This document shows positions 1-64,000 of a DNA stretch of 64,000 bases, in pieces. The stretch is from Muricea muricata (lineage: Eukaryota; Cnidaria; Anthozoa; Malacalcyonacea; Plexauridae): positions 9,262,883-9,326,882 of the forward strand of contig OY979725.1 of the NCBI GenBank assembly GCA_963855995.1, in the 5' to 3' direction. The stretch's first letter is position 1, and each line of letters starts with the position of its first letter. Made by a program: the position numbers and the translations under genes. The notes below the pieces were generated by a model. It worked only from the letters and a program-made list of their open reading frames with translations, did no database searches and was not told the DNA's origin.

Positions 1-854
1 TGTCAGAAGTGTGGTATAAAACATATGATCTTTTATAACCCATGAACCGTACTGCTTGTATCATTTTATATGTAGTACATTATTCAGTGTTTTATGGTTT
101 CAAAATACTTCACATTAAAACTTAAAGGGTTTGTTGCTTGTATCCTGTCTGGGTGGTACTTGGTTAATAATACACTAAAATAATATCACAATTAATTGAA
201 ATTTTGACCTTGGTGAGCTTGGATAGCTTAAGAGTTTAAGGCACCATCCATTGTGTGTTAGGTAGAGGGTTGCAAGTTTCAGTTGCAACATTTTTTGTAA
301 TGTTGGTTTTATTTTTTCAAAATTTTTTCTTTGAAGTTATACTTAGTATAAAGTATATTGGTCTCAGTGATGACATTATATCAATATACTGATATTTAAT
401 TCAATGCCAGCATTTCAGATATATCAGTATACCAGACATCCCTATCTGCACCTGTGCATATAATCCCTTCATTGTTTACCTCTAACTCCAGTGATTTTAC
501 TTCTAAATTATCCAGCTGCATTGATGCAAAATTCAGAGCATAATTACTCTATCTTATTTTCTCCTTGACGATTTTCATAGCAAAACCAGTTGAGCTGAGT
601 GCAGCAACAGAAATTACATAAAATTTATGACTCAGAATAAATGACACTGCTAAAAGAATTCAGAAAGACTCACCAGATTCAAGATTCATTCCAGACTCAC
701 CAGAACATGTCCATGTCCCCACATTACATGTATTACTATATGAGCCCATGTACAAGAAATTAGTATTGATAAAAACAATTTATAAATTATTGTAAAATTC
801 TAAGGTCTCTTTTGGTCTTATGTGGTAAGTTTCATTGTTGTGTTTCATTTTCAG
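1..854. other. Intron or 5' flank of the RhoGAP gene
   Basis: No exon can be supported here. The first visible exon at 855 begins with a complete codon directly after a good acceptor, so at least one upstream coding exon is missing. In vertebrate ARHGAP11A the initiator Met lies several dozen residues before the conserved FGVPL motif. That exon is therefore probably to the left of the window. The stretch is AT-rich with no other recognisable element. Confidence 0.5.
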
Positions 855-3800
855 GCTTCCTATGACAATCCAAATGCTGTGTTTGGAGTGCCCTTGGAAA
901 GATTATTAACAAAAAATATCGGATCTGACAGTTACTACCCAGTGCCCAGGTAAATTAAAACATGTATATAGTGGTGTGAATTTGCAAGGTGGAATCTAGC
1001 CCCGACACACTATACACCCCCCGACTCACCTCTTGTAAGCTATTCTGCATGCTAAGAGTAACGTAATTGCCCTTATACTACACCTCTCACAAATGGTATG
1101 TTACTCATGCCTTCAGTACTGATGCATAGGATACAGAGGTTCAACTTCTCATAGCTTAACCAGCATGCTAAAGAGAGGCCTTCTCCCCCCTAAAAAATGT
1201 TAGTAGCAATATTGATTAGCTTCAGGGGGTTAAAGGCTTCTCTTTACTGCACTGGCTAATCAGGGGGTATGAACCTCTGTATGCTCGGTCGTACTGGCAT
1301 AGACGTTTGGCCTTTTTGCAAAAATATGAACCTTGGTCTCATCATGTAACTTCTTGCTGATGTGCTTGTTATTTTCCACTCAATAACAAATTGATCTTTG
1401 GAAATAAACTGTTCTAGTATAAATAATGATGAAGTACTCTACTTTAGATTTGTAGTCAAAGCTACAGAATGTTTGGAGAATCATCTTGGCAGTGAAGGCT
1501 TGTTTCGTAAATCTGGTTCATCTGTCAGACAAAGACAACTCAGGGTTAGTTATCAACAGTCAATCAAACTTGTTATACACAGGCCAATTGCTATAGGTTA
1601 TTTCTAAATACAAGTTGTAACAAGTCTGCAAATGACAAGTTGTGACAAGCCTGATTTTAGTACACTTGTTGCAACTTCGTAAAATTCTTGACAAGTTATA
1701 ACATGTTGGTAAAATTGACAACTATTTCTGGCTGTGTGTATGAACATATCAAGTGTTCGAGATCTATATTGTACTCATTGACTTAGTCTCCTAGGCAACC
1801 ATTCTTAGTGGCCCTTTGTAAGCAACACTAAGACCGGCTGCATAGGAGACTATATTAACTAGCATCTATTTAGTAACATTTTGCATACTGTATACTGTGT
1901 AGACATATTTGATGTGTACACAGCCAAAAACATGCAAGTTGAACAAGTCTCTTGACATCTTGCAACAAGCTGATATCAGGATGTGTTTATATGGCTTGCA
2001 ACAGCTTGTTGATGACAAGTCTGTTGCAAGTTGCCAATAGTCGTGTTGCAAGTTGATTGTCAAAACTTGTTATCCACAGACTTGCTGCAAGTTGCTTCGA
2101 CAAGACTGCAAATGACAAGCTGCAGCTAGTCTGATTTAATTTAACAAGTTTGTTGCAACTTGATGAAATTGACAAGTTTGTTGCAACTCGTAACCTGTGA
2201 TGTTTCTGGCTGACATTATTCATACACAGCCCAAAACGCCATAGACTTATTGTAATATGTCAAAAAGTTGCAACAAACTTGTTTGTTAAACTTGTTATCC
2301 AAAGGCTGTGTGTATGTGCTGCAAATGTAATACAGATGCATTTATCTATTGTTTTTCTGCAAACAAAAACCCCAGTTTCATACGAACTTTTCAGAGCAGA
2401 AAAATATCGATATTAGCGGTATTTTTTTCGATTGCGATATTCGATATTTTTTCAACATCGCAACAGCGTCGTTGCAACATGCGCGTTTTTGCCTGCATGG
2501 GGAACCCCCGACATTGAAATGAATATATACATAGTTAAATTTTATTTTCTTGTTGCAGAAAACCATCGAGGACGGCGGTGAAATTTCCGAAGCTCAACCG
2601 CACGATGTCGCTAGTTTATTGAAACAATTCTTTCGCGAATTACCCGAACCTCTCCTTACAAACCAACTCCATGATCACTTTTTAAAAGGTCTGCTCCTCG
2701 GCACGAAAAATGAACAAACAATGGCGATTCTACTCCTGTGTATTTTATTGCCCATTGAACATTTGTATACCCTGCAGTATTTCGCAAAATTTATGTCCAA
2801 AGTCGCGGAGAAATCCGAGCAGAGTAAAATGGGGACGGGGAATTTGGCGATCGTCCTCACGCCGAACCTAATGAACTCTTCGAGCAAGAAGGAAAATGGC
2901 AACGGCTCGGAAAAGCTGTTGAAAGAGCAGACGCTTGTCGTTCAAACGTTGTTAGAAAATGCATCGGAGATTGGTCTCGTTTCTGAAGATATTCTCGGCG
3001 AGGCCAAAGATAGTCCTAACGATGGAGTCTTGTCTTCTGGAGACGAACTTGACGGGGAGAAAGTTGGCTTGAGGGGAAGAAGTAGAACTACATCTATTTC
3101 AGGTTTGTTCGAAGCAAGAAATCATTCAATGCGGGCAGAGAGCGTGCAACTGCAAGTTGTCGCCGTTGGCACTGGCCGTTCGAATGTTTGAGTTTTTTTC
3201 AAATCTACCAACTTTGATGAGCTCCTAAACCATAGAAATAAAAGATATAGAATGCGCGCTCCTATCTATTTTCAGGTAAACAAATGACGCCACATTAAAA
3301 TTCAAAATGGCCGATTTATAAGGGCAAATTAAACTCGCCCCACTGTAATTCGCATAGACCGCTGCTCGGACAAATCCAACATGGCGGATTTATAAGGGCA
3401 ATTTTTTTTTCAATTTGGGTACCGGCTAGGTTACCAAGCACGCATTCTATATCTATTATTTCTATGTCCTAAACCCTAGCAGTATACAGGGGTGTAGTCA
3501 CACGGAGTGTGGGAGTCGCACCCCCCCCCCCCTCATACCCAGACAGGATTCGTAAGTCGCTCAAACTCGAGTAAAGTGCAGGAGGGGGAAATCAGGTTCT
3601 CATGAACCAAAAAAAGCTCTTGTCCGTTTCTGGGACTCTAAAGAACCGACATTTTTCAGTCATGTATTGGTCTGTACCCTATTTATACAACCTTTTTGTA
3701 AGTTTTTAACTGCTGCCTAAAATGCATGAAATTGGGGGGGGGGGGCGGATATCTTTCTAAACAGTATACCTGCGTGTACAGGATAATGGGAATCTCTCCC

Positions 3801-6800
3801 CCCCCCTCCTACTTGTTCACGGCTCGCTACGCCCCCATCAGTTTGAGCGGCTTTGTTGCAAAATTTTTTTTTGAGGGCATTTCAAATATTTTTAGCTTTT
3901 GTTTCCGGCAAAGTGAGCAAGTTTCGTCACTCCTCGAACCACAGAAGATCGAAGAGCGTAAAGGCCGAATTCTCCCGACAGAAACGGAATGTTGAAGTTA
4001 ATATCAAGGCAAAAGGTAAAGTTAGTCGACAGAACTGAAGAAGGAATGACGTTGTGTGATATAACATAAATACTCTCGTTTTCTTCCCAGAAACCTGGGC
4101 TTAAGAATAAAAAAAATCGAAAATAAAGCCGTGAGTTTTATCATTGACTGATCAAATTGTATTAAACTATCAGTATTCAAGTTTTAGCGGCGTTTAAGAT
4201 TGTCTGCAAAAATGTAGATCTAATTACCAGGAAAACAGAGTCAATTTTTTGCAGTTAATTATCAAGCTTCGAAAATTTCGCAATAATTTTCTGCGAAATT
4301 TGAGATCCAAAAGAATTTCTGGGAACTGGGTTCCCGGCATATCCGCTACCTTTTCTACTTCCGATTATATGTTATTGTTTGCTGTATTAGGCAATGCCAT
4401 CATCATTTACCTGTAACGAGGGCAAACACAATCATGTACATGTAATCAGCTAGCAACATCCACTAGTTTTGCAGCTGAAAAGTTTTGATTTTTAATATTT
4501 CTAGCTTTTTTCTTGCAAATATTCGCCTATATTAATACGCTCGCTACCGTCGTCTCTATTCCGAGAGCTACTTGCCTCATCTCTCGAGCATGTAAGGAGC
4601 AGCGTTGCGATGACAGATCTCCTCTGGTGTAGGTCCAAGATTGTGGAAACGTTGCTCATGAATGTCACTCAATCGAGCTTGTATTTTCTTAAACCTAACT
4701 AGAACATCGAGCGTAATATGATTATTATCATGCACCGTGAATAGAGGAACCTCATACTGTACGTATGTAAAAATTTTATTCATGCAAGCTAGAACTTTCG
4801 CTGTTTTAGATGACTGTGCGATGTTTACGAAACAGTTAATGAGCACAGCAGAGCTGAGCGGAGTACTAAAAGATCAAAAAAGGAAGCCTTTAGAAACTGA
4901 AGTCGACCATGACCTCACTCCCGCTGGCAAAAGGTTCGTTCCAGTATAACTTATTCTTGGAAAAAACAACTCCTGATGGAAGTGTTCCTGTGAAACGTTC
5001 GAAAATACTTTATACACGTAATCATGCACTGATCTGAACTCTGAAAATTCAAGCTTATGGATCGAAAGCTCTGCAAAAGTAAAATTACGTGGTGTTTTCT
5101 TAAAAGTGAAGCGATAAATCTGATTTCCTGTCATGCTTGTGGCAGGGTGGTACTGTACTTATTAAGGCTAAAGCCCTGGACAAACAATCTAGGAAACATA
5201 ATTGCGGTAGCAAGTTTCTTGCCAGTGTTTCCCAATGTCGGCAACTGGGAAACACGAATATTAAAATTTTGCTTATATTACGTTTATATTAAATGGCTTA
5301 TATAACTGGCTTGCACGAGTCTTAAAGTTTTGCTTATATGACGTTTGTCGCAGACTTGCAGTTTTGCGCATGCTCAAATGTTACAATGCTTCTCGTGCCG
5401 GAAATATGTGCCAAACTAGAAAACATTGTTTCCGCAACAAAAATGTTTGTGAATTTGTTTTGAGTTTGAGTGGGATTTTCACGTGTTTTGTATACTATGC
5501 GGCCATCACCATTCCACGTGGTATTATTTCTTGCAGGAAAATCACCAGCAAGGATGTGCACACGTACGGCCAGTGTCACGTGATCAGCTCGCCGTTCGGG
5601 GTCTCGGGTTCAACTCAGATGTTCATGACACCAAAGCGACCTATACCTCGCACCATGCCTCTGTCCGAGAATGGTAAGTACAATAATCATGTGTTTAAAA
5701 TGCAATCTACGAAAGGTGAACAGCGCTATCCACCGGATAGTGATTTTCTCATAATTAAATTTCAGTATTTTTGAATTAAAGTCAATATTTATCTCATTGC
5801 CAGTTCGATACCACCAGTATCATTGCTTTGCATGCATTTCTGTGGTAGTTGAAAAATGACTATCCAGTGGATAGCGCTGTTGAATCACGTTTCGCACAAC
5901 AGGCCTCCCGTCTCGAGTTTGTCTCAATGCGTGGTCTCGAATTCGTCCGACTCCGTTGTTCTTGTATGAACGGAAGGCCAAAAATGGCGAATTCTAGCTC
6001 GCTTCCATTAATTTGTCCGGTATCATCAGACAGGGTCTTAGTAATAAGTTATGAGGCTCACTTCTCGGCAATAATTCCGTGTTCTCAGTACGCGAAATTA
6101 AATTTTAATCCAAGCCCTGAATCTAATCAAGTCTTCAATCCATCAAAGTTATAACACGACAAATAAAACGCTGGTTAGGATTAGGGTTTGGGTTAGCGCT
6201 TGGATTAAGATTATATGAAAACACGGAATTGAGGCCCACTTCTCAATGACGTCAACAGTAGCTCCGTTGATGCGGTTAAGATTATTCCAAGATGGCGGGC
6301 AATGGGATAGTGTCGCGCTATCTTACCAAAAATGTCTTATAATTCAAAAACTGAACTATAAGTTTCCAAACTATACATTGTACAAGCAACATTAGCCGCA
6401 TTAAAACTTCACCATGCAATATTAGACTGAGTTTTGTTATAATTTACCAAAACGTGAATTTTTCGTCTGCCAACGAAAAATGCAAAATGACAATACAATC
6501 CTCCCCAATCTTTAGTTAATCATAACCATCCCTACTTCCACACAAAGTTTTTTTGTATCTATTATTGACTTATGATTAAAATTTGCAAATTTAGTTCAGG
6601 AATTTTTCAAAGTGCACTTTTAAAGTTGAAATATTTGAATGATTTTTCCGTTCTAGTTTCCACTGCAAAACAAAACAAGTCGCATGAAACGCAACATGTC
6701 AAGGTGGTAGACGCCCGGACTTACGACTCGCCAGAAGCTTTACGTCCCGGCGAAATTACCTTGGAATTCACGAAACTTATGGGTGAAACTCCGGTCGGAG

Positions 6801-8641
6801 ATAAGTACGTGTTTGATTCCCCACACAGCGCTACTTTGTCATGTGATATGAAAGCCAAGCGAGCTAAGAGACAAGGACGGAATAGAGCCAACAGAAGGTT
6901 GAGTGTTCGTCTGTTTTTTAAGTAATGAGAAATGAGCAATGTTGCACGATCAAGCGCATAGCGCAGGGGTACTGCCCAAGACACCAAGCGTCAAGGTTGA
7001 TATTCTTGCACTTTTCATCGATGCTGAGGTGAAGCACTATTTTAGCGTATGCTATAATTAAACAAAAAGGACCATTAAACAAAACAAAAAATATCAACAA
7101 ACACCTAATTAAAGCAATCAGAAAAAACCATAATTTCAACGAGTTTTTGGTGATTTCATTCACTAGAAGTAACTAAAAATTCTGTTAAACATTTCTAAAC
7201 CAATCTTTACAGACCAATCTTATTTCATATTTGCGGCGGTGATTTTGTTCGTTTGCTTATATATTAAAATCGAAAATGAAGTAATTTCTGGAAGTCTTAG
7301 TTAGTTTAGGTCATCAGTTTTCCCGATCAGGTATCTCAGTTGGACATATTTATTTTATCAGACGAATGAGCGTATATACATAGTATTGCTTGCTTTTACT
7401 ACCTTATACTATAACGACAAACCGTTGCAGTGTTTAAGGTCAGCAGTCTTCAATTGTTTTCCGGCATTTTATGCTGTCGTCATCCATGTCCAAATCACCC
7501 AAATGTCTTGTGTTTCTGCGCCCTATAGACACTTCCCGAATTTATTCTGTGGGCATAAAAAACACTTCTTTTCAATAGGCTTCATACCCCGCCTCGATTT
7601 CAAGCTATTGTTTCGTGTGCACTCAAGCAAATTCGGGAAGTGTCTATTGTACAGTATCTTCGGCTAGAATAACATTTTTAAAAATTCCTTTCTGCTTATA
7701 GAAACTCTTCCGGGGCAACAAGATGTTTCTCTTCATCGCCAAGGTCAAGGAACAAGGTATGGGCTAGTTGTGACGATGGGACAGTATTTAGCTAATGTTA
7801 CTCAGTCGTGCAACATGTCCCCTGTTTTTCTGATGCAGTTTACTTGTCAGAATAATAGCAGAACAGCCAGTTCAGCGTTTCTATCGGCCAGAAAATCTTA
7901 CTGACCATGCGCAATGCGACTGTGTGGGTATTTTACCCAGTAGTTTTTAATTATGGATTAGCTAATCAGGGCCTGGGACCGTAGAAGGCAAGTCCCCATG
8001 TGCGAAACTACAATTGGTTAGGACGTTAGGGGGTTAAAAATGGCGACTTTGTCGAGCAAATCGTGATAGCTGGTAGGGCAAAAGGTGTCGAGAAACAAAA
8101 AACGTAAAAGTTAAAACGAGCCTGAAAATGCCATTTCCGGCGATCTAAGCCTTCATATTTTCAAAAATTTTCTTCTTCTGGCGACTTGAAAGGCAGAGTC
8201 CTTTATACACGAAGAAACGTAGGTCACGCACCGGGAAAAACATTGCAACCAACAGCTCTGCTCAAGCCTAACAACACTGGTTGAGAACTGTATACTTAGA
8301 GCAGATTTGTAGCACAAAGACATGCACTCGGTTGATCTGCAGAATTTTTACAACCATTAATTTACTCCATCCATCTGTATTATAAATTTTGCCAAGTAAT
8401 ATGAAGAAACGTTCTTCCTTAGCCATCCAAGAAAAATACGCCTAAAGAAACGCCTTTAGCGTTTAGCGACAGGCATGGATCAAGCGGGTCAGTGACGGAT
8501 GAAAATTGTAAATTGATCAATGGAGGAAGTTCCTGGCTGAAAAACCCGGAGAAATGCACTCCCCGAAAAAATACCCCACCCTTGCCTCATCTTAAAAAGA
8601 AACCAGAATTTCGAACAATTTTTACCGAAAATGTCTTCTAA
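855..8641 (+). CDS. ARHGAP11A: ARHGAP11A-like Rho GTPase-activating protein (5' end outside the window)
   Basis: Nine exons join in consistent phase: 855-949, 1448-1544, 2559-3102, 3896-4015, 4810-4933, 5537-5673, 6657-6897, 7702-7756 and 8423-8641 (TAA). They encode 543 residues plus the missing N-terminus. The RhoGAP domain fills the first three exons: FGVPLERLL, then EGLFRKSGSSVRQ with the arginine finger (residue 52 of the visible part), then LLKQFFRELPEPLL and NLAIVLTPNLM. The last is the usual GAP helix with an Asn that contacts the GTPase. After the domain, SISAFVSGKVSKF and the basic, Ser/Thr-rich tail with MFMTPKRPIPRT resemble the ARHGAP11A C-terminus. In vertebrates this family inactivates RhoA and acts in mitosis and cytokinesis, so that role is inferred. 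Exon 4810-4933 is the least certain, because an acceptor a little upstream would keep the same phase. Confidence 0.88.
1122..1285. mobile_element. Inverted-repeat element (MITE-like) in RhoGAP intron
   Basis: Imperfect inverted repeat of about 165 bp. GCATAGGATACAGAGGTTC at the left pairs with GAACCTCTGTATGC at the right, and inner segments (CAGCATGCTAAAGAGAGGCC against GGCTTCTCTTTACTGCACTGG) also pair. It has no coding capacity, and no clear target-site duplication was seen. Confidence 0.5.
1550..2310. repeat. Dispersed ACAAGT/TTGCAAGT-rich repeat
   Basis: Intronic stretch built from variants of ACAAGTCTGTTGCAAGTTG in both orientations, with CACAGCCA-type boundaries. A clearly homologous segment lies at 19775-19935 (shared CTTGTTGATGACAAGTCTGT core) and a more diverged one at 44390-44600. 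It is probably a non-autonomous element that is common in this genome. Confidence 0.6.
3231..3466. mobile_element. hAT-type MITE with 8-bp target duplication
   Basis: The ends are inverted repeats of about 29 bp (CATAGAAATAAAAGATATAG at the left, with its near-exact reverse complement ending at 3466). The element is flanked on both sides by TCCTAAAC (3223-3230 and 3467-3474), an 8-bp target-site duplication typical of hAT transposons. It carries two internal direct copies of GATTTATAAGGGCAA and no ORF. It lies in the intron after exon 3 of the RhoGAP gene. Confidence 0.75.
5719..5881. mobile_element. Inverted-repeat element with AGCGCTATCC termini
   Basis: The termini AACAGCGCTATCC and GGATAGCGCTGTT are exact reverse complements and enclose about 140 bp of AT-rich sequence. 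The sub-terminal segments CACCGGATAGT and ACTATCCAGTGG continue the pairing. It is intronic in the RhoGAP gene and non-coding. Confidence 0.65.
6045..6232. repeat. Inverted repeat enclosing a telomere-like GGTTAG stretch
   Basis: AATTCCGTGTTCTCAG near 6075 pairs with the region ending in AAACACGGAATT near 6224. Between them, around 6171-6198, lies a short degenerate run of GGTTAGGATTAGGG type. It is too short and imperfect to be a telomere and is more likely part of a dispersed element. Confidence 0.35.
7528..7644. mobile_element. 117-bp MITE, copy 1 (TA target site)
   Basis: The terminal inverted repeat GACACTTCCCGAATTT pairs with AAATTCGGGAAGTGTC, and the element is flanked by TA on both sides. 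It is non-coding and lies in a RhoGAP intron. It matches the element at 38024-38140 at every position except one (G here, A there). Confidence 0.8.
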
Positions 8642-11123
8642 TTGTGTGCATTATAGATGCAAATTGGAATGCGTATTAAATCATTTCTAGGCCCAATTCT
8701 AACACGATAGATATTTTACACTGTAGAATAGAAACACTAATCTACTATGTTCTATGGATAGCGAGAATCATTGTTTACCGTGCTTGAGACACATGAAGCT
8801 TTGCCATTTTGTCCAAGACCTTTCTCGCGTGGCTTTAGTGAGTACGTATATCCGAATGATGTTGAACATCGTAAAACAACGACAAACTATTAAAGAAACT
8901 CACGATTTCAAAACGTATTTTTTAACAATGCGAAAAGTGGTCTGTTAATACGTGGCGAAGATTTAAGGGACTGTTTTAACATTGCATAATGTCGTATACA
9001 TTACCTGACCAAATAAAACACAATCGTCGATTTTAACTCGATTTCAGCAAATTTTTACTGTAAGATTCTGAACTTCGTTGCCATGTTAGGAAGGTCAAGA
9101 GTTCATTTTTTAATTCACACGCCAGTTACTAAACGAAGACTGTGATTGGTCCTTTTGTTTAAGGAAACTTGGTTTACAAACCGGCTTATCACGAATTCTG
9201 AAAATAACTTTTGAACTTCCCGACAAATTGAAAAACTTCGCAACGAAGTTCGGTATATTACAGTGAAAAGCGATATCAACGATGTGGGAAATATTGTAAA
9301 TAAATATAGGCAAAACTAGAGGAGGGTGGTTAACTGCTATTCAAACATTAACCCGCAATATCTACCTTGTTCCCCAATAGTCATTCGATTCGTTTTTACT
9401 GAAAGATCATTGAATAGGAAGTGGGGAATTTAGCAACTGTGATTTTGTAGAATTTATAAATATTGCTACGGTATAATAGAATTGTAGATGTATTCTTGTT
9501 TAGAAAGTTTTCTATATTTTTAAATATAATTTGCAATTTAGTAGAAGTTAAAAATTTTTATCGTTTTTCGCGTATTTTCATTACGCATCGTAAAACTTTT
9601 TCAAAGAGCGTAGTGGCTGGTATGGACGCAGTACTGCGAATAAACAGTTGGGTCATTCAGCAGTGCAACACGGCGCCCTATTCCGCGTTCTTACTGCCAT
9701 TTACGTTAAAGCATGATTCATGAACTATTTCACGCGTTTGTTCACGTTTGAAACGTAGCGTTTCATGATTAGATCGAACACTTTTCCAGGTAAAATGAAC
9801 ATGTTTGTTTTCGCTTGATAACTTCTGCTAGTTGTTAGTGTTTTACTAGGCTGATGTGTTAGAAAATGCTCTGCGAGTTTTGCTAACTCGAATTTCACTA
9901 GTAGGATGTGTTTCTGATATCTTAATTGTGAGTAGAAAGCTGACACAAAATTGTAATATTTGAGGTCCAACTTGATTATTTCTGAAAATTTAAATGAAAT
10001 TTGTATCATTATATCGATGAGGAGAAAAGTTTATGTTCAGGATGAAAAGTCTATTTGTTGTTTCCATACAAGAGAAATCTCGAGACATGTATATGAATTG
10101 GTTTGAATTTAGTGAATGTGATAACTACGTAATATCCAAGGCCTTGAAATGCCGGATTGATCAGCCTTGATGGAATACTAACAACTGCATGTTTGGTAGA
10201 GGGTAAATGTGTTTTGTTCAACATAAAGTGAGATGCCAGATAATCGTTGTGGATGATTTGTACCCCAGCTGGTTTTCAAAGCAGGTAAATAATGGAGATA
10301 AAAGATCAACAATGGCAATAAAAAATTACAAAATATCAGTATTAGCGAAGTATAATGAGCTCAGGATATGCTTTGATCTATGAAATAAGGCTTCGTTGAA
10401 TCCGTGCAGGTGCTTTAAAGCCTTGAAAAGTGCTTAAATTGAAAATCAATTTCAAGGGCATTTAAAAGTCTCGAGAATTACACCAGAACATAATGATTCA
10501 TTTCGGTATCTTCTGGCCGCCATCTTGTTTCAATATTTTGTATTTTTGATAATGATAATCAATATCCTTAAATCCTAAAATCTAGTCTAAATGATCCATA
10601 ATCCTCTTTTTGGTGTCAAATTGGCCGTAATCCTTTGTAAAACCCTCGTAGATTTATCGTAGAGGAATAATATAAGGAGTTCTCTTCAGGGATTTGTGCG
10701 TAAGCCCTGTTCGTCATGATGTCACTCAGCAAGTGCTCTGCGCAGAAGTACTCACTCTCCCTGGATATTCTAAAACGGTATATTTCCAGGTGGGTGATTG
10801 CCTCTGTCTAAGGCACTTGCTGAGCGACAAATCATGACGAATTGGCTGACATAACACTAAAGATTACCTTATTAATTAACTCTTGTGTCCATTTATTAAT
10901 TAAATTTGAGCCAAGCAGCTGCAAGTTTGTCAATTCTGCGTCTGGTTTTGGCTGTGGGCGTTTATAAGCATGTTAACTTGCACTTAGCGGTGTTGATTAA
11001 ATTGTTAACGATGTAAAAATGAAATTCGTTTATTTCAAATGAAATGAAAAGGAACATCTGCATGCAATTCTAGCCTCGCTTTGCTAAGGTGAAAGTACAC
11101 ATCGAAGAGAGCGTTTTATCAAC
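8642..11123. other. Intergenic spacer between RhoGAP and transporter genes
   Basis: No exon is supported. An AATAAA about 370 bp after the RhoGAP stop (near 9011) could be its polyadenylation signal. Sequence at 9165-9290 is homologous to 22855-22935 (both run from TTTACAAACC to TTACAGTGAAA), so it is a dispersed repeat. A fold-back element sits at 10709-10842. The rest is AT-rich and unremarkable. Confidence 0.5.
10709..10842. mobile_element. Fold-back MITE-like element
   Basis: TTCGTCATGATGTCACTCAG at the left is the near reverse complement of the right end (CTGAGCGACAAATCATGACG). The arms are about 27 bp with AGCAAGTGC continuing inside, around a loop of about 75 bp. Non-coding. Confidence 0.65.
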
Positions 11124-12474
11124 ATGCTCCTGTTACAATTTAAGAATCATTTCGATAACCTTGGGCAAAAAATTGCCATTGTTCCACTTTGGCTGGCAAA
11201 AGAAAAATCAGAAGAATGTCTTATGAGGCCAGGTATATTTTACGCTATTCTCTTGTGCTTGTTCTTTGCGGCATCTTCCGTTCTGGTTCACATCGTTGAT
11301 GAAATCCACGCCGTTCAAACAGTCTTCTTTAGAAGTTTTATCCAACTTCTCTTCACGATTCCAATGTTGGTATTTCATGGGCTCAATCCTTTTCCTAAAC
11401 GCTAACGGGATAACGGTCGAGCAACTGTCATGTAGTTGATTCGCGGTGTCATCGGTTCCACAGCTCTCTGTTGTCAATTTTACGCTCTACAACATATGCC
11501 GCTATCGGACGCCACCGTTATTTTCTTCTCCTCGCCAATTTTTACCGGAATCCTCGCGTACTGCTTCCTTTCCGAAAAGTGGAGCAAATCGGACGCCATG
11601 TCTGCCTTGTTGTGCTTCGTCGGAGTTGTCATGGTAGTCCAGCCAGGCAGTGTTTTGGCGTCGAGTTTTGAATCGAAACAGCGTTTTGCTTACTGCATCG
11701 TGGCTCTTACTGGTGCGATTCTTACCTCAATCAGTATTATAACACTGAAGAAGCTTCAATCTGTACATCACGTCATTTCCTCACTTTATCTTTCCGCGGT
11801 TGGTGTCGTTGGAACTGGATTGGTATGTCTCATCCCTGGAATGTTTCGTCCAATCATCTGTGGACATCAGATTTACATTGTTTTTATTGGTTTATGTGCA
11901 GTAGGTAAGTTCAGCTCCAAGCATAACAGCGATAAATTAGCCTACACATAACTTACAAACAACACTGGTACTAGTGTTAGGACTGACCACACAGATAATG
12001 GGACATTGTAATATCAACTACGATTTCAGGAAAGAGCTACAAAATCATAAATCATAATTGGTAAACATATTCGCAGGCCTTAATTACAACCCTAATCAAT
12101 GCACATAAATTACGCTTTCTCTTGTCAGCTACCTTCGTAGCTTAGTGGTCATAGTACCGCATCGCATGTGTATGGTTCCACACGAATTAAAACACATTTA
12201 CCCTTTAGAAATTTTGCTGATTGTTTTTTTTCTAGGGGGTCAATGTTTGTTAAGCAAGTCCTTAAGTATGGAAAAAGCAAGTACAGTTGCGTTAGTTCGT
12301 ACATTTGATATTGTTCTTGCCTTCGTTTTCCAGTTAACATTTTTTGACCATCAACCGAATATTTACAGTATTTCTGGTGCTGTACTTGTATCCATATGTA
12401 ACATAGTGTTGTTAGGTACTGTTAGATGCCCCTCCGAAACTTATGATGAACACAAGCTTCCTAAAGACAACTGA
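11124..12474 (+). CDS. SLC35G/EamA-type membrane transporter, disrupted or with a 66-nt intron
   Basis: Coding blocks are 11124-11369, 11436-11904 and 12236-12474 (TGA). They give 317 residues, or start at the Met at 11223. Recognisable EamA features are the hydrophobic helices FYAILLCLFFAASSVLVHIV, the motif RGVIGSTALCC...LQHMPLSDATVIFFSSPIFTGI, and the C-terminal GGQCLLSKSLSMEKASTVAL. The family comprises ten-helix drug/metabolite-type membrane transporters, and no substrate can be inferred. The intron 11905-12235 has a strong donor (GTAAGT) and acceptor (TTTCTAG). Oddity: reading straight from 11369 to 11436 meets TAA at 11403 and TAG at 11433. Both fall inside a possible 66-nt intron (GTATTT...CTAAC...TAG) that keeps frame but would remove the loop between the second and third helices. 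The gene is therefore either a recent pseudogene or has a very short intron. Confidence 0.65.
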
Positions 12475-12850
12475 ATTTAGCGAGCTATATAGAAATGGAA
12501 CTGGTTAGGTGTATATTATGTAAAGCTGGAACGATAACTTAAGGTGAAGAAGGCAAGATAGTGGAAATTGATTAGACTATGGTATGGACACTGTTTTTAC
12601 CGCGCTTTTATAGCCTTCGCACACGTCAGCTGATAGTACATGGTATGCATTGCGTAGTAATTACTTTCGTTGCTCCAAAGGTCTTCGTTAAGCTATAATG
12701 TTATTAAATCCTCTTCCTGCTGGTGGGCAGTAATTGAGTTCGTTCATGTTCATATTACGAGTAGAAAAATTAGAAATTGGAAGTTTTTGTATAGATGTTT
12801 TTCTGCAGTTATTTGCTTAAGTTCTTTTTAATTTTGCATGGTGAAAATCA

Positions 12851-12943
12851 ATGTATCATTTTAGTCTTGTACAAACACCACGTAAATTTATTCGTTGCAA
12901 TTAATACATTTACGTGGTGTTTGCACAAAACTAAACTGATATA
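12851..12943. mobile_element. Short MITE with ACACCACGTAAAT termini
   Basis: A near-perfect hairpin: CAAACACCACGTAAATTTAT pairs with TACATTTACGTGGTGTTTGC, and the pairing continues outward through TAGTCTTGT/ACAAAACTA. A second copy of the family is at 50236-50299, and a half copy (TTTACGTAGTGTTTCCACAAA) lies near 35445. Confidence 0.65.
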
Positions 12944-12954
12944 AGATTATGTTT

Positions 12955-13022
12955 GGGGTGTTAACCGCCTGAGTTTCATATATCCACACAAAAATATTTG
13001 CCTGACCAAGGCGGAGGTCAGA
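12955..13022 (-). repeat. Fragment of a tRNA-derived SINE-like repeat
   Basis: The segment TTGCCTGACCAAGGCGGAGG is the reverse complement of the region after the putative B box of the SINE-like element at 48270-48420 (CCGCCTTGGTCAGGCATATT), and the following GTGTGGATAT stretch is also shared. Only the 3' body is present here. Confidence 0.5.
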
Positions 13023-15232
13023 CTTGTGTATATGACCTTAGAGTTTGCAAGCGGTTCGAAGTGTGTGATGTCAATTCTGGGATTTCATCTAAATTTTTCA
13101 TTGTCTTTTTCTGCCCGAGAGCTCACAAACAAAGGAAAATTCTGCTCCGCATCTAAAATTCCGTCTAGTGGAAAACAATTACTTATTGTAATAGTTTGTT
13201 ATTTTATTAAGCTATTCAATAATACAATAAGTACCATAAGTTATTCAATAATCTATTATAATTTTGAAAAAGGTGAGACGTTCTCTGACAAAAATATATT
13301 TATTGTTTACGAGCTTTCGGCCACCAGTTTGTAGCTCTCCACGGGTACATATACAATGAGTAGTATAAAATGGAGCTAAATATGACGTATCATGTACAAT
13401 GTGAAATATGATAAGGCGATATTATTTTTTCTTTATTAAGACTGTATACTGTCGAGGAATGCCATGATTCTAGTGCTAGGCGACTACGGAAATTCCCTAT
13501 GCCAATGACTTTCGTGCTATCAAAGTCAATTACACAAAATTAGCACTGCCAACACTCTAATCAATAGATCCCTTAACCTTCCTACCACCGAAGTCGAAGA
13601 CGGAAAATTGAAAGTTTAAGCACGTAAGAGCAGCCGTCGCAATCAAATGGATCTCTGAAAGATCTCAGAAAACAAGAAAAGCTGAACACATCAGAAATGT
13701 TAAACAACATGAAAGTGAATGTAACTTCGCAAAATATGCATGCATGCGGCAATGATCTAATGTAATAATGTAATTGACTTTGATAAAATCGTGGCATACA
13801 TATACAGGCAAAGACCTCTTTCCTCCGCAGAGGCTTTTTAGTTTTTTAATATTCAGGATTTTTCTTTAGAAACAGGAATTTTTCCTTTTCAAGAAATCAT
13901 TTAAGGAATTTTGCCAAGGATTTTTTAAGATTTTGAGCAAAATCTCAAAGACCTAAAATAGTGATAATGAGTAGAAAAAGCAGTAGTTTATGAATGTAGT
14001 AACAATTGGCTATACGTTTTATATTTTCAAAATTCTGTTTTAACTTTAATAATAGGCTGTATAGTGTTAAAAATTAAACACTTAATTTACTTAAAAATTT
14101 CTGTCGCTTGTTGCACATTATTATTAGATCAAAGGCCAAAAGGTGCTTTTTGTAAAGGATTAAAATAATAACAGTACGATTTAGGTAGCTGCCTACGATT
14201 TAGCCATTTAGAAATTTGAAACTTCATGAATTTTGAAAGTTGAAACTCCACTTTTAAGCATATCAAATATGATTGCGAGAGCAAAAATATGATGGCCACT
14301 CCCTAGTCTTCCATGGCATCGTCTAAAACGCGGAACATGGAATGGAACAACTGGAATACCTGGAACAACTAGAACAGCTGGAACAACTAAAAATTTTCGA
14401 TTTTTAGCATTTTTCTGAATTTTAGCATGTATGGAAGTACACACAACGCTCAATGAGCTTTCTGAATTATGAAAAACGCGCAGACAGAATACAGTTCTAA
14501 CAAATTACTTACACGAAAATATCGACAGTCAAAATTAAACGAGGATTAAGTTGGATTGTAATGGTATCTTGGAAACCAGTTTACACTGTTCAGTTTTTGA
14601 AAAGAAGACATTTTGGTAAAATAGCCTAACCTAGCCCATTAAAGAAAATGTGCGTTCCTCGCGGAAGCCAAATTCTTATTGTCTGAGAATATGCCTTTCA
14701 CGCAAAACAGGCATTGCTCAAACAGACCGAATGCAACACAATATTTCGGTTTTCAAAACCGAATAAAACCGTCAACGAAAAGAAGACCAGATAGTTTGAA
14801 TTGCTCAAAGCAAGTACTTAAAAGACAATCAGGGGCGAAACTAGCACCTTCTAGTTGGGGGGGGGGGGGGAAAGGGTTCACTGCCCTGCCGTTATGTAAA
14901 TGGACTAAATAAAAATGACTTCAAAATTAATATAGATAAACCATCGAGGTACAGTGGCGTAGCCAGGGTGATTGTTTTAGGGGGGCAACATGCGAGAGGC
15001 GAAGACGATATGCTCCTCCGGGAAAATTTTGAAATCTACAGTTCCGCAAATGCGATTTCCTGCATTTTCGGGTGAGATTTAGCAGAAAAAAGCTTGCTTT
15101 TGAGGATTATGTGGTGCATAAAAGACGTCATTTTTATTTTATTGTATATTAAGATTATAATAAATATTTGCTCTACAAAATCTTTGTGTTGAGCACTCTG
15201 ATATCTACTACAAACAAAAAAATCAAAATTAT

Positions 15233-15975
<743 letters not shown>

Positions 15976-16512
15976 ATTGTATTTGTCATTTTAAGTCCTG
16001 TGGCACACTGGAATGACTAATGTTGAAGGCCGAACACTTTTAAAAAACTCATTTTAATTTAATGTTAATTTCCCTAAAATGGCTATCCGATCTTTGATGA
16101 CCAAGTGGCCATTTTGGACAGAAGTACATGCGAAACATACAATGTGAGCTATTTAATAATACAAAGATATTTTCGTCAATATATCATCAATTTACCAACA
16201 GCGACCTTAAACAACTTGCTCGATTCTTTTTTTGATTTGTCTATTTGTGCACGATATTTTTCTCCGTATTTTTTTAATGCGCAAATTTTTTTTTGGTATT
16301 TGCCCAGCCCTCCCCTCAAAAATTTAATGGTCCGTCCCTAACTAACTGCCTAACTACCACGAGCAACGATTTTGAGCTCCGCTAGTGTGAATTAGTAACC
16401 CTGGCCCAACCTGGCCCCGGGCTTACGCCCGGAACGGCGCTTGGCTCGGGGACACGAAGGAGTACGAAGAGACAGTGGACAGGCACCGGCACATACGGCA
16501 GTGAGCAGCAAT

Positions 16513-18045
16513 ATGTCTTTCACAGCTCTCAAATGTTTGATTTTTCACATTCTCGCTACTATTTTGGTTGGATGCCTTGGTTTGGTTGTCTGTTTTATGG
16601 GATATTTGTATTATATCCATAAAATCAACGATCATTTGCCTGGACCACCTCGTTCAAGCTTCGTATGGGGTCATCTACCAGATTTTTGGAAGTACAAAGC
16701 GACGACTGGTGGAATGATGATCGAGTTTCTGCTGGAAAAACGACTGGAACACGGGCCGATATTTATACTTTTCTTCCTCCATAGACCTTTGGTATTTTTG
16801 GGTGATGCAACCTATTTGCGACATGTTTTCATAAACAATCAATACAGCCTCGTAAAGAATCCATATCACTTTTTGAAAGTTGGTTTTATTTATGGCGAGA
16901 GAGCCGTTGGTTATGGACTTGTAACGAATACAAATCATTACTCCTGGCGCAAACGACGGAAACTTATGAACCCAGCCTTTCATCGCAAATCCTTAAAAAA
17001 TTTTGTGAGCAATTTCAACAATGTTTGTGACATGTTTTTGTCTCGCATGAACACAGTTGTTGATGGTGGTAAGCCTACCAGTATGGTTCAGGAATTTGCA
17101 AATGTCACTTTGGAAGTGATTAGTCAAGTGTCATTCAATATCAACACGAATGCTATCGAGAACCCCAACTCCCAATTCCCCCAAGCAATACGACGCTATA
17201 TGACTGGAGTGCAGGACAATATTGAAAATCCACTTCCCTCTACCCTTCTTTCAATATTCCAGTTTAAGATATTTCAAAATGCTACCAAAAGAGAGCAAAT
17301 TAATGCAGCAAGATTTCTCAGAAAGTTTGCCACTGATTGTGTCTCTGCTCGAATGCAGGACATTGCCAACGACAAAACAGTTCCAGATGACTTATTGAGT
17401 CTTTTAGTTCAAGATCATGGTAGTCTGTCTCTGGATGACATCATTGATGAGTTTTTGACCATATTTATTGCTGGACAAGAGACTACTTCCAATTTGTTGT
17501 CATTTGCCTTGTACGAAGTCATTAGAAACCCCCATGTTGAAGAAAAACTTTTGAATGAAGTAAACGAAGTGCTTGGTGAACGTGACCATGTTGACTTTGA
17601 TGATTTGGGAAACCTGAAATATCTTGGTCAAGTTTTTGAGGAAGCTTTAAGAAAATACTCAGTAGCGCCAGCACTTGGAAGAGTGTTAATAAAAGATATT
17701 ACAGTTGGGGGATACAATATTCCAAAGGGAAATGAGATTCTAACTCGGCAGCTTCTTTTCGCAATGAATCCGGAAATTTGGAAGAATCCAGAAGTTTTCG
17801 ACCCAGACCGATTTTTGGATTCAAAAACCATTCCAGATTTGAGCATGATCCAGTTTCCATTTTCCATTGGTGCACATACTTGCATTGGGCAGACTTTTGC
17901 CAGGTTCGAGTCGAAGGTTATCCTTGCCAGACTGCTGCAGAGGTTTCATTTCAGATTATTACCAGGACAGACAAATAAGATGAAGGAAAGATTGACAATC
18001 ACTCCCCAGGATGGCATCATTTGTGAAATCACCAGGCGTGAGTAA
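16513..18045 (+). CDS. CYP46A1-like: CYP46A1-like cytochrome P450, copy 1
   Basis: Intronless frame of 510 residues from ATG 16513. The frame is open further upstream but has no other ATG. An N-terminal membrane anchor (about residues 5-31) is followed by the hinge HLPGPPRSSF. The I-helix is AGQETT (from residue 320), the K-helix ExxR is EALR, the PERF-type motif is DPDRF, and the haem ligand is Cys457. The overall pattern (LPGPPR..F.WGHLP, GLVTN...WRKRRKLMNPAF, LLQRF.FRLLPGQ) resembles CYP46A1, cholesterol 24-hydroxylase, but the substrate here is unknown. Oddity: the haem loop reads FSIGAHTCIG, with His455 where nearly all P450s have Arg, and the K-helix has KYSVAP where copy 2 has KYPVAP. 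The gene lies in the same orientation as copy 2, about 9 kb upstream of it. Codons outside these positions look intact. Confidence 0.93.
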   Translation: MSFTALKCLIFHILATILVGCLGLVVCFMGYLYYIHKINDHLPGPPRSSFVWGHLPDFWKYKATTGGMMIEFLLEKRLEHGPIFILFFLHRPLVFLGDATYLRHVFINNQYSLVKNPYHFLKVGFIYGERAVGYGLVTNTNHYSWRKRRKLMNPAFHRKSLKNFVSNFNNVCDMFLSRMNTVVDGGKPTSMVQEFANVTLEVISQVSFNINTNAIENPNSQFPQAIRRYMTGVQDNIENPLPSTLLSIFQFKIFQNATKREQINAARFLRKFATDCVSARMQDIANDKTVPDDLLSLLVQDHGSLSLDDIIDEFLTIFIAGQETTSNLLSFALYEVIRNPHVEEKLLNEVNEVLGERDHVDFDDLGNLKYLGQVFEEALRKYSVAPALGRVLIKDITVGGYNIPKGNEILTRQLLFAMNPEIWKNPEVFDPDRFLDSKTIPDLSMIQFPFSIGAHTCIGQTFARFESKVILARLLQRFHFRLLPGQTNKMKERLTITPQDGIICEITRRE

Positions 18046-18255
18046 CAGGGGATTCTACTTTTTGGGTTTCATTGAGATGTACTTAACCACGACTTGCTTG
18101 TTTTTAGGGGCAAGGTTTTTAATATAAGGACATCATATGTGATAGGCAGGCTACTAAAATTGTTAAACATTTCATGAATTTCTTATGCATTTTTGTGATT
18201 ATGTGGTTTCTTTTTAATTTTGAGAAAAAAAGTAGCTTATATTATATATAAACTA

Positions 18256-18698
18256 CAGGGTGCCCCCACAAAAGTGGAGTTCTGCACTCAAGTTTAAATT
18301 TTGAAAAGAGTATTGAAAAGAATGTGTTTGGGGCGACATGCTGTAAATTTTGTCAAAAGAAAGTACTAAAATAATTTGTTAATTAGTGAAAAACATTCTA
18401 TTAATTACAACAAGAATTGCTTTTTGTGTGGAACATTAAGTGAACATTAGTCAGTCTCAAACTACCCATGTGGCACCAGTGAAATTATCTGCTTTTTTGG
18501 AGTATCTCAAATTGACCAATTGCGCTAAAATTGTTCCTGTGGTCTTATTACATATATAATAATACCTAAATATACTAAATAATACCTTGTTCAAAAGGCA
18601 AATGAACAAGCCTTAAACCCAAAAATTAGTTGCTCTTATGATCAAGTTATCATTCAGCAATCAATCTTAGAAGTTGGATGTTTTTTTGGGACACCCTG
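18256..18698. mobile_element. Tc1/mariner-like MITE (CAGGGTGYCCC ends), copy 1
   Basis: About 443 bp bounded by CAGGGTGCCCCCACAAAAG and its diverged reverse complement TTTTTTTGGGACACCCTG, flanked by TA on both sides. No transposase frame was seen. It interrupts the dispersed repeat that follows the P450 gene, so it arrived after that repeat. It is related by its termini to 28925-29286. Confidence 0.7.
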
Positions 18699-18995
18699 TA
18701 TGTTGCTTTTTTCTTTTTCTATGTGACCACTTTCAAACATGTATCAGTGATATTTGCAAAAACATGTTGTTGTTTTTTTCATTTCTACACTAAGTCTTTA
18801 AAAATGTACTTGATGTAGTTTTATTTTAAACCAGTTTAATACGTTTGCTAACCAGTATAAAATGTTTAGAGGTATTTTTTCGTTGGGTTCAATCTTTAAT
18901 TTAAAATTTGCCATTTTGTTGTTAAAAAACGTAATTAAGTTTTTGACTTTGTGCAACCATCTTGTTTTTAGTACTTACTCGCGGTACACGAGCCT

Positions 18996-19273
18996 GACGT
19001 GAGCAGTATGAGCGTGACATGAGCAATATGGGCGTGACATGAGCAATATGAGCGTGACATGAGCAATATGAGCGTGACATGAGCAATATGAGCGTGACAT
19101 GAGCAATATGAGCGTGATATGAGCGTGACACGAGCAATATGAGCGTGACACGAGCAGTATGAGCGTGACACGAGCAGTATGAGCGTGACACGAGCAATAT
19201 GAGCGTGACTTGAGCAATATGAGCGTGACATGAGCAATATGAGCGTGACATGAGCAATATGAGCGGGACATGA
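18996..19273. repeat. 20-bp minisatellite, about 14 copies
   Basis: Tandem units of GAGCAATATGAGCGTGACAT with variants (CAGTATG, GACACG, GACTTG) and one shortened unit near 19117. All three frames of the minus strand stay open through it, which explains overlapping open frames there. The homologous place in the duplicated flank (about 21495-21530) has only about two decayed units, so the expansion is specific to this copy. It has no spacers, so it is not a CRISPR array. Confidence 0.9.
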
Positions 19274-19774
19274 GCTCCTATTCGGCTCATAATAGCATAG
19301 ACACATAGGATGCCTCAGACAGGCGCTTTGTAGAAGCCCTGTACTTCAAGTTTCTTGTTACATTGGGTGGAAATTCGTTTCCTTATTCTACAAGATGCCC
19401 TATGTTGTATGTTTGATAATTAGCAGTTAGATTATGAGCTCGAGGTTTCTGATAGCAATCAACTATGAACACTTAGAAGTTGAGATAAATCTAATTGTTT
19501 TAGTAGAATCTGAGATAGATGATTGATTTTTAAGTTATTTTGCTGAAAAAAATATTGCAATTTATCTTTGACTTGAAAAAAACACACAAGACATTTTTTG
19601 CTGCTCGCTATCTATCAGGCGATAGATAGCGAATAGGGTAGTTAATCAAATCACAATATTTGCATTATTAGTACGCTAGTATAGTTCTACTAAATTGCAA
19701 TTAGACGCCATTTTCGTTAGCACTACGATAAGTATAAGGCCTTGCTATAAGCTTAACTGCTAAGGTCACGGTAC

Positions 19775-19935
19775 TCACACAGCCAAAAGTTACAACAAGT
19801 ATGTTGACATCTTGCATCAGACATGTTATCAAGCGGAATATCAGAATGTGTTCGCATGACTTGCGACAGCTTGTTGACGACAAGTCTGTTGCAAGTTGTC
19901 AACACTGAGTCTTGTTGCAAGTTGATATTTGTCTT
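19775..19935. repeat. Second copy of the ACAAGT/TTGCAAGT dispersed repeat
   Basis: Homologous to 1917-2060: both contain CACAGCCAAAA, TTGACATCTTGCA, CAGCTTGTTGA and GACAAGTCTGTTGCAAGTTG in the same order. Non-coding. Confidence 0.6.
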
Positions 19936-19983
19936 GCTTGCTTGCTTGCATGTTGTTCCAGCAATTCTTGTGATAAATATTAG

Positions 19984-20094
19984 AGCTTGGATATATAGAG
20001 AAGGCTTTCTTGAATCATTATTTCACGAAATTCTCTCCTCTTGCTCCGACACTTTTGAATTAATGATTCACGAAAGCCTTCTTATATCCAAGCT
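19984..20094. mobile_element. Hairpin element next to the P450 relic
   Basis: AGCTTGGATATATAGAGAAG at the left pairs with the right end CTTCTTATATCCAAGCT. The arms extend for about 39 bp to TTGAATCATTA/TAATGATTCA around a 30-bp loop. Non-coding and MITE-like. Confidence 0.7.
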
Positions 20095-20194
20095 CAAACA
20101 CTCTCTTAACGTGCAGGGCAGCTCAATTACGCTCAACCTTCTATATAATTCGGTTTTTGTGTCTGTTTTGTCCCCTTTTTTGTATCGTCCTGTT

Positions 20195-20215
20195 GAAGTC
20201 ACCAGGCGTGAGTAA
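20195..20215 (+). pseudogene. Relic 3' end of a third CYP46A1-like gene
   Basis: The last seven codons, reading EVTRRE and stop, match the C-terminus of both complete copies (EITRRE, EVARRE). The sequence after the stop matches the 3' flank of copy 1 through about 21600. Nothing resembling the P450 body is found upstream, where the hairpin element and dispersed repeats sit instead. The open frame running in from upstream is fortuitous. It is the breakpoint of a partial duplication or a deleted third gene. Confidence 0.65.
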
Positions 20216-21600
20216 CTGGTGGATTATAATTCTTGGGTTTCAATGAGAGTCCTGAAGGGCTGAAATGGGAGTTGCTTATTTTTGGCTGGGAAAAAGGATT
20301 CCACTGCACTGGCATAGAGACTTAGCAGCAAAAAACAATGGTACAAGTGATAAGTATATCAAGTAATAAATATATCAAGAAAATCTTTTCAAAATAATTC
20401 AAGTTTGCCCTGATTAATGTTTGTTTTAGCGGATTTAGTCAAAATTTAGGCATGGAAATGCGAATAGAACCCATCATTGAGGACCCTCATCAATCATGTG
20501 ATGAAATAGCACCTGGGTGGGGATTGACCCTTTCAACTAAAATAACCAAGGAACAAAACAATGACACACAAGCACTCCCCCCCCCCCCCCCATGTGACAT
20601 CACATGAGATCGAAGTGTTGTGTTTGATTGGTATGTTATATAATTATTTTACAACATTAATTCAGTAATAGAAGTTATGAATAATTATCGTAGATGAGTA
20701 GTATAAGCTAGAACTTTCCAAACAATGTTTTGCAATGGATGTTCAAACATCTAATTTAACTTTTTTTGCACAAGAACGAGGCTCGCGTGCTTTAGATGAC
20801 AAAATTATAGCATGACACATTTTGATGTTGTGATTTAATAAATTGACATTCAGGATAATTTTTTCAGTTTGAGTTTGCATCTGCTCAGAATGTTTTCATT
20901 TTCAATGCTATAAGAATTGCTTTAATTTGTGTTTGACCAACGGACAAGTCGACTGTTGAACAATGACCTCAACCTTTTTACTCCCATCAAACTTTAACTG
21001 CTTCCTCTTGACTGGCTTCCGAAACTTAAGCTCGACTTGCTTAATTGTTCATTTGCGGCAAGGTTATAGGAAGGTAATAGATGTGCTAGACAGGTTACCA
21101 AAATCATTCAACATTTGACGAATTTTGACATTTGTGTCAAAATTTTGACAAATGTCTTTTGACATTTCTTGTGATAGTTTTTTCTGAAAATTTTGAGAAA
21201 AAATTGGCTATAAACTATATAATTTACTTTTCTTGATTTGTTTTTGTATGTGACTATTTTCAAAAGCATGTCTTTTGCCGCTGCCATTTCAACTCCAAAC
21301 ATTCGCCATTTTGTCGCTACCAACGTTTTTAGCTAGTAGCAATTAGTAATTAGCAATTGAGCGTGCACCCTGCTTTTTTACGTGTTTGTTTCGTATTATG
21401 AAACTTGATGTTTATTGGTCGAAACTTTCATGTTGGTATGGACGGAGCCAATGTTACTAAGGCCTGCTTGGTGCACGCTCAATTGCAAACGGCGGTATGA
21501 GCCTGATATGAGGAATATGATTTATATGAGCCCGTGCAATTGAGCTGATATATACAACACAGAATAGCATAGGATGCTCCGGCAGGCAGCTTAAAGCGAA
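20216..21600 (+). repeat. Duplicated P450 3' flank with dispersed repeat
   Basis: Homologous to the 3' flank of copy 1. Within it, 21025-21310 is a dispersed repeat that also occurs in reverse orientation at 53080-53330. Shared words are ACTTGCTT, TTTGCGGCAAGGTTAT and TTTCTGAAAATTTTGAGA. A poly-C run lies at 20579-20591. Confidence 0.6.
21354..21485. mobile_element. 132-bp MITE with perfect 16-bp ends
   Basis: CAATTGAGCGTGCACC at the left and GGTGCACGCTCAATTG at the right are exact reverse complements. The centre is AT-rich without an ORF. It is present in the duplicated flank only, not at the corresponding place after P450 copy 1, so it was inserted after the duplication. Confidence 0.8.
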
Positions 21601-22367
21601 TGAAACTTGCTCACTTTTCCAATATATTGACATATTTCAAGAGCAGAGAAAACCAATTCCTCTAAGCAAATAAGAAACGTCTATTTTAGTAAACGAATAA
21701 AGAGAGTAATTTTTTTTAAAATTAAATTTATTTGATACATAATCGCGTTAGAAGCCATATCTTTTCAACTTGATTTTCTCTTGAGAATTCCTCTGAATTC
21801 TTTTAGTTTTCCGTAGTCGCAAGCAAAAAACTACGGAAAACACAAGGTTCAGAGTAACTCTCAAAACCTCTGTGGAGAGAGATCTTGATTGGTACTATTA
21901 TATATAACCACGGTACTTTATTGCTATTCACTTGCTAGTTATTTTGTAACTTCTTACCATGCCATTGTTGCAGTGCTGAAAAAATAAATTGGTTGTCTCA
22001 GGTGCATTTTACTTGACCTATATTTTTTTTGGTTGTTTTGACCAAATAATACTGATCAAAAGAAAATGCGTTTGAGAAAACCAATTTTAAATTGGCTATT
22101 GAGTGCATTGGTTATCTATTACAGTGTATTTTTGACGGTTTAAAATTAGTACAATTATACTTCATTATTGGCAGGGATTGGAAAAAAATTGTGAACATGT
22201 TTTAAAAAACCAAACAAAATTTGCAAATTCGTATTCGTTATCAGTGCACCCACCATATTGACACGATTGTGTATTATTACGGAGAATAATTGGATTATTT
22301 ATCTTGATGTTCGTATCGTTTTTCTCTTAGTACACGTGGACAAAATAGGACATTCAAATACGAATAT

Positions 22368-24191
22368 TTAGAACGATTCAGCTGTCTTATCAGATTTACA
22401 AATATATCCAATTGAAGGAATCTCGCTATTTAATAATTGTGAGATTTCTGCTAAGTCTTGTCCTCTTTTCTCAAGATCTTCTGACTTCGTCCACGACATG
22501 TCATACTCAAGTTTGTAACTGCCACGAAAATTATGTGGACATGATTCTCCCCATTCCTACAACAAAAGAAGGTAAATGGGTTGTAGCAATCGTTAAGTTA
22601 CGAGTACGGAAAGCTCTGTTCCATTTGCAATGTGATACAGTGATGCAATCGTCAGTGCAATCGCCTTTTGCTTCTGAAGCCCGTTTTAGCACAGTTGGTT
22701 TTAGCGTATTTCATCTTTTCGCAACTACTCAGGCAGATACGGACACAATTGAATACGCTACGTTTCTCTACGATTCAAGTAGAAAACGGCCTTAACTTTT
22801 CATTCTTTCAACGGCTTTCTGGCCCCAAACGCAACAAAGCCAATCAAATGCTCAGTTTACAAACCAGCTCGCGAATTCCGAAATGAACTTTTTAACTTTG
22901 CAACCACGTTCGGAACATTACAGTGAAACGTTCTCTGATTATCGATTCCAAACACAAGAAAAGGGGAACTTTAATGATTGGTAAATAATTATCACTTATT
23001 TACTGGTACGTGATACGCTTTTGTCCAGTCGCAATACAGAAAAATTGAACTTTGACACTAATTATATAACAATTTAAGTTATACATGTAGCTGAGGATGT
23101 CTATTTGCATAGTGCATATTTTAAAACCTGACAAGATAAAACAACCAGTAGAAAAGAAATATAAAGTATGTCCCATTGAAGGCATACCTCCGGTGAGACC
23201 ATTGAAAAGTAAGACGTTCCGTCTTTACGACGATATAAGTGGTACATTTTGCCCGGGATTTTCTTAAAATTACAAGCAGCATGATGGAGCGTTGCGTCTT
23301 CTTTCGCTTCTTCCAGAACTTTTCTTGCCTAAACAAAAACGCAAGATTAAAATACAGTCGATTGTCGTTATAGCCGAACGCCGATTTAGTATCCGTAATA
23401 ATAGGTAATAGTAATACCAGTGCTTTTTTGTCGCAAAATGTCGAGTTTATCCCAACTTCTAGCAGTGGTTTGCGTGATAAAAAAGGTAAATTCATGTTAC
23501 TGTAAAAAGTACTGAAAAAATTAATTTAGCTACTGTCATTGCTTTAACGAGAATAGGACGATAAAAATATTAGTTAGGGACTATTGCAATAATATTTAGA
23601 ATATAGTTTTGGTGTCCCTAATGAAAAAGCGTCCGCAAGACAGTCCTGAGTTGACTGTGTAATGATAGAAATGCTAGAAATAAATAAAATGATGTAATTG
23701 TATGCATAAAAAGAAAACAAGGAAGGCTTGCTGTAAAAAGGAAGAAATTTACTCCTTCTGTCTTCAGCCAAATCTTTAATAGAATAAAAAACTCGCTTGT
23801 TGATTGAGTTCGGTAATCTGACTCAGGTTTTCTGGTTGCATAATTATATTTTTTTCATAAGAATGCCCAATATAATAAAGTATAGTACCTGGTCTTGTAA
23901 ATGTCGTATCTGATCGGCAATAACAATTAATTTGTTTGTCGCTATAGCTTTAACGAATTCATCTGCTTTTTGGACCTCTTTCGCCAGTGTAACAATATCG
24001 GTAGGATCAGATATGCGATGAACAGTTCTTGGATCAACCAAACTCGAACTTGCTTCAGATGGAGGAACAGTATGGGCAACCCCTGCAATACATGGTGGAA
24101 AATTTTATAACAAACATACTTGGGGATTGGATGCGTCATGGAGGGCAGGATGTTTTCCAAACATACCCTGGAAGTTTCCTAAAGTTCGCAT
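22368..24191 (-). CDS. C1orf50: C1orf50 homologue (DUF2452 protein)
   Basis: Four exons on the minus strand: 24191-24167, 24082-23889, 23328-23188 and 22556-22368 (stop TAA). The total of 549 nt encodes 182 residues in consistent phase. Exon 2 carries [18 protein letters not shown] and [20 protein letters not shown]. Exon 3 gives [20 protein letters not shown] then [20 protein letters not shown]. Exon 4 gives [20 protein letters not shown] then SWTK. These match the conserved order of vertebrate C1orf50 (about 200 residues), whose molecular function is not established. Splice sites are canonical (donors GTATGT, GTACTA, GTATGC; acceptors TGCAG, TTTAG, TGTAG). The 25-nt first exon is the least certain, although it alone gives a Met in the right phase with an 84-nt intron. 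The gene sits between P450 copies, on the opposite strand. The final exon has an unrelated 127-residue open frame on the other strand. Confidence 0.88.
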
Positions 24192-26941
24192 CCTGGACTC
24201 ACTGGACTAGCAAGAATGTTTGGTTTTTATCCCATACGATACAGTTAAACTTGATCCTGGATAGAAATAAGTGTATAACATGCTGACTTAATTTTATTCC
24301 TCAAGTTATTGGTGAAAATACATCGCTCGTCGCTCTATGTACTTCTATTTCTTCAGTGATGTTTCAGATCTTTCTTTTTCTGTGTCGACGCAGTTTTTAC
24401 CCTTCAGGTTTTTAAAAAACTTGTCTTTTTTCAGTGAAGGCCTTTATGTGCCAAATATATGTGCTAATTAAACTATATGTTCTTGCCTCAAAACGATTTA
24501 TTTCTGTTTTAACTTTTTTTCATTTGTTTCTGAGCTTTACTTATTCATTTTGTAATGACTTTTCTTTTGTTCTAACCAGTGTGAGCATGTTTAAAGCAAG
24601 TGGGTTTGACAGCCTCCTCATAGCCAATAAAAGAGCACAGGAGCTTGGCCACAGAAAGAGATGGGGGGGGGGGGAGGTCTGGACTACCCATTTTTCAGAA
24701 CAAGATTTGAAGTTTGTTAAAACCCAGGTAGAAATAAAGGGGGGAGGGGGGGGGGTGTGGGCACATCATACAGAGCAAAAATAATTTTAGGCATCTGTAA
24801 TAAACACATTTTTTATCGTTACATTTATTAAAGCTGCCTAAAATGCATGAAATAGATGGTATGGACATCTCAGATCTGGCCATGGGTTTTGGGTATTCAA
24901 GTACCCTGGGTATTATGTAATTATGGGTATTTGGTATCCTATACACAAATCAAAGTCAAGTCGATTAACGACAAAATTGGGAATTGTTTGACGTAGCTTT
25001 GAAGAGCATAACTATTAAAAAAATTTCGAAGCTGTCCCTTACTCATTTAGCCAGGACAAATCAAATAAAAACAGGGCAACGGGACAATATAGAATGCAGC
25101 GAGACAATATATAGGATAAACCGGGACAGTCCCAGGTAAAACAGGAAGGTTGGAGATGGAATGTTTGAGAAAATATATATAACTTTATTGGGAATATTAA
25201 CAATAACAATAAGTGATTATTTCCCAAAAGGAAGAGTGCAAAATGGGACAGAAATAGCACATGCGAAATATATACAGAACATCAACTTGTACGGCAGAGC
25301 TATCTGCCGTAAACTTACAAACTTAAGGCAACTTACAAACTTTCCAAACCACGTTGACAGTTGCTAATGCATATGCTTGATAATTCATCATAGCATATTT
25401 ATTATCTCATAACAAAATTACTGACATTCACTAAAAGTGCAATTAATAATGGTAATAGGAGTGCAATTAATGCTCTAATATCATTTTTCTTTGTTTAGTC
25501 GATTCTGATTGGCTAAGAACTGTGCCGAATAATCATTAATCGACATAGTGTGCTGATTAAAAATTAATTGGCATGGATCGCGAGCCCCGCAGGGCGCAGG
25601 ATTTTTAAAAACCAAAAACATGAACAAATCAGTGAAATATTTTTTGAAAAATGATATTAATAGGAAATTACACTTGTTCTCGAAGTATTAATGAAAAATC
25701 ACACTTGTGTTTGGCGAACTATTTATAATATTATAAACATTTCCCCAAACACACGTGTGACTTTTCATTAATACTTCTCTGACCGTGTAATTTCCTATAC
25801 AAATCGCACTCCTGTAAACCAATGAAATTGAAGTATTTGCCACTGATTACAGAAGATATACAATTAGTGGAATTATTGCACTCCTCTCGACCAATCAAAT
25901 TTAGTATTATTTGTCAAGCATACAATAAATAAAATATAAATATATATGCTGTTCTTTAAAAAAACAAAGTTATGTATATAGAGAAAAGTTATATTATGTA
26001 TTATTGTTACAGTTATTTTAATGTAGGCAATACCAGTGTTTAATAAATGGGAATGCTAATAAAGATTGTTGTTGTTATATTTCTTGTTTTAATTTTATCA
26101 GGGATGATTATAAGAAGATTTTTTCAAAACAAAAATCTTCTTAATTCTTATAATCATTATAAGAAGATTTAAGACAATATAAGAAGATTTTTGACTTTAA
26201 AACAAGAATGTGATGATGTCATCAATTTACATCAAACCTTTATCCTATTACCCTAACCTAACAATGGAAATTGTGACATTGACAACTAGAAATCCCTTTT
26301 GAAAACTTATTGTATAAAAAAACTTAAACACTAAAGAATCTACTGTTTATTTGTTATGTATTAAAACCTAAAATGTACAAGTAACAGTGATCGTCTGAAA
26401 TCTTGAAGAACTATTTTTTAGTCATTGTCCACTTCCATCTTAAAATGGCAGATAGAAAATTACTATGAGTTTAATACAATACTTGAGAAATTGAGATCAG
26501 AAAGTGTTAAAACATTTTTATTTAATGTTTATTTTATAAGAAAATATAAGAAGAATTTTCATCCAAATTAAAATCTTCTTAAAATAATATAAGAAGATAT
26601 CAGAAGAAATAATATAAGAAGATTTTGTATCCCTGGATTTTATACAAGATAATTTCACCATTAGTTATCTAACATACCTTTTTCCCCAATTTTTAATTTG
26701 TCAAGGACATTCATGATTTATATTCAAACTGATTCAAATTGTATATATATATAATATATGTCAGTGATATTCTTTACATATATCACAGAAATATATATAT
26801 TTTTATATATCTCACTGAACTGTATGTAGAACTGGATATATATTCAATGGTTTATAGTGCTTCCAGTTTGGAGAAGCTTTCCGTTTAATTTTTTGTAACA
26901 ATTTTGAATTTTGTTGTATGTACGACAGATAAAAATAAAGC
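24192..26941. other. Intergenic spacer upstream of P450 copy 2
   Basis: No exon is supported. It has two poly-G runs (near 24663 and 24745), a word shared with 3711-3735 (GCCTAAAATGCATGAAAT) that marks a dispersed element, and a hairpin at 25661-25797. An AAGAAGATTTT-rich patch recurs at 26100-26180 and 26540-26630, and AT-rich palindromic sequence lies around 26740-26810. Confidence 0.5.
25661..25797. mobile_element. Fold-back MITE-like element
   Basis: TAGGAAATTACAC pairs with GTGTAATTTCCTA, and inside TATTAATGAAAAATCACAC pairs with GTGTGACTTTTCATTAATA. The loop is AT-rich and the element is non-coding. Confidence 0.7.
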
Positions 26942-28462
26942 ATGGCTGTTTTATGCTTAATTTTATACATTCTTGTCTCAATTTTAGTTGGATGTTTTGC
27001 CTTGGTTCTCTATTTCATAGGATATTTGTATTATATCCATAAAATCAACGATCATTTGCCTGGACCACCTCGTTCAAGCTTCATATGGGGTCATCTCCCA
27101 GAAATTTGGAAATACAAAGCGACAACGGGCAGACTGACGATCGAATTTGTACTGGAAAAACGACTGGAGCACGGTCCGATACTTATACTTTTCTTTCTTC
27201 ATAGACCTGTTGTATTTTTGGGTGATGCAACTTATTTGCGTCACGTTTTTATAAACAACCATGCAAGCCTTGTGAAAAATTCATTTAACTATGAAAAATT
27301 TGGCTTTGTCTATGGTGAGAGGGGCATTGGTTATGGCCTTATATCCAATTCAAACGAGGCTATGTGGCGCAAACGACGGCAACTTATGAACCCAGCTTTT
27401 CATCGCAAATGCTTAAAAGATTTTGTGAGCAATTTCAACAATGTTTGTGACATGTTCTTGTCTCGCATGGACACAGTTGTTGATGGTGGTAAGCCTACCA
27501 GTATGGTTCAGGAATTTGCAAATGTCACTTTGGAAGTGATAAGTCAAGTGTCATTCAATATCAACACCAATGCTATTAAGGACCCCAACTCCCAATTCCC
27601 TCAAGCAATACGACACTACCTTACAGGGGTGCAGGCCAATTTGGTGAGTCTATTTCCCTCTACCTTTCTTGCAATATTCCAGCTTAAGATATTTCAAAGT
27701 GCTACCAAAAGAGAGCAAATTAATGCAGCAAGATTTCTCAGAAAGTTTGCCACTGATTGTGTCATTTCTCGAATGCAGGACATTGCCAACGACAAAGCAG
27801 TCCCACATGACTTGTTGAGTCTTTTAGTCCAAGATGGTAGTTTGTCATTAGATGACATTGTTGATGAGTTCTTGACCATATTTATTGCTGGACAAGAGAC
27901 AACTGCAAATTCATTGTCATTTGCCTTGTATGAAATCATTAGAAACCCCCATGTTGAAGCCAAGCTTTTAAATGAAGTTAACAAAGTGCTTGGGGAACGG
28001 GACCATGTTGAGTTTGATGATTTGATAAAACTGAAATATCTCGGTCAAGTTTCAGAAGAAGCTTTGAGAAAATATCCAGTAGCACCTGCACCTGCAAGAG
28101 AGTTAATAAAGGATATTACAGTTGGGGGATATCATATTCCAAAAGGAAATGTTATCAGCAGTCGGCAGTTCCTTTTCTCGATGAATCCTGAATTCTTCGA
28201 GAATCCGGAAGTTTTTGACCCAGAGCGATTTTCAGATGCCAAAAGTATTCCAGACTTAAGCATGATCCATTTTCCATTTTCTTTTGGCCCTCGTAATTGC
28301 ATTGGACAGACTTTTGCCAAGTTTGAGTCAAAGGTTATTCTTGCTCGACTGTTGCAGAGGTTTCAGTTCAGATTATTGCCTGGGCAGACAAATAAAATGA
28401 AGACAAGGTTAACAATCACTCCCCAGGATGGTGTGATTTGTGAGGTTGCCAGACGTGAATAA
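26942..28462 (+). CDS. CYP46A1-like: CYP46A1-like cytochrome P450, copy 2
   Basis: Intronless frame of 506 residues, ATG 26942. It has an N-terminal membrane anchor, the hinge HLPGPPRSSF, I-helix AGQETT (from residue 316), K-helix EALR with KYPVAPAPAREL, DPERF, and a canonical haem loop FSFGPRNCIG with Arg451 and Cys453. It is therefore expected to be a working P450 anchored in the endoplasmic reticulum. Nucleotide identity with copy 1 is very high from the hinge onward (for example residues around YIHKINDHLPGPP are almost unchanged), while the first 20 or so codons and the upstream sequence differ. Copy 1 has one extra residue near QDHGSLSLDD. By resemblance to CYP46A1 the substrate may be a sterol, but this is inference. 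Confidence 0.95.
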   Translation: MAVLCLILYILVSILVGCFALVLYFIGYLYYIHKINDHLPGPPRSSFIWGHLPEIWKYKATTGRLTIEFVLEKRLEHGPILILFFLHRPVVFLGDATYLRHVFINNHASLVKNSFNYEKFGFVYGERGIGYGLISNSNEAMWRKRRQLMNPAFHRKCLKDFVSNFNNVCDMFLSRMDTVVDGGKPTSMVQEFANVTLEVISQVSFNINTNAIKDPNSQFPQAIRHYLTGVQANLVSLFPSTFLAIFQLKIFQSATKREQINAARFLRKFATDCVISRMQDIANDKAVPHDLLSLLVQDGSLSLDDIVDEFLTIFIAGQETTANSLSFALYEIIRNPHVEAKLLNEVNKVLGERDHVEFDDLIKLKYLGQVSEEALRKYPVAPAPARELIKDITVGGYHIPKGNVISSRQFLFSMNPEFFENPEVFDPERFSDAKSIPDLSMIHFPFSFGPRNCIGQTFAKFESKVILARLLQRFQFRLLPGQTNKMKTRLTITPQDGVICEVARRE

Positions 28463-28924
28463 TGGAAAAATAATTCTGTTTTTCAAAAAAACACTGAAGT
28501 AATTGGCCCATGTGTTTTGTCGTGTTGAATGTATGATCAATGGGTAATTAAGAACAATTGAGGAAATAAGACTGGCATAAAAATTGCCAGTCGAAATCAC
28601 ATTTTTTACTGTTTTTGGGATTTGAAATTCTGTTAAAATTTACTCAAATTTTGGAATCAAAATTGATACATTTTCGCTTAGGTAGTAAAATTAATGACGT
28701 TAGCTAAGTTAATTGTTTCTAATCACAGGTGAGCGATCAATGGATCGATTTCTTTTCTTATGCGCAAGAGGTATGCGATTTTGACCGGCTATTTTTATTG
28801 GATTCGTATCAATTTTTCCTCAAATTTCACCAAATGGTGACATTCGAAAGCTTTCGAGTGCCCCTGAGCCGGTTGTATAAAACTCTTACCTTTCCACTAA
28901 TCATATGGATAAATTTGTTCTATA

Positions 28925-29286
28925 CAGGGTGTCCCAAAAAACCCAAAAACTATTGAAAATGATCTATTGTTATAATTTCAATGCCTAGCACTAAATTGAA
29001 CCCACGAGTGGATAAAGTATTGTCATAACCGTCATAATTAATAGCAATACTCAGTGTTAACCATTTTTATGCCAGACAAAAAAACTAAACCTACGAGTGC
29101 ATATTAAAAATGCATCAAATTTTATGCATGGGTTATTTGATTTAGAGAAAACAATTTACAATGTAAATTCCCATGAGCAAAACAAACGTACTTTGCAAAG
29201 ATATAATTTTTTAACAAGTGCTAGGGCATTCAAATGTTAACAATAGATCATTTTCAATAGTTTTTGGGGTTTTTTGGGACACCCTG
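28925..29286. mobile_element. Tc1/mariner-like MITE (CAGGGTGYCCC ends), copy 2
   Basis: About 362 bp with long terminal inverted repeats. CAGGGTGTCCCAAAAAACCC continues through AAAAACTATTGAAAATGATC, and the right end is its near-exact reverse complement. TA flanks both ends. No ORF. The arms are better preserved than in the copy at 18256. Confidence 0.8.
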
Positions 29287-29989
29287 TAGATGACGCGAGA
29301 AGGCGCTAGAGCACTCTAAATATTTTTTTACACACCCTGTACAGTACAACGCTTTGCAATATAAAACAATTGGCGAGGGACAGACAGTTTGGAAAACCGG
29401 GAAGTTTTGGAATCTGAAAGAATCGATCGAAGGAAATCACGTAAACCAGAGTTTTCAAGCGACAAATATTTTCGGCCGTGTGAAATGTCATTTAATATTC
29501 ATAGTTTTTCTAAGAATAAATTACTAGTAATATGTACAAGGGTCATGCAGCCGCTAGATCCGTTTCAAAGGTTAATCAAGTTTCCAGAAATGTACCTGCA
29601 TGCAATGCTCAAAGTCGCCCTTACCAAAAGTTGCACAACAGTCTACAAGCGACCTAACTGCAAAAGTTGATTGGTTTTACACACTTTGTAGTATAAAAAT
29701 AACTTGGATGTTCAGAAATATCGGATGTCAACGTTTTGAATGGAACTCAATTAATTATATAGTAAGTGTCAATTTGTATTGTTTGACCGCATTTTATTGT
29801 TCCACTTTTTGTAACTGTTTGTACCAGTCGAGGTACCAGTATTACTGTTCACGACTTAAATTGTGTACCGTTACATTCAAGAACAATATCGTCTGTTCGT
29901 GCTTTTTCCATATACAGTGTAGTACAATGTTTATTATATCCGCATTCTACTGTCGCGGTCAAATGAGTGGAACAATGAATTCATGCTTG

Positions 29990-31037
29990 CCTCATCCTTT
30001 CTCTGAATAGCATTTCACGCGACTAAAATTCGACTTATTATAAACAGGGTCTTGATGAATTTCTTATTTGTCAAAAGTCTACTGTTAAAACACACGTTCA
30101 TACAATCAGTCGGAACCACTGTATTGTAACGTTCGCTAAAATACGACATGCTGCGAATTTTTATATTAAATATTCAGTATTTACTTCAGTATTTACCTCT
30201 GAGTATTTACTTTAAAATATCCTATACTCACGCACATTGTTATATTGGAGATAAAATTGTAGCATTGCAGTGTTAAAATAAAAATAAAAATTGGACAATG
30301 CATGCATGAGTATATTATTAGACTATAAGTGTTTCTCAGAAAGATAATTCTAATGAACCTGCCTCATCCTTTCTCTGAATAGCATTTCACGCGACTAAAA
30401 TTCGACTTATTATAAACAGGGTCTTGATGAATTTCTTATTTATCAAAAGTCTATTGTTAAAACACACGTTCATACAATCAGTCGGAATCGCTGTTACGTT
30501 CGCTAAAATACGACATGCTGCGAATTTTTATATTAAATATTCAGTATTTACCTCTGAGTATTTACTTTAAAATATCCTATCCTCATGCACATTGTTATCT
30601 TGGAGATAAAATTGTAGCATTGCAGTGTTAAAATAAAAATTGGACAGATGCATGAGTATATTATTAGACTATAAGTGTTTCTCAGAAAGATAATTCTAAT
30701 GAACCTGCCTCATCCTTTCTTTGAACAGCATTTCACGCGAACAAAATTCGACTTATTATAAACAGGGTCTTGATGAATTTCTTATTTGTCAAAAGTCTAC
30801 TGTTAAAACACACGTTCATACAATCAGTCGGAATCACTGTAACGTTCGCTAAAATACGGCATGCTGCGAATTTTTATATTAAATATTCAGTATTTACTGC
30901 AGTATTTACCTCTGAGTATTTACTTTAAAATATCCGATACTCATGCACATTAGTGTTAAAATAAAAATAAAAATTGGACAGATGCATGAGTATATCATTA
31001 GACTATAAGTGTTTTTCAGAGAGATAATTCTAATGAA
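29990..31037. repeat. Three tandem copies of a 334-368 bp satellite
   Basis: Units begin at about 29990, 30359 and 30704, each with TGCCTCATCCTTTCT. They continue through CACGCGACTAAAATTCGAC, CACACGTTCATACAATCAGT and GACATGCTGCGAATTTTTAT, and end with GAGATAATTCTAATGAACC-like sequence. Length differences come from small indels such as the extra TTCAGTATTTAC. Copies are well over 90 % alike by eye and non-coding. Confidence 0.9.
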
Positions 31038-31795
31038 CCACATGTATTTTGTCCAGACCGAGTAATTACCTATTCGTAATATTAAACATCAAATGCAGGG
31101 CTGTGTAGTATAATTTGAAGTAGGTGGGTTGGGGAGGGGCAAGGTCTAGTGTCAAATGTGTAATCCATCTAGGGGATTTTGGGAAGGGTGGTCTCTTGGA
31201 AATTTTAAAAACTAGAACCTCAGTAATGAGATTTCCTGCACTTTGAAAATTGTATTCATAAATTGTACAGTTTTAGTGACTTTGCATTTTTTTGTAACTC
31301 TATGGATCAGTAGTGCCATGGGGAGAGGGAGGAGGGGTTGGCATAAGCCTCAAAATTACTTTGGCTTGTGTTTTCAGTACCAGGAAGTTAGGACTGCCAC
31401 TAATGACCTTCCAATTAAGGGGTCTAATTGCTCAAAATGTTGGATTCAGTGTGGATTTTCATATTTTTTCACAGGGAGGGGTGTGTGTGAAGTGGATAAA
31501 CTTTTTCTTAGGGGCTAACAAACCTCACTAATCTCCCCCAGGAAATTTGCCCATGTTGAATTCAGCTCACATCATCTTAGGTATTGAAACATCCAATACT
31601 TTGTTCACTTTTGACTGCAATAACCAACAACTGGCAACATTGGCTCTTCTTACAACTTTGATTAAGATTATCTGACCTGAGTTATGAAATCAAATGTCAC
31701 TATAATTAACTATAATTATAATGGTAATTAACAAACATGATAATACAGTAACAAACATGCAAATGTTTAAATTAGAACACAGCAGGTGTTTGGTA

Positions 31796-34700
31796 ATGGA
31801 TGACCAGAGAGATACCAAATTCCTAGAGACATGCCTTGAGTTATCACGGAACACGCCTGAGGACAAGCTAATACAGCTCAAGTTCTTGCTTCAAGATGTC
31901 GCCCCAGATATAAACATTCACGACCAGAAACTGCTTGTGGATTTAATAAGAAAGCTCGAAGCTTTAGGAATTGTAAATGGTGACACACCAGGGCAAGATG
32001 AAGCCTTATTGCTGTGTGAGATGTTTGATGCAGTTTCATTGCATAATCTTGCTGGTAAAGTTCGTTCACAGCTTCAAGTTCAAAAAGGTATTTATTTATG
32101 TAGACTGAACTGTTATTCATCACTATCAGTCAGGCACTTACGTAGTCTTCACAGAATAACCTTGAATACGTATAATGTTTTAATTTACTAGACAAAGGTT
32201 TTGCCTTGTTTGAGTTAATTTCTTTTGCTCTATAATGTGTTAGACAGTATGAATTCCTCACTGGGACGGGATGGCGCACCATAATACATTTTAAAGGCCA
32301 AAATAGGGGCTATCACAAACCTGTTGGGGGATTGTAGCTAGACTTGCTTGGCGAAAGAGAGAATCCAAAAAGAGAATTGTTTCATTTTTTAATAAAACAG
32401 AACTTTTGGATCAAAAGCGTGTGCACACCCGATGAAGTTTCCAAGCGTTAAATTAAAAAAAGATTTGAAAAACTCCGAACTTTTTTGCATTTTCGACGAA
32501 AACTTGCATAAACCTCCTCTCTGCATTAACTAGGAGAAAGATATGTATAAAGTTAGTTAGGATTTAAAGTAAAATATGGTTATCATGTATCGCAATTTAT
32601 CGCCAAACTATTGCAATAGATCACTGTATGAAAAAATTATTTTAGAAACACAAAAGATTAAATGGATAAAATCTTAAAGATTTTATCCATCACTGATCGA
32701 TCACCGACAACCAAACCACAGGATATCGATGATGAATTACTATAATATGAAAATTGAAAACCAGGCTAAACTATGTTGAGGAAATGCTGAGGGTTCAAAA
32801 TAGGCTTTTTCAATCCTATATAAAGTGGAGGGGGGCAGGAACCCAGGAGAATAATAAGGGCGGGAAGAGCGGGTTGGCGGGGTTGCAGGAGTCGTGAGAG
32901 GGTGGGAGGACGAAAAATAATGAGGAACGTAAAGTTTTTAACGACCTTTTATAGTCTCTTTCAAACTACCAGAAATCAAAACCAGAGAATATTGACTATT
33001 CACCATTTTGTACTGATATTTTAGTCCTTTTTAATGTCAGGAGACAATTTACGAAAAGGTACGAAAGGCACAAGAGGAGGTACGGGAGACGGAAGATGTT
33101 GACCCCCGTGCCCCCCCCCCTGCCCCCTATGTATCTCACTCAATTTTTTTGTACTCGCCCCGTTTCAGTAAAAAGGCTAAATCCCGCATCTCGTGATCTT
33201 CATATTGTTTTCATTCCTCTCTCGTATCATGTTCGTTCATCTTGTAAATCCCGCGTTCCGCAACTTTCAAAAATCCTGCTGCCCATTCTCCCAAGCATCC
33301 CGTTTCTCGTTACCAAAATGAGCGTAATCCGGCGTCCCGGATTATTGAGAACTTATTGAGAACACACAGGATAGCGATGTTTTGTATAAGAAATTTCTGC
33401 TATCGGTATGCCAGGAAAATTATAGCAGTGTTATCGGTAGTATATAACGACTTTTTTGTTACTAGAGAGAAAATTCTTCCCTTTGAATATGAAAGAATGA
33501 CATAGAACTGATCTACAATGTTTAGAAGCTCTTTAGAAGGAATTTTAGTCATGCCCAGCCCATTTCGAGCTTCTCAGAACCCGTCTTTGTTGTGCGATGA
33601 GGCAAAATCGATGATATGACCATATTCTAAGTTTTACTGTATCTTTAAATTTCTTTAGATCCTTTGCATCAGAAGATCTCGTCATTCCGAAAATTACTTG
33701 TGACATTGGCAGATCATTTAAATCAAACTCCATTCATTAAAAAGATGAAAGAGTATTTGCAAGCAGTCAAGCCACAAGCTTGTGATATTTTAAACAATTC
33801 TTCTTGTCCAGATATTTGCCCGTTGGATATATTCCAGGTTATGATGCAAGCTTGTTTAATTAGCGAAAATGAGTTATCTAAATTGAAAGACATGTTGGAA
33901 TTTTGCTCAAGAGATGATCTTGTCAAACGTATTGATGAATTTCTCAACAAAGCAGGCGGTTTTAAAAAAGGTAAGCTGTAGAAAGCGCTCATTAACTAAC
34001 AAAGAGAGCTTGGCCTTTCTGGGTAAATGCTTTCTACCCTTTTCCCTGGCCTTCTCGTGCGCAGGTCGGTTTTCCGTTCCGAAACTCTGGAGAAGGCCTA
34101 GAAAAATGTATAATTTGCATCATGGACTAACATTCGATCTTGGCAAGAAGAACAAAACCTATTACTTCAGCTCGTAAGTGGATCCTACGATTAGTAAAAT
34201 TTCTACGTTTGACCAAGAGGCGTCCAAGTCATTCATTTTCAAGGGCTGTTTACAGCGCCATTTAACCATGAAACCTTGTAACCATGTTTTAATTCTAGAA
34301 GATATTTGACTTAAAAACAGGGTTAAAAGGCTGCTATTCTTGGATCGAGGACAGCGTTTGAATATGGGTGACTTGTGCCGCTTCTTGTTATCAATGGCAG
34401 CCTTCAATTTGGCTTCAAACATACGGCCAAGTTATCGTTTCAGGCATTTTTTTACAGAGTCTTCTGTTCAGAACGTTATCTTGAACCGCTTTCGTTGTGT
34501 ATTCTAGTTCCCTACGGCTTACGCCCTCTACCTCATGACATGGTGGAACGTGATTCAAACGTTGGTGAGATTTTGGACTTACTTAAAAAGGGAAATAATC
34601 GAGTGGGTGTGGTCGGACGTCGTAGCCGTGACGTCATTGGTATTCGCGGCATGGGTGGCCTGGGTAAGACCGTCTTGGCTCAGGCTGTTGGCTGGACTGC

Positions 34701-37700
34701 TGCATCACAGTCTCGTCAGGTTATCTGGCTTGACATTGGCCAACAACCAAACTCCTTAGCTCTGATTAACACTCTCATCAAAGCTCTTGGGGGAACTGTA
34801 TCGTTCAGTGATGTCGCTGGCGCACAAGAATGGGTAAAAGAATATACGGTATGTATACTATCCCTGAGGATTCCGGTGATCATTCTTATAGTGTTGATTA
34901 ATAGAAGGTATTGTTTAATAGGGCCTGTATTGTGTTCATGAGTATTCACAAGTATTCATGATCTCTAGAATGAGCTGAAGGTTTTGTAAATTAATGGAAA
35001 TGAATTGTTTTGGAAATGAATAATAATAGTTTAATGACGTGGCCAGATTGTCTGACTGGCTTAGCTTCTCAGTACCAGTTTTGCACAACTCTGTGTCTGT
35101 GATTCAGTGACAATGCCTTGCAACAATAGTTATATCCTTATTTTTACACGCACTCATTTGTATCACTGCACATTTGTGAGCCAAATTTCGCAGGAAAAGC
35201 AGGTTCCACATGCAAATTTCTATTTGCAATTCATTGTATCTAATGTACGTTTATTGATTGAGTTTTTTGCTTTGAAGTTTATTGATATTCCGGTTTGTAC
35301 TGTGTTAGTATCATATTCAGTGTTCTGTGTCGCTACTTTAGTACTTAGTAGTCCGCTCGCAGACCAATAGTGTAGTTTTTGAAGATTCAAGGTTCGAGCC
35401 AATTTCGACTAATTTCGACGTTTCGAAAGCTTTGCAATATTAAATTTACGTAGTGTTTCCACAAATCCAAGCTCATGATAAGTAGGATTCTAAATTTTAT
35501 AGCTACACAGTTTCCATTTTATCGTTGCGCATTTTGTTTTTATCACTGCACACTAAAATTGGGTATAATCTGCAGGTCGATAAAGATTGTTTGGTTGTAC
35601 TTGACGATGTCTGGAACGTTGATGACGCCGCCGTGTTTGATCATCTGTCAGGAAAATGTCAGTTGTTGATAACTACCAGGGATGCTGACGTTGTACGCGG
35701 CCTGCGAGGTTCTACTCTCTACGAGCTGCAAACTTTGGAAAAGGACCAATCGCGAAAACTCTTGTATCAAAGTGCCGATGTAACCCCCGACGAACAGACT
35801 ATGTTCGGTGCAAACATGCAACGAATTGTCGCGGAACTGCTCGACCAATGCCGAGGGCTGCCGCTGGCCTTGTCCCTAGTGGGCTCAATACTAAACGATA
35901 TTCGTCTCGAACGGTACTGGCAAGATGTTTTGGACGATCTCAAAAATGCTGATTTGGCAAAACTGCATTCGCTGTTTCCCAGCAATGCCTATCCTTATGA
36001 TAACGTCTTGGCAGCCATGGATGTTAGCTTCCAACGATTAGGGGAGGAAGCCCAAGAGAAGTTCATGGATTTCGCTATATTTCCAGAAGATACGGATATA
36101 CCGTCTGATGTACTCGAGCTCTTCTGGTCTTCGAGCGTCGCCGGAAGAAATTCGTGCAGCGATCGGGATGTAAGACGTATACTTGATACGCTTGAGAGAA
36201 AATCGCTGATTTTGAAAGGTATTCAGGGGCGTTTTGGGGGGGGAGAGGGCCAGATTTTTAAATATGTTTAGTTTTTGAAGAAGTTTACGACTTTCCAAAA
36301 TGATGTTTCAGTAACCTGCCTAAGACTAGAACAGAAGTGTAAATATTTTTAACTGTTTTTGTCAGGACCTGTGATCCATGGAAAATACAGCTACCGTGTT
36401 CACGATCTCATATTGGACTTCGCACGCGCCAAACTTCGAGCAAAGGGCATGTTAATTGACGTCCGGCGCCTTTTCCTCGAGACTCTACGTGAACATTGCG
36501 TGGACGGCGAATGGTCAAAGTTTCAAGGGAATAAAGAATATTTTTTCGGATACCTTGCCTTTCACCTGTGCTCCTCGGAACAATATGGTCAACTCCTTCA
36601 ACTGTTCTTCAGCTTTCACTGGCTTGAAGAGAAACTGAGATACACCAACTTACCTTCTCTTTTATCGGATTTTCGTTTCCTAAGCAGGATCTCCCATGAC
36701 ATTGAGCTTCTTAAATCATCGTTGATGCTATCTGCCGATGTCATCGAGAATCACCCGCATTCTATTGGCTTGCAACTGTTAGGTAAAAAAATGATTTATC
36801 TTTACGATATATGCCTTGTCTTAGCGTGTCTTGCCAAGTTATTTGCTTTTAGAAAACAGTCGTCCGCTTAGGTACTTGCCTCCTTCGCAGGCTCGATCCT
36901 CGTTGGACACAGTACGTACAGTGTAACTATGGAGATCAGTGGCTTGATTAGCCACCGAGGAATCTTAGGTACTACAATACCCCTTTGCCTTGCCTTACGT
37001 TACCTTGTTTTGTGTTATCTTGTCCTGTCTTACCATACCATATGCATGCCACGCCATACCATGCTATGCTATGCCATGCCATGCCATGCCATGCCATGCC
37101 ATGCCATGCCATGCCATGCCATGCCATGCCATGCCATGCCATGCCATACCATACCATACCATATCACAATCCCAGTGACCATTCTTGTAGTGTTAATTAA
37201 TAGAAGGTATTGTTTAATGGGGTCTGCATTGTGTAGATAGTTTTGGAGATCCATGATCTCTGAAATGGGCTGAAGGTATTGTAAAAATTACCACACCGCA
37301 CCGTACAATACCATACCATACCATACCATATCACAATCCCAGTGACCATTCTTGTAGTGTTAATTAATAGAAGGTATTGTTTAATGGGGCCTGCATTGTG
37401 TAGATAGTTTTGGAGATCCATGATCTCTGAAATGGGCTGAAGGTATTGTAAAAATTACCACACCGCACCGTACAATGCCATACCATACCATACCACACCA
37501 CATTTGTATTTGTATTGTAGGTAGATTACTGTCGTATGCCGACGAAAACGCAACTGTGAAAACGCTACTGGAAGACATCCGCGAAGAGTGTGTGAAAACT
37601 CGCTATCTCATCCCCTTGTTTCCTTGCCTATCCGAACCTGTGGGTCCACTGGTAAAGATTTTCAGCAAGAATATCAAAGATACAGTGTATTCAGTAGGGA

Positions 37701-40700
37701 CCGCTGTTAGTGCAAATGGTACCATTGTCATGTCTGCTTTTGCGGACAGTTTGATCAAGATCTATGAACTAGAAACAGGTATGTCGCTCTACTGTATACA
37801 CAACCAGAAACGCACATGTTACAGTAAGTCTGCCGCAGGCTTGTTTCCTAACAATCATCAAACTGATAGCAGGGTGTTTTCGTATCGCTTGGCCTGGGTT
37901 ATATATCTTCTGATTTATGTATCTTTTATTACCGTCATTGCTAATTTGTTAACAGTTAGACTTAGTAGTCATGTGTAGTAAAAAAATTGTAAGTCTACTA
38001 CACATTGAAAAACAAAGCAAATAGACACTTCCCGAATTTATTCTGTGGGCATAAAAAACACTTCTTTTCAATAGGCTTCATACCCCACCTCGATTTCAAG
38101 CTATTGTTTCGTGTGCACTCAAGCAAATTCGGGAAGTGTCTATTATTTTTCCTTTGGAATTTGTTTTTGAGGAAATGGATTTCTATATGAAAACTAGCAC
38201 CTGAACTTTTCCGTGTTTTCAGATCAGCTGAACAGTAAACGCTTTATTTAATATGTATTTATTTAAACAGGCAAGGAGCTGCAAGTGTTGAATGGACATG
38301 CGATGTCAGTGTATTGCTTAGCTCTGTCACACAGTGGAACGATACTTGCGTCCGGTTCTTATGATTCTACTACAAGACTATGGAATATGGACAGTTATGA
38401 AGAACTTTTTGTCTTGCAAGGAAATGGTGGTTTTGTAAATGCATTAGATTTCAGTGCCGATGATCGGCGCCTTTTTACGGGATCGAATGATGGTAAGTCT
38501 TGTAAGAGTGTTATATATACAACATGCAGTTGCATAACTGTGTTCAGACCGAGTGTCACACCCCCCCCTCCCCCCTTTTTTTGCTCAGGCTGTAAAGCCA
38601 TGACCAATTGGAAATGCACAATGTTACTACTGTTCATTTGCTATAGTTTAACCCTAGGATAACTTAAAATTGAACTTCAAAGTGATCTATAAAGATGGCA
38701 CCGAAACGTCCTTCCAATAATATAATTTTTATGACTTTAGCTTAATGTGTATCCGTATTGTGTATTGTGTATATAAAGGGAAATTGAGAGTTTGGAATGT
38801 GGCCACCGGTGATTTGATGAGCACCATTCTTGCGCATGATGGACAAATCCGGGGCCTGTGTATTACAAAAGATGGTCATTACGTTGCTACTGCATCTCTC
38901 GATCACACAATCAAGCTATGGCAAGTTGAGACATTGAATGAACAAGCTTCACTAGTTGGCCATACTGACACTGTATACAGCGTGGTCGCAACAGGTATGT
39001 ATACAGAACGTGCAGAGTTGGAAATAAGCAGCGTCAGAACCTTTGAAGTTTGTGTTCCCACGCATTGGAAACTACAAAACGAGTGACAATCGGGGACCCC
39101 CCCCCCCCCCCACACCACATTTTTTTCGTTAGAGTCTAAAATTATGCCGTATTTAGAAAGTAACAATCCGATGCTCGTGTCTACATCGGGAGATAAAACC
39201 ATAAAAATCTGGGATTTACAAACATATGAAGAACTTCGCACACTGAGTGGCCATCAAGGCGAGGTGTACTGTGCCGCTGTTACCCCGGATACGAAGCACA
39301 TCATCTCTGGCGGCGAGGATATGATTGTACGATTGTGGTGTTTCCACACTAGCAAGTTACTTTTCTGTTTCAAAGGTCACAGTCAGTCAATCAGGTGGGT
39401 TAAAGTATATTGTCATTTTAGCTGATCTTTGCAATATGATCGACAAGATACTCGACAAAAGCGCCGATTTACACTATGCGACAAGTTGGGTGCGATTGTT
39501 ATTGTGGCGTATGTAAGGTATGGTATGGTATGGTATGGTATGGTATGGTATGGTATGGTATGGTATGGTATGGTATGGTATGGTATGGTATGGTATGGTA
39601 TGGTATGGTATGGTATGGTATGGTATGGTATGGTATGGTATGGTATGGTATGGTATGGTATGGTATGGTATGGTATGGTATGGTATGGTATGGTATGGTA
39701 TGGTATGGTATGGTATGGTATGGTATGGTATGGTATGGTATGGTATGGTATGGTATGGTATGGTATGGTATGGTATGGTATGGTATGGTATGGTATGGTA
39801 TGGTATGGTATGGTATGGTATGGTATGGTATGGTATGGTATGGTATGGTATGGTATGGTATGGTATGGTATGGTATGGTATGGTATGGTATGGTATGGTA
39901 TGGTATGGTATGGTATGGTATGGTATGGTATGGTATGGTATGGTATGGTATGGTATGGTATGGTATGGTATGGTATGGTATGGTATGGTATGGTATGGTA
40001 TGGTATGGTATGGTATGGTATGGTATGGTATGGTATGGTATGGTATGGTATGGTATGGTATGGTATGGTATGGTATGGTATGGTATGGTATGGTATGGTA
40101 TGGTATGGTATGGTATGGTATGGTATGGTATGGTATGGTATGGTATGGTATGGTATGGTATGGTATGGTATGGTATGGTATGGTATGGTATGGTATGGTA
40201 TGGTATGCTTTATTTAAACACGCTGACCTCTACAGTTAAAAACTTATTTCCAAGAGGTGAGTGTGAGCAAATTTACAAAATACATAACTAACAATTACAA
40301 AGTAAGATTGCTTACTATAGGACAGTAACAGGCTAGTTGCAATTGAGAGAGAATTAAAATGTATTATGCTTTCAGTATGCCAATTTGCAATAAAGCTATG
40401 AAGGGTGGGCAGCCATTGAAGAAGGTTCCATGTCAACAAACTACATAATGTACTGTAGATAACAAAAAATTAATAGATAATGGCCTGTTCAAGAAATCGT
40501 TCGTGCTTTCTGAAGGAAATTCCCATCTTCAATTTGGAATAGCCTAACTTTACCACATTTTTAGGAGGGATCGCAAACTTTTAAAAATTTTCCTGGAGGA
40601 AGGCAACCTCATGCCCAGGGTCTTTTACGCACGCCCGGCGCTTGGATGAAGGTTAAATCTTTTTGAAACTCTGTCGTAATGAAAATGGCCTTTGAGCACT

Positions 40701-43700
40701 TTATGCACTCGTGAAATAACAAAACACCGAAGAGGTTACCGTATCACTGATGTCCTCAACCCGAATATCGACATTCATCTTTTTATGTGTTTCAGGTGTG
40801 TGACATTGATTTCTGATGGATCTAAGGCGCTCTCTGGTTCGCAAGATAAGACCGTTAGAGTGTGGGATCTTGACATCAGTGCGTACTTGAAGCAAGACAG
40901 GTCACTTGGTCATGCTGAAAGCATCATTGATATTGCAGTGTCAAGCGATGGCTCAAGATGTGCCTCCTCATCCATGGATGGCACATTCAAAATTTGGAAA
41001 TGCGAGACAGGAGAGGAATGCTTTACTTTTAGAGGTAGTTACAGTTGACTATTTCTGGGGTAAGATCTGGAGTAACAATTGGCTTCTGCTAAAAACTAGT
41101 TTAAAAATATGGCGATATATTTTTTGTGACTTATCTATAAAAACGATTGAAGTAACAAGTAATATAAGTCTTTAAATTTTTGGTAACATGCTTATTTTCT
41201 AAAATATTGAAGAACGAAAGACACAAGCCGTTCGCCATCTTGTTTTATAATTAGTTCTTTTTTAAGGACGTCACAAGCCCCAGCTTGACTGTCTAAAACT
41301 TACTGTCAATTAGTTAAATCCCAATGAAACTTTCTTAAACACTTGGCGATTTGCGTGACCAATCTAGTTGGGTTTTACATGATAACATTGGACAAATTTT
41401 CTAATTATTTCCTGGAGAAATGATTGTTACCCTAGCGTGACGTCAGGAATATTTTTGAATATCCAATATGGTGGATGCTATCGTGCCTTTGTCTTTCAAT
41501 ATTTTAGAAAGAAATTAAAGCATGTTATCACAAATTTAAAAGGCGGGTATTACAGTCGCTTGAACGTTTCGTATTGATAAGCCATTAAAACATATATTAC
41601 CATAACCTTTTAAGCAAAGGATGGGGGAGGGGGAGTTGAAAGCAACTAACTGTCGTAAATTTTTCGTTCTTTTCAATTTTCTAAAACGAAATGAACTGTC
41701 GAAATTCAATCGAATTTTCTTTGAGCTGTATTGCTACTCCACGTAAAAAATTTCATACCAAAACGTTTGGTTTCCTTTACGCTCTCATGTTCACAGACAT
41801 TTCTTTGCGCATTCGTGCAGTATGTTAATATTATTACTCATTGTCCATCACATTTGAACGCAAATGGAGCAAATTCGCAACCAAATTGACCCGGAACTCT
41901 TCCTTCGGCATTGACAAATATATGTGTGCAAAATTTTGCGTCGAATTGTTTTTTTTTTATCAGTCCTGTTCACAACTTCATCTTTAGTGTTCTTCGCGTA
42001 AACTTATTCGTCATTATTCGTCAGCTAGCAAGTACTATTCCCCTCTGGAAATATTTATAACGGCACCTTTGTGAAAGCTTAAACTGCCAGAGTTTAAATG
42101 CTTCTGTTTGGAGAAGTTACTGGGTTACGAAGGGATGACAAATAGAGCTTATAAATGGAAGCCCTGAAAACGACCTTTTGTATTTTATTCTATCCACATC
42201 TACACAAACCCAGATAATTGGATAACCTCTTGTCGAAAGTAAAAACGTCTCTTGCCCTCAAGTAAAAGCATCTTACGCTTTGTTAATTATTTTATTAATT
42301 TTCTTGGTATGTATTCCCAGGTTTAAAGGGGCACTTCGATGAAACTTTGGGGGCCGATTTTTTTCTATTTCCTAAAACTGCGTTTCTTGAAATACATACC
42401 AGTAAAATATCAGCACAAAATATTGAGTAGAAAGCTTTCAAAGCTCCGATCAAAAATTCGTATTTTACGGCCGCCATTGATTTGAGCCTGCTTTTTAATT
42501 GTGAACAGCGGTCTGTTGTGACGTCATTTTCTCACTTCCTTTCTGCTTTCATTGGAATATGTGTTGACGTCTTTACATATATCGCAGACGCAGTTTCAGA
42601 AAATAAAAAAAAATCGGCCCCCAAAGTTTCATCGAAGTGCCCCTTCAAGTCTCTAAAGTCTTACTTTTTCACTTATCCACAACTAGGTCTCAGAAGAAGA
42701 GCAGTAAGCGTTGCAATTACCGCTGATGGCCAGCATCTCGTATCACTCTCGAAAGACTCCTTGTCGTCGATTAAGGTATAATAAAGCAAAAAAAGAACAG
42801 CTCAAATACAGCGTTTTCTTAATTTTATACAGACTAAAAAATTAAATTTTGAATCATTTTTAACGATTCTACTTTCAAGTGCGTAATATGTAACATGTAA
42901 ACAAACTGCTTCAAGTGATATGACAGTATATTTTTATTTTTGCTTATCGATAAGAGCCTTGCATAGTTTACGAAATATCGAAGGACAGAAACACCAGCCA
43001 TCTCGGTTATTTTGAAATTCAATGACGTCACAAGCAGGACAAAATAATTATTATCAAATATCTTCAATGTTAAAATCCAGCTGAACTTGTATGTATATAT
43101 ATACTTCTTTGGTAAATTGCAAAGAGTTTAAGAACATTTCATTACGATTTAACCAATGGACAGTAAATTTTATACATCTTTCTACCCTGCTTGCGATGTC
43201 ATTATAGTATATGTCATAAATTATAATCATAAATTATAAACTGCTGTCATGTGACCACCAATATTTCACAAACAGAGCATGTTACCAAAAAATTTACAGC
43301 CAAAATTTCATAAAAGAAAAAAGTGTTGTATCCTTTAAAGGTTTGGGATTTGCTAAATAACAGAGAAATTAATGGTATTGATCGCGACAATGATCCTCGC
43401 TTGGTCCGCTTTAATTCTGATGGAACGTTGGTCCTAATTGGATGCAACAACAACCAAGTGTTCATCTGGGATTGGGTGAACTACGATGTACCTTTGAAGT
43501 GTGTCTCCTTACCCGCCTTTACCACGATGGACATAGCATGCGGTGGGAACGTGATCTACACGTGTAGCAGGAATATGGAAGTGTGTCAAGTCGATGTCGA
43601 CTCCTTAGAAGTGTCAAGCATGAGTCAAGGACCCAATCCAACTTGCACGTCAATGGTCGTGTTGCCTGACGGCAGAGCTGTTTTGTGCGGGATAACTACA

Positions 43701-46700
43701 TCTAGTTCGTTTATTTATTGGGAATTATCGACTCGCCGTGAGATCAAGTACAATGCAGGTCTGTAATAGTAGCTAACGTTTGTTTACTCCGTTGCCACCC
43801 AATTCCCATCGTCGGATTATTCATGTGGTTGGATACCATTGTTTTGATTTGCGGAATAGTACATTAGGACAAAGGTAACCAGGCATACGAATGACGAATG
43901 CGTGTTATTCTCGTATGTCCATACTTCTAAATGCGTAGATATTTTTGTTCCCCGTTACGCTGCCGCAAGCTAATATAACAGTAACTAGGCATGTGAGTGA
44001 TCTTAAAATGTGAATTGAGTATAAACAAGCGTTAGACGATTGTGTCTATTGCAACTTTGCCGGCAAGTTCATTAGGATAAAATAGGTTGAAAGAGGATAA
44101 GATGAGATGAAATGGGATAGGATGAGTTGAGATTGGGTGGGATGAGTAGATTACATGGGTTGAGATGACAATAGTTAAGATAAAATGAGGTACAATAAGT
44201 TGGAATGATATGAAAGGGGATAAAGTTGAGTGGAATGAGATAGTACAAAAAATAGTTTGGAGTGATAGGATGGCTTGACTGGGCTGAGTAAAATAAGTTA
44301 AGAAATAAACTAAAGTATGTCGCCTATCGCGTACTTGATTGGTTGTACGTTTTCATCAAAAAGATTAAAGGTCTACATGGATAAAAACGCTGCACAAATT
44401 GTCAACAAGTTGTGTTTACACCGTTTGTTCCCAGTTTGTTGTAACAAGTTTAAGACAAGCTTTTAACAGCTTGTAACAAGCTTGATGGTATTATCACACA
44501 AATCTGATATAGACACGATATAACAAGAATGTTACAAGACTGACCTAAAAGGTGTTGTAACAATATTGTGATATCATGACTGTATCAGACGTGTTCGAAT
44601 GACCTTGAGACCCTAATATCAACAAGGTGTGGACGCCGTAATTGTTTGAAGACTTGCGTTGCGAGACTTTCTCGTGCGTAAGCGTCAGACATCTGTAATT
44701 ACTCCACGTTTATTGAATACGTCAAATGTTTTTCCACTTTCAGGTCATCCTGACAACTCGATAGTCACCGCAATTGACATCACTTCCGATGGATTGCTTG
44801 CTTTGTCGGGGAGCAGTTCAGGATCGTTATCACTGATGAACTTGGAGAGTTCTACCATAGTCCAGATGTTCGAAAAGACCAAAGATGGCGCTGGTATACG
44901 CTTCGTTAGCGTGTTGAAAGACGATGCCAGTTTTGTGTTTATAGACGAAGCGAACAGAGTTGAAATAAGAAGCTTCAACAGCAATGATGTCGGGTTATGT
45001 GTGGGTCAACCTGCTGCTAAGGTGACCAGTGTCACTCCTCTCGATTCAACCAGTGTTCTGTTTGGTTTTGATAACGGGGAACTGTCATTGTTTGATTTCG
45101 TTGAACATCGTATGCAAAACTACCAAGCTCATTCCGAAGCCGTTACTCAGCTTGAAAACCGCCAAAGGGGTTCATTTTTATATTTTGTATCGGGTTCATC
45201 CAGTGGATCTGTAAAACTTTGGTTTGTCACTAAAACCGATCCGCCACTGTGGACGGAAATTTGGTCACATGATCACGTTCACCTGCACCCCATTACCGCC
45301 CTGGCATTCGTGCCCGACTCGCAGGACATCTTAATTGGTTCATACGGCTGCGAGGTATGTTGAACATCTGCTTGTAATAGCCTCTCCAAGATGGCTTATC
45401 AAAAATACAATACATGAATAGGGTAAAAATTTGCATAAATTCAATACAATAAGATCTATATGTTATTTAGGTATATTTACATTTGGTAAGGATATATGCA
45501 TACTAATGCGCATATACCAGAAGCAAGTCAATCGAGAAAGGGTCTAGAACTATGTTGAGTTTTGCTTCACCGTGCACAAACTTTTTTGAAATTTTGCCTA
45601 TTGGTATTTCAATAGTTAGGGTAAAGTTGTGGCCCCGTCACTTCATTATACAAATACAAAAATTCATTGTCATCACCGTGCACAAGTCATCATAAACACG
45701 AACAAAAAGATGGAACAAAGACGTCGTTAGAGTTTCCAGACCTTATCTCTAGTAGACTGACTATGGCACGACTAAATTGGTGGCTTAAATATAACTCAAT
45801 ATGCTGAGTTAACTCAATCACTATGCAGAGTATGTCTTTGTCGTCTTTTTGAAAGCACCGATACTTGAATTGTTCAGGTGAGCCTCAATTTATTGGATGT
45901 CAAGTGGGGAACTTCTGGCTTACTTTCTCGTCTCTTTCTTTAGTTTTCACAAAAAGCCTTAGTGGAGGAGAGAGAGCTAAGGGAAAGTTGTGTTATTTTT
46001 ATTGATACAGGTACATCGCATTAACGACTCTGGTATTGTATTGACGTACAAGTTTAGGTGTTACAGAATTGCAGCAATGCGTGTAGTGGGTGATTCCCTC
46101 ATCGCTGCATGTCTTCACGGCTTTAGTGTCGTAAAGTGGGATCTGGCCAATGGCTCGCTGACTAAGCAGTTGCATAGTGGTGCTGGGAGAGAACAAGTAC
46201 CACATGTTGATCTTGCTTCTGACCGCGTGGCCTCCAAAGGTATGTTATTAATGATTTTGATTGTGATCATGATGATTATGTTTATGATAATGATCATGAT
46301 GATTAGGATGATGATAATCATGATGATTATGATGATTACGACAATCGTAATGATTATGATTATTCTAATGGTCATGATAATCATAATTATTTTGATGGTC
46401 CATGATTATTTTGATTATGATGATGATCATAATTATTTAATGGTCATGATGATCATGATTGTGATTACGATGATCATGATGGTCATGATGATAATGATCA
46501 TGATGGTCGTGATTATTTTAATGGTCATGATGATCATAATTATTTTGATGATCATGGTGATCATGATTATGATTACGATGATCATGATGATAATGATGAT
46601 AATGATTATGATGATCATGATTATGATGATACGATGATCATGAGGACCAACGTAACATAACAGTTACCACAAAACACCAAGACACAAAAAATCATGATCA

Positions 46701-47056
46701 TCATACAATTACTACATATTTCTTTAAATCGCACTTTAGGTTCTAATCATTCTCTGCTATTTTGGAACCTCAGAACTGGAGAGACACATAACAAGTTTCG
46801 TGGTCACACGCATGATATCAGATCGCTAGCATTTGTTTCCGGAGGTAAATTTCTTTTGTCAGGCTCGCGTGACAAGACCCTGAAATTGTGGAATCTCGGA
46901 AATGGACGGTTTGTTGAGGAGTTTCATTTCGAGCGCTTTGTTCAAGCTATTGCGTGTTCTTCAAATGGGATCGTGTGTGTTGGCCTACAGGGTGGGCAGG
47001 TCTGCATTCTGCGTTTCAATAATTTGTCTTCCGATGAATTTTCTAATAGAGGCTAA
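31796..47056 (+). CDS. Tandem-DED / NB-ARC / double WD40 protein (APAF-1-like scaffold)
   Basis: Fifteen exons: 31796-32087, 33659-33970, 34508-34848, 35576-36218, 36366-36782, 37521-37778, 38271-38492, 38779-38994, 39133-39394, 40796-41034, 42687-42775, 43341-43758, 44744-45354, 46011-46239, 46740-47056 (TAA). They total 4866 nt, 1621 residues, with every junction in phase. Two N-terminal death effector domains occupy about residues 1-97 and 98-201. The second keeps the RxDL signature (RDDL, 182-185), and the first does not. The NB-ARC module has P-loop GMGGLGKT (249-256), Walker B LVVLDD (321-326), LITTRD (346-351), GLPLAL (409-414) and VHDL (541-544). From about residue 715 to the end are some 14-16 WD40 blades, enough for two propellers (for example [50 protein letters not shown]). 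APAF-1 has the same NB-ARC and WD40 order but a CARD. The likely role is an oligomerising, DED-recruiting cell-death or immune scaffold, which is inferred. The Met at 31721 is an alternative start. Confidence 0.92.
32560..32770. mobile_element. Diverged inverted-repeat element (AAACCAGGC family)
   Basis: The left side ATCATGTATCGCAATTTATCG and the right side GATGAATTACTATAATATG...AAAACCAGGC resemble the two ends of the element at 52749-52917. The centre contains a near-perfect palindrome around 32660-32690 (GGATAAAATCTTAAAGATTT). It is in intron 1 of the NB-ARC gene. Confidence 0.45.
34863..34992. repeat. Intron 3 copy of the intron 5 repeat
   Basis: It shares ATAGAAGGTATTGTTTAAT, GTGATCATTCTTATAGTGTT-like and ATGATCTCT...GCTGAAGG with the two 167-bp copies in intron 5 of the same gene (37164-37475). 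It is diverged and lacks the pentanucleotide run. Confidence 0.6.
37043..37163. repeat. (CCATG)n/(CCATA)n pentanucleotide array in intron 5
   Basis: Fifteen perfect ATGCC units at 37071-37145, followed by three ATACC units, with degenerate units before. Both strands stay open through it, creating several spurious short frames. The unit is the near reverse complement of the giant array in intron 9. Confidence 0.9.
37146..37500. repeat. Tandem 167-bp repeat with CCATA runs
   Basis: TCACAATCCCAGTGACCATT occurs at 37164 and 37331, a period of 167 bp. Each unit starts with a few CCATA pentamers and ends with CACACCGCACCGTACAAT. A third unit begins at about 37478 and is cut off by the exon 6 acceptor at 37520. 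Confidence 0.8.
38024..38140. mobile_element. 117-bp MITE, copy 2 (TA target site)
   Basis: Same length and sequence as 7528-7644 apart from one substitution, with the termini GACACTTCCCGAATTT and AAATTCGGGAAGTGTC and flanking TA. It is in intron 6 of the NB-ARC gene. Confidence 0.8.
39517..40207. repeat. Giant (GGTAT)n array, about 138 copies, in intron 9
   Basis: About 691 bp of perfect GGTAT pentamers with no visible interruption. All three plus-strand frames remain open through it (Tyr-Gly-Met-Val-Trp), giving spurious frames of about 240-270 residues. The array lies between exon 9 (ends 39394) and exon 10 (starts 40796) of the NB-ARC gene, so it is transcribed. Confidence 0.97.
42326..42645. 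mobile_element. 320-bp MITE with long terminal repeats, intron 10
   Basis: AAGGGGCACTTCGATGAAAC and TTTGGGGGCCGATTTTTTTC at the left have near-exact reverse complements at the right end (GGCCCCCAAAGTTTCATCGA, AGTGCCCCTT). The arms are about 48 bp. Its right end is only about 40 bp before the exon 11 acceptor of the NB-ARC gene. Confidence 0.8.
44095..44310. repeat. Degenerate GGGATGAGATGA purine-rich repeat
   Basis: A strand-asymmetric run of imperfect pentamers such as GGATAAGATGAGATGAAAT in intron 12. It is followed at 44390-44600 by a diverged copy of the ACAAGT-type dispersed repeat. Confidence 0.6.
46246..46645. repeat. Degenerate GATGATCAT/GATTAT low-complexity array, intron 14
   Basis: About 400 bp of imperfect trinucleotide and hexanucleotide units (ATGATGATTATG, GATCATGATGGTCATG) with many self-complementary TGATCA words. 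Runs of Ile and Met in translated frames are artefacts. The real coding part ends at the donor after 46239. Confidence 0.85.
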
Positions 47057-48846
47057 AAAATCACCGCTTAACTTTTTAGAATCTTACAATAATCAGCCCA
47101 CGCTACACAGCTAGTTCGCTTGATCGCACGTATCGAAACGATACCATAGTCCGCACGCTATTGGACAACCGTATAAATCCGAATTACTGGATGCAAAATT
47201 TACCATGGCCAAAAGTTTGTGTGGTGCAAATCTATTGTAAAAATGAAAATTGCAAAGCTTTGCACCAGGTGAAAAAGGAGCAATGATAGTGTATCCTATA
47301 CGCTTTATCATTATTTTTAACCAGAGCAAATTTGTTATTTTTTAATATAAAAGATTTTAGTTTTATTGTATAATTGTGTATCACATACGCAAATAGGTTT
47401 TATGGCAATTTAAAAAGAATTTATCTGTATCAAGCAAAATAATACGCTGCGTTTTGTTATATTTTTAAGGAATGAACAAGTATCACAAACAAGAACAGTA
47501 ATATATATGGAACTATCGACTTTTATACCTTTTTCTCGCGGGGTAAACACGCCAAAAATCACAAATGAATATTTTGTGAACAAAATGTGGCGAAATTTCT
47601 CGGCACTCGAAAAAAGGTTTAAAAGTTGAAAATTCCATAGACATTGCTTTTCTTGGATATGAATACAAAGTCCTGAAATATATTTCAAGTGAAGTTACAA
47701 TGTTCCAAAGTAAAGCGCATCAGGTCGTATCAGGGATGCCGCATCAGCAACATTATTAGTGTTTTAGCTCGCATTCCTTTCATTGTCCATGGTTTAATTC
47801 ATTGTGGTATGACTGAGTGTGTAAAATCTAGCGGCCAAGCAACTCCTATTCTTCACATAAATTATTTCTTTTTCCATTGTCATCTTCTCATAAACATCCC
47901 GAATCATAAAGTAATTAATTACGTCACTTCATTAGACCACGCGAGCAATTAGAACAAATTGAAACTAATTAGAACACAAGGAACAACATGCAAATTTCAG
48001 GGTTGCTGAAATAATTGCACGGAATGCAATCTGGGTAAGCATAATTGAGTAGTAGATTACTTGTTTGCAGTGGGATTATTGGGAAGGAGTACAAATCGTT
48101 CAGTGGACCGAAACAATTAATTTTAAAACAAGGCAAACACGGTAATGCGTGGTTAATACCTGATTGCTTTACTTTGTGAAGAACGGGAAGATGATTTGAA
48201 ATTCTTGTCTAAACAATTTAAACATCGTTTTACCGTTGATAAACAATAAATTATGAACTTACGAATGTATGCATGTGTATCTCAGTGGTATGTGCGCTCA
48301 ACTGAAAATGATTACTTTGAGTTTCATGCCTACACCTTTTGAATGCCAGCCCAAAGTTCGTGGGTTCGTCTCCCGCCTTGGTCAGGCATATTTTTCAGTT
48401 TGCCCGGTGTGGATGTAACAAACATAATGCAGTAACTTTTTCTCAAATCTTAAATAGTATGTCTAGAAATGGCATTTAGCATACTTTTTAATGAAAAAAA
48501 TATCTCATGCGTTACTGTCAAAAGTTATATTTTTAAAAGGTAGATAGATGTCATTTATCATTTGGGTAAACGCTGCGTTTTAAGGCGACGTGTGTAAGTA
48601 TTTATCATTAAGTTATTAACTGAGCTTTGACTTGATTATACATTTCCCTCCACATCCATAAAACATTTTAACACTGAGCGGATTCATAACAAGAATTTAG
48701 CATTACTGTAGGTATATTTTCAAGTCTGATAAGAGCAAATGAATTCGGTTATAGCCTGTGCAAAGAAGCCCACACATGTCAATGTCAATATTTACTTTGA
48801 CTTTCTAAAAGTCAGTCGACTGTATTAAACCGCGAGGAAACGCAAC
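47057..48846. other. Intergenic spacer with 3' UTR of the NB-ARC gene
   Basis: Mostly AT-rich sequence without supported exons. The distance to the PP2D1-like gene is 1.8 kb and both genes are on the plus strand. A tRNA-derived SINE-like element lies at 48270-48420. Confidence 0.5.
48270..48420 (+). repeat. tRNA-derived SINE-like element
   Basis: A polymerase III A box-like TATCTCAGTGGTATGTGCGC is followed about 60 bp later by a B box-like GTGGGTTCGTCTCCC. After that comes a tail (CCGCCTTGGTCAGGCATATT...GCCCGGTGTGGAT) shared in reverse with 12955-13022. It cannot fold into a normal tRNA, so it is a SINE or tRNA-derived repeat and not a functional tRNA gene. Confidence 0.55.
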
Positions 48847-51640
48847 ATGTCTTCTTTTTCACGCTTTTTAAAAGAGCTGCCGTTCTTACCGAAACATTTC
48901 AGGGCCAAGCAAGAGCAAGAGGCTCGTAGGGCTGGCGCAGGCCCAGACTTGACAGGAATTACGATCAATGTCTACGAACTGGAGCTCAACGATGACAGTA
49001 CGGAGCAGTCTCGGGATACCAATAGCGACCAGGCAACATCGTTCGATACGCCAAAACCCGATAACGTCAGCGAACGTGTGTTATCCTCTGCAACCACCTC
49101 AAGATTGGGAGCAATATCGGCGCGACCGATACGCTATACAAACGTGGTTGTTTTCTGCAGGAAATGCCGTGATGAGATCCCTGTGCGGTACGTGGTGTAC
49201 CATCGAAGACGACATGAAGCTTTGGATATCCTGAAATACTCGTCAGGTACTGTGTTTGTCTAGGTATTTACATTCCAGAGGCCATCTTTCTTCCATTCCT
49301 TTCAGTCGCTGTAATTTTTAAAGGCAGTGGAGGGGCTCTGTGGAAACTAATGATTACGATAGTTGAGGAGTCTGAATTTGGCATTGCCGTATAATTATTT
49401 CGGTGTCAATGACGAGGTTAAAATGGTTCGAATATCCATCGGTGTTTTATGGCATCGTCTTCGCCGAACCTCTATCAACAAGAAAGTTGGAAGCTCAGCT
49501 CTCTTCCCCCCCTGGCTACGTAATTCCTCCAACCAGTCAGGTCAAGGAACTTGAGTTTTATAGTAAAGAGAGTGTTAACGTCCTAAAACACATTAATAGG
49601 GTAATTAATATTAACTGGCTCGATTGACATTTGTCTTTAAAAATGCTCTAAGTTAATGTTTCCTAAATTTGCCTCTAAAATTATGACTTTTTAGATTTTG
49701 ATGTAAACAGTAAAATCACCATGATGTTTTTTTAACTTTCAGATTTTCCACCGAAGACAATGCGGGCTCTTCTTCGGCGAAGGTATAAGATGGTCACAGA
49801 CGTGGTGGAAAGAAGAGACTTAGACCAAGCACAGATTTTTAATCTAACACAAAAAATAAACATGGCGTTTGGAATTTTAAAATGCGAAGTAGAAGGAACG
49901 GATGAACACGCCATCAATGTTTCACGTTGGAGAGGTAAGCTGAAACTTAAAAGGTTCCCAGTTGATCCATTTGGATCCGGATGATTTGGATGCATTCACC
50001 GCTGGCCAATAGCCTGGTGCTGAAAAACATACCTGCGAGAGGTTTTGGAGAAAGTTACAAAACATTAAGGAAACCCAGAACCGTGCCAATACTGTTGATA
50101 AATAAGTTTCTTGCATGCATGGTGAATATATCAATATCACTATAATTTTGTGGACAGACGACGTTAATTGATCATCAAGAATAAAAAACAAAAACTAAAC
50201 ACTACGTCAAAACCGCCCCCCCCCCAAAAAAAAATAAACACCACGTAAATTTATTATCATAATTTTATCAGGCTATAATAAATTCGCGCGTGGTGTTTCC
50301 ACAAAGTTACAATGATCTGATACAGAGAGTGCTTCAGCTTAAATGAGATTAAAACAGTGATGCGTGTGTTCCAAGTTTTGTTATTATCTCTCTTTTTAGA
50401 GAAGGACATTAAAACAGATGGTAAAGCATTCAACTCTGGTATAATTCTTGGCATAAGCAAATACAGAACGCCCGAGAGTGGTTTGTCGATAACCAAGACA
50501 GTTCACGTCGATAATTTCCTAGAAAACAGAGGATTGTTTTTCGGAATTTACCAAGGGTACAATGGCAGCCATGTGGCAAATTTATGCGCCCGCGAGCTTC
50601 ACAAAGAAGTAAAAGAGCATCTTCTTGATGTTCCGGATATTCGTGATAATTCCGAGATTTTGAGATCGGCTTTCCGAGAGGCGTATCGGAAGATCGACAG
50701 AGTTCAACTGTTAGGGGAAGGCGAGCATCCGGTGAAAAGATGGAGTGGCTGCTCCGCGGTGACCTGCCTACTTCTCGAAGAGGTACTTTATGTTGCGAAT
50801 GAAGGAAACGTGAAAGGGATTCTAATCCGAGAAAACAACACAATACGCGCCATCACTACATCGCATGATTTGTACAACCGAAAGGAACGTATGCGCGTGC
50901 GCAGAAATTGCGGGGTTGTTGTCAAGACAGACAAGTGTGCGCTCGTGAACGGAGTCCTGGGCACCACGCGCGGCCTGGGCAACCAAGGGGACTGGAGACT
51001 TAAGATATGCGTTATTAACAAGCCGAGATTTCGTGTTGTAAGTTTGAAGGCAACAGACAAAATGATCGTGTTCGCATCTGATGGCATCTGGAGGGTTTTT
51101 GGTCATGACGATGTTTTGTTTCTTCTGAATAAATTTCTACGCGACGCTACGTGTAAGCGGCACTGCTCGCAGGAAAGCTTACTGAAGGCCAAAACACCAG
51201 ATGTACTCGGTTTTCTGAGCGTACCGACCGTTCACGTTGACAAGGAATACCAAGCTTACCTCAGAAAGCGGAATGTAAATCCTATCGATACAAGGGCGCC
51301 GCAGCATGTGAAATGGAGCTCAGACAATCCGACCATCGTAATCAGGCGTGCGTCGATCGTTCAAGAAAAGCCTTACTTAGAAGAGGGCAAGAAGGCGGAT
51401 GATTCTAAGAAATTCTATTTCACCGATTTCGAGCAAGACGATGAAGATTTACAGGAATTATCAAAGTTTCTCAATCATTACAATACGGACTCGTCTTACA
51501 CGAGGCGCGAGATTGCGCGGCTGCTCAGCAAACGTTTACTCAAGAGTGCTTTGATCGCGGGCGCGGAAACTGATAATATCGCACTCGTGTTGTTGTTGAA
51601 AGGCTTTGACAGTGAAGAGCACAGACATAAAAATACATAA
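48847..51640 (+). CDS. PP2D1: PP2D1-like PP2C pseudophosphatase with C2H2 finger
   Basis: Three exons, 48847-49246, 49743-49934 and 50400-51640 (TAA), encode 610 residues. The N-terminal part has a single C2H2-type finger (Cys104, Cys107, His119, His123; CX2C-X11-HX3H) in FCRKCRDEIPVRYVVYHRRR. The PP2C fold begins near residue 200. FFGIYQGYNGSHVANLCARE aligns with the catalytic DGHGG segment, but the metal-binding Asp is Gln249 and the His-Gly is changed. LYVANEGNVKGIL has Asn where PP2Cs have GDSR, and RGLGNQ replaces RALGD. The later Asp residues in SDGIW (424-428) and TDN (588-590) are kept. Loss of the first metal ligand argues against normal phosphatase activity. The length and the finger-plus-PP2C order fit PP2D1 (PP2C-like domain-containing 1), whose function is poorly known. 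Assignment to PP2D1 rather than another PP2C-like family is tentative. Confidence 0.8.
50236..50299. mobile_element. Short MITE with ACACCACGTAAAT termini, copy 2
   Basis: AAACACCACGTAAATTTATT pairs with AATAAATTCGCGCGTGGTGT, and both ends match the family at 12851-12943. It lies in intron 2 of the PP2D1-like gene beside a C9/A9 homopolymer stretch (50215-50234). Confidence 0.65.
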
Positions 51641-52748
51641 CAGGAACAGGCATGCTTTCTAGTTAAGACTGCATAATTATTCAATTAGCTAAAATATCTG
51701 TGACACAGTTCCCCGAAAAATTTGCATGAAATTTCAACGTACAGTGATAAAAGATATCTATCGTTTTTGGTTGTCAGAACGCCCGGACAGCTCAGAGCCG
51801 CTTGATGAATTACAGTAAGAAATTGAGAGTTGAGATGTATACTACATTTAAGAAGGGTCTCACAAGGAGGGGGGGGGGGGTCGAGTTCCCCCGTTTCCGA
51901 CCCTTTAAGTTCTGACCCCCTATTTTCATCCAGCAAACATGAACCCAAATTCATGGAATGTAGGCGCCAAGTAGAATGTAAACTCTGGTTGCAAACTTCC
52001 GGAGAAATCAGAAAAGATTTGATGTTTACATTTTCATCTGTAATGCCATTGTAGTATCTTTATTCTTTCTGGGAAAGAGGCTTTGTTCCTCTCTTTCCCA
52101 AAATATTTTGTGTTCTCTTGTCTCCTACTTATTTTTATTTTGTTCCCGTGTTCCGATTGTAAAATTTACGGTGTTCTTTTGTTGCTCCAAAACGCTGGGG
52201 CACCTCATTATGTTGGTTCATTATAATATAGTTCTCTTTTCTTCCAGGTCCTTTTTCCACTATCCCGTTTCAGTACATCTAAGTATTTTTAGAGTAAATA
52301 CACGAGCCTTCCCACTTCTGTTTATATAGTCTGTTGTAATCTACTGTAGTCTCCTTTGTCTGTCTTCTCTATTTTTCTGCAGCAAGCTGTTGCCAAATTA
52401 GGAGCAATATTAAAATAAGTTTTCGTATCTATGTATATATAATTTATAGCAAAAGATTCGGCTGTATTTCCTTTTAATACATAAAAGGTACGCACGAAAA
52501 TTTATATTTTTCTCTCAGTATTTTTAACTATAATTTGGTAAAAGCTTCAGAAAGACAGAACTATTCACAGAAAATTACATTATACTACAAACTGAGCGGC
52601 AGTAAGACTGTTCTTGTAGTTTATTGTCCTTCCCATTTTTAATTTGGCTACTTCACTTTCGGTGGATACTAATGCTGTAATGTAACGAAAAACTGACTGA
52701 ATTTTCTTTGCATCAGAAACTTTGTGTGTAACAGAAGCGTTTTCTTAG

Positions 52749-52917
52749 GCCTTGTTTTCATATATCGTAATTTATCGGCGATGTCCTTGTGGTTATATTA
52801 TCGTGATCAGTGATCAATAAAATATTTTGTGTTTCGGAAATCATGTTCTCCTTCAGTGATCTCCCACGATAAATCGGCGGTGAATTGTGATGAATTACGA
52901 TATATGAAAACCAGGCC
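52749..52917. mobile_element. Inverted-repeat element (AAACCAGGC family)
   Basis: GGCCTTGTTTTCATATATCG and TAATTTATCGGCG at the left pair with CGCCGATTTATCG-like inner sequence and GATATATGAAAACCAGGCC at the right. A more diverged relative is at 32560-32770. Confidence 0.7.
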
Positions 52918-52994
52918 AAAGGCCTCTGAAGTGGTAAAATATGTCCGAGCTGAGAGTTGCCTTTTTTGGCTTGGAAAGTGGGATTTCAGGCACT

Positions 52995-53409
52995 GAGACT
53001 GGGTCACTGATATTCATCAGCAACAAACAATAGAAAATTACGATGAAAGGATTTGAGCACTGGAAAATTTCTGTTTCTTTTTGGAGTCGAAATGGTATGG
53101 ACAAAAAAAGCCTTTGCAAGTACTGCGACACTTGTTTGAAAATAGTCAAATAGAAAAACAAATTAAGCAAAGCAATATAGTTTATACGCAATTTTCTCTC
53201 AAAATTTTCAGAGAAACCCCACAAAAACACATCAAAATTCGTCAAATGTTGAACGATTTTGGTAACATGTCTACCACATCTATTATTTCCATAACCTTGC
53301 GGCAAATGAACAAGCAAGTCGAGGCGAGTACGTTGAGACTGGGTCACTGATATTCATCAGCAAAAAAAACAATAGAAAATCACGAGGGGATTTGAGCACT
53401 GGGAAAATT
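52995..53409. repeat. Dispersed repeat (reverse copy) flanked by 75-bp direct repeats
   Basis: 52995-53069 and 53335-53409 are near-identical direct repeats (GAGACTGGGTCACTGATATT, CATCAGCAA, GGATTTGAGCACTGG). Between them, 53080-53330 is the reverse complement of the P450-flank repeat at 21025-21310. Confidence 0.7.
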
Positions 53410-53986
53410 GGGTTAGGGTGATTGAATAGGCACCCCACCCTCTTCGAGACCTTACTCAAACCTAAAAAATTCTGTGACTGATATTGCTACTTTGCGCTGG
53501 TCCGGGGGTCTGGGCATCATTTACACGCATGCGCAGATTGGTTGCGCGAATTAAATCTGGGAAATATAAACCCGATGGCTGAATTTTTATTAAAGTTTGA
53601 CTTTAAATTTGTTGGGTGTTTGATATTTTTAAAGCGTTCCTTGTTATTTTTTCCGATCTTTGTCTTGTCAAACGTCAAGAGTGTTGTAGAAGTATCTGAG
53701 AATAAAGGAAACGCTTCAAAACGAACAAGAACTAGCAAGCACATTCTGATTTATAAACACGTGAGTTCAGTTTGTTTCAAATTTTGTTTTATGTATTGTT
53801 TATATGTAGTTCTTTTGTCGTATATCTTCTGTGTTATGTGAAGCTTTTTCGGACCAGGCTGAATTTTAAGCTCAACTGCGGATTAAGTAATTATATTTAC
53901 AGTTTCACTTTCAGCTTTACCACATTCTCATGCAGTCACCAGTCACCACTAGGTCTGCACTAGTTTCTATCTACGAAATTGACGTG

Positions 53987-54194
53987 ACGTCCTATTCCAC
54001 TTAACATTGTTTCGTCATTCTTAGTAATATATTTTGTACAGCCTTGTACACACATAATAAGAATGAAGACAAAGCGAAGGACTACTGATGTTGGAAATCT
54101 GTTGCTTTCTCTGTATTTTGTACAGTCATGTACAACTCAATAAGAACGAAGAGACAGTATTGGATTGCTGACCATGTTAAGTGGAATAGGATGA
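53987..54194. mobile_element. MITE with CCTATTCCACTTAACAT ends
   Basis: CCTATTCCACTTAACAT at the left has its exact reverse complement ATGTTAAGTGGAATAGG at the right. Inside, two diverged direct copies of a segment beginning ATTTTGTACAGYCWTGTACA occur at about 54031 and 54113. Confidence 0.7.
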
Positions 54195-56425
54195 CATTCA
54201 GGCTGTAGTCAGTGTTTTGCATTTTTTCCATTCTAAGGGTCTTTTGAAATTTCGGACCCCACAAATATTATTTTGGGATTTCCTGCTTTTTTAATTAAGG
54301 TTACACATTGTTATGTGTCACTCGTCTTAAAAACAAGCAATAAAAGTGGCATAAATTCTTGTTCCCTTGGCTACATTGTCAGGATCATGATTTATACATA
54401 AGGTCTATTGAAAACAGACTATATATAATGATGCGTTAATGACTTGTCTCTCAAGATATTCATCCTGCAAATGAAACCTGATCTGCGACCATGCCATCTA
54501 ACATGTTTGGTAGAAAGCAATTTTGTATACAAATATGTACATATTAATGTACAATTAAGAATGTAAACATACAAAAGCCTACAAAAATGTGAATATTTGA
54601 AATTTTTATTTTGAAACCATGACAACGAGAACAGTTCTTGAGAAACTGAAAATGCCTTGATTGCCTTTTGACATGTAGATGGATGAATTTTTCATGTCCC
54701 TTTAAGTAAAAAACAAAATGAACCCAAGACACATTCATTTAAAGCCACAAATACTTTGAAGAACTTTGTTATTGTTCAGTAAGTTCTATTTACATTTGAA
54801 AATGGTCCATACCATTACGTTATACATGGTATAAATAAAATAATATTATGATTTGTCTGGTTTCCAGAACTATGATTGAGCTATCTACATTACTCCCGGA
54901 ATGTCATTTACAATAATTACAATTAAGTTACATGCAAATGGAATAAATGATATTGGCATTAATTGCAATCTATTTTATGACAGCACTTATAGGTCTATAT
55001 TTAACTGTACTAAATATTCAACAATCAATACAATATACACCATGTCTTTGGCAATGCTTAAATACATATTGCTATTTATACTTGTAGTGTTCATCTGAAG
55101 ATGCTGGTATGCATGTTAATTATTATGAATAAATACTTTCTCATGTATGTGGTGAACATTTGAATAGAGACATTTAAATGTTACAGTGAAGTTATAACTT
55201 AGCATAGGGCAGCCAGTGTCCAATATGGTCAATAACAAGCATTTGGTGTACAGTTTATTTTTAAAATCAACATGTAAATTTAAGTCTGTTTGAAGTCTCT
55301 AGTTTTTTTCTCAGAATTATATTTCAGGGCTCAAATTAATCACTTTCTATTTGCAATTAGCAAATGACTATTTTGCAGATAATGTGGTATATACAATTAG
55401 AACAAAGCATTAGGTTTACATTGAAGGTTGCTTTTTTAATCTTTGACAGTATTTTAAAACTGCCCAAGTTTTGTTTTTGGAAAGCAATGTTTCCACTTGT
55501 TGAAACTGAAATTTACTTTAAATTTTTAAAAAGGAAATTTGCAAATAGGTTTAATTCAAACCCTGAAAATCAATGCAGGAGATCTTGCATAGGACTTTTA
55601 AATAGAATCATCTCTGATTGATAATCCCTCACACAATTTATGTACTGTATGTTTGGGGTAACTATGTAGTGTTCCTGGTAAAACAGGCATAACACGGGAG
55701 GGGGGGGGGGGGGGGGAAGGGGGATTTTTCGAATATTGCTGCGTAAAAATTTGCCTCAGAACATAGAAAGTCACATTTTTCGTGTTTTATAGCTGAAATC
55801 AACTGTGGAGTAGACTTACTGTAATTAAAGGTTGGTTGTTCATAATTGGATTAGTGCTAACCCTAGGTTAAATTCTAACCTGCTGTTTCACTATCTGTGT
55901 ACCTACATTTCTGCTTATTTGAAAATTTCAGGAATTACTATTGATGCAGACAAGGTTCTGAAAAAGTATATTTTCTAACTTACAAACAAACTGCTAGGAA
56001 ATTTCCACTCTATTTTATGCTAACCTAGGGTTAAGCTAACTGGCTGTTGAACAACTGGCAGCAACCACTTGTTCAAAGATAGTTTTGCGTTAACCCACTT
56101 TTTCATAGTTTGTGTATTTCAATGCCTTTCTTTCTTTTGAAACTTGGCGAAACAAAGCATCACTGGATCGACCCAGCCAATATTTTTGGAAAAATATTTT
56201 CAAATTTACAAATAAGCTCTTAAAAACTTGACTTAATTTGCGGTTTTTAGTTAACCTTGAGTTAAGATGACTTACTTTTGAACAGCCGACCTTAGGCGTC
56301 TAGAAATGTAGCTGGGAACATAAACTTACCCCAAACACCTTTTTTATGCCTTGGGAGATGTTTTGTATGTGAGTGTTTCAAGTAGAGCGTAATACTCTTT
56401 CTAATTTCATTTAACTATCAAGTCT

Positions 56426-57718
56426 TCATACGAAGATTTCTTTTCGACTGTCGTAAATAAAACTGTTCCTCGAGATTGGAACTCTATTCGTGGACGGAGC
56501 AAAGCTCATAGACGTTGGCCTGGGCGTGCTATATCTCAGTCCTTTAAACCTTGAATCGACACCCAGTGCTGAGGTGCTGGCACTGCGTACGAATCGCGAC
56601 TGTTCTGCTCGGTACGGCTCTTCAGGGCTTGTAGAGACTGATTGTTCGCTCTTGTCCAACCACAGATTGTTCAATTTTACATCGTTTTTACTTGACTTCT
56701 CATGTTGTGTGGAGTTCCTTCGTTTGCGACGAAAGCACCAGACAGACGAACTGGCGAGAAATAGTAACAGCAATCCAACAGCAACGCCTACAAATAAGGC
56801 CAAGTTTATTTTGGTCGTTCCCTCGCTTTTCACTTCCGTTGGTTTACCTGATGCTGTGGAAATTATTGGATGTGTTGCTTTCGCCGTGCTTGCACTTCCG
56901 ACGCGTTGAGATGTTGGCAAACTGATTTCCGGAGGGGTAGGGGACGTGGTTGGGACGGTGGGAGCTCTCGTTGTTGGAGGGTCTGTTGTCGGAGGGTTTG
57001 TCGAAAGCAAGAAGTGCAAGTCTGTCGCCAGAATTCCATCCAATTGCCCCAAAGTGACATTAAACAGTTCACTTGAAGTTAGGTTCAGTGTCTTGGCAAG
57101 TGTGTCCATGCTCACGTCGTATTTCTCAGCCAGCATAACGAGCTTAGTCTTCGTTATATATTTAACAACATCGATCCAGTCTTGTTCAACGGCTCGAAAA
57201 GTGCTAGCATTAGACGAGTGTAGGGCTTCCGTTCGAGTTTCAACGGAAACGTTGTATTTACGTCCCAAAACCCTTAAGCCTAAGTTCTGTAGTTTAGATA
57301 GCGTGATATTATCAGAAATCGGGTACAGGTATTCTTCATCTGCGGTTAAAACGGCCCGAATTTCGCTTAAAGAGACATTTACTGTCCATCTGTTGCGGGC
57401 ATTGTAAAGCAATTTGTCTGTGGCGAGTCCATTTTTTTTTGCGGCGATGCCCAATACCACTGCACCGCTCACAGTGTTTCGCATAACTTTGGACAAACTC
57501 TGCTCCAAACTGATTACCATGTCGACAGGACTCAACTTGGAATAGTACTCGGTATTTGTGGCGTAGAAAAGTGTTAATATCTCGCCACGTTCTGTGATGA
57601 CTTCTTGGACAACGGGGTTAATACTCAAAGGCATTTGTAGCATAAGTTCCCCGCCAGCAAAATTTGTAATTGTTCTTGTTATTATGATTAGAAGAAGATA
57701 GAGCAGCTGAACTGCCAT
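56426..57718 (-). CDS. Single-exon type I membrane protein with about 40-residue repeats
   Basis: Intronless frame of 430 residues on the minus strand, ATG at 57718, not recognised as a known family. Residues 1-22 form a signal peptide. The ectodomain to about 240 contains related blocks at 36-71, 87-124, 148-185 and 192-230. The clearest share LGRKYNVSVETRTEAL / LAEKYDVSMDTLAKTL, with a second helix ending SEIRAVL or GQLDGIL. Six sequons lie at Asn114, 137, 156, 170, 212 and 220. A Pro/Thr-rich stalk (241-300) precedes one membrane helix (about 304-329, ending before FRRKRR). The cytoplasmic tail is about 100 residues, rich in Ser and Arg, and ends EIFV, which could be a class II PDZ ligand. 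The design suggests a glycosylated surface receptor or adhesion protein. The similarity of the blocks to LysM is superficial. The absence of introns suggests retroposition or a lineage-specific gene. Confidence 0.75.
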   Translation of the reverse strand: MAVQLLYLLLIIITRTITNFAGGELMLQMPLSINPVVQEVITERGEILTLFYATNTEYYSKLSPVDMVISLEQSLSKVMRNTVSGAVVLGIAAKKNGLATDKLLYNARNRWTVNVSLSEIRAVLTADEEYLYPISDNITLSKLQNLGLRVLGRKYNVSVETRTEALHSSNASTFRAVEQDWIDVVKYITKTKLVMLAEKYDVSMDTLAKTLNLTSSELFNVTLGQLDGILATDLHFLLSTNPPTTDPPTTRAPTVPTTSPTPPEISLPTSQRVGSASTAKATHPIISTASGKPTEVKSEGTTKINLALFVGVAVGLLLLFLASSSVWCFRRKRRNSTQHEKSSKNDVKLNNLWLDKSEQSVSTSPEEPYRAEQSRFVRSASTSALGVDSRFKGLRYSTPRPTSMSFAPSTNRVPISRNSFIYDSRKEIFV

Positions 57719-60052
57719 TATTATTTTAATAAGATCTCCAACAAGGACGAAGTACTTAACCTTTCAAACTCTTTCGTAATATTTCGCTATGTCTCTCACC
57801 CAAATCCTCAGTTGTGATCAAATTGCTACGTGTCGTTTAGTAAATCCTCTTCATCAAGCAACCGCTCCCATACAGAAAAAAAAACGGAGTCAGATAGTAA
57901 TCAGGCGGCTTTTTCAACACAACTACACTTCGACAATCGGTGTTTGGCGAACGTCGTATAGGTGGAAAGTACTTAAAAGCACTTAAAGTTCTCATCAATA
58001 TTAGAAGGTATTCCCACTTTTGTCGCACGACAAACTTTAATCTAAAACAAAGATTTATTCAAATGACTTCCACAAGTACATCCACATCATCATCCACTTA
58101 AGATTTCCTCAAAATGCCAAAAATAAACGCCAAACAGGAACACATAGAAGTTAGATTGGTGCTGCTCTCAAAAAATGACCAGTACTGGTGGGTTATTGGT
58201 GTATATTTCCCTTGCGTTGACGCTGCACTCTAGCCCGAGCTCTTGTGTGTAATTTACAAACAGAGTTAGCGAGGCACGACTAATAATTTGAGTTCCCACC
58301 GTTTGACCTGACGTGCATAACAAATGCTCCATTTAGTAGCTGAAGGGGGCGGGAAGGCCAAGTGTGGAGTATTGTCTTAAACAACTCGAGCAGAAAATTT
58401 CATTTCGCTCCGTCAAAAATATTTCAACATTGAAATGTATCAATATTTGTCACTGAAATTAATATCTTTGTTTTTTTTAGAACTGCTCGTGTTCCATGGT
58501 GCTTCGACATCATCCTGCTAGCGATACTGAGCAAGGATTATCTAGTAAGGAATTTAATATTGCTGTTGGAGTTTTTGACTTTGTAACGTATTCTATACAT
58601 AGCTACGATTACTATAAATAATCTCGCACATATTTAATCGTTACTGATGTCAGTGACGTATATCGAGGTTCAAAATTGTAAGCAGCCACACTTATACCTT
58701 TAGGCTTGCAATTATGTGGCATAACTGCCATAAATGTCGTTGCTATTGGTATAGGTATGCTAAACTGCGTGATGCCTGATGAAATTATATAGATATTGAA
58801 CTATGAAGAGGAAATTGAAGACATTACATTGCATAGTCTTTTTGCTGCCACTTAAGATGATAAGATCAGTTTTCTAAATGTAATATAGCCAGAGGTCACG
58901 ACGCCACGATTGGCAGTGAATAGAAAATTTATATGCTAATAGTCTACTTGTTTGTCACCTATATTCTTTGCCTTTGAACCAATTTGGTCTGTACGAGGAA
59001 TTGGCGCGAAAGAATTTTTGTTTTTATATTGTAACATCTTTTATTCGGAACATCAAAACGTGCATTATATATGTTCAAAGTTATTGGCAAATGTTTCAAT
59101 TAGGTCAATTAGAAAAGAATTTCCGCTTGCTGGTTCAGTCAAAAAACCCTCTAGGCCTGTATTTGTTTTTCTTTTCTTCATCGAAACAAGCCTTCGCAAC
59201 CAATTAAAACATTTAATATAGCATCCATTTCATATACGATCTGTGTACAACCAGTGAACAGATTAGTACTCTATAATTCTCATCACAATAGCTATGGATA
59301 AAAGTAGTGAGTCTAGTGACCCTAAAACTGTTCGAATTACAAATTACAGTTAACTCACACATACAGCTATAGTCATACATATAAGTTTTAATTCTGAATT
59401 TATACAGGGTATAGCTGTAGTATATATATTCAAGCTGATCAGTTCGAGTACATAATTTGAATATAAAATTGACGCGGTTATTACATATAGAACTATTTAA
59501 CAATAAAGATTTAAATCTCTAATTTGTATCTTAAAATTTCACACGACTTGGTTTGACCGCAAGAAAGATCTTTTCTTCAGTAATTATTTCCGTTGGGTCA
59601 TTATTTCGTTTTATTATTCTTTTTTTTTGCGCTTTTGAAACGTGCTTTCACGACATCTCGCATTTATGTGCGTAGTTTTGCTATTTTTTGCATTCGTATG
59701 GGCGGAACGCCCTCGTATCGCGCCCTAACCTATACAGACATTCTTTATATATTAAGATAGTTCTAAGGGCGGTTATTCAAATTTGGTTTGGCACCAACAC
59801 TGGGTTTTTACACGGTCGTTTATTTTGAAACCTAAACTAGCTTATACTGTAGATCTAGACAAGATCTCTATGTAGAAATATTTCCAAACTTAGGAAGGAG
59901 CTCCTCTGACGTTCACTTAAAAAAACCCACTGGGTTAAGCTGTACGTAGCTTTTGAACAAACGCCCCATTATTTTAAAGGAATCATATGATAGACAATTC
60001 CCATGATAGACTTAATTTTGATCCAGGCAAGATGAACGAAATCCTTAATCAC

Positions 60053-60348
60053 AGCTATAAAGAGCATCCTGAAATTAGTAAAATTGCAAAGTTTAATGGC
60101 GAGATGTTGTTAAGTATGGGAAATATAGCTCTGCGAAGTTTGCAAATTTTCGGATAGTATATTTTGTATTGTACGTATACGGGGAGAGAGCTACCACATT
60201 CGTCTTAAACGTGGTAGGCTTTCCCGTGCGTAATACAAATGTACATAGAAAATTCGCAAACTTCGTATAGGGCTGTGTTTTCCCTATTGTACAACATTTT
60301 GCCACCAAACTTTGCAGTTTTGCTAATTTTACGATGCTCTTCATAGCT
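60053..60348. mobile_element. Inverted-repeat element, about 295 bp
   Basis: The arms of about 65 bp start AGCTATAAAGAGCATCCTGA at the left and end in GATGCTCTTCATAGCT at the right. Inner segments pair (GCGAAGTTTGCAAATTTTC with GAAAATTCGCAAACTTCG). Around the centre, GAGAGCTACCACATTCGTC faces GTGGTAGGCTTTC. Non-coding. Confidence 0.7.
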
Positions 60349-61385
60349 TTAATCACAGATTTTGTTCATACTGCGTGGATCAAAGTTAGGTCGATCATAG
60401 CAATTGTTTATTGTTATATGGGCTAGCTTATTTCCAATATTTTATAGACGGTACAGGTATACAATGTAGTTCTTTGTAATGTAAGCTTTTCTGTATTAAA
60501 ATAAGCAAAAAGAGTACACAACTCTACTAACTAATACGATACGTATATGTTTATACATATAAGGGATTTGCATGGTAATTTTGCTTACTTGTTATTCACA
60601 ACATAAATCAAAGCGCGGCCCTAATTATAGTAAATTATTAACATTAGCTGTGGAAACAAAATAACAGAGCCTCTAATGTATTTTTTCAAAATACTTTATA
60701 CTCGAATTCGGGTGTACAATTATCTTCTCTAACTTACAAAATTACTTTGTACGTGACTTTAAGAAAGATGCCTTTGTGGCCTGTAAAATAGGACTCGCAG
60801 AACTTAAATTGATTTATATCACAATTATGTTATCCACGGAGAGCTTAAATAATTTACGAAAGCTTATTGTTGCAATTATTTCCAGCAAGTAAGTTTGCAA
60901 TATTTTTCTGTGCCATGCTGGGTAAACTGCGTTATATTATGGCAACATGAGATTCTTTATTATTTAGTGATATACAAAGTGATGCCGCTGTTTTTATTAG
61001 TTGATATGAATTGCCTTCTCGATTGCAAGAAAAAGTAAATACTTCATGTGTACATCTATCTAACTAGCTAAAATATCGAAATGTACAAGTGATTTGCAAC
61101 ATGTCTTTACTATAATTAGAATCAAAACAGACAGATCCCACGAGCCTATCAAAATCCCGGAAAGTTATTAAATATGAAACAATCAATCCAGCCCGGGAGA
61201 GCTCTTGAACATTATTAAATTATTTTTTCTTTAAACTTGTCATGCGCAGTTTTCAGAGCTGATGATTCTTTAAAAGCGTTCAAATGCATGACAAGAAATT
61301 CTGGATCATGATATTACTGCAAATAATTAAATTCAGATCTGAAACAGACCAGAAGCTTTTTAAGAATTTTCAACAATCTAACTTG

Positions 61386-61770
61386 GTAAATCAATTACGA
61401 TTGTAAAGGTAAACGTGTCTTAATTCGAGTTGAAATCATATACATGTCGAAATTCAAGCCGGAAACAGTTGAAAAGAATTCATCATCAACTGTAAGTCCT
61501 CCCGCAAGAATCGAACCAACCCCTTTGGATAACGGTGCAATGCTCTGAGCACTGAGCTACTGAAGTAGCTGATAAGACCAAGCGTAATTTATGTGTATCT
61601 GTTAGGGTGGTAATGTTTGCGAATAGGTTTAATGGTCAATCAATTATGATTTTGTGGCTCTTCCCTTGATGTTAAATAATTTCTAAAGGGTAAATGTATT
61701 TTAATTCGAGTAGAAATCTGATAAACATTGAGAAAAATTCTTCAACTCTAGGTCTTCCGGCAGAAATCGC
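61386..61770. repeat. Two diverged tandem units with a tRNA-like segment
   Basis: Segments 61386-61520 and 61630-61770 are homologous (TCAATTAYGATT, TAATTCGAGT, AGAAATC/GAAATCAT, TCAACT...GTCYTCCSGC). The first unit is followed on the minus strand (61570-61496) by TAGCTCAGTGCTCAGAGCA and GGTTCGATTCTTGCGGGAGG, which resemble polymerase III A and B boxes of a tRNA. The putative anticodon arm does not fold well, so a tRNA-derived SINE is more likely than a tRNA gene. Confidence 0.5.
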
Positions 61771-63629
61771 CTATTGTTGATCATGACGTGGATTGTAATG
61801 GGCAATATTAACATTATTAAGTTCCCTTGTAATAACTTCGCTCAACATGGAGATGGGGGGTGCAGTCCTCACTATTGGGATAAAAATAGATAAAGTAATA
61901 AAAAACAAAAATTTTGCTTATTATAAATAAAAATTTTGCTTATTTATAGCCTAAATCCCCCTAAGCTTTCCTCGTCGAGAGAATTCTTTTTTTATGGCTG
62001 TAATATTTTCGGCCATTTTACATTTTCCCCTCAAAATATAACAAAATTAGATATAACAAAAAAGATGAGACGTTCTCTGACTAAAAATTATAGTTTTCGT
62101 GAAATTTGCCCTTATAAGACTATGCAAAAGTATTTTCAAAACCATGTGCTGACAAATATGAAACAACGTTGCATGCCTACGAGAGATGTTTTCAACGAGA
62201 AATATTTTACATTCGAACCTTTTGAGCTTTTTATACAGGAGATTAAAATAGTTGAATCTGCTGGCGCCTGCCACTGTCATATCCCTTTTTCAACTCGATG
62301 GTCAAACTCCCAAAAGCGAAACATTTTGTCCCATTGATATACCACACATATGATATGTGTGGTGCCATTATGGACCAGAACTTGCGCGGTATTGCGAAAT
62401 CATTTCCGACTGTTTTTGTCGTAGCACGGAAAGCTAAAAATACGTCGCGTCACAGCGTGCATGAATACTGAATCAAGTTTTGATATTTTGGTTGCTCATT
62501 AAAACGAGCTTTAAGTTTGTGCGGAAATCTGCGTGAAGGTGTGTGAAGTGGGATGCTCGGCAGAATCGGAAATAAGAAAACACAGGAGACGGAAACGCGA
62601 CTGAGTTTGTTGTTGCTGTTTTACAACATTTTCAAAAGATTGTCTGCTTCGCAATTAGAGAACAATAACTGTAACTTGGAGGGAATTAAAAATGGACAAA
62701 AATTGCGATGGAAACTAGAAGTTTCTTGAGATCATCTTAATTGGTGGCGTTTCCGAAAAGCGTTCTGGAGACTTTCCGCTTGGAAATCAGTGATGATGTC
62801 CATACATTAAATGAAATGAAGAATCTGTTCAGAGTTGTTAACAACAGAATTGTTGGCAACCATGTTCAATTTGTCAGCAATATTGAACAGTATCTTTGAG
62901 GCTGAACTAGCCTGCAATCATGCTGAACAATATTATTGACAACATTAAACAATGCGGGCAGCAAAACAGTGCTCAATGTTGTTGAACTTCAGGCTCAAAA
63001 TTTTTTTGGTGTGTAATGAAAAACAGAAAAAAGATACACTCATGTTATGATCTTCTATACCCATACATGCTTGAAGATTGAACTGCTTCTGAGAGGCTTT
63101 CAAAGAATATATGCTTTGAAACCATCGTACAATATCTAGGACGTTACGATATCTAACATGCACATTAAACAATCGTAAACTGTTTTTGGATAATGAAGAT
63201 CTAAATCAAGTAACAAGTTCTGAAGAAGCGATAAAATAATGCTTTGGCTCTGTGCTTTAACGAGCACAAAACTGCTTGACCTTCTCGCGCCAATAGTTTA
63301 CTTAAAATCGGTTGTTAAGTAGGGTGTAAAATGTAAGGAAACCAATGGGTTCTAAAATAAGACAATAATTGATTATTAAAATAATTATCTAATGAAAACT
63401 TATGTATAATTCTTGTATGCAAGTAAACCTCTCATCGTTACTAGACGTTGCCAAGTCCTGGTTATTGAAGATCGTATAAACATGCCGAGTGTTAATTATG
63501 AGTCATAAAATTGTGAGTTTTTAAAGGATATTTTGCGAGCTTTTTTGTACTGTATTTCAACAGAATCAGTTTTCCTTCTTAATGGACTATATGCATGTTA
63601 GACTAAATATTGATCTAGGATACAAAATG

Positions 63630-63765
63630 AACAGCACGTCTAGAACGAGGATTTTAAAATTAGTTAAATGGGAAAGTTTGGTCGCGAAATGTTGCAAAAT
63701 ACGGAAAATATAACCGTGAAAGGTTTCCAAACTTTGTATATATCTTCTATGTTCATTTTTTAAAT
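63630..63765. repeat. Half copy of the 60053-60348 element
   Basis: TTAAAATTAGTTAAATGGGA, AAGTTTGGTCGCGAAATGTTG and TTCTATGTTCATTT follow the reverse complement of the right arm of the element at 60053-60348 in order. The other arm is missing, so this is a truncated copy. Confidence 0.55.
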
Positions 63766-64000
63766 CTTGCATAATTGACAGGTCCGTATAATTTTGTGAT
63801 AACACCACAAATTTTATTAGTTCTGTTTCCATAAAATTGAAATGATATTTGTTTTTAGCATGGAATGTTAAGTCTATGTTTTCTACTTGGCGAATTTGTT
63901 CGCGTGAATAGAAAAAAATAGGAACGGTTCCTACTTGTTCGCGGTGAATGTTTTTTGCCAACCAATTCTCGTCAATCATATGTTACTGAGTTCATGTTTT

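Follow-up and report, generated by a model that had tools for sequence, protein, structure and literature searches.

A predicted Muricea muricata paralogue of APAF-1 that carries a pair of death effector domains and no CARD

Analysis of a 64,000-nucleotide stretch of Muricea muricata DNA (the window, to which coordinates below refer unless another locus is named) identified a 15-exon predicted gene on the forward strand, the predicted protein of which has the domain order DED-DED-NB-ARC-WD40. The gene is read here as an APAF-1 paralogue and not as a replacement for the normal scaffold, because an APAF-1 gene with two CARDs sits in the same genome. At a probability of roughly 0.6, the protein would be a nucleotide-switched STAND scaffold in which a wheel of DED pairs recruits tandem-DED caspases, either directly or via a FADD-like adaptor. 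The central idea, DEDs in place of a CARD, is not new, since DED-bearing Apaf-1 homologues of the sea anemone Nematostella were already published in outline in 2007; in the portion of text available, Zmasek et al. (PMC2246300) describe an expanded Apaf-1 repertoire in which the single CARD is swapped for CARD pairs, death domains, DEDs (Nematostella), or TIR. An earlier, sequence-only reading of the locus had taken known APAF-1 proteins all to use a CARD, a view at odds with these published versions, the DED one from Nematostella and the Death and TIR ones from other animals.

Splicing of the 15 exons (Table 1) gave 4866 nt encoding 1621 residues with zero internal stops, which reproduces the length and the span (31796..47056) of the sequence-only reading. 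All 14 introns of the spliced model are GT-AG and their phases are consistent. The start codon at 31796 is assumed, and more in-frame ATGs lie upstream, so extra N-terminal residues are possible. Several repeats are found in and around the gene: intron 9 carries GTATG about 140 times (39509-40207), a tandem repeat of a 346-bp unit in 2.5 copies lies just 5' of the gene (29988-30897), and intron 5 contains a 167-bp unit in 2.1 copies (37144-37502), the frame of which resembles part of intron 3 (34849-34941) and suggests a dispersed element. Elsewhere in the window, two long cytochrome P450 open frames (16399-18045 and 26939-28462; Pfam E 1.5e-90 and 5.9e-92, respectively) are probably single-exon genes, and further frames match RhoGAP (2535-3191), an EamA transporter (11436-11951), and PP2C (50321-51640) in Pfam.

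Table 1. Exons of the predicted gene, in window coordinates, with the domains assigned to them
Exon	Position	Strand	Content
1	31796..32087	+	DED1, residues 1-97; searched alone, E 3e-4 with Pfam DED (below cut-off)
2	33659..33970	+	DED2, residues 98-201; symmetric phase 1-1; RDDL in last helix; searched alone, E 6.2e-8 with Pfam DED (below cut-off)
3	34508..34848	+	NB-ARC, P-loop GMGGLGKT
4	35576..36218	+	NB-ARC Walker B LVVLDD, TTRD, GLPLAL; winged helix begins
5	36366..36782	+	Winged helix ends (VHDL); APAF-1-type helical domain; Pfam APAF-1-like_WHD E 3.1e-7, APAF1_C E 1.2e-11
6	37521..37778	+	Helical region ends; WD40 unit no. 1
7	38271..38492	+	WD40 (Pfam, repeat model)
8	38779..38994	+	WD40 (Pfam, repeat model)
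9	39133..39394	+	WD40 (Pfam, repeat model)
10	40796..41034	+	WD40 (Pfam, repeat model)
11	42687..42775	+	WD40 (repeat model)
12	43341..43758	+	WD40, degenerate units; weak donor GTCTGT (repeat model)
13	44744..45354	+	WD40, units mostly degenerate (repeat model)
14	46011..46239	+	WD40, degenerate units (repeat model)
15	46740..47056	+	WD40 and stop codon (repeat model)

To assign the N-terminal domains, residues 1-201 were searched against Pfam-A (24736 models), which returned DED in two stretches with E 2.6e-11 and 44.1 bits; the pair passes the cut-off of 35.9 bits, and each domain alone falls below it (DED1 21.4 bits, DED2 33.2 bits). The sole other Pfam row for these residues was a weak leucine-zipper model (E 0.082). 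CARD, PYD, and Death gave zero rows at E<=1, a search in which the HMMER filters remove most matches above ~0.1. When the whole genome was scanned for DEDs at E<=0.1, the 31 matches included DED2, which fell short of the cut-off, but not DED1.

Models were also built from the genome's own domains, using 19 of the 20 DEDs that passed the cut-off (leaving out a partial match) and 10 of the 12 CARD matches. Against the DED model, DED2 scored 30.4 bits and DED1 14.1 bits, compared with maxima of 8.2 and 7.2 bits, respectively, in 200 shuffles of each. Against the CARD model both scored ~0 bits, inside the shuffle range, where left-out real CARDs scored 45 to 86. In the leave-one-out controls all 19 DEDs and all 10 CARDs preferred their own model, with the DEDs spanning 26.6 to 90.0 bits, so that DED1 lies under every one of them and DED2 over a single one. 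On the strength of these scores, shuffles, and controls, DED2 is predicted to be a secure though divergent DED, DED1 a weak DED that stands above chance, and neither a CARD. A CARD identity of the N-terminal domains is rejected on the zero CARD rows in Pfam together with the own-genome CARD model. The proposal of DEDs instead of a CARD was borne out, the Pfam search with residues 1-201 returning DED only from among the DED, CARD, PYD, and DD families and not the two CARDs that would have spoken against it.

The DED motif pattern used for comparison comprises RxDL and an acidic residue in helix 2. The translation has RDDL in DED2 and no RxDL in DED1, as the sequence-only reading had noted; DED1 has LHNL at that position. 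By eye, DED1 retains the helix-2 LKFL motif without RxDL, and DED2 has RxDL without the usual acidic residue of helix 2. Because each misses a different motif, the two DEDs may, speculatively, offer different faces. AlphaFold2 models made from the single sequences, with no alignment, gave no confirmation of the six-helix death fold in either domain: the best of five models of DED1 reached pLDDT 72.9 with no DED among the structural matches listed, and that of DED2 was unusable at pLDDT 47.8. When the PDB was searched by sequence, residues 1-201 matched 6 rows at E<=1, led by a designed repeat protein (E 0.025) and including two for FADD (E 0.86).

Downstream of the DEDs, Pfam reports NB-ARC (E 5.7e-32) and the winged-helix and helical domains of APAF-1 type (Table 1), all over their cut-offs. 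The ATPase motifs [28 protein letters not shown] were found in the translation, in agreement with the earlier claim of an NB-ARC domain with all main motifs. Walker A and B, GxP, and winged-helix His motifs are present, and together with the APAF-1-type winged helix and helical domain and the C-terminal WD40 repeats they place the predicted protein in the broad CED-4/Apaf-1 family of NB-ARC proteins. The best match among solved structures is human APAF-1 (E 2.1e-28), which takes in NB-ARC, the winged helix, and some of the helical arm, with plant NLRs ranking behind it (best 5.2e-17).

The remainder of the protein, residues 721-1621 (901 residues), is WD40, in which Pfam gives 11 stretches. 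An iterated WD40 repeat model found 15, 17, and 14 units over three rounds, several with scores near zero, and hand tiling of the same residues gave ~21 units of ~43 residues each. Because of this hand count, three seven-bladed propellers fit and appear likelier than two, on arithmetic and not on a structure, and the two propellers proposed earlier are probably an undercount.

A conventional APAF-1 gene was located at C5:15940-15955 kb (L049, L050), with two CARD matches, an NB-ARC exon, and WD40-like frames recognized by eye. Its NB-ARC aligns with human APAF-1 at E 6.2e-82 and 279 bits (query 295), compared with 103 bits for the window gene (query 519), and the two NB-ARC domains share 27% identity over a 284-column alignment. 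The window gene differs from APAF-1 proper in two respects, as it has no N-terminal CARD and is not the closest relative of human APAF-1 in the genome, the tandem-CARD gene being closer. Both genes have a common layout in which every recruitment domain occupies an exon of its own: the exon of the first domain ends in phase 1, that of the second is symmetric (1-1), and the splice into NB-ARC is again in phase 1, with the phases of the tandem-CARD gene worked out by eye. This supports the assignment of exons 1 and 2 to the window gene and suggests either a module swap or a parallel fusion at identical junctions. Among the 31 DED matches and 41 NB-ARC exon matches listed as the best candidates, only the pair in the window is close (0.9 kb start to start); the window DED is the sole one within 600 kb of an NB-ARC match, the next-nearest of those listed being 627 kb away. 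Likewise, among the 12 CARD matches listed only the pair of the tandem-CARD gene lies near NB-ARC, at 1.7 and 3.3 kb, with the next at 136 kb. The DED count holds for NB-ARC matches only, and it missed a locus on C13 (L053, 1296-8607) because the ATPase there resembles NB-ARC only weakly (E 0.0012, below the cut-off). At this locus a DED exon precedes a STAND ATPase frame by ~2.7 kb, and TPR frames are present as well, so that it is a possible DED-STAND-TPR gene.

Candidate partners with DEDs were found in the same genome. Two adjoining loci at C12:785-797 kb (L051, L052), in which DED matches are followed by caspase matches, are read as tandem-DED caspase genes; the frames of one, checked by Pfam, contain DED in two stretches and caspase in two exons. 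On C10 (L054, 1465-3807), a DED exon precedes one for a Death domain, which makes the locus FADD-like. Because these genes are present, plausible DED partners of the predicted protein exist, which agrees with the caspase-8/10-like or FADD-like partners suggested earlier as far as candidates go; which of them is used is a matter that we infer. As caspase-domain matches are numerous (98 rows), the choice of partner cannot be read from the genome. Close to half of these rows by hand count (48 of 98) fall in a dense cluster at C8:9.69-9.85 Mb, where several pairs have identical scores, and six matches with identical scores and ~8.2 kb spacing at C1:96.53-96.57 Mb are probably recent tandem copies.

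The conservation of the ATPase motifs suggests the usual STAND cycle, which is why it is proposed for the predicted protein; we infer oligomerisation, partner choice, ligand, outcome, and ATPase cycling. The WD40 region would hold NB-ARC closed in the autoinhibited ADP form until a ligand, which need not be cytochrome c, binds to it and brings about exchange of ADP for ATP. The ATP-bound form would then assemble into a wheel, and the resulting ring of DED pairs would nucleate DED-DED stacking with a caspase-8-like initiator bearing tandem DEDs, directly or via a FADD-like adaptor, so that the initiator is activated by proximity. A bolder version, put forward tentatively, is that of a second, parallel apoptosome beside the tandem-CARD one, in which a three-propeller sensor of something other than cytochrome c forms a DED ring that directly activates caspase-8-like proteases, such that the division into intrinsic and extrinsic pathways fails there.

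Other readings of the gene were weighed against this scaffold. The WD40 region is longer than that of APAF-1, as might be expected if the protein were an immune sensor and not an apoptosome, its WD40 repeats reading a microbial or nucleic-acid ligand and its DEDs signalling to NF-kB or inflammatory outputs. Lancelet, fly, mouse, and human Apaf-1-like proteins are reported, in the text seen of PMC11747288, to bind dsDNA, and Apaf-1 is reported there to drive NF-kB; the dsDNA binding is the reason for taking a ligand of nucleic-acid or microbial origin seriously as an alternative. In the sections seen of two other papers, coral NACHT/NB-ARC proteins have DED among their listed N-terminal domains (PMC4083563), and DED-NACHT proteins are described in amphioxus, sea urchin, and Nematostella (PMC2575513). 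Against this, the protein has a winged helix and a helical domain of APAF-1 type, which fit an apoptotic role too, and an immune-sensor role is judged the less probable option, at about one chance in four. More doubtful is that the protein acts as a decoy or brake, with DED1 capping DED assembly in the manner of FLIP-like tandem-DED proteins and the scaffold limiting caspase-8-like activation; the LHNL that replaces RxDL in DED1 and the missing helix-2 acidic residue of DED2 would suit this, but the full set of ATPase motifs suggests an active switch.

It is also conceivable, though very unlikely, that exons 1 and 2 form a separate tandem-DED gene and that an NB-ARC-WD40 gene begins at exon 3, within which there is an in-frame ATG at 34540. 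The gap between exons 2 and 3 is only 537 bp, exon 2 must splice on in phase 1 and exon 3 accepts phase 1, and the tandem-CARD paralogue has, by eye, the identical layout, all of which argue for one gene. The caspase-recruiting scaffold remains the preferred reading. Of the sequence-only interpretation as a whole, the domain order, the DEDs, the lack of RxDL in DED1, and the candidate partners stand, whereas the CARD-only precedent does not and the propeller count probably does not.

The interest of the locus is moderate and lies in the coexistence of two differently wired APAF-like scaffolds. If the window protein works as proposed, one genome would contain a CARD-based and a DED-based scaffold, each leading to a different initiator caspase. 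It could then be tested whether separate intrinsic and extrinsic pathways are a later specialisation of older, interchangeable recruitment modules, for the swapping of which the common layout of one domain per exon in phase 1 suggests a route.

Compared with known systems, the predicted protein shares NB-ARC, winged helix, helical arm, and WD40 with human APAF-1, which has a CARD in place of the two DEDs and 15 WD40 blades as opposed to the ~21 units counted by hand. The tandem-CARD gene of the same genome resembles it in having two recruitment domains, an exon for each with equal phases, NB-ARC, and WD40-like frames, but carries CARDs instead of DEDs and is far nearer to human APAF-1. The C13 locus also places a DED exon before a STAND ATPase, but has a single DED, TPR repeats, and a weak NB-ARC. 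Among cnidarians, the text seen reports a single APAF-1 in Acropora digitifera (PMC4083563) and three putative Apaf-1 genes in Nematostella, of which the dsRNA-induced one groups with CARD-NB-ARC sequences (PMC11251625). No further report of a DED-bearing Apaf-1 turned up in the available portions of PMC6321704, PMC11251625, PMC4715348, PMC10236652, PMC7642931, PMC10192318, PMC13303787, PMC4083563, PMC2575513, or PMC11747288. The nearest likeness is to the CED-4/Apaf-1 homologues of Nematostella, in which, in the text seen of PMC2246300, DEDs replace the CARD before an Apaf-1-type NB-ARC and a two-CARD Apaf-1 occurs in the same genome; the likeness is by description, as that text gives neither the number of DEDs nor the C-terminal repeats. 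To this the present locus adds an intact gene model with a DED pair and an unusually long WD40 region, placed on a large contig and accompanied in the same genome by a tandem-CARD paralogue and tandem-DED caspases.
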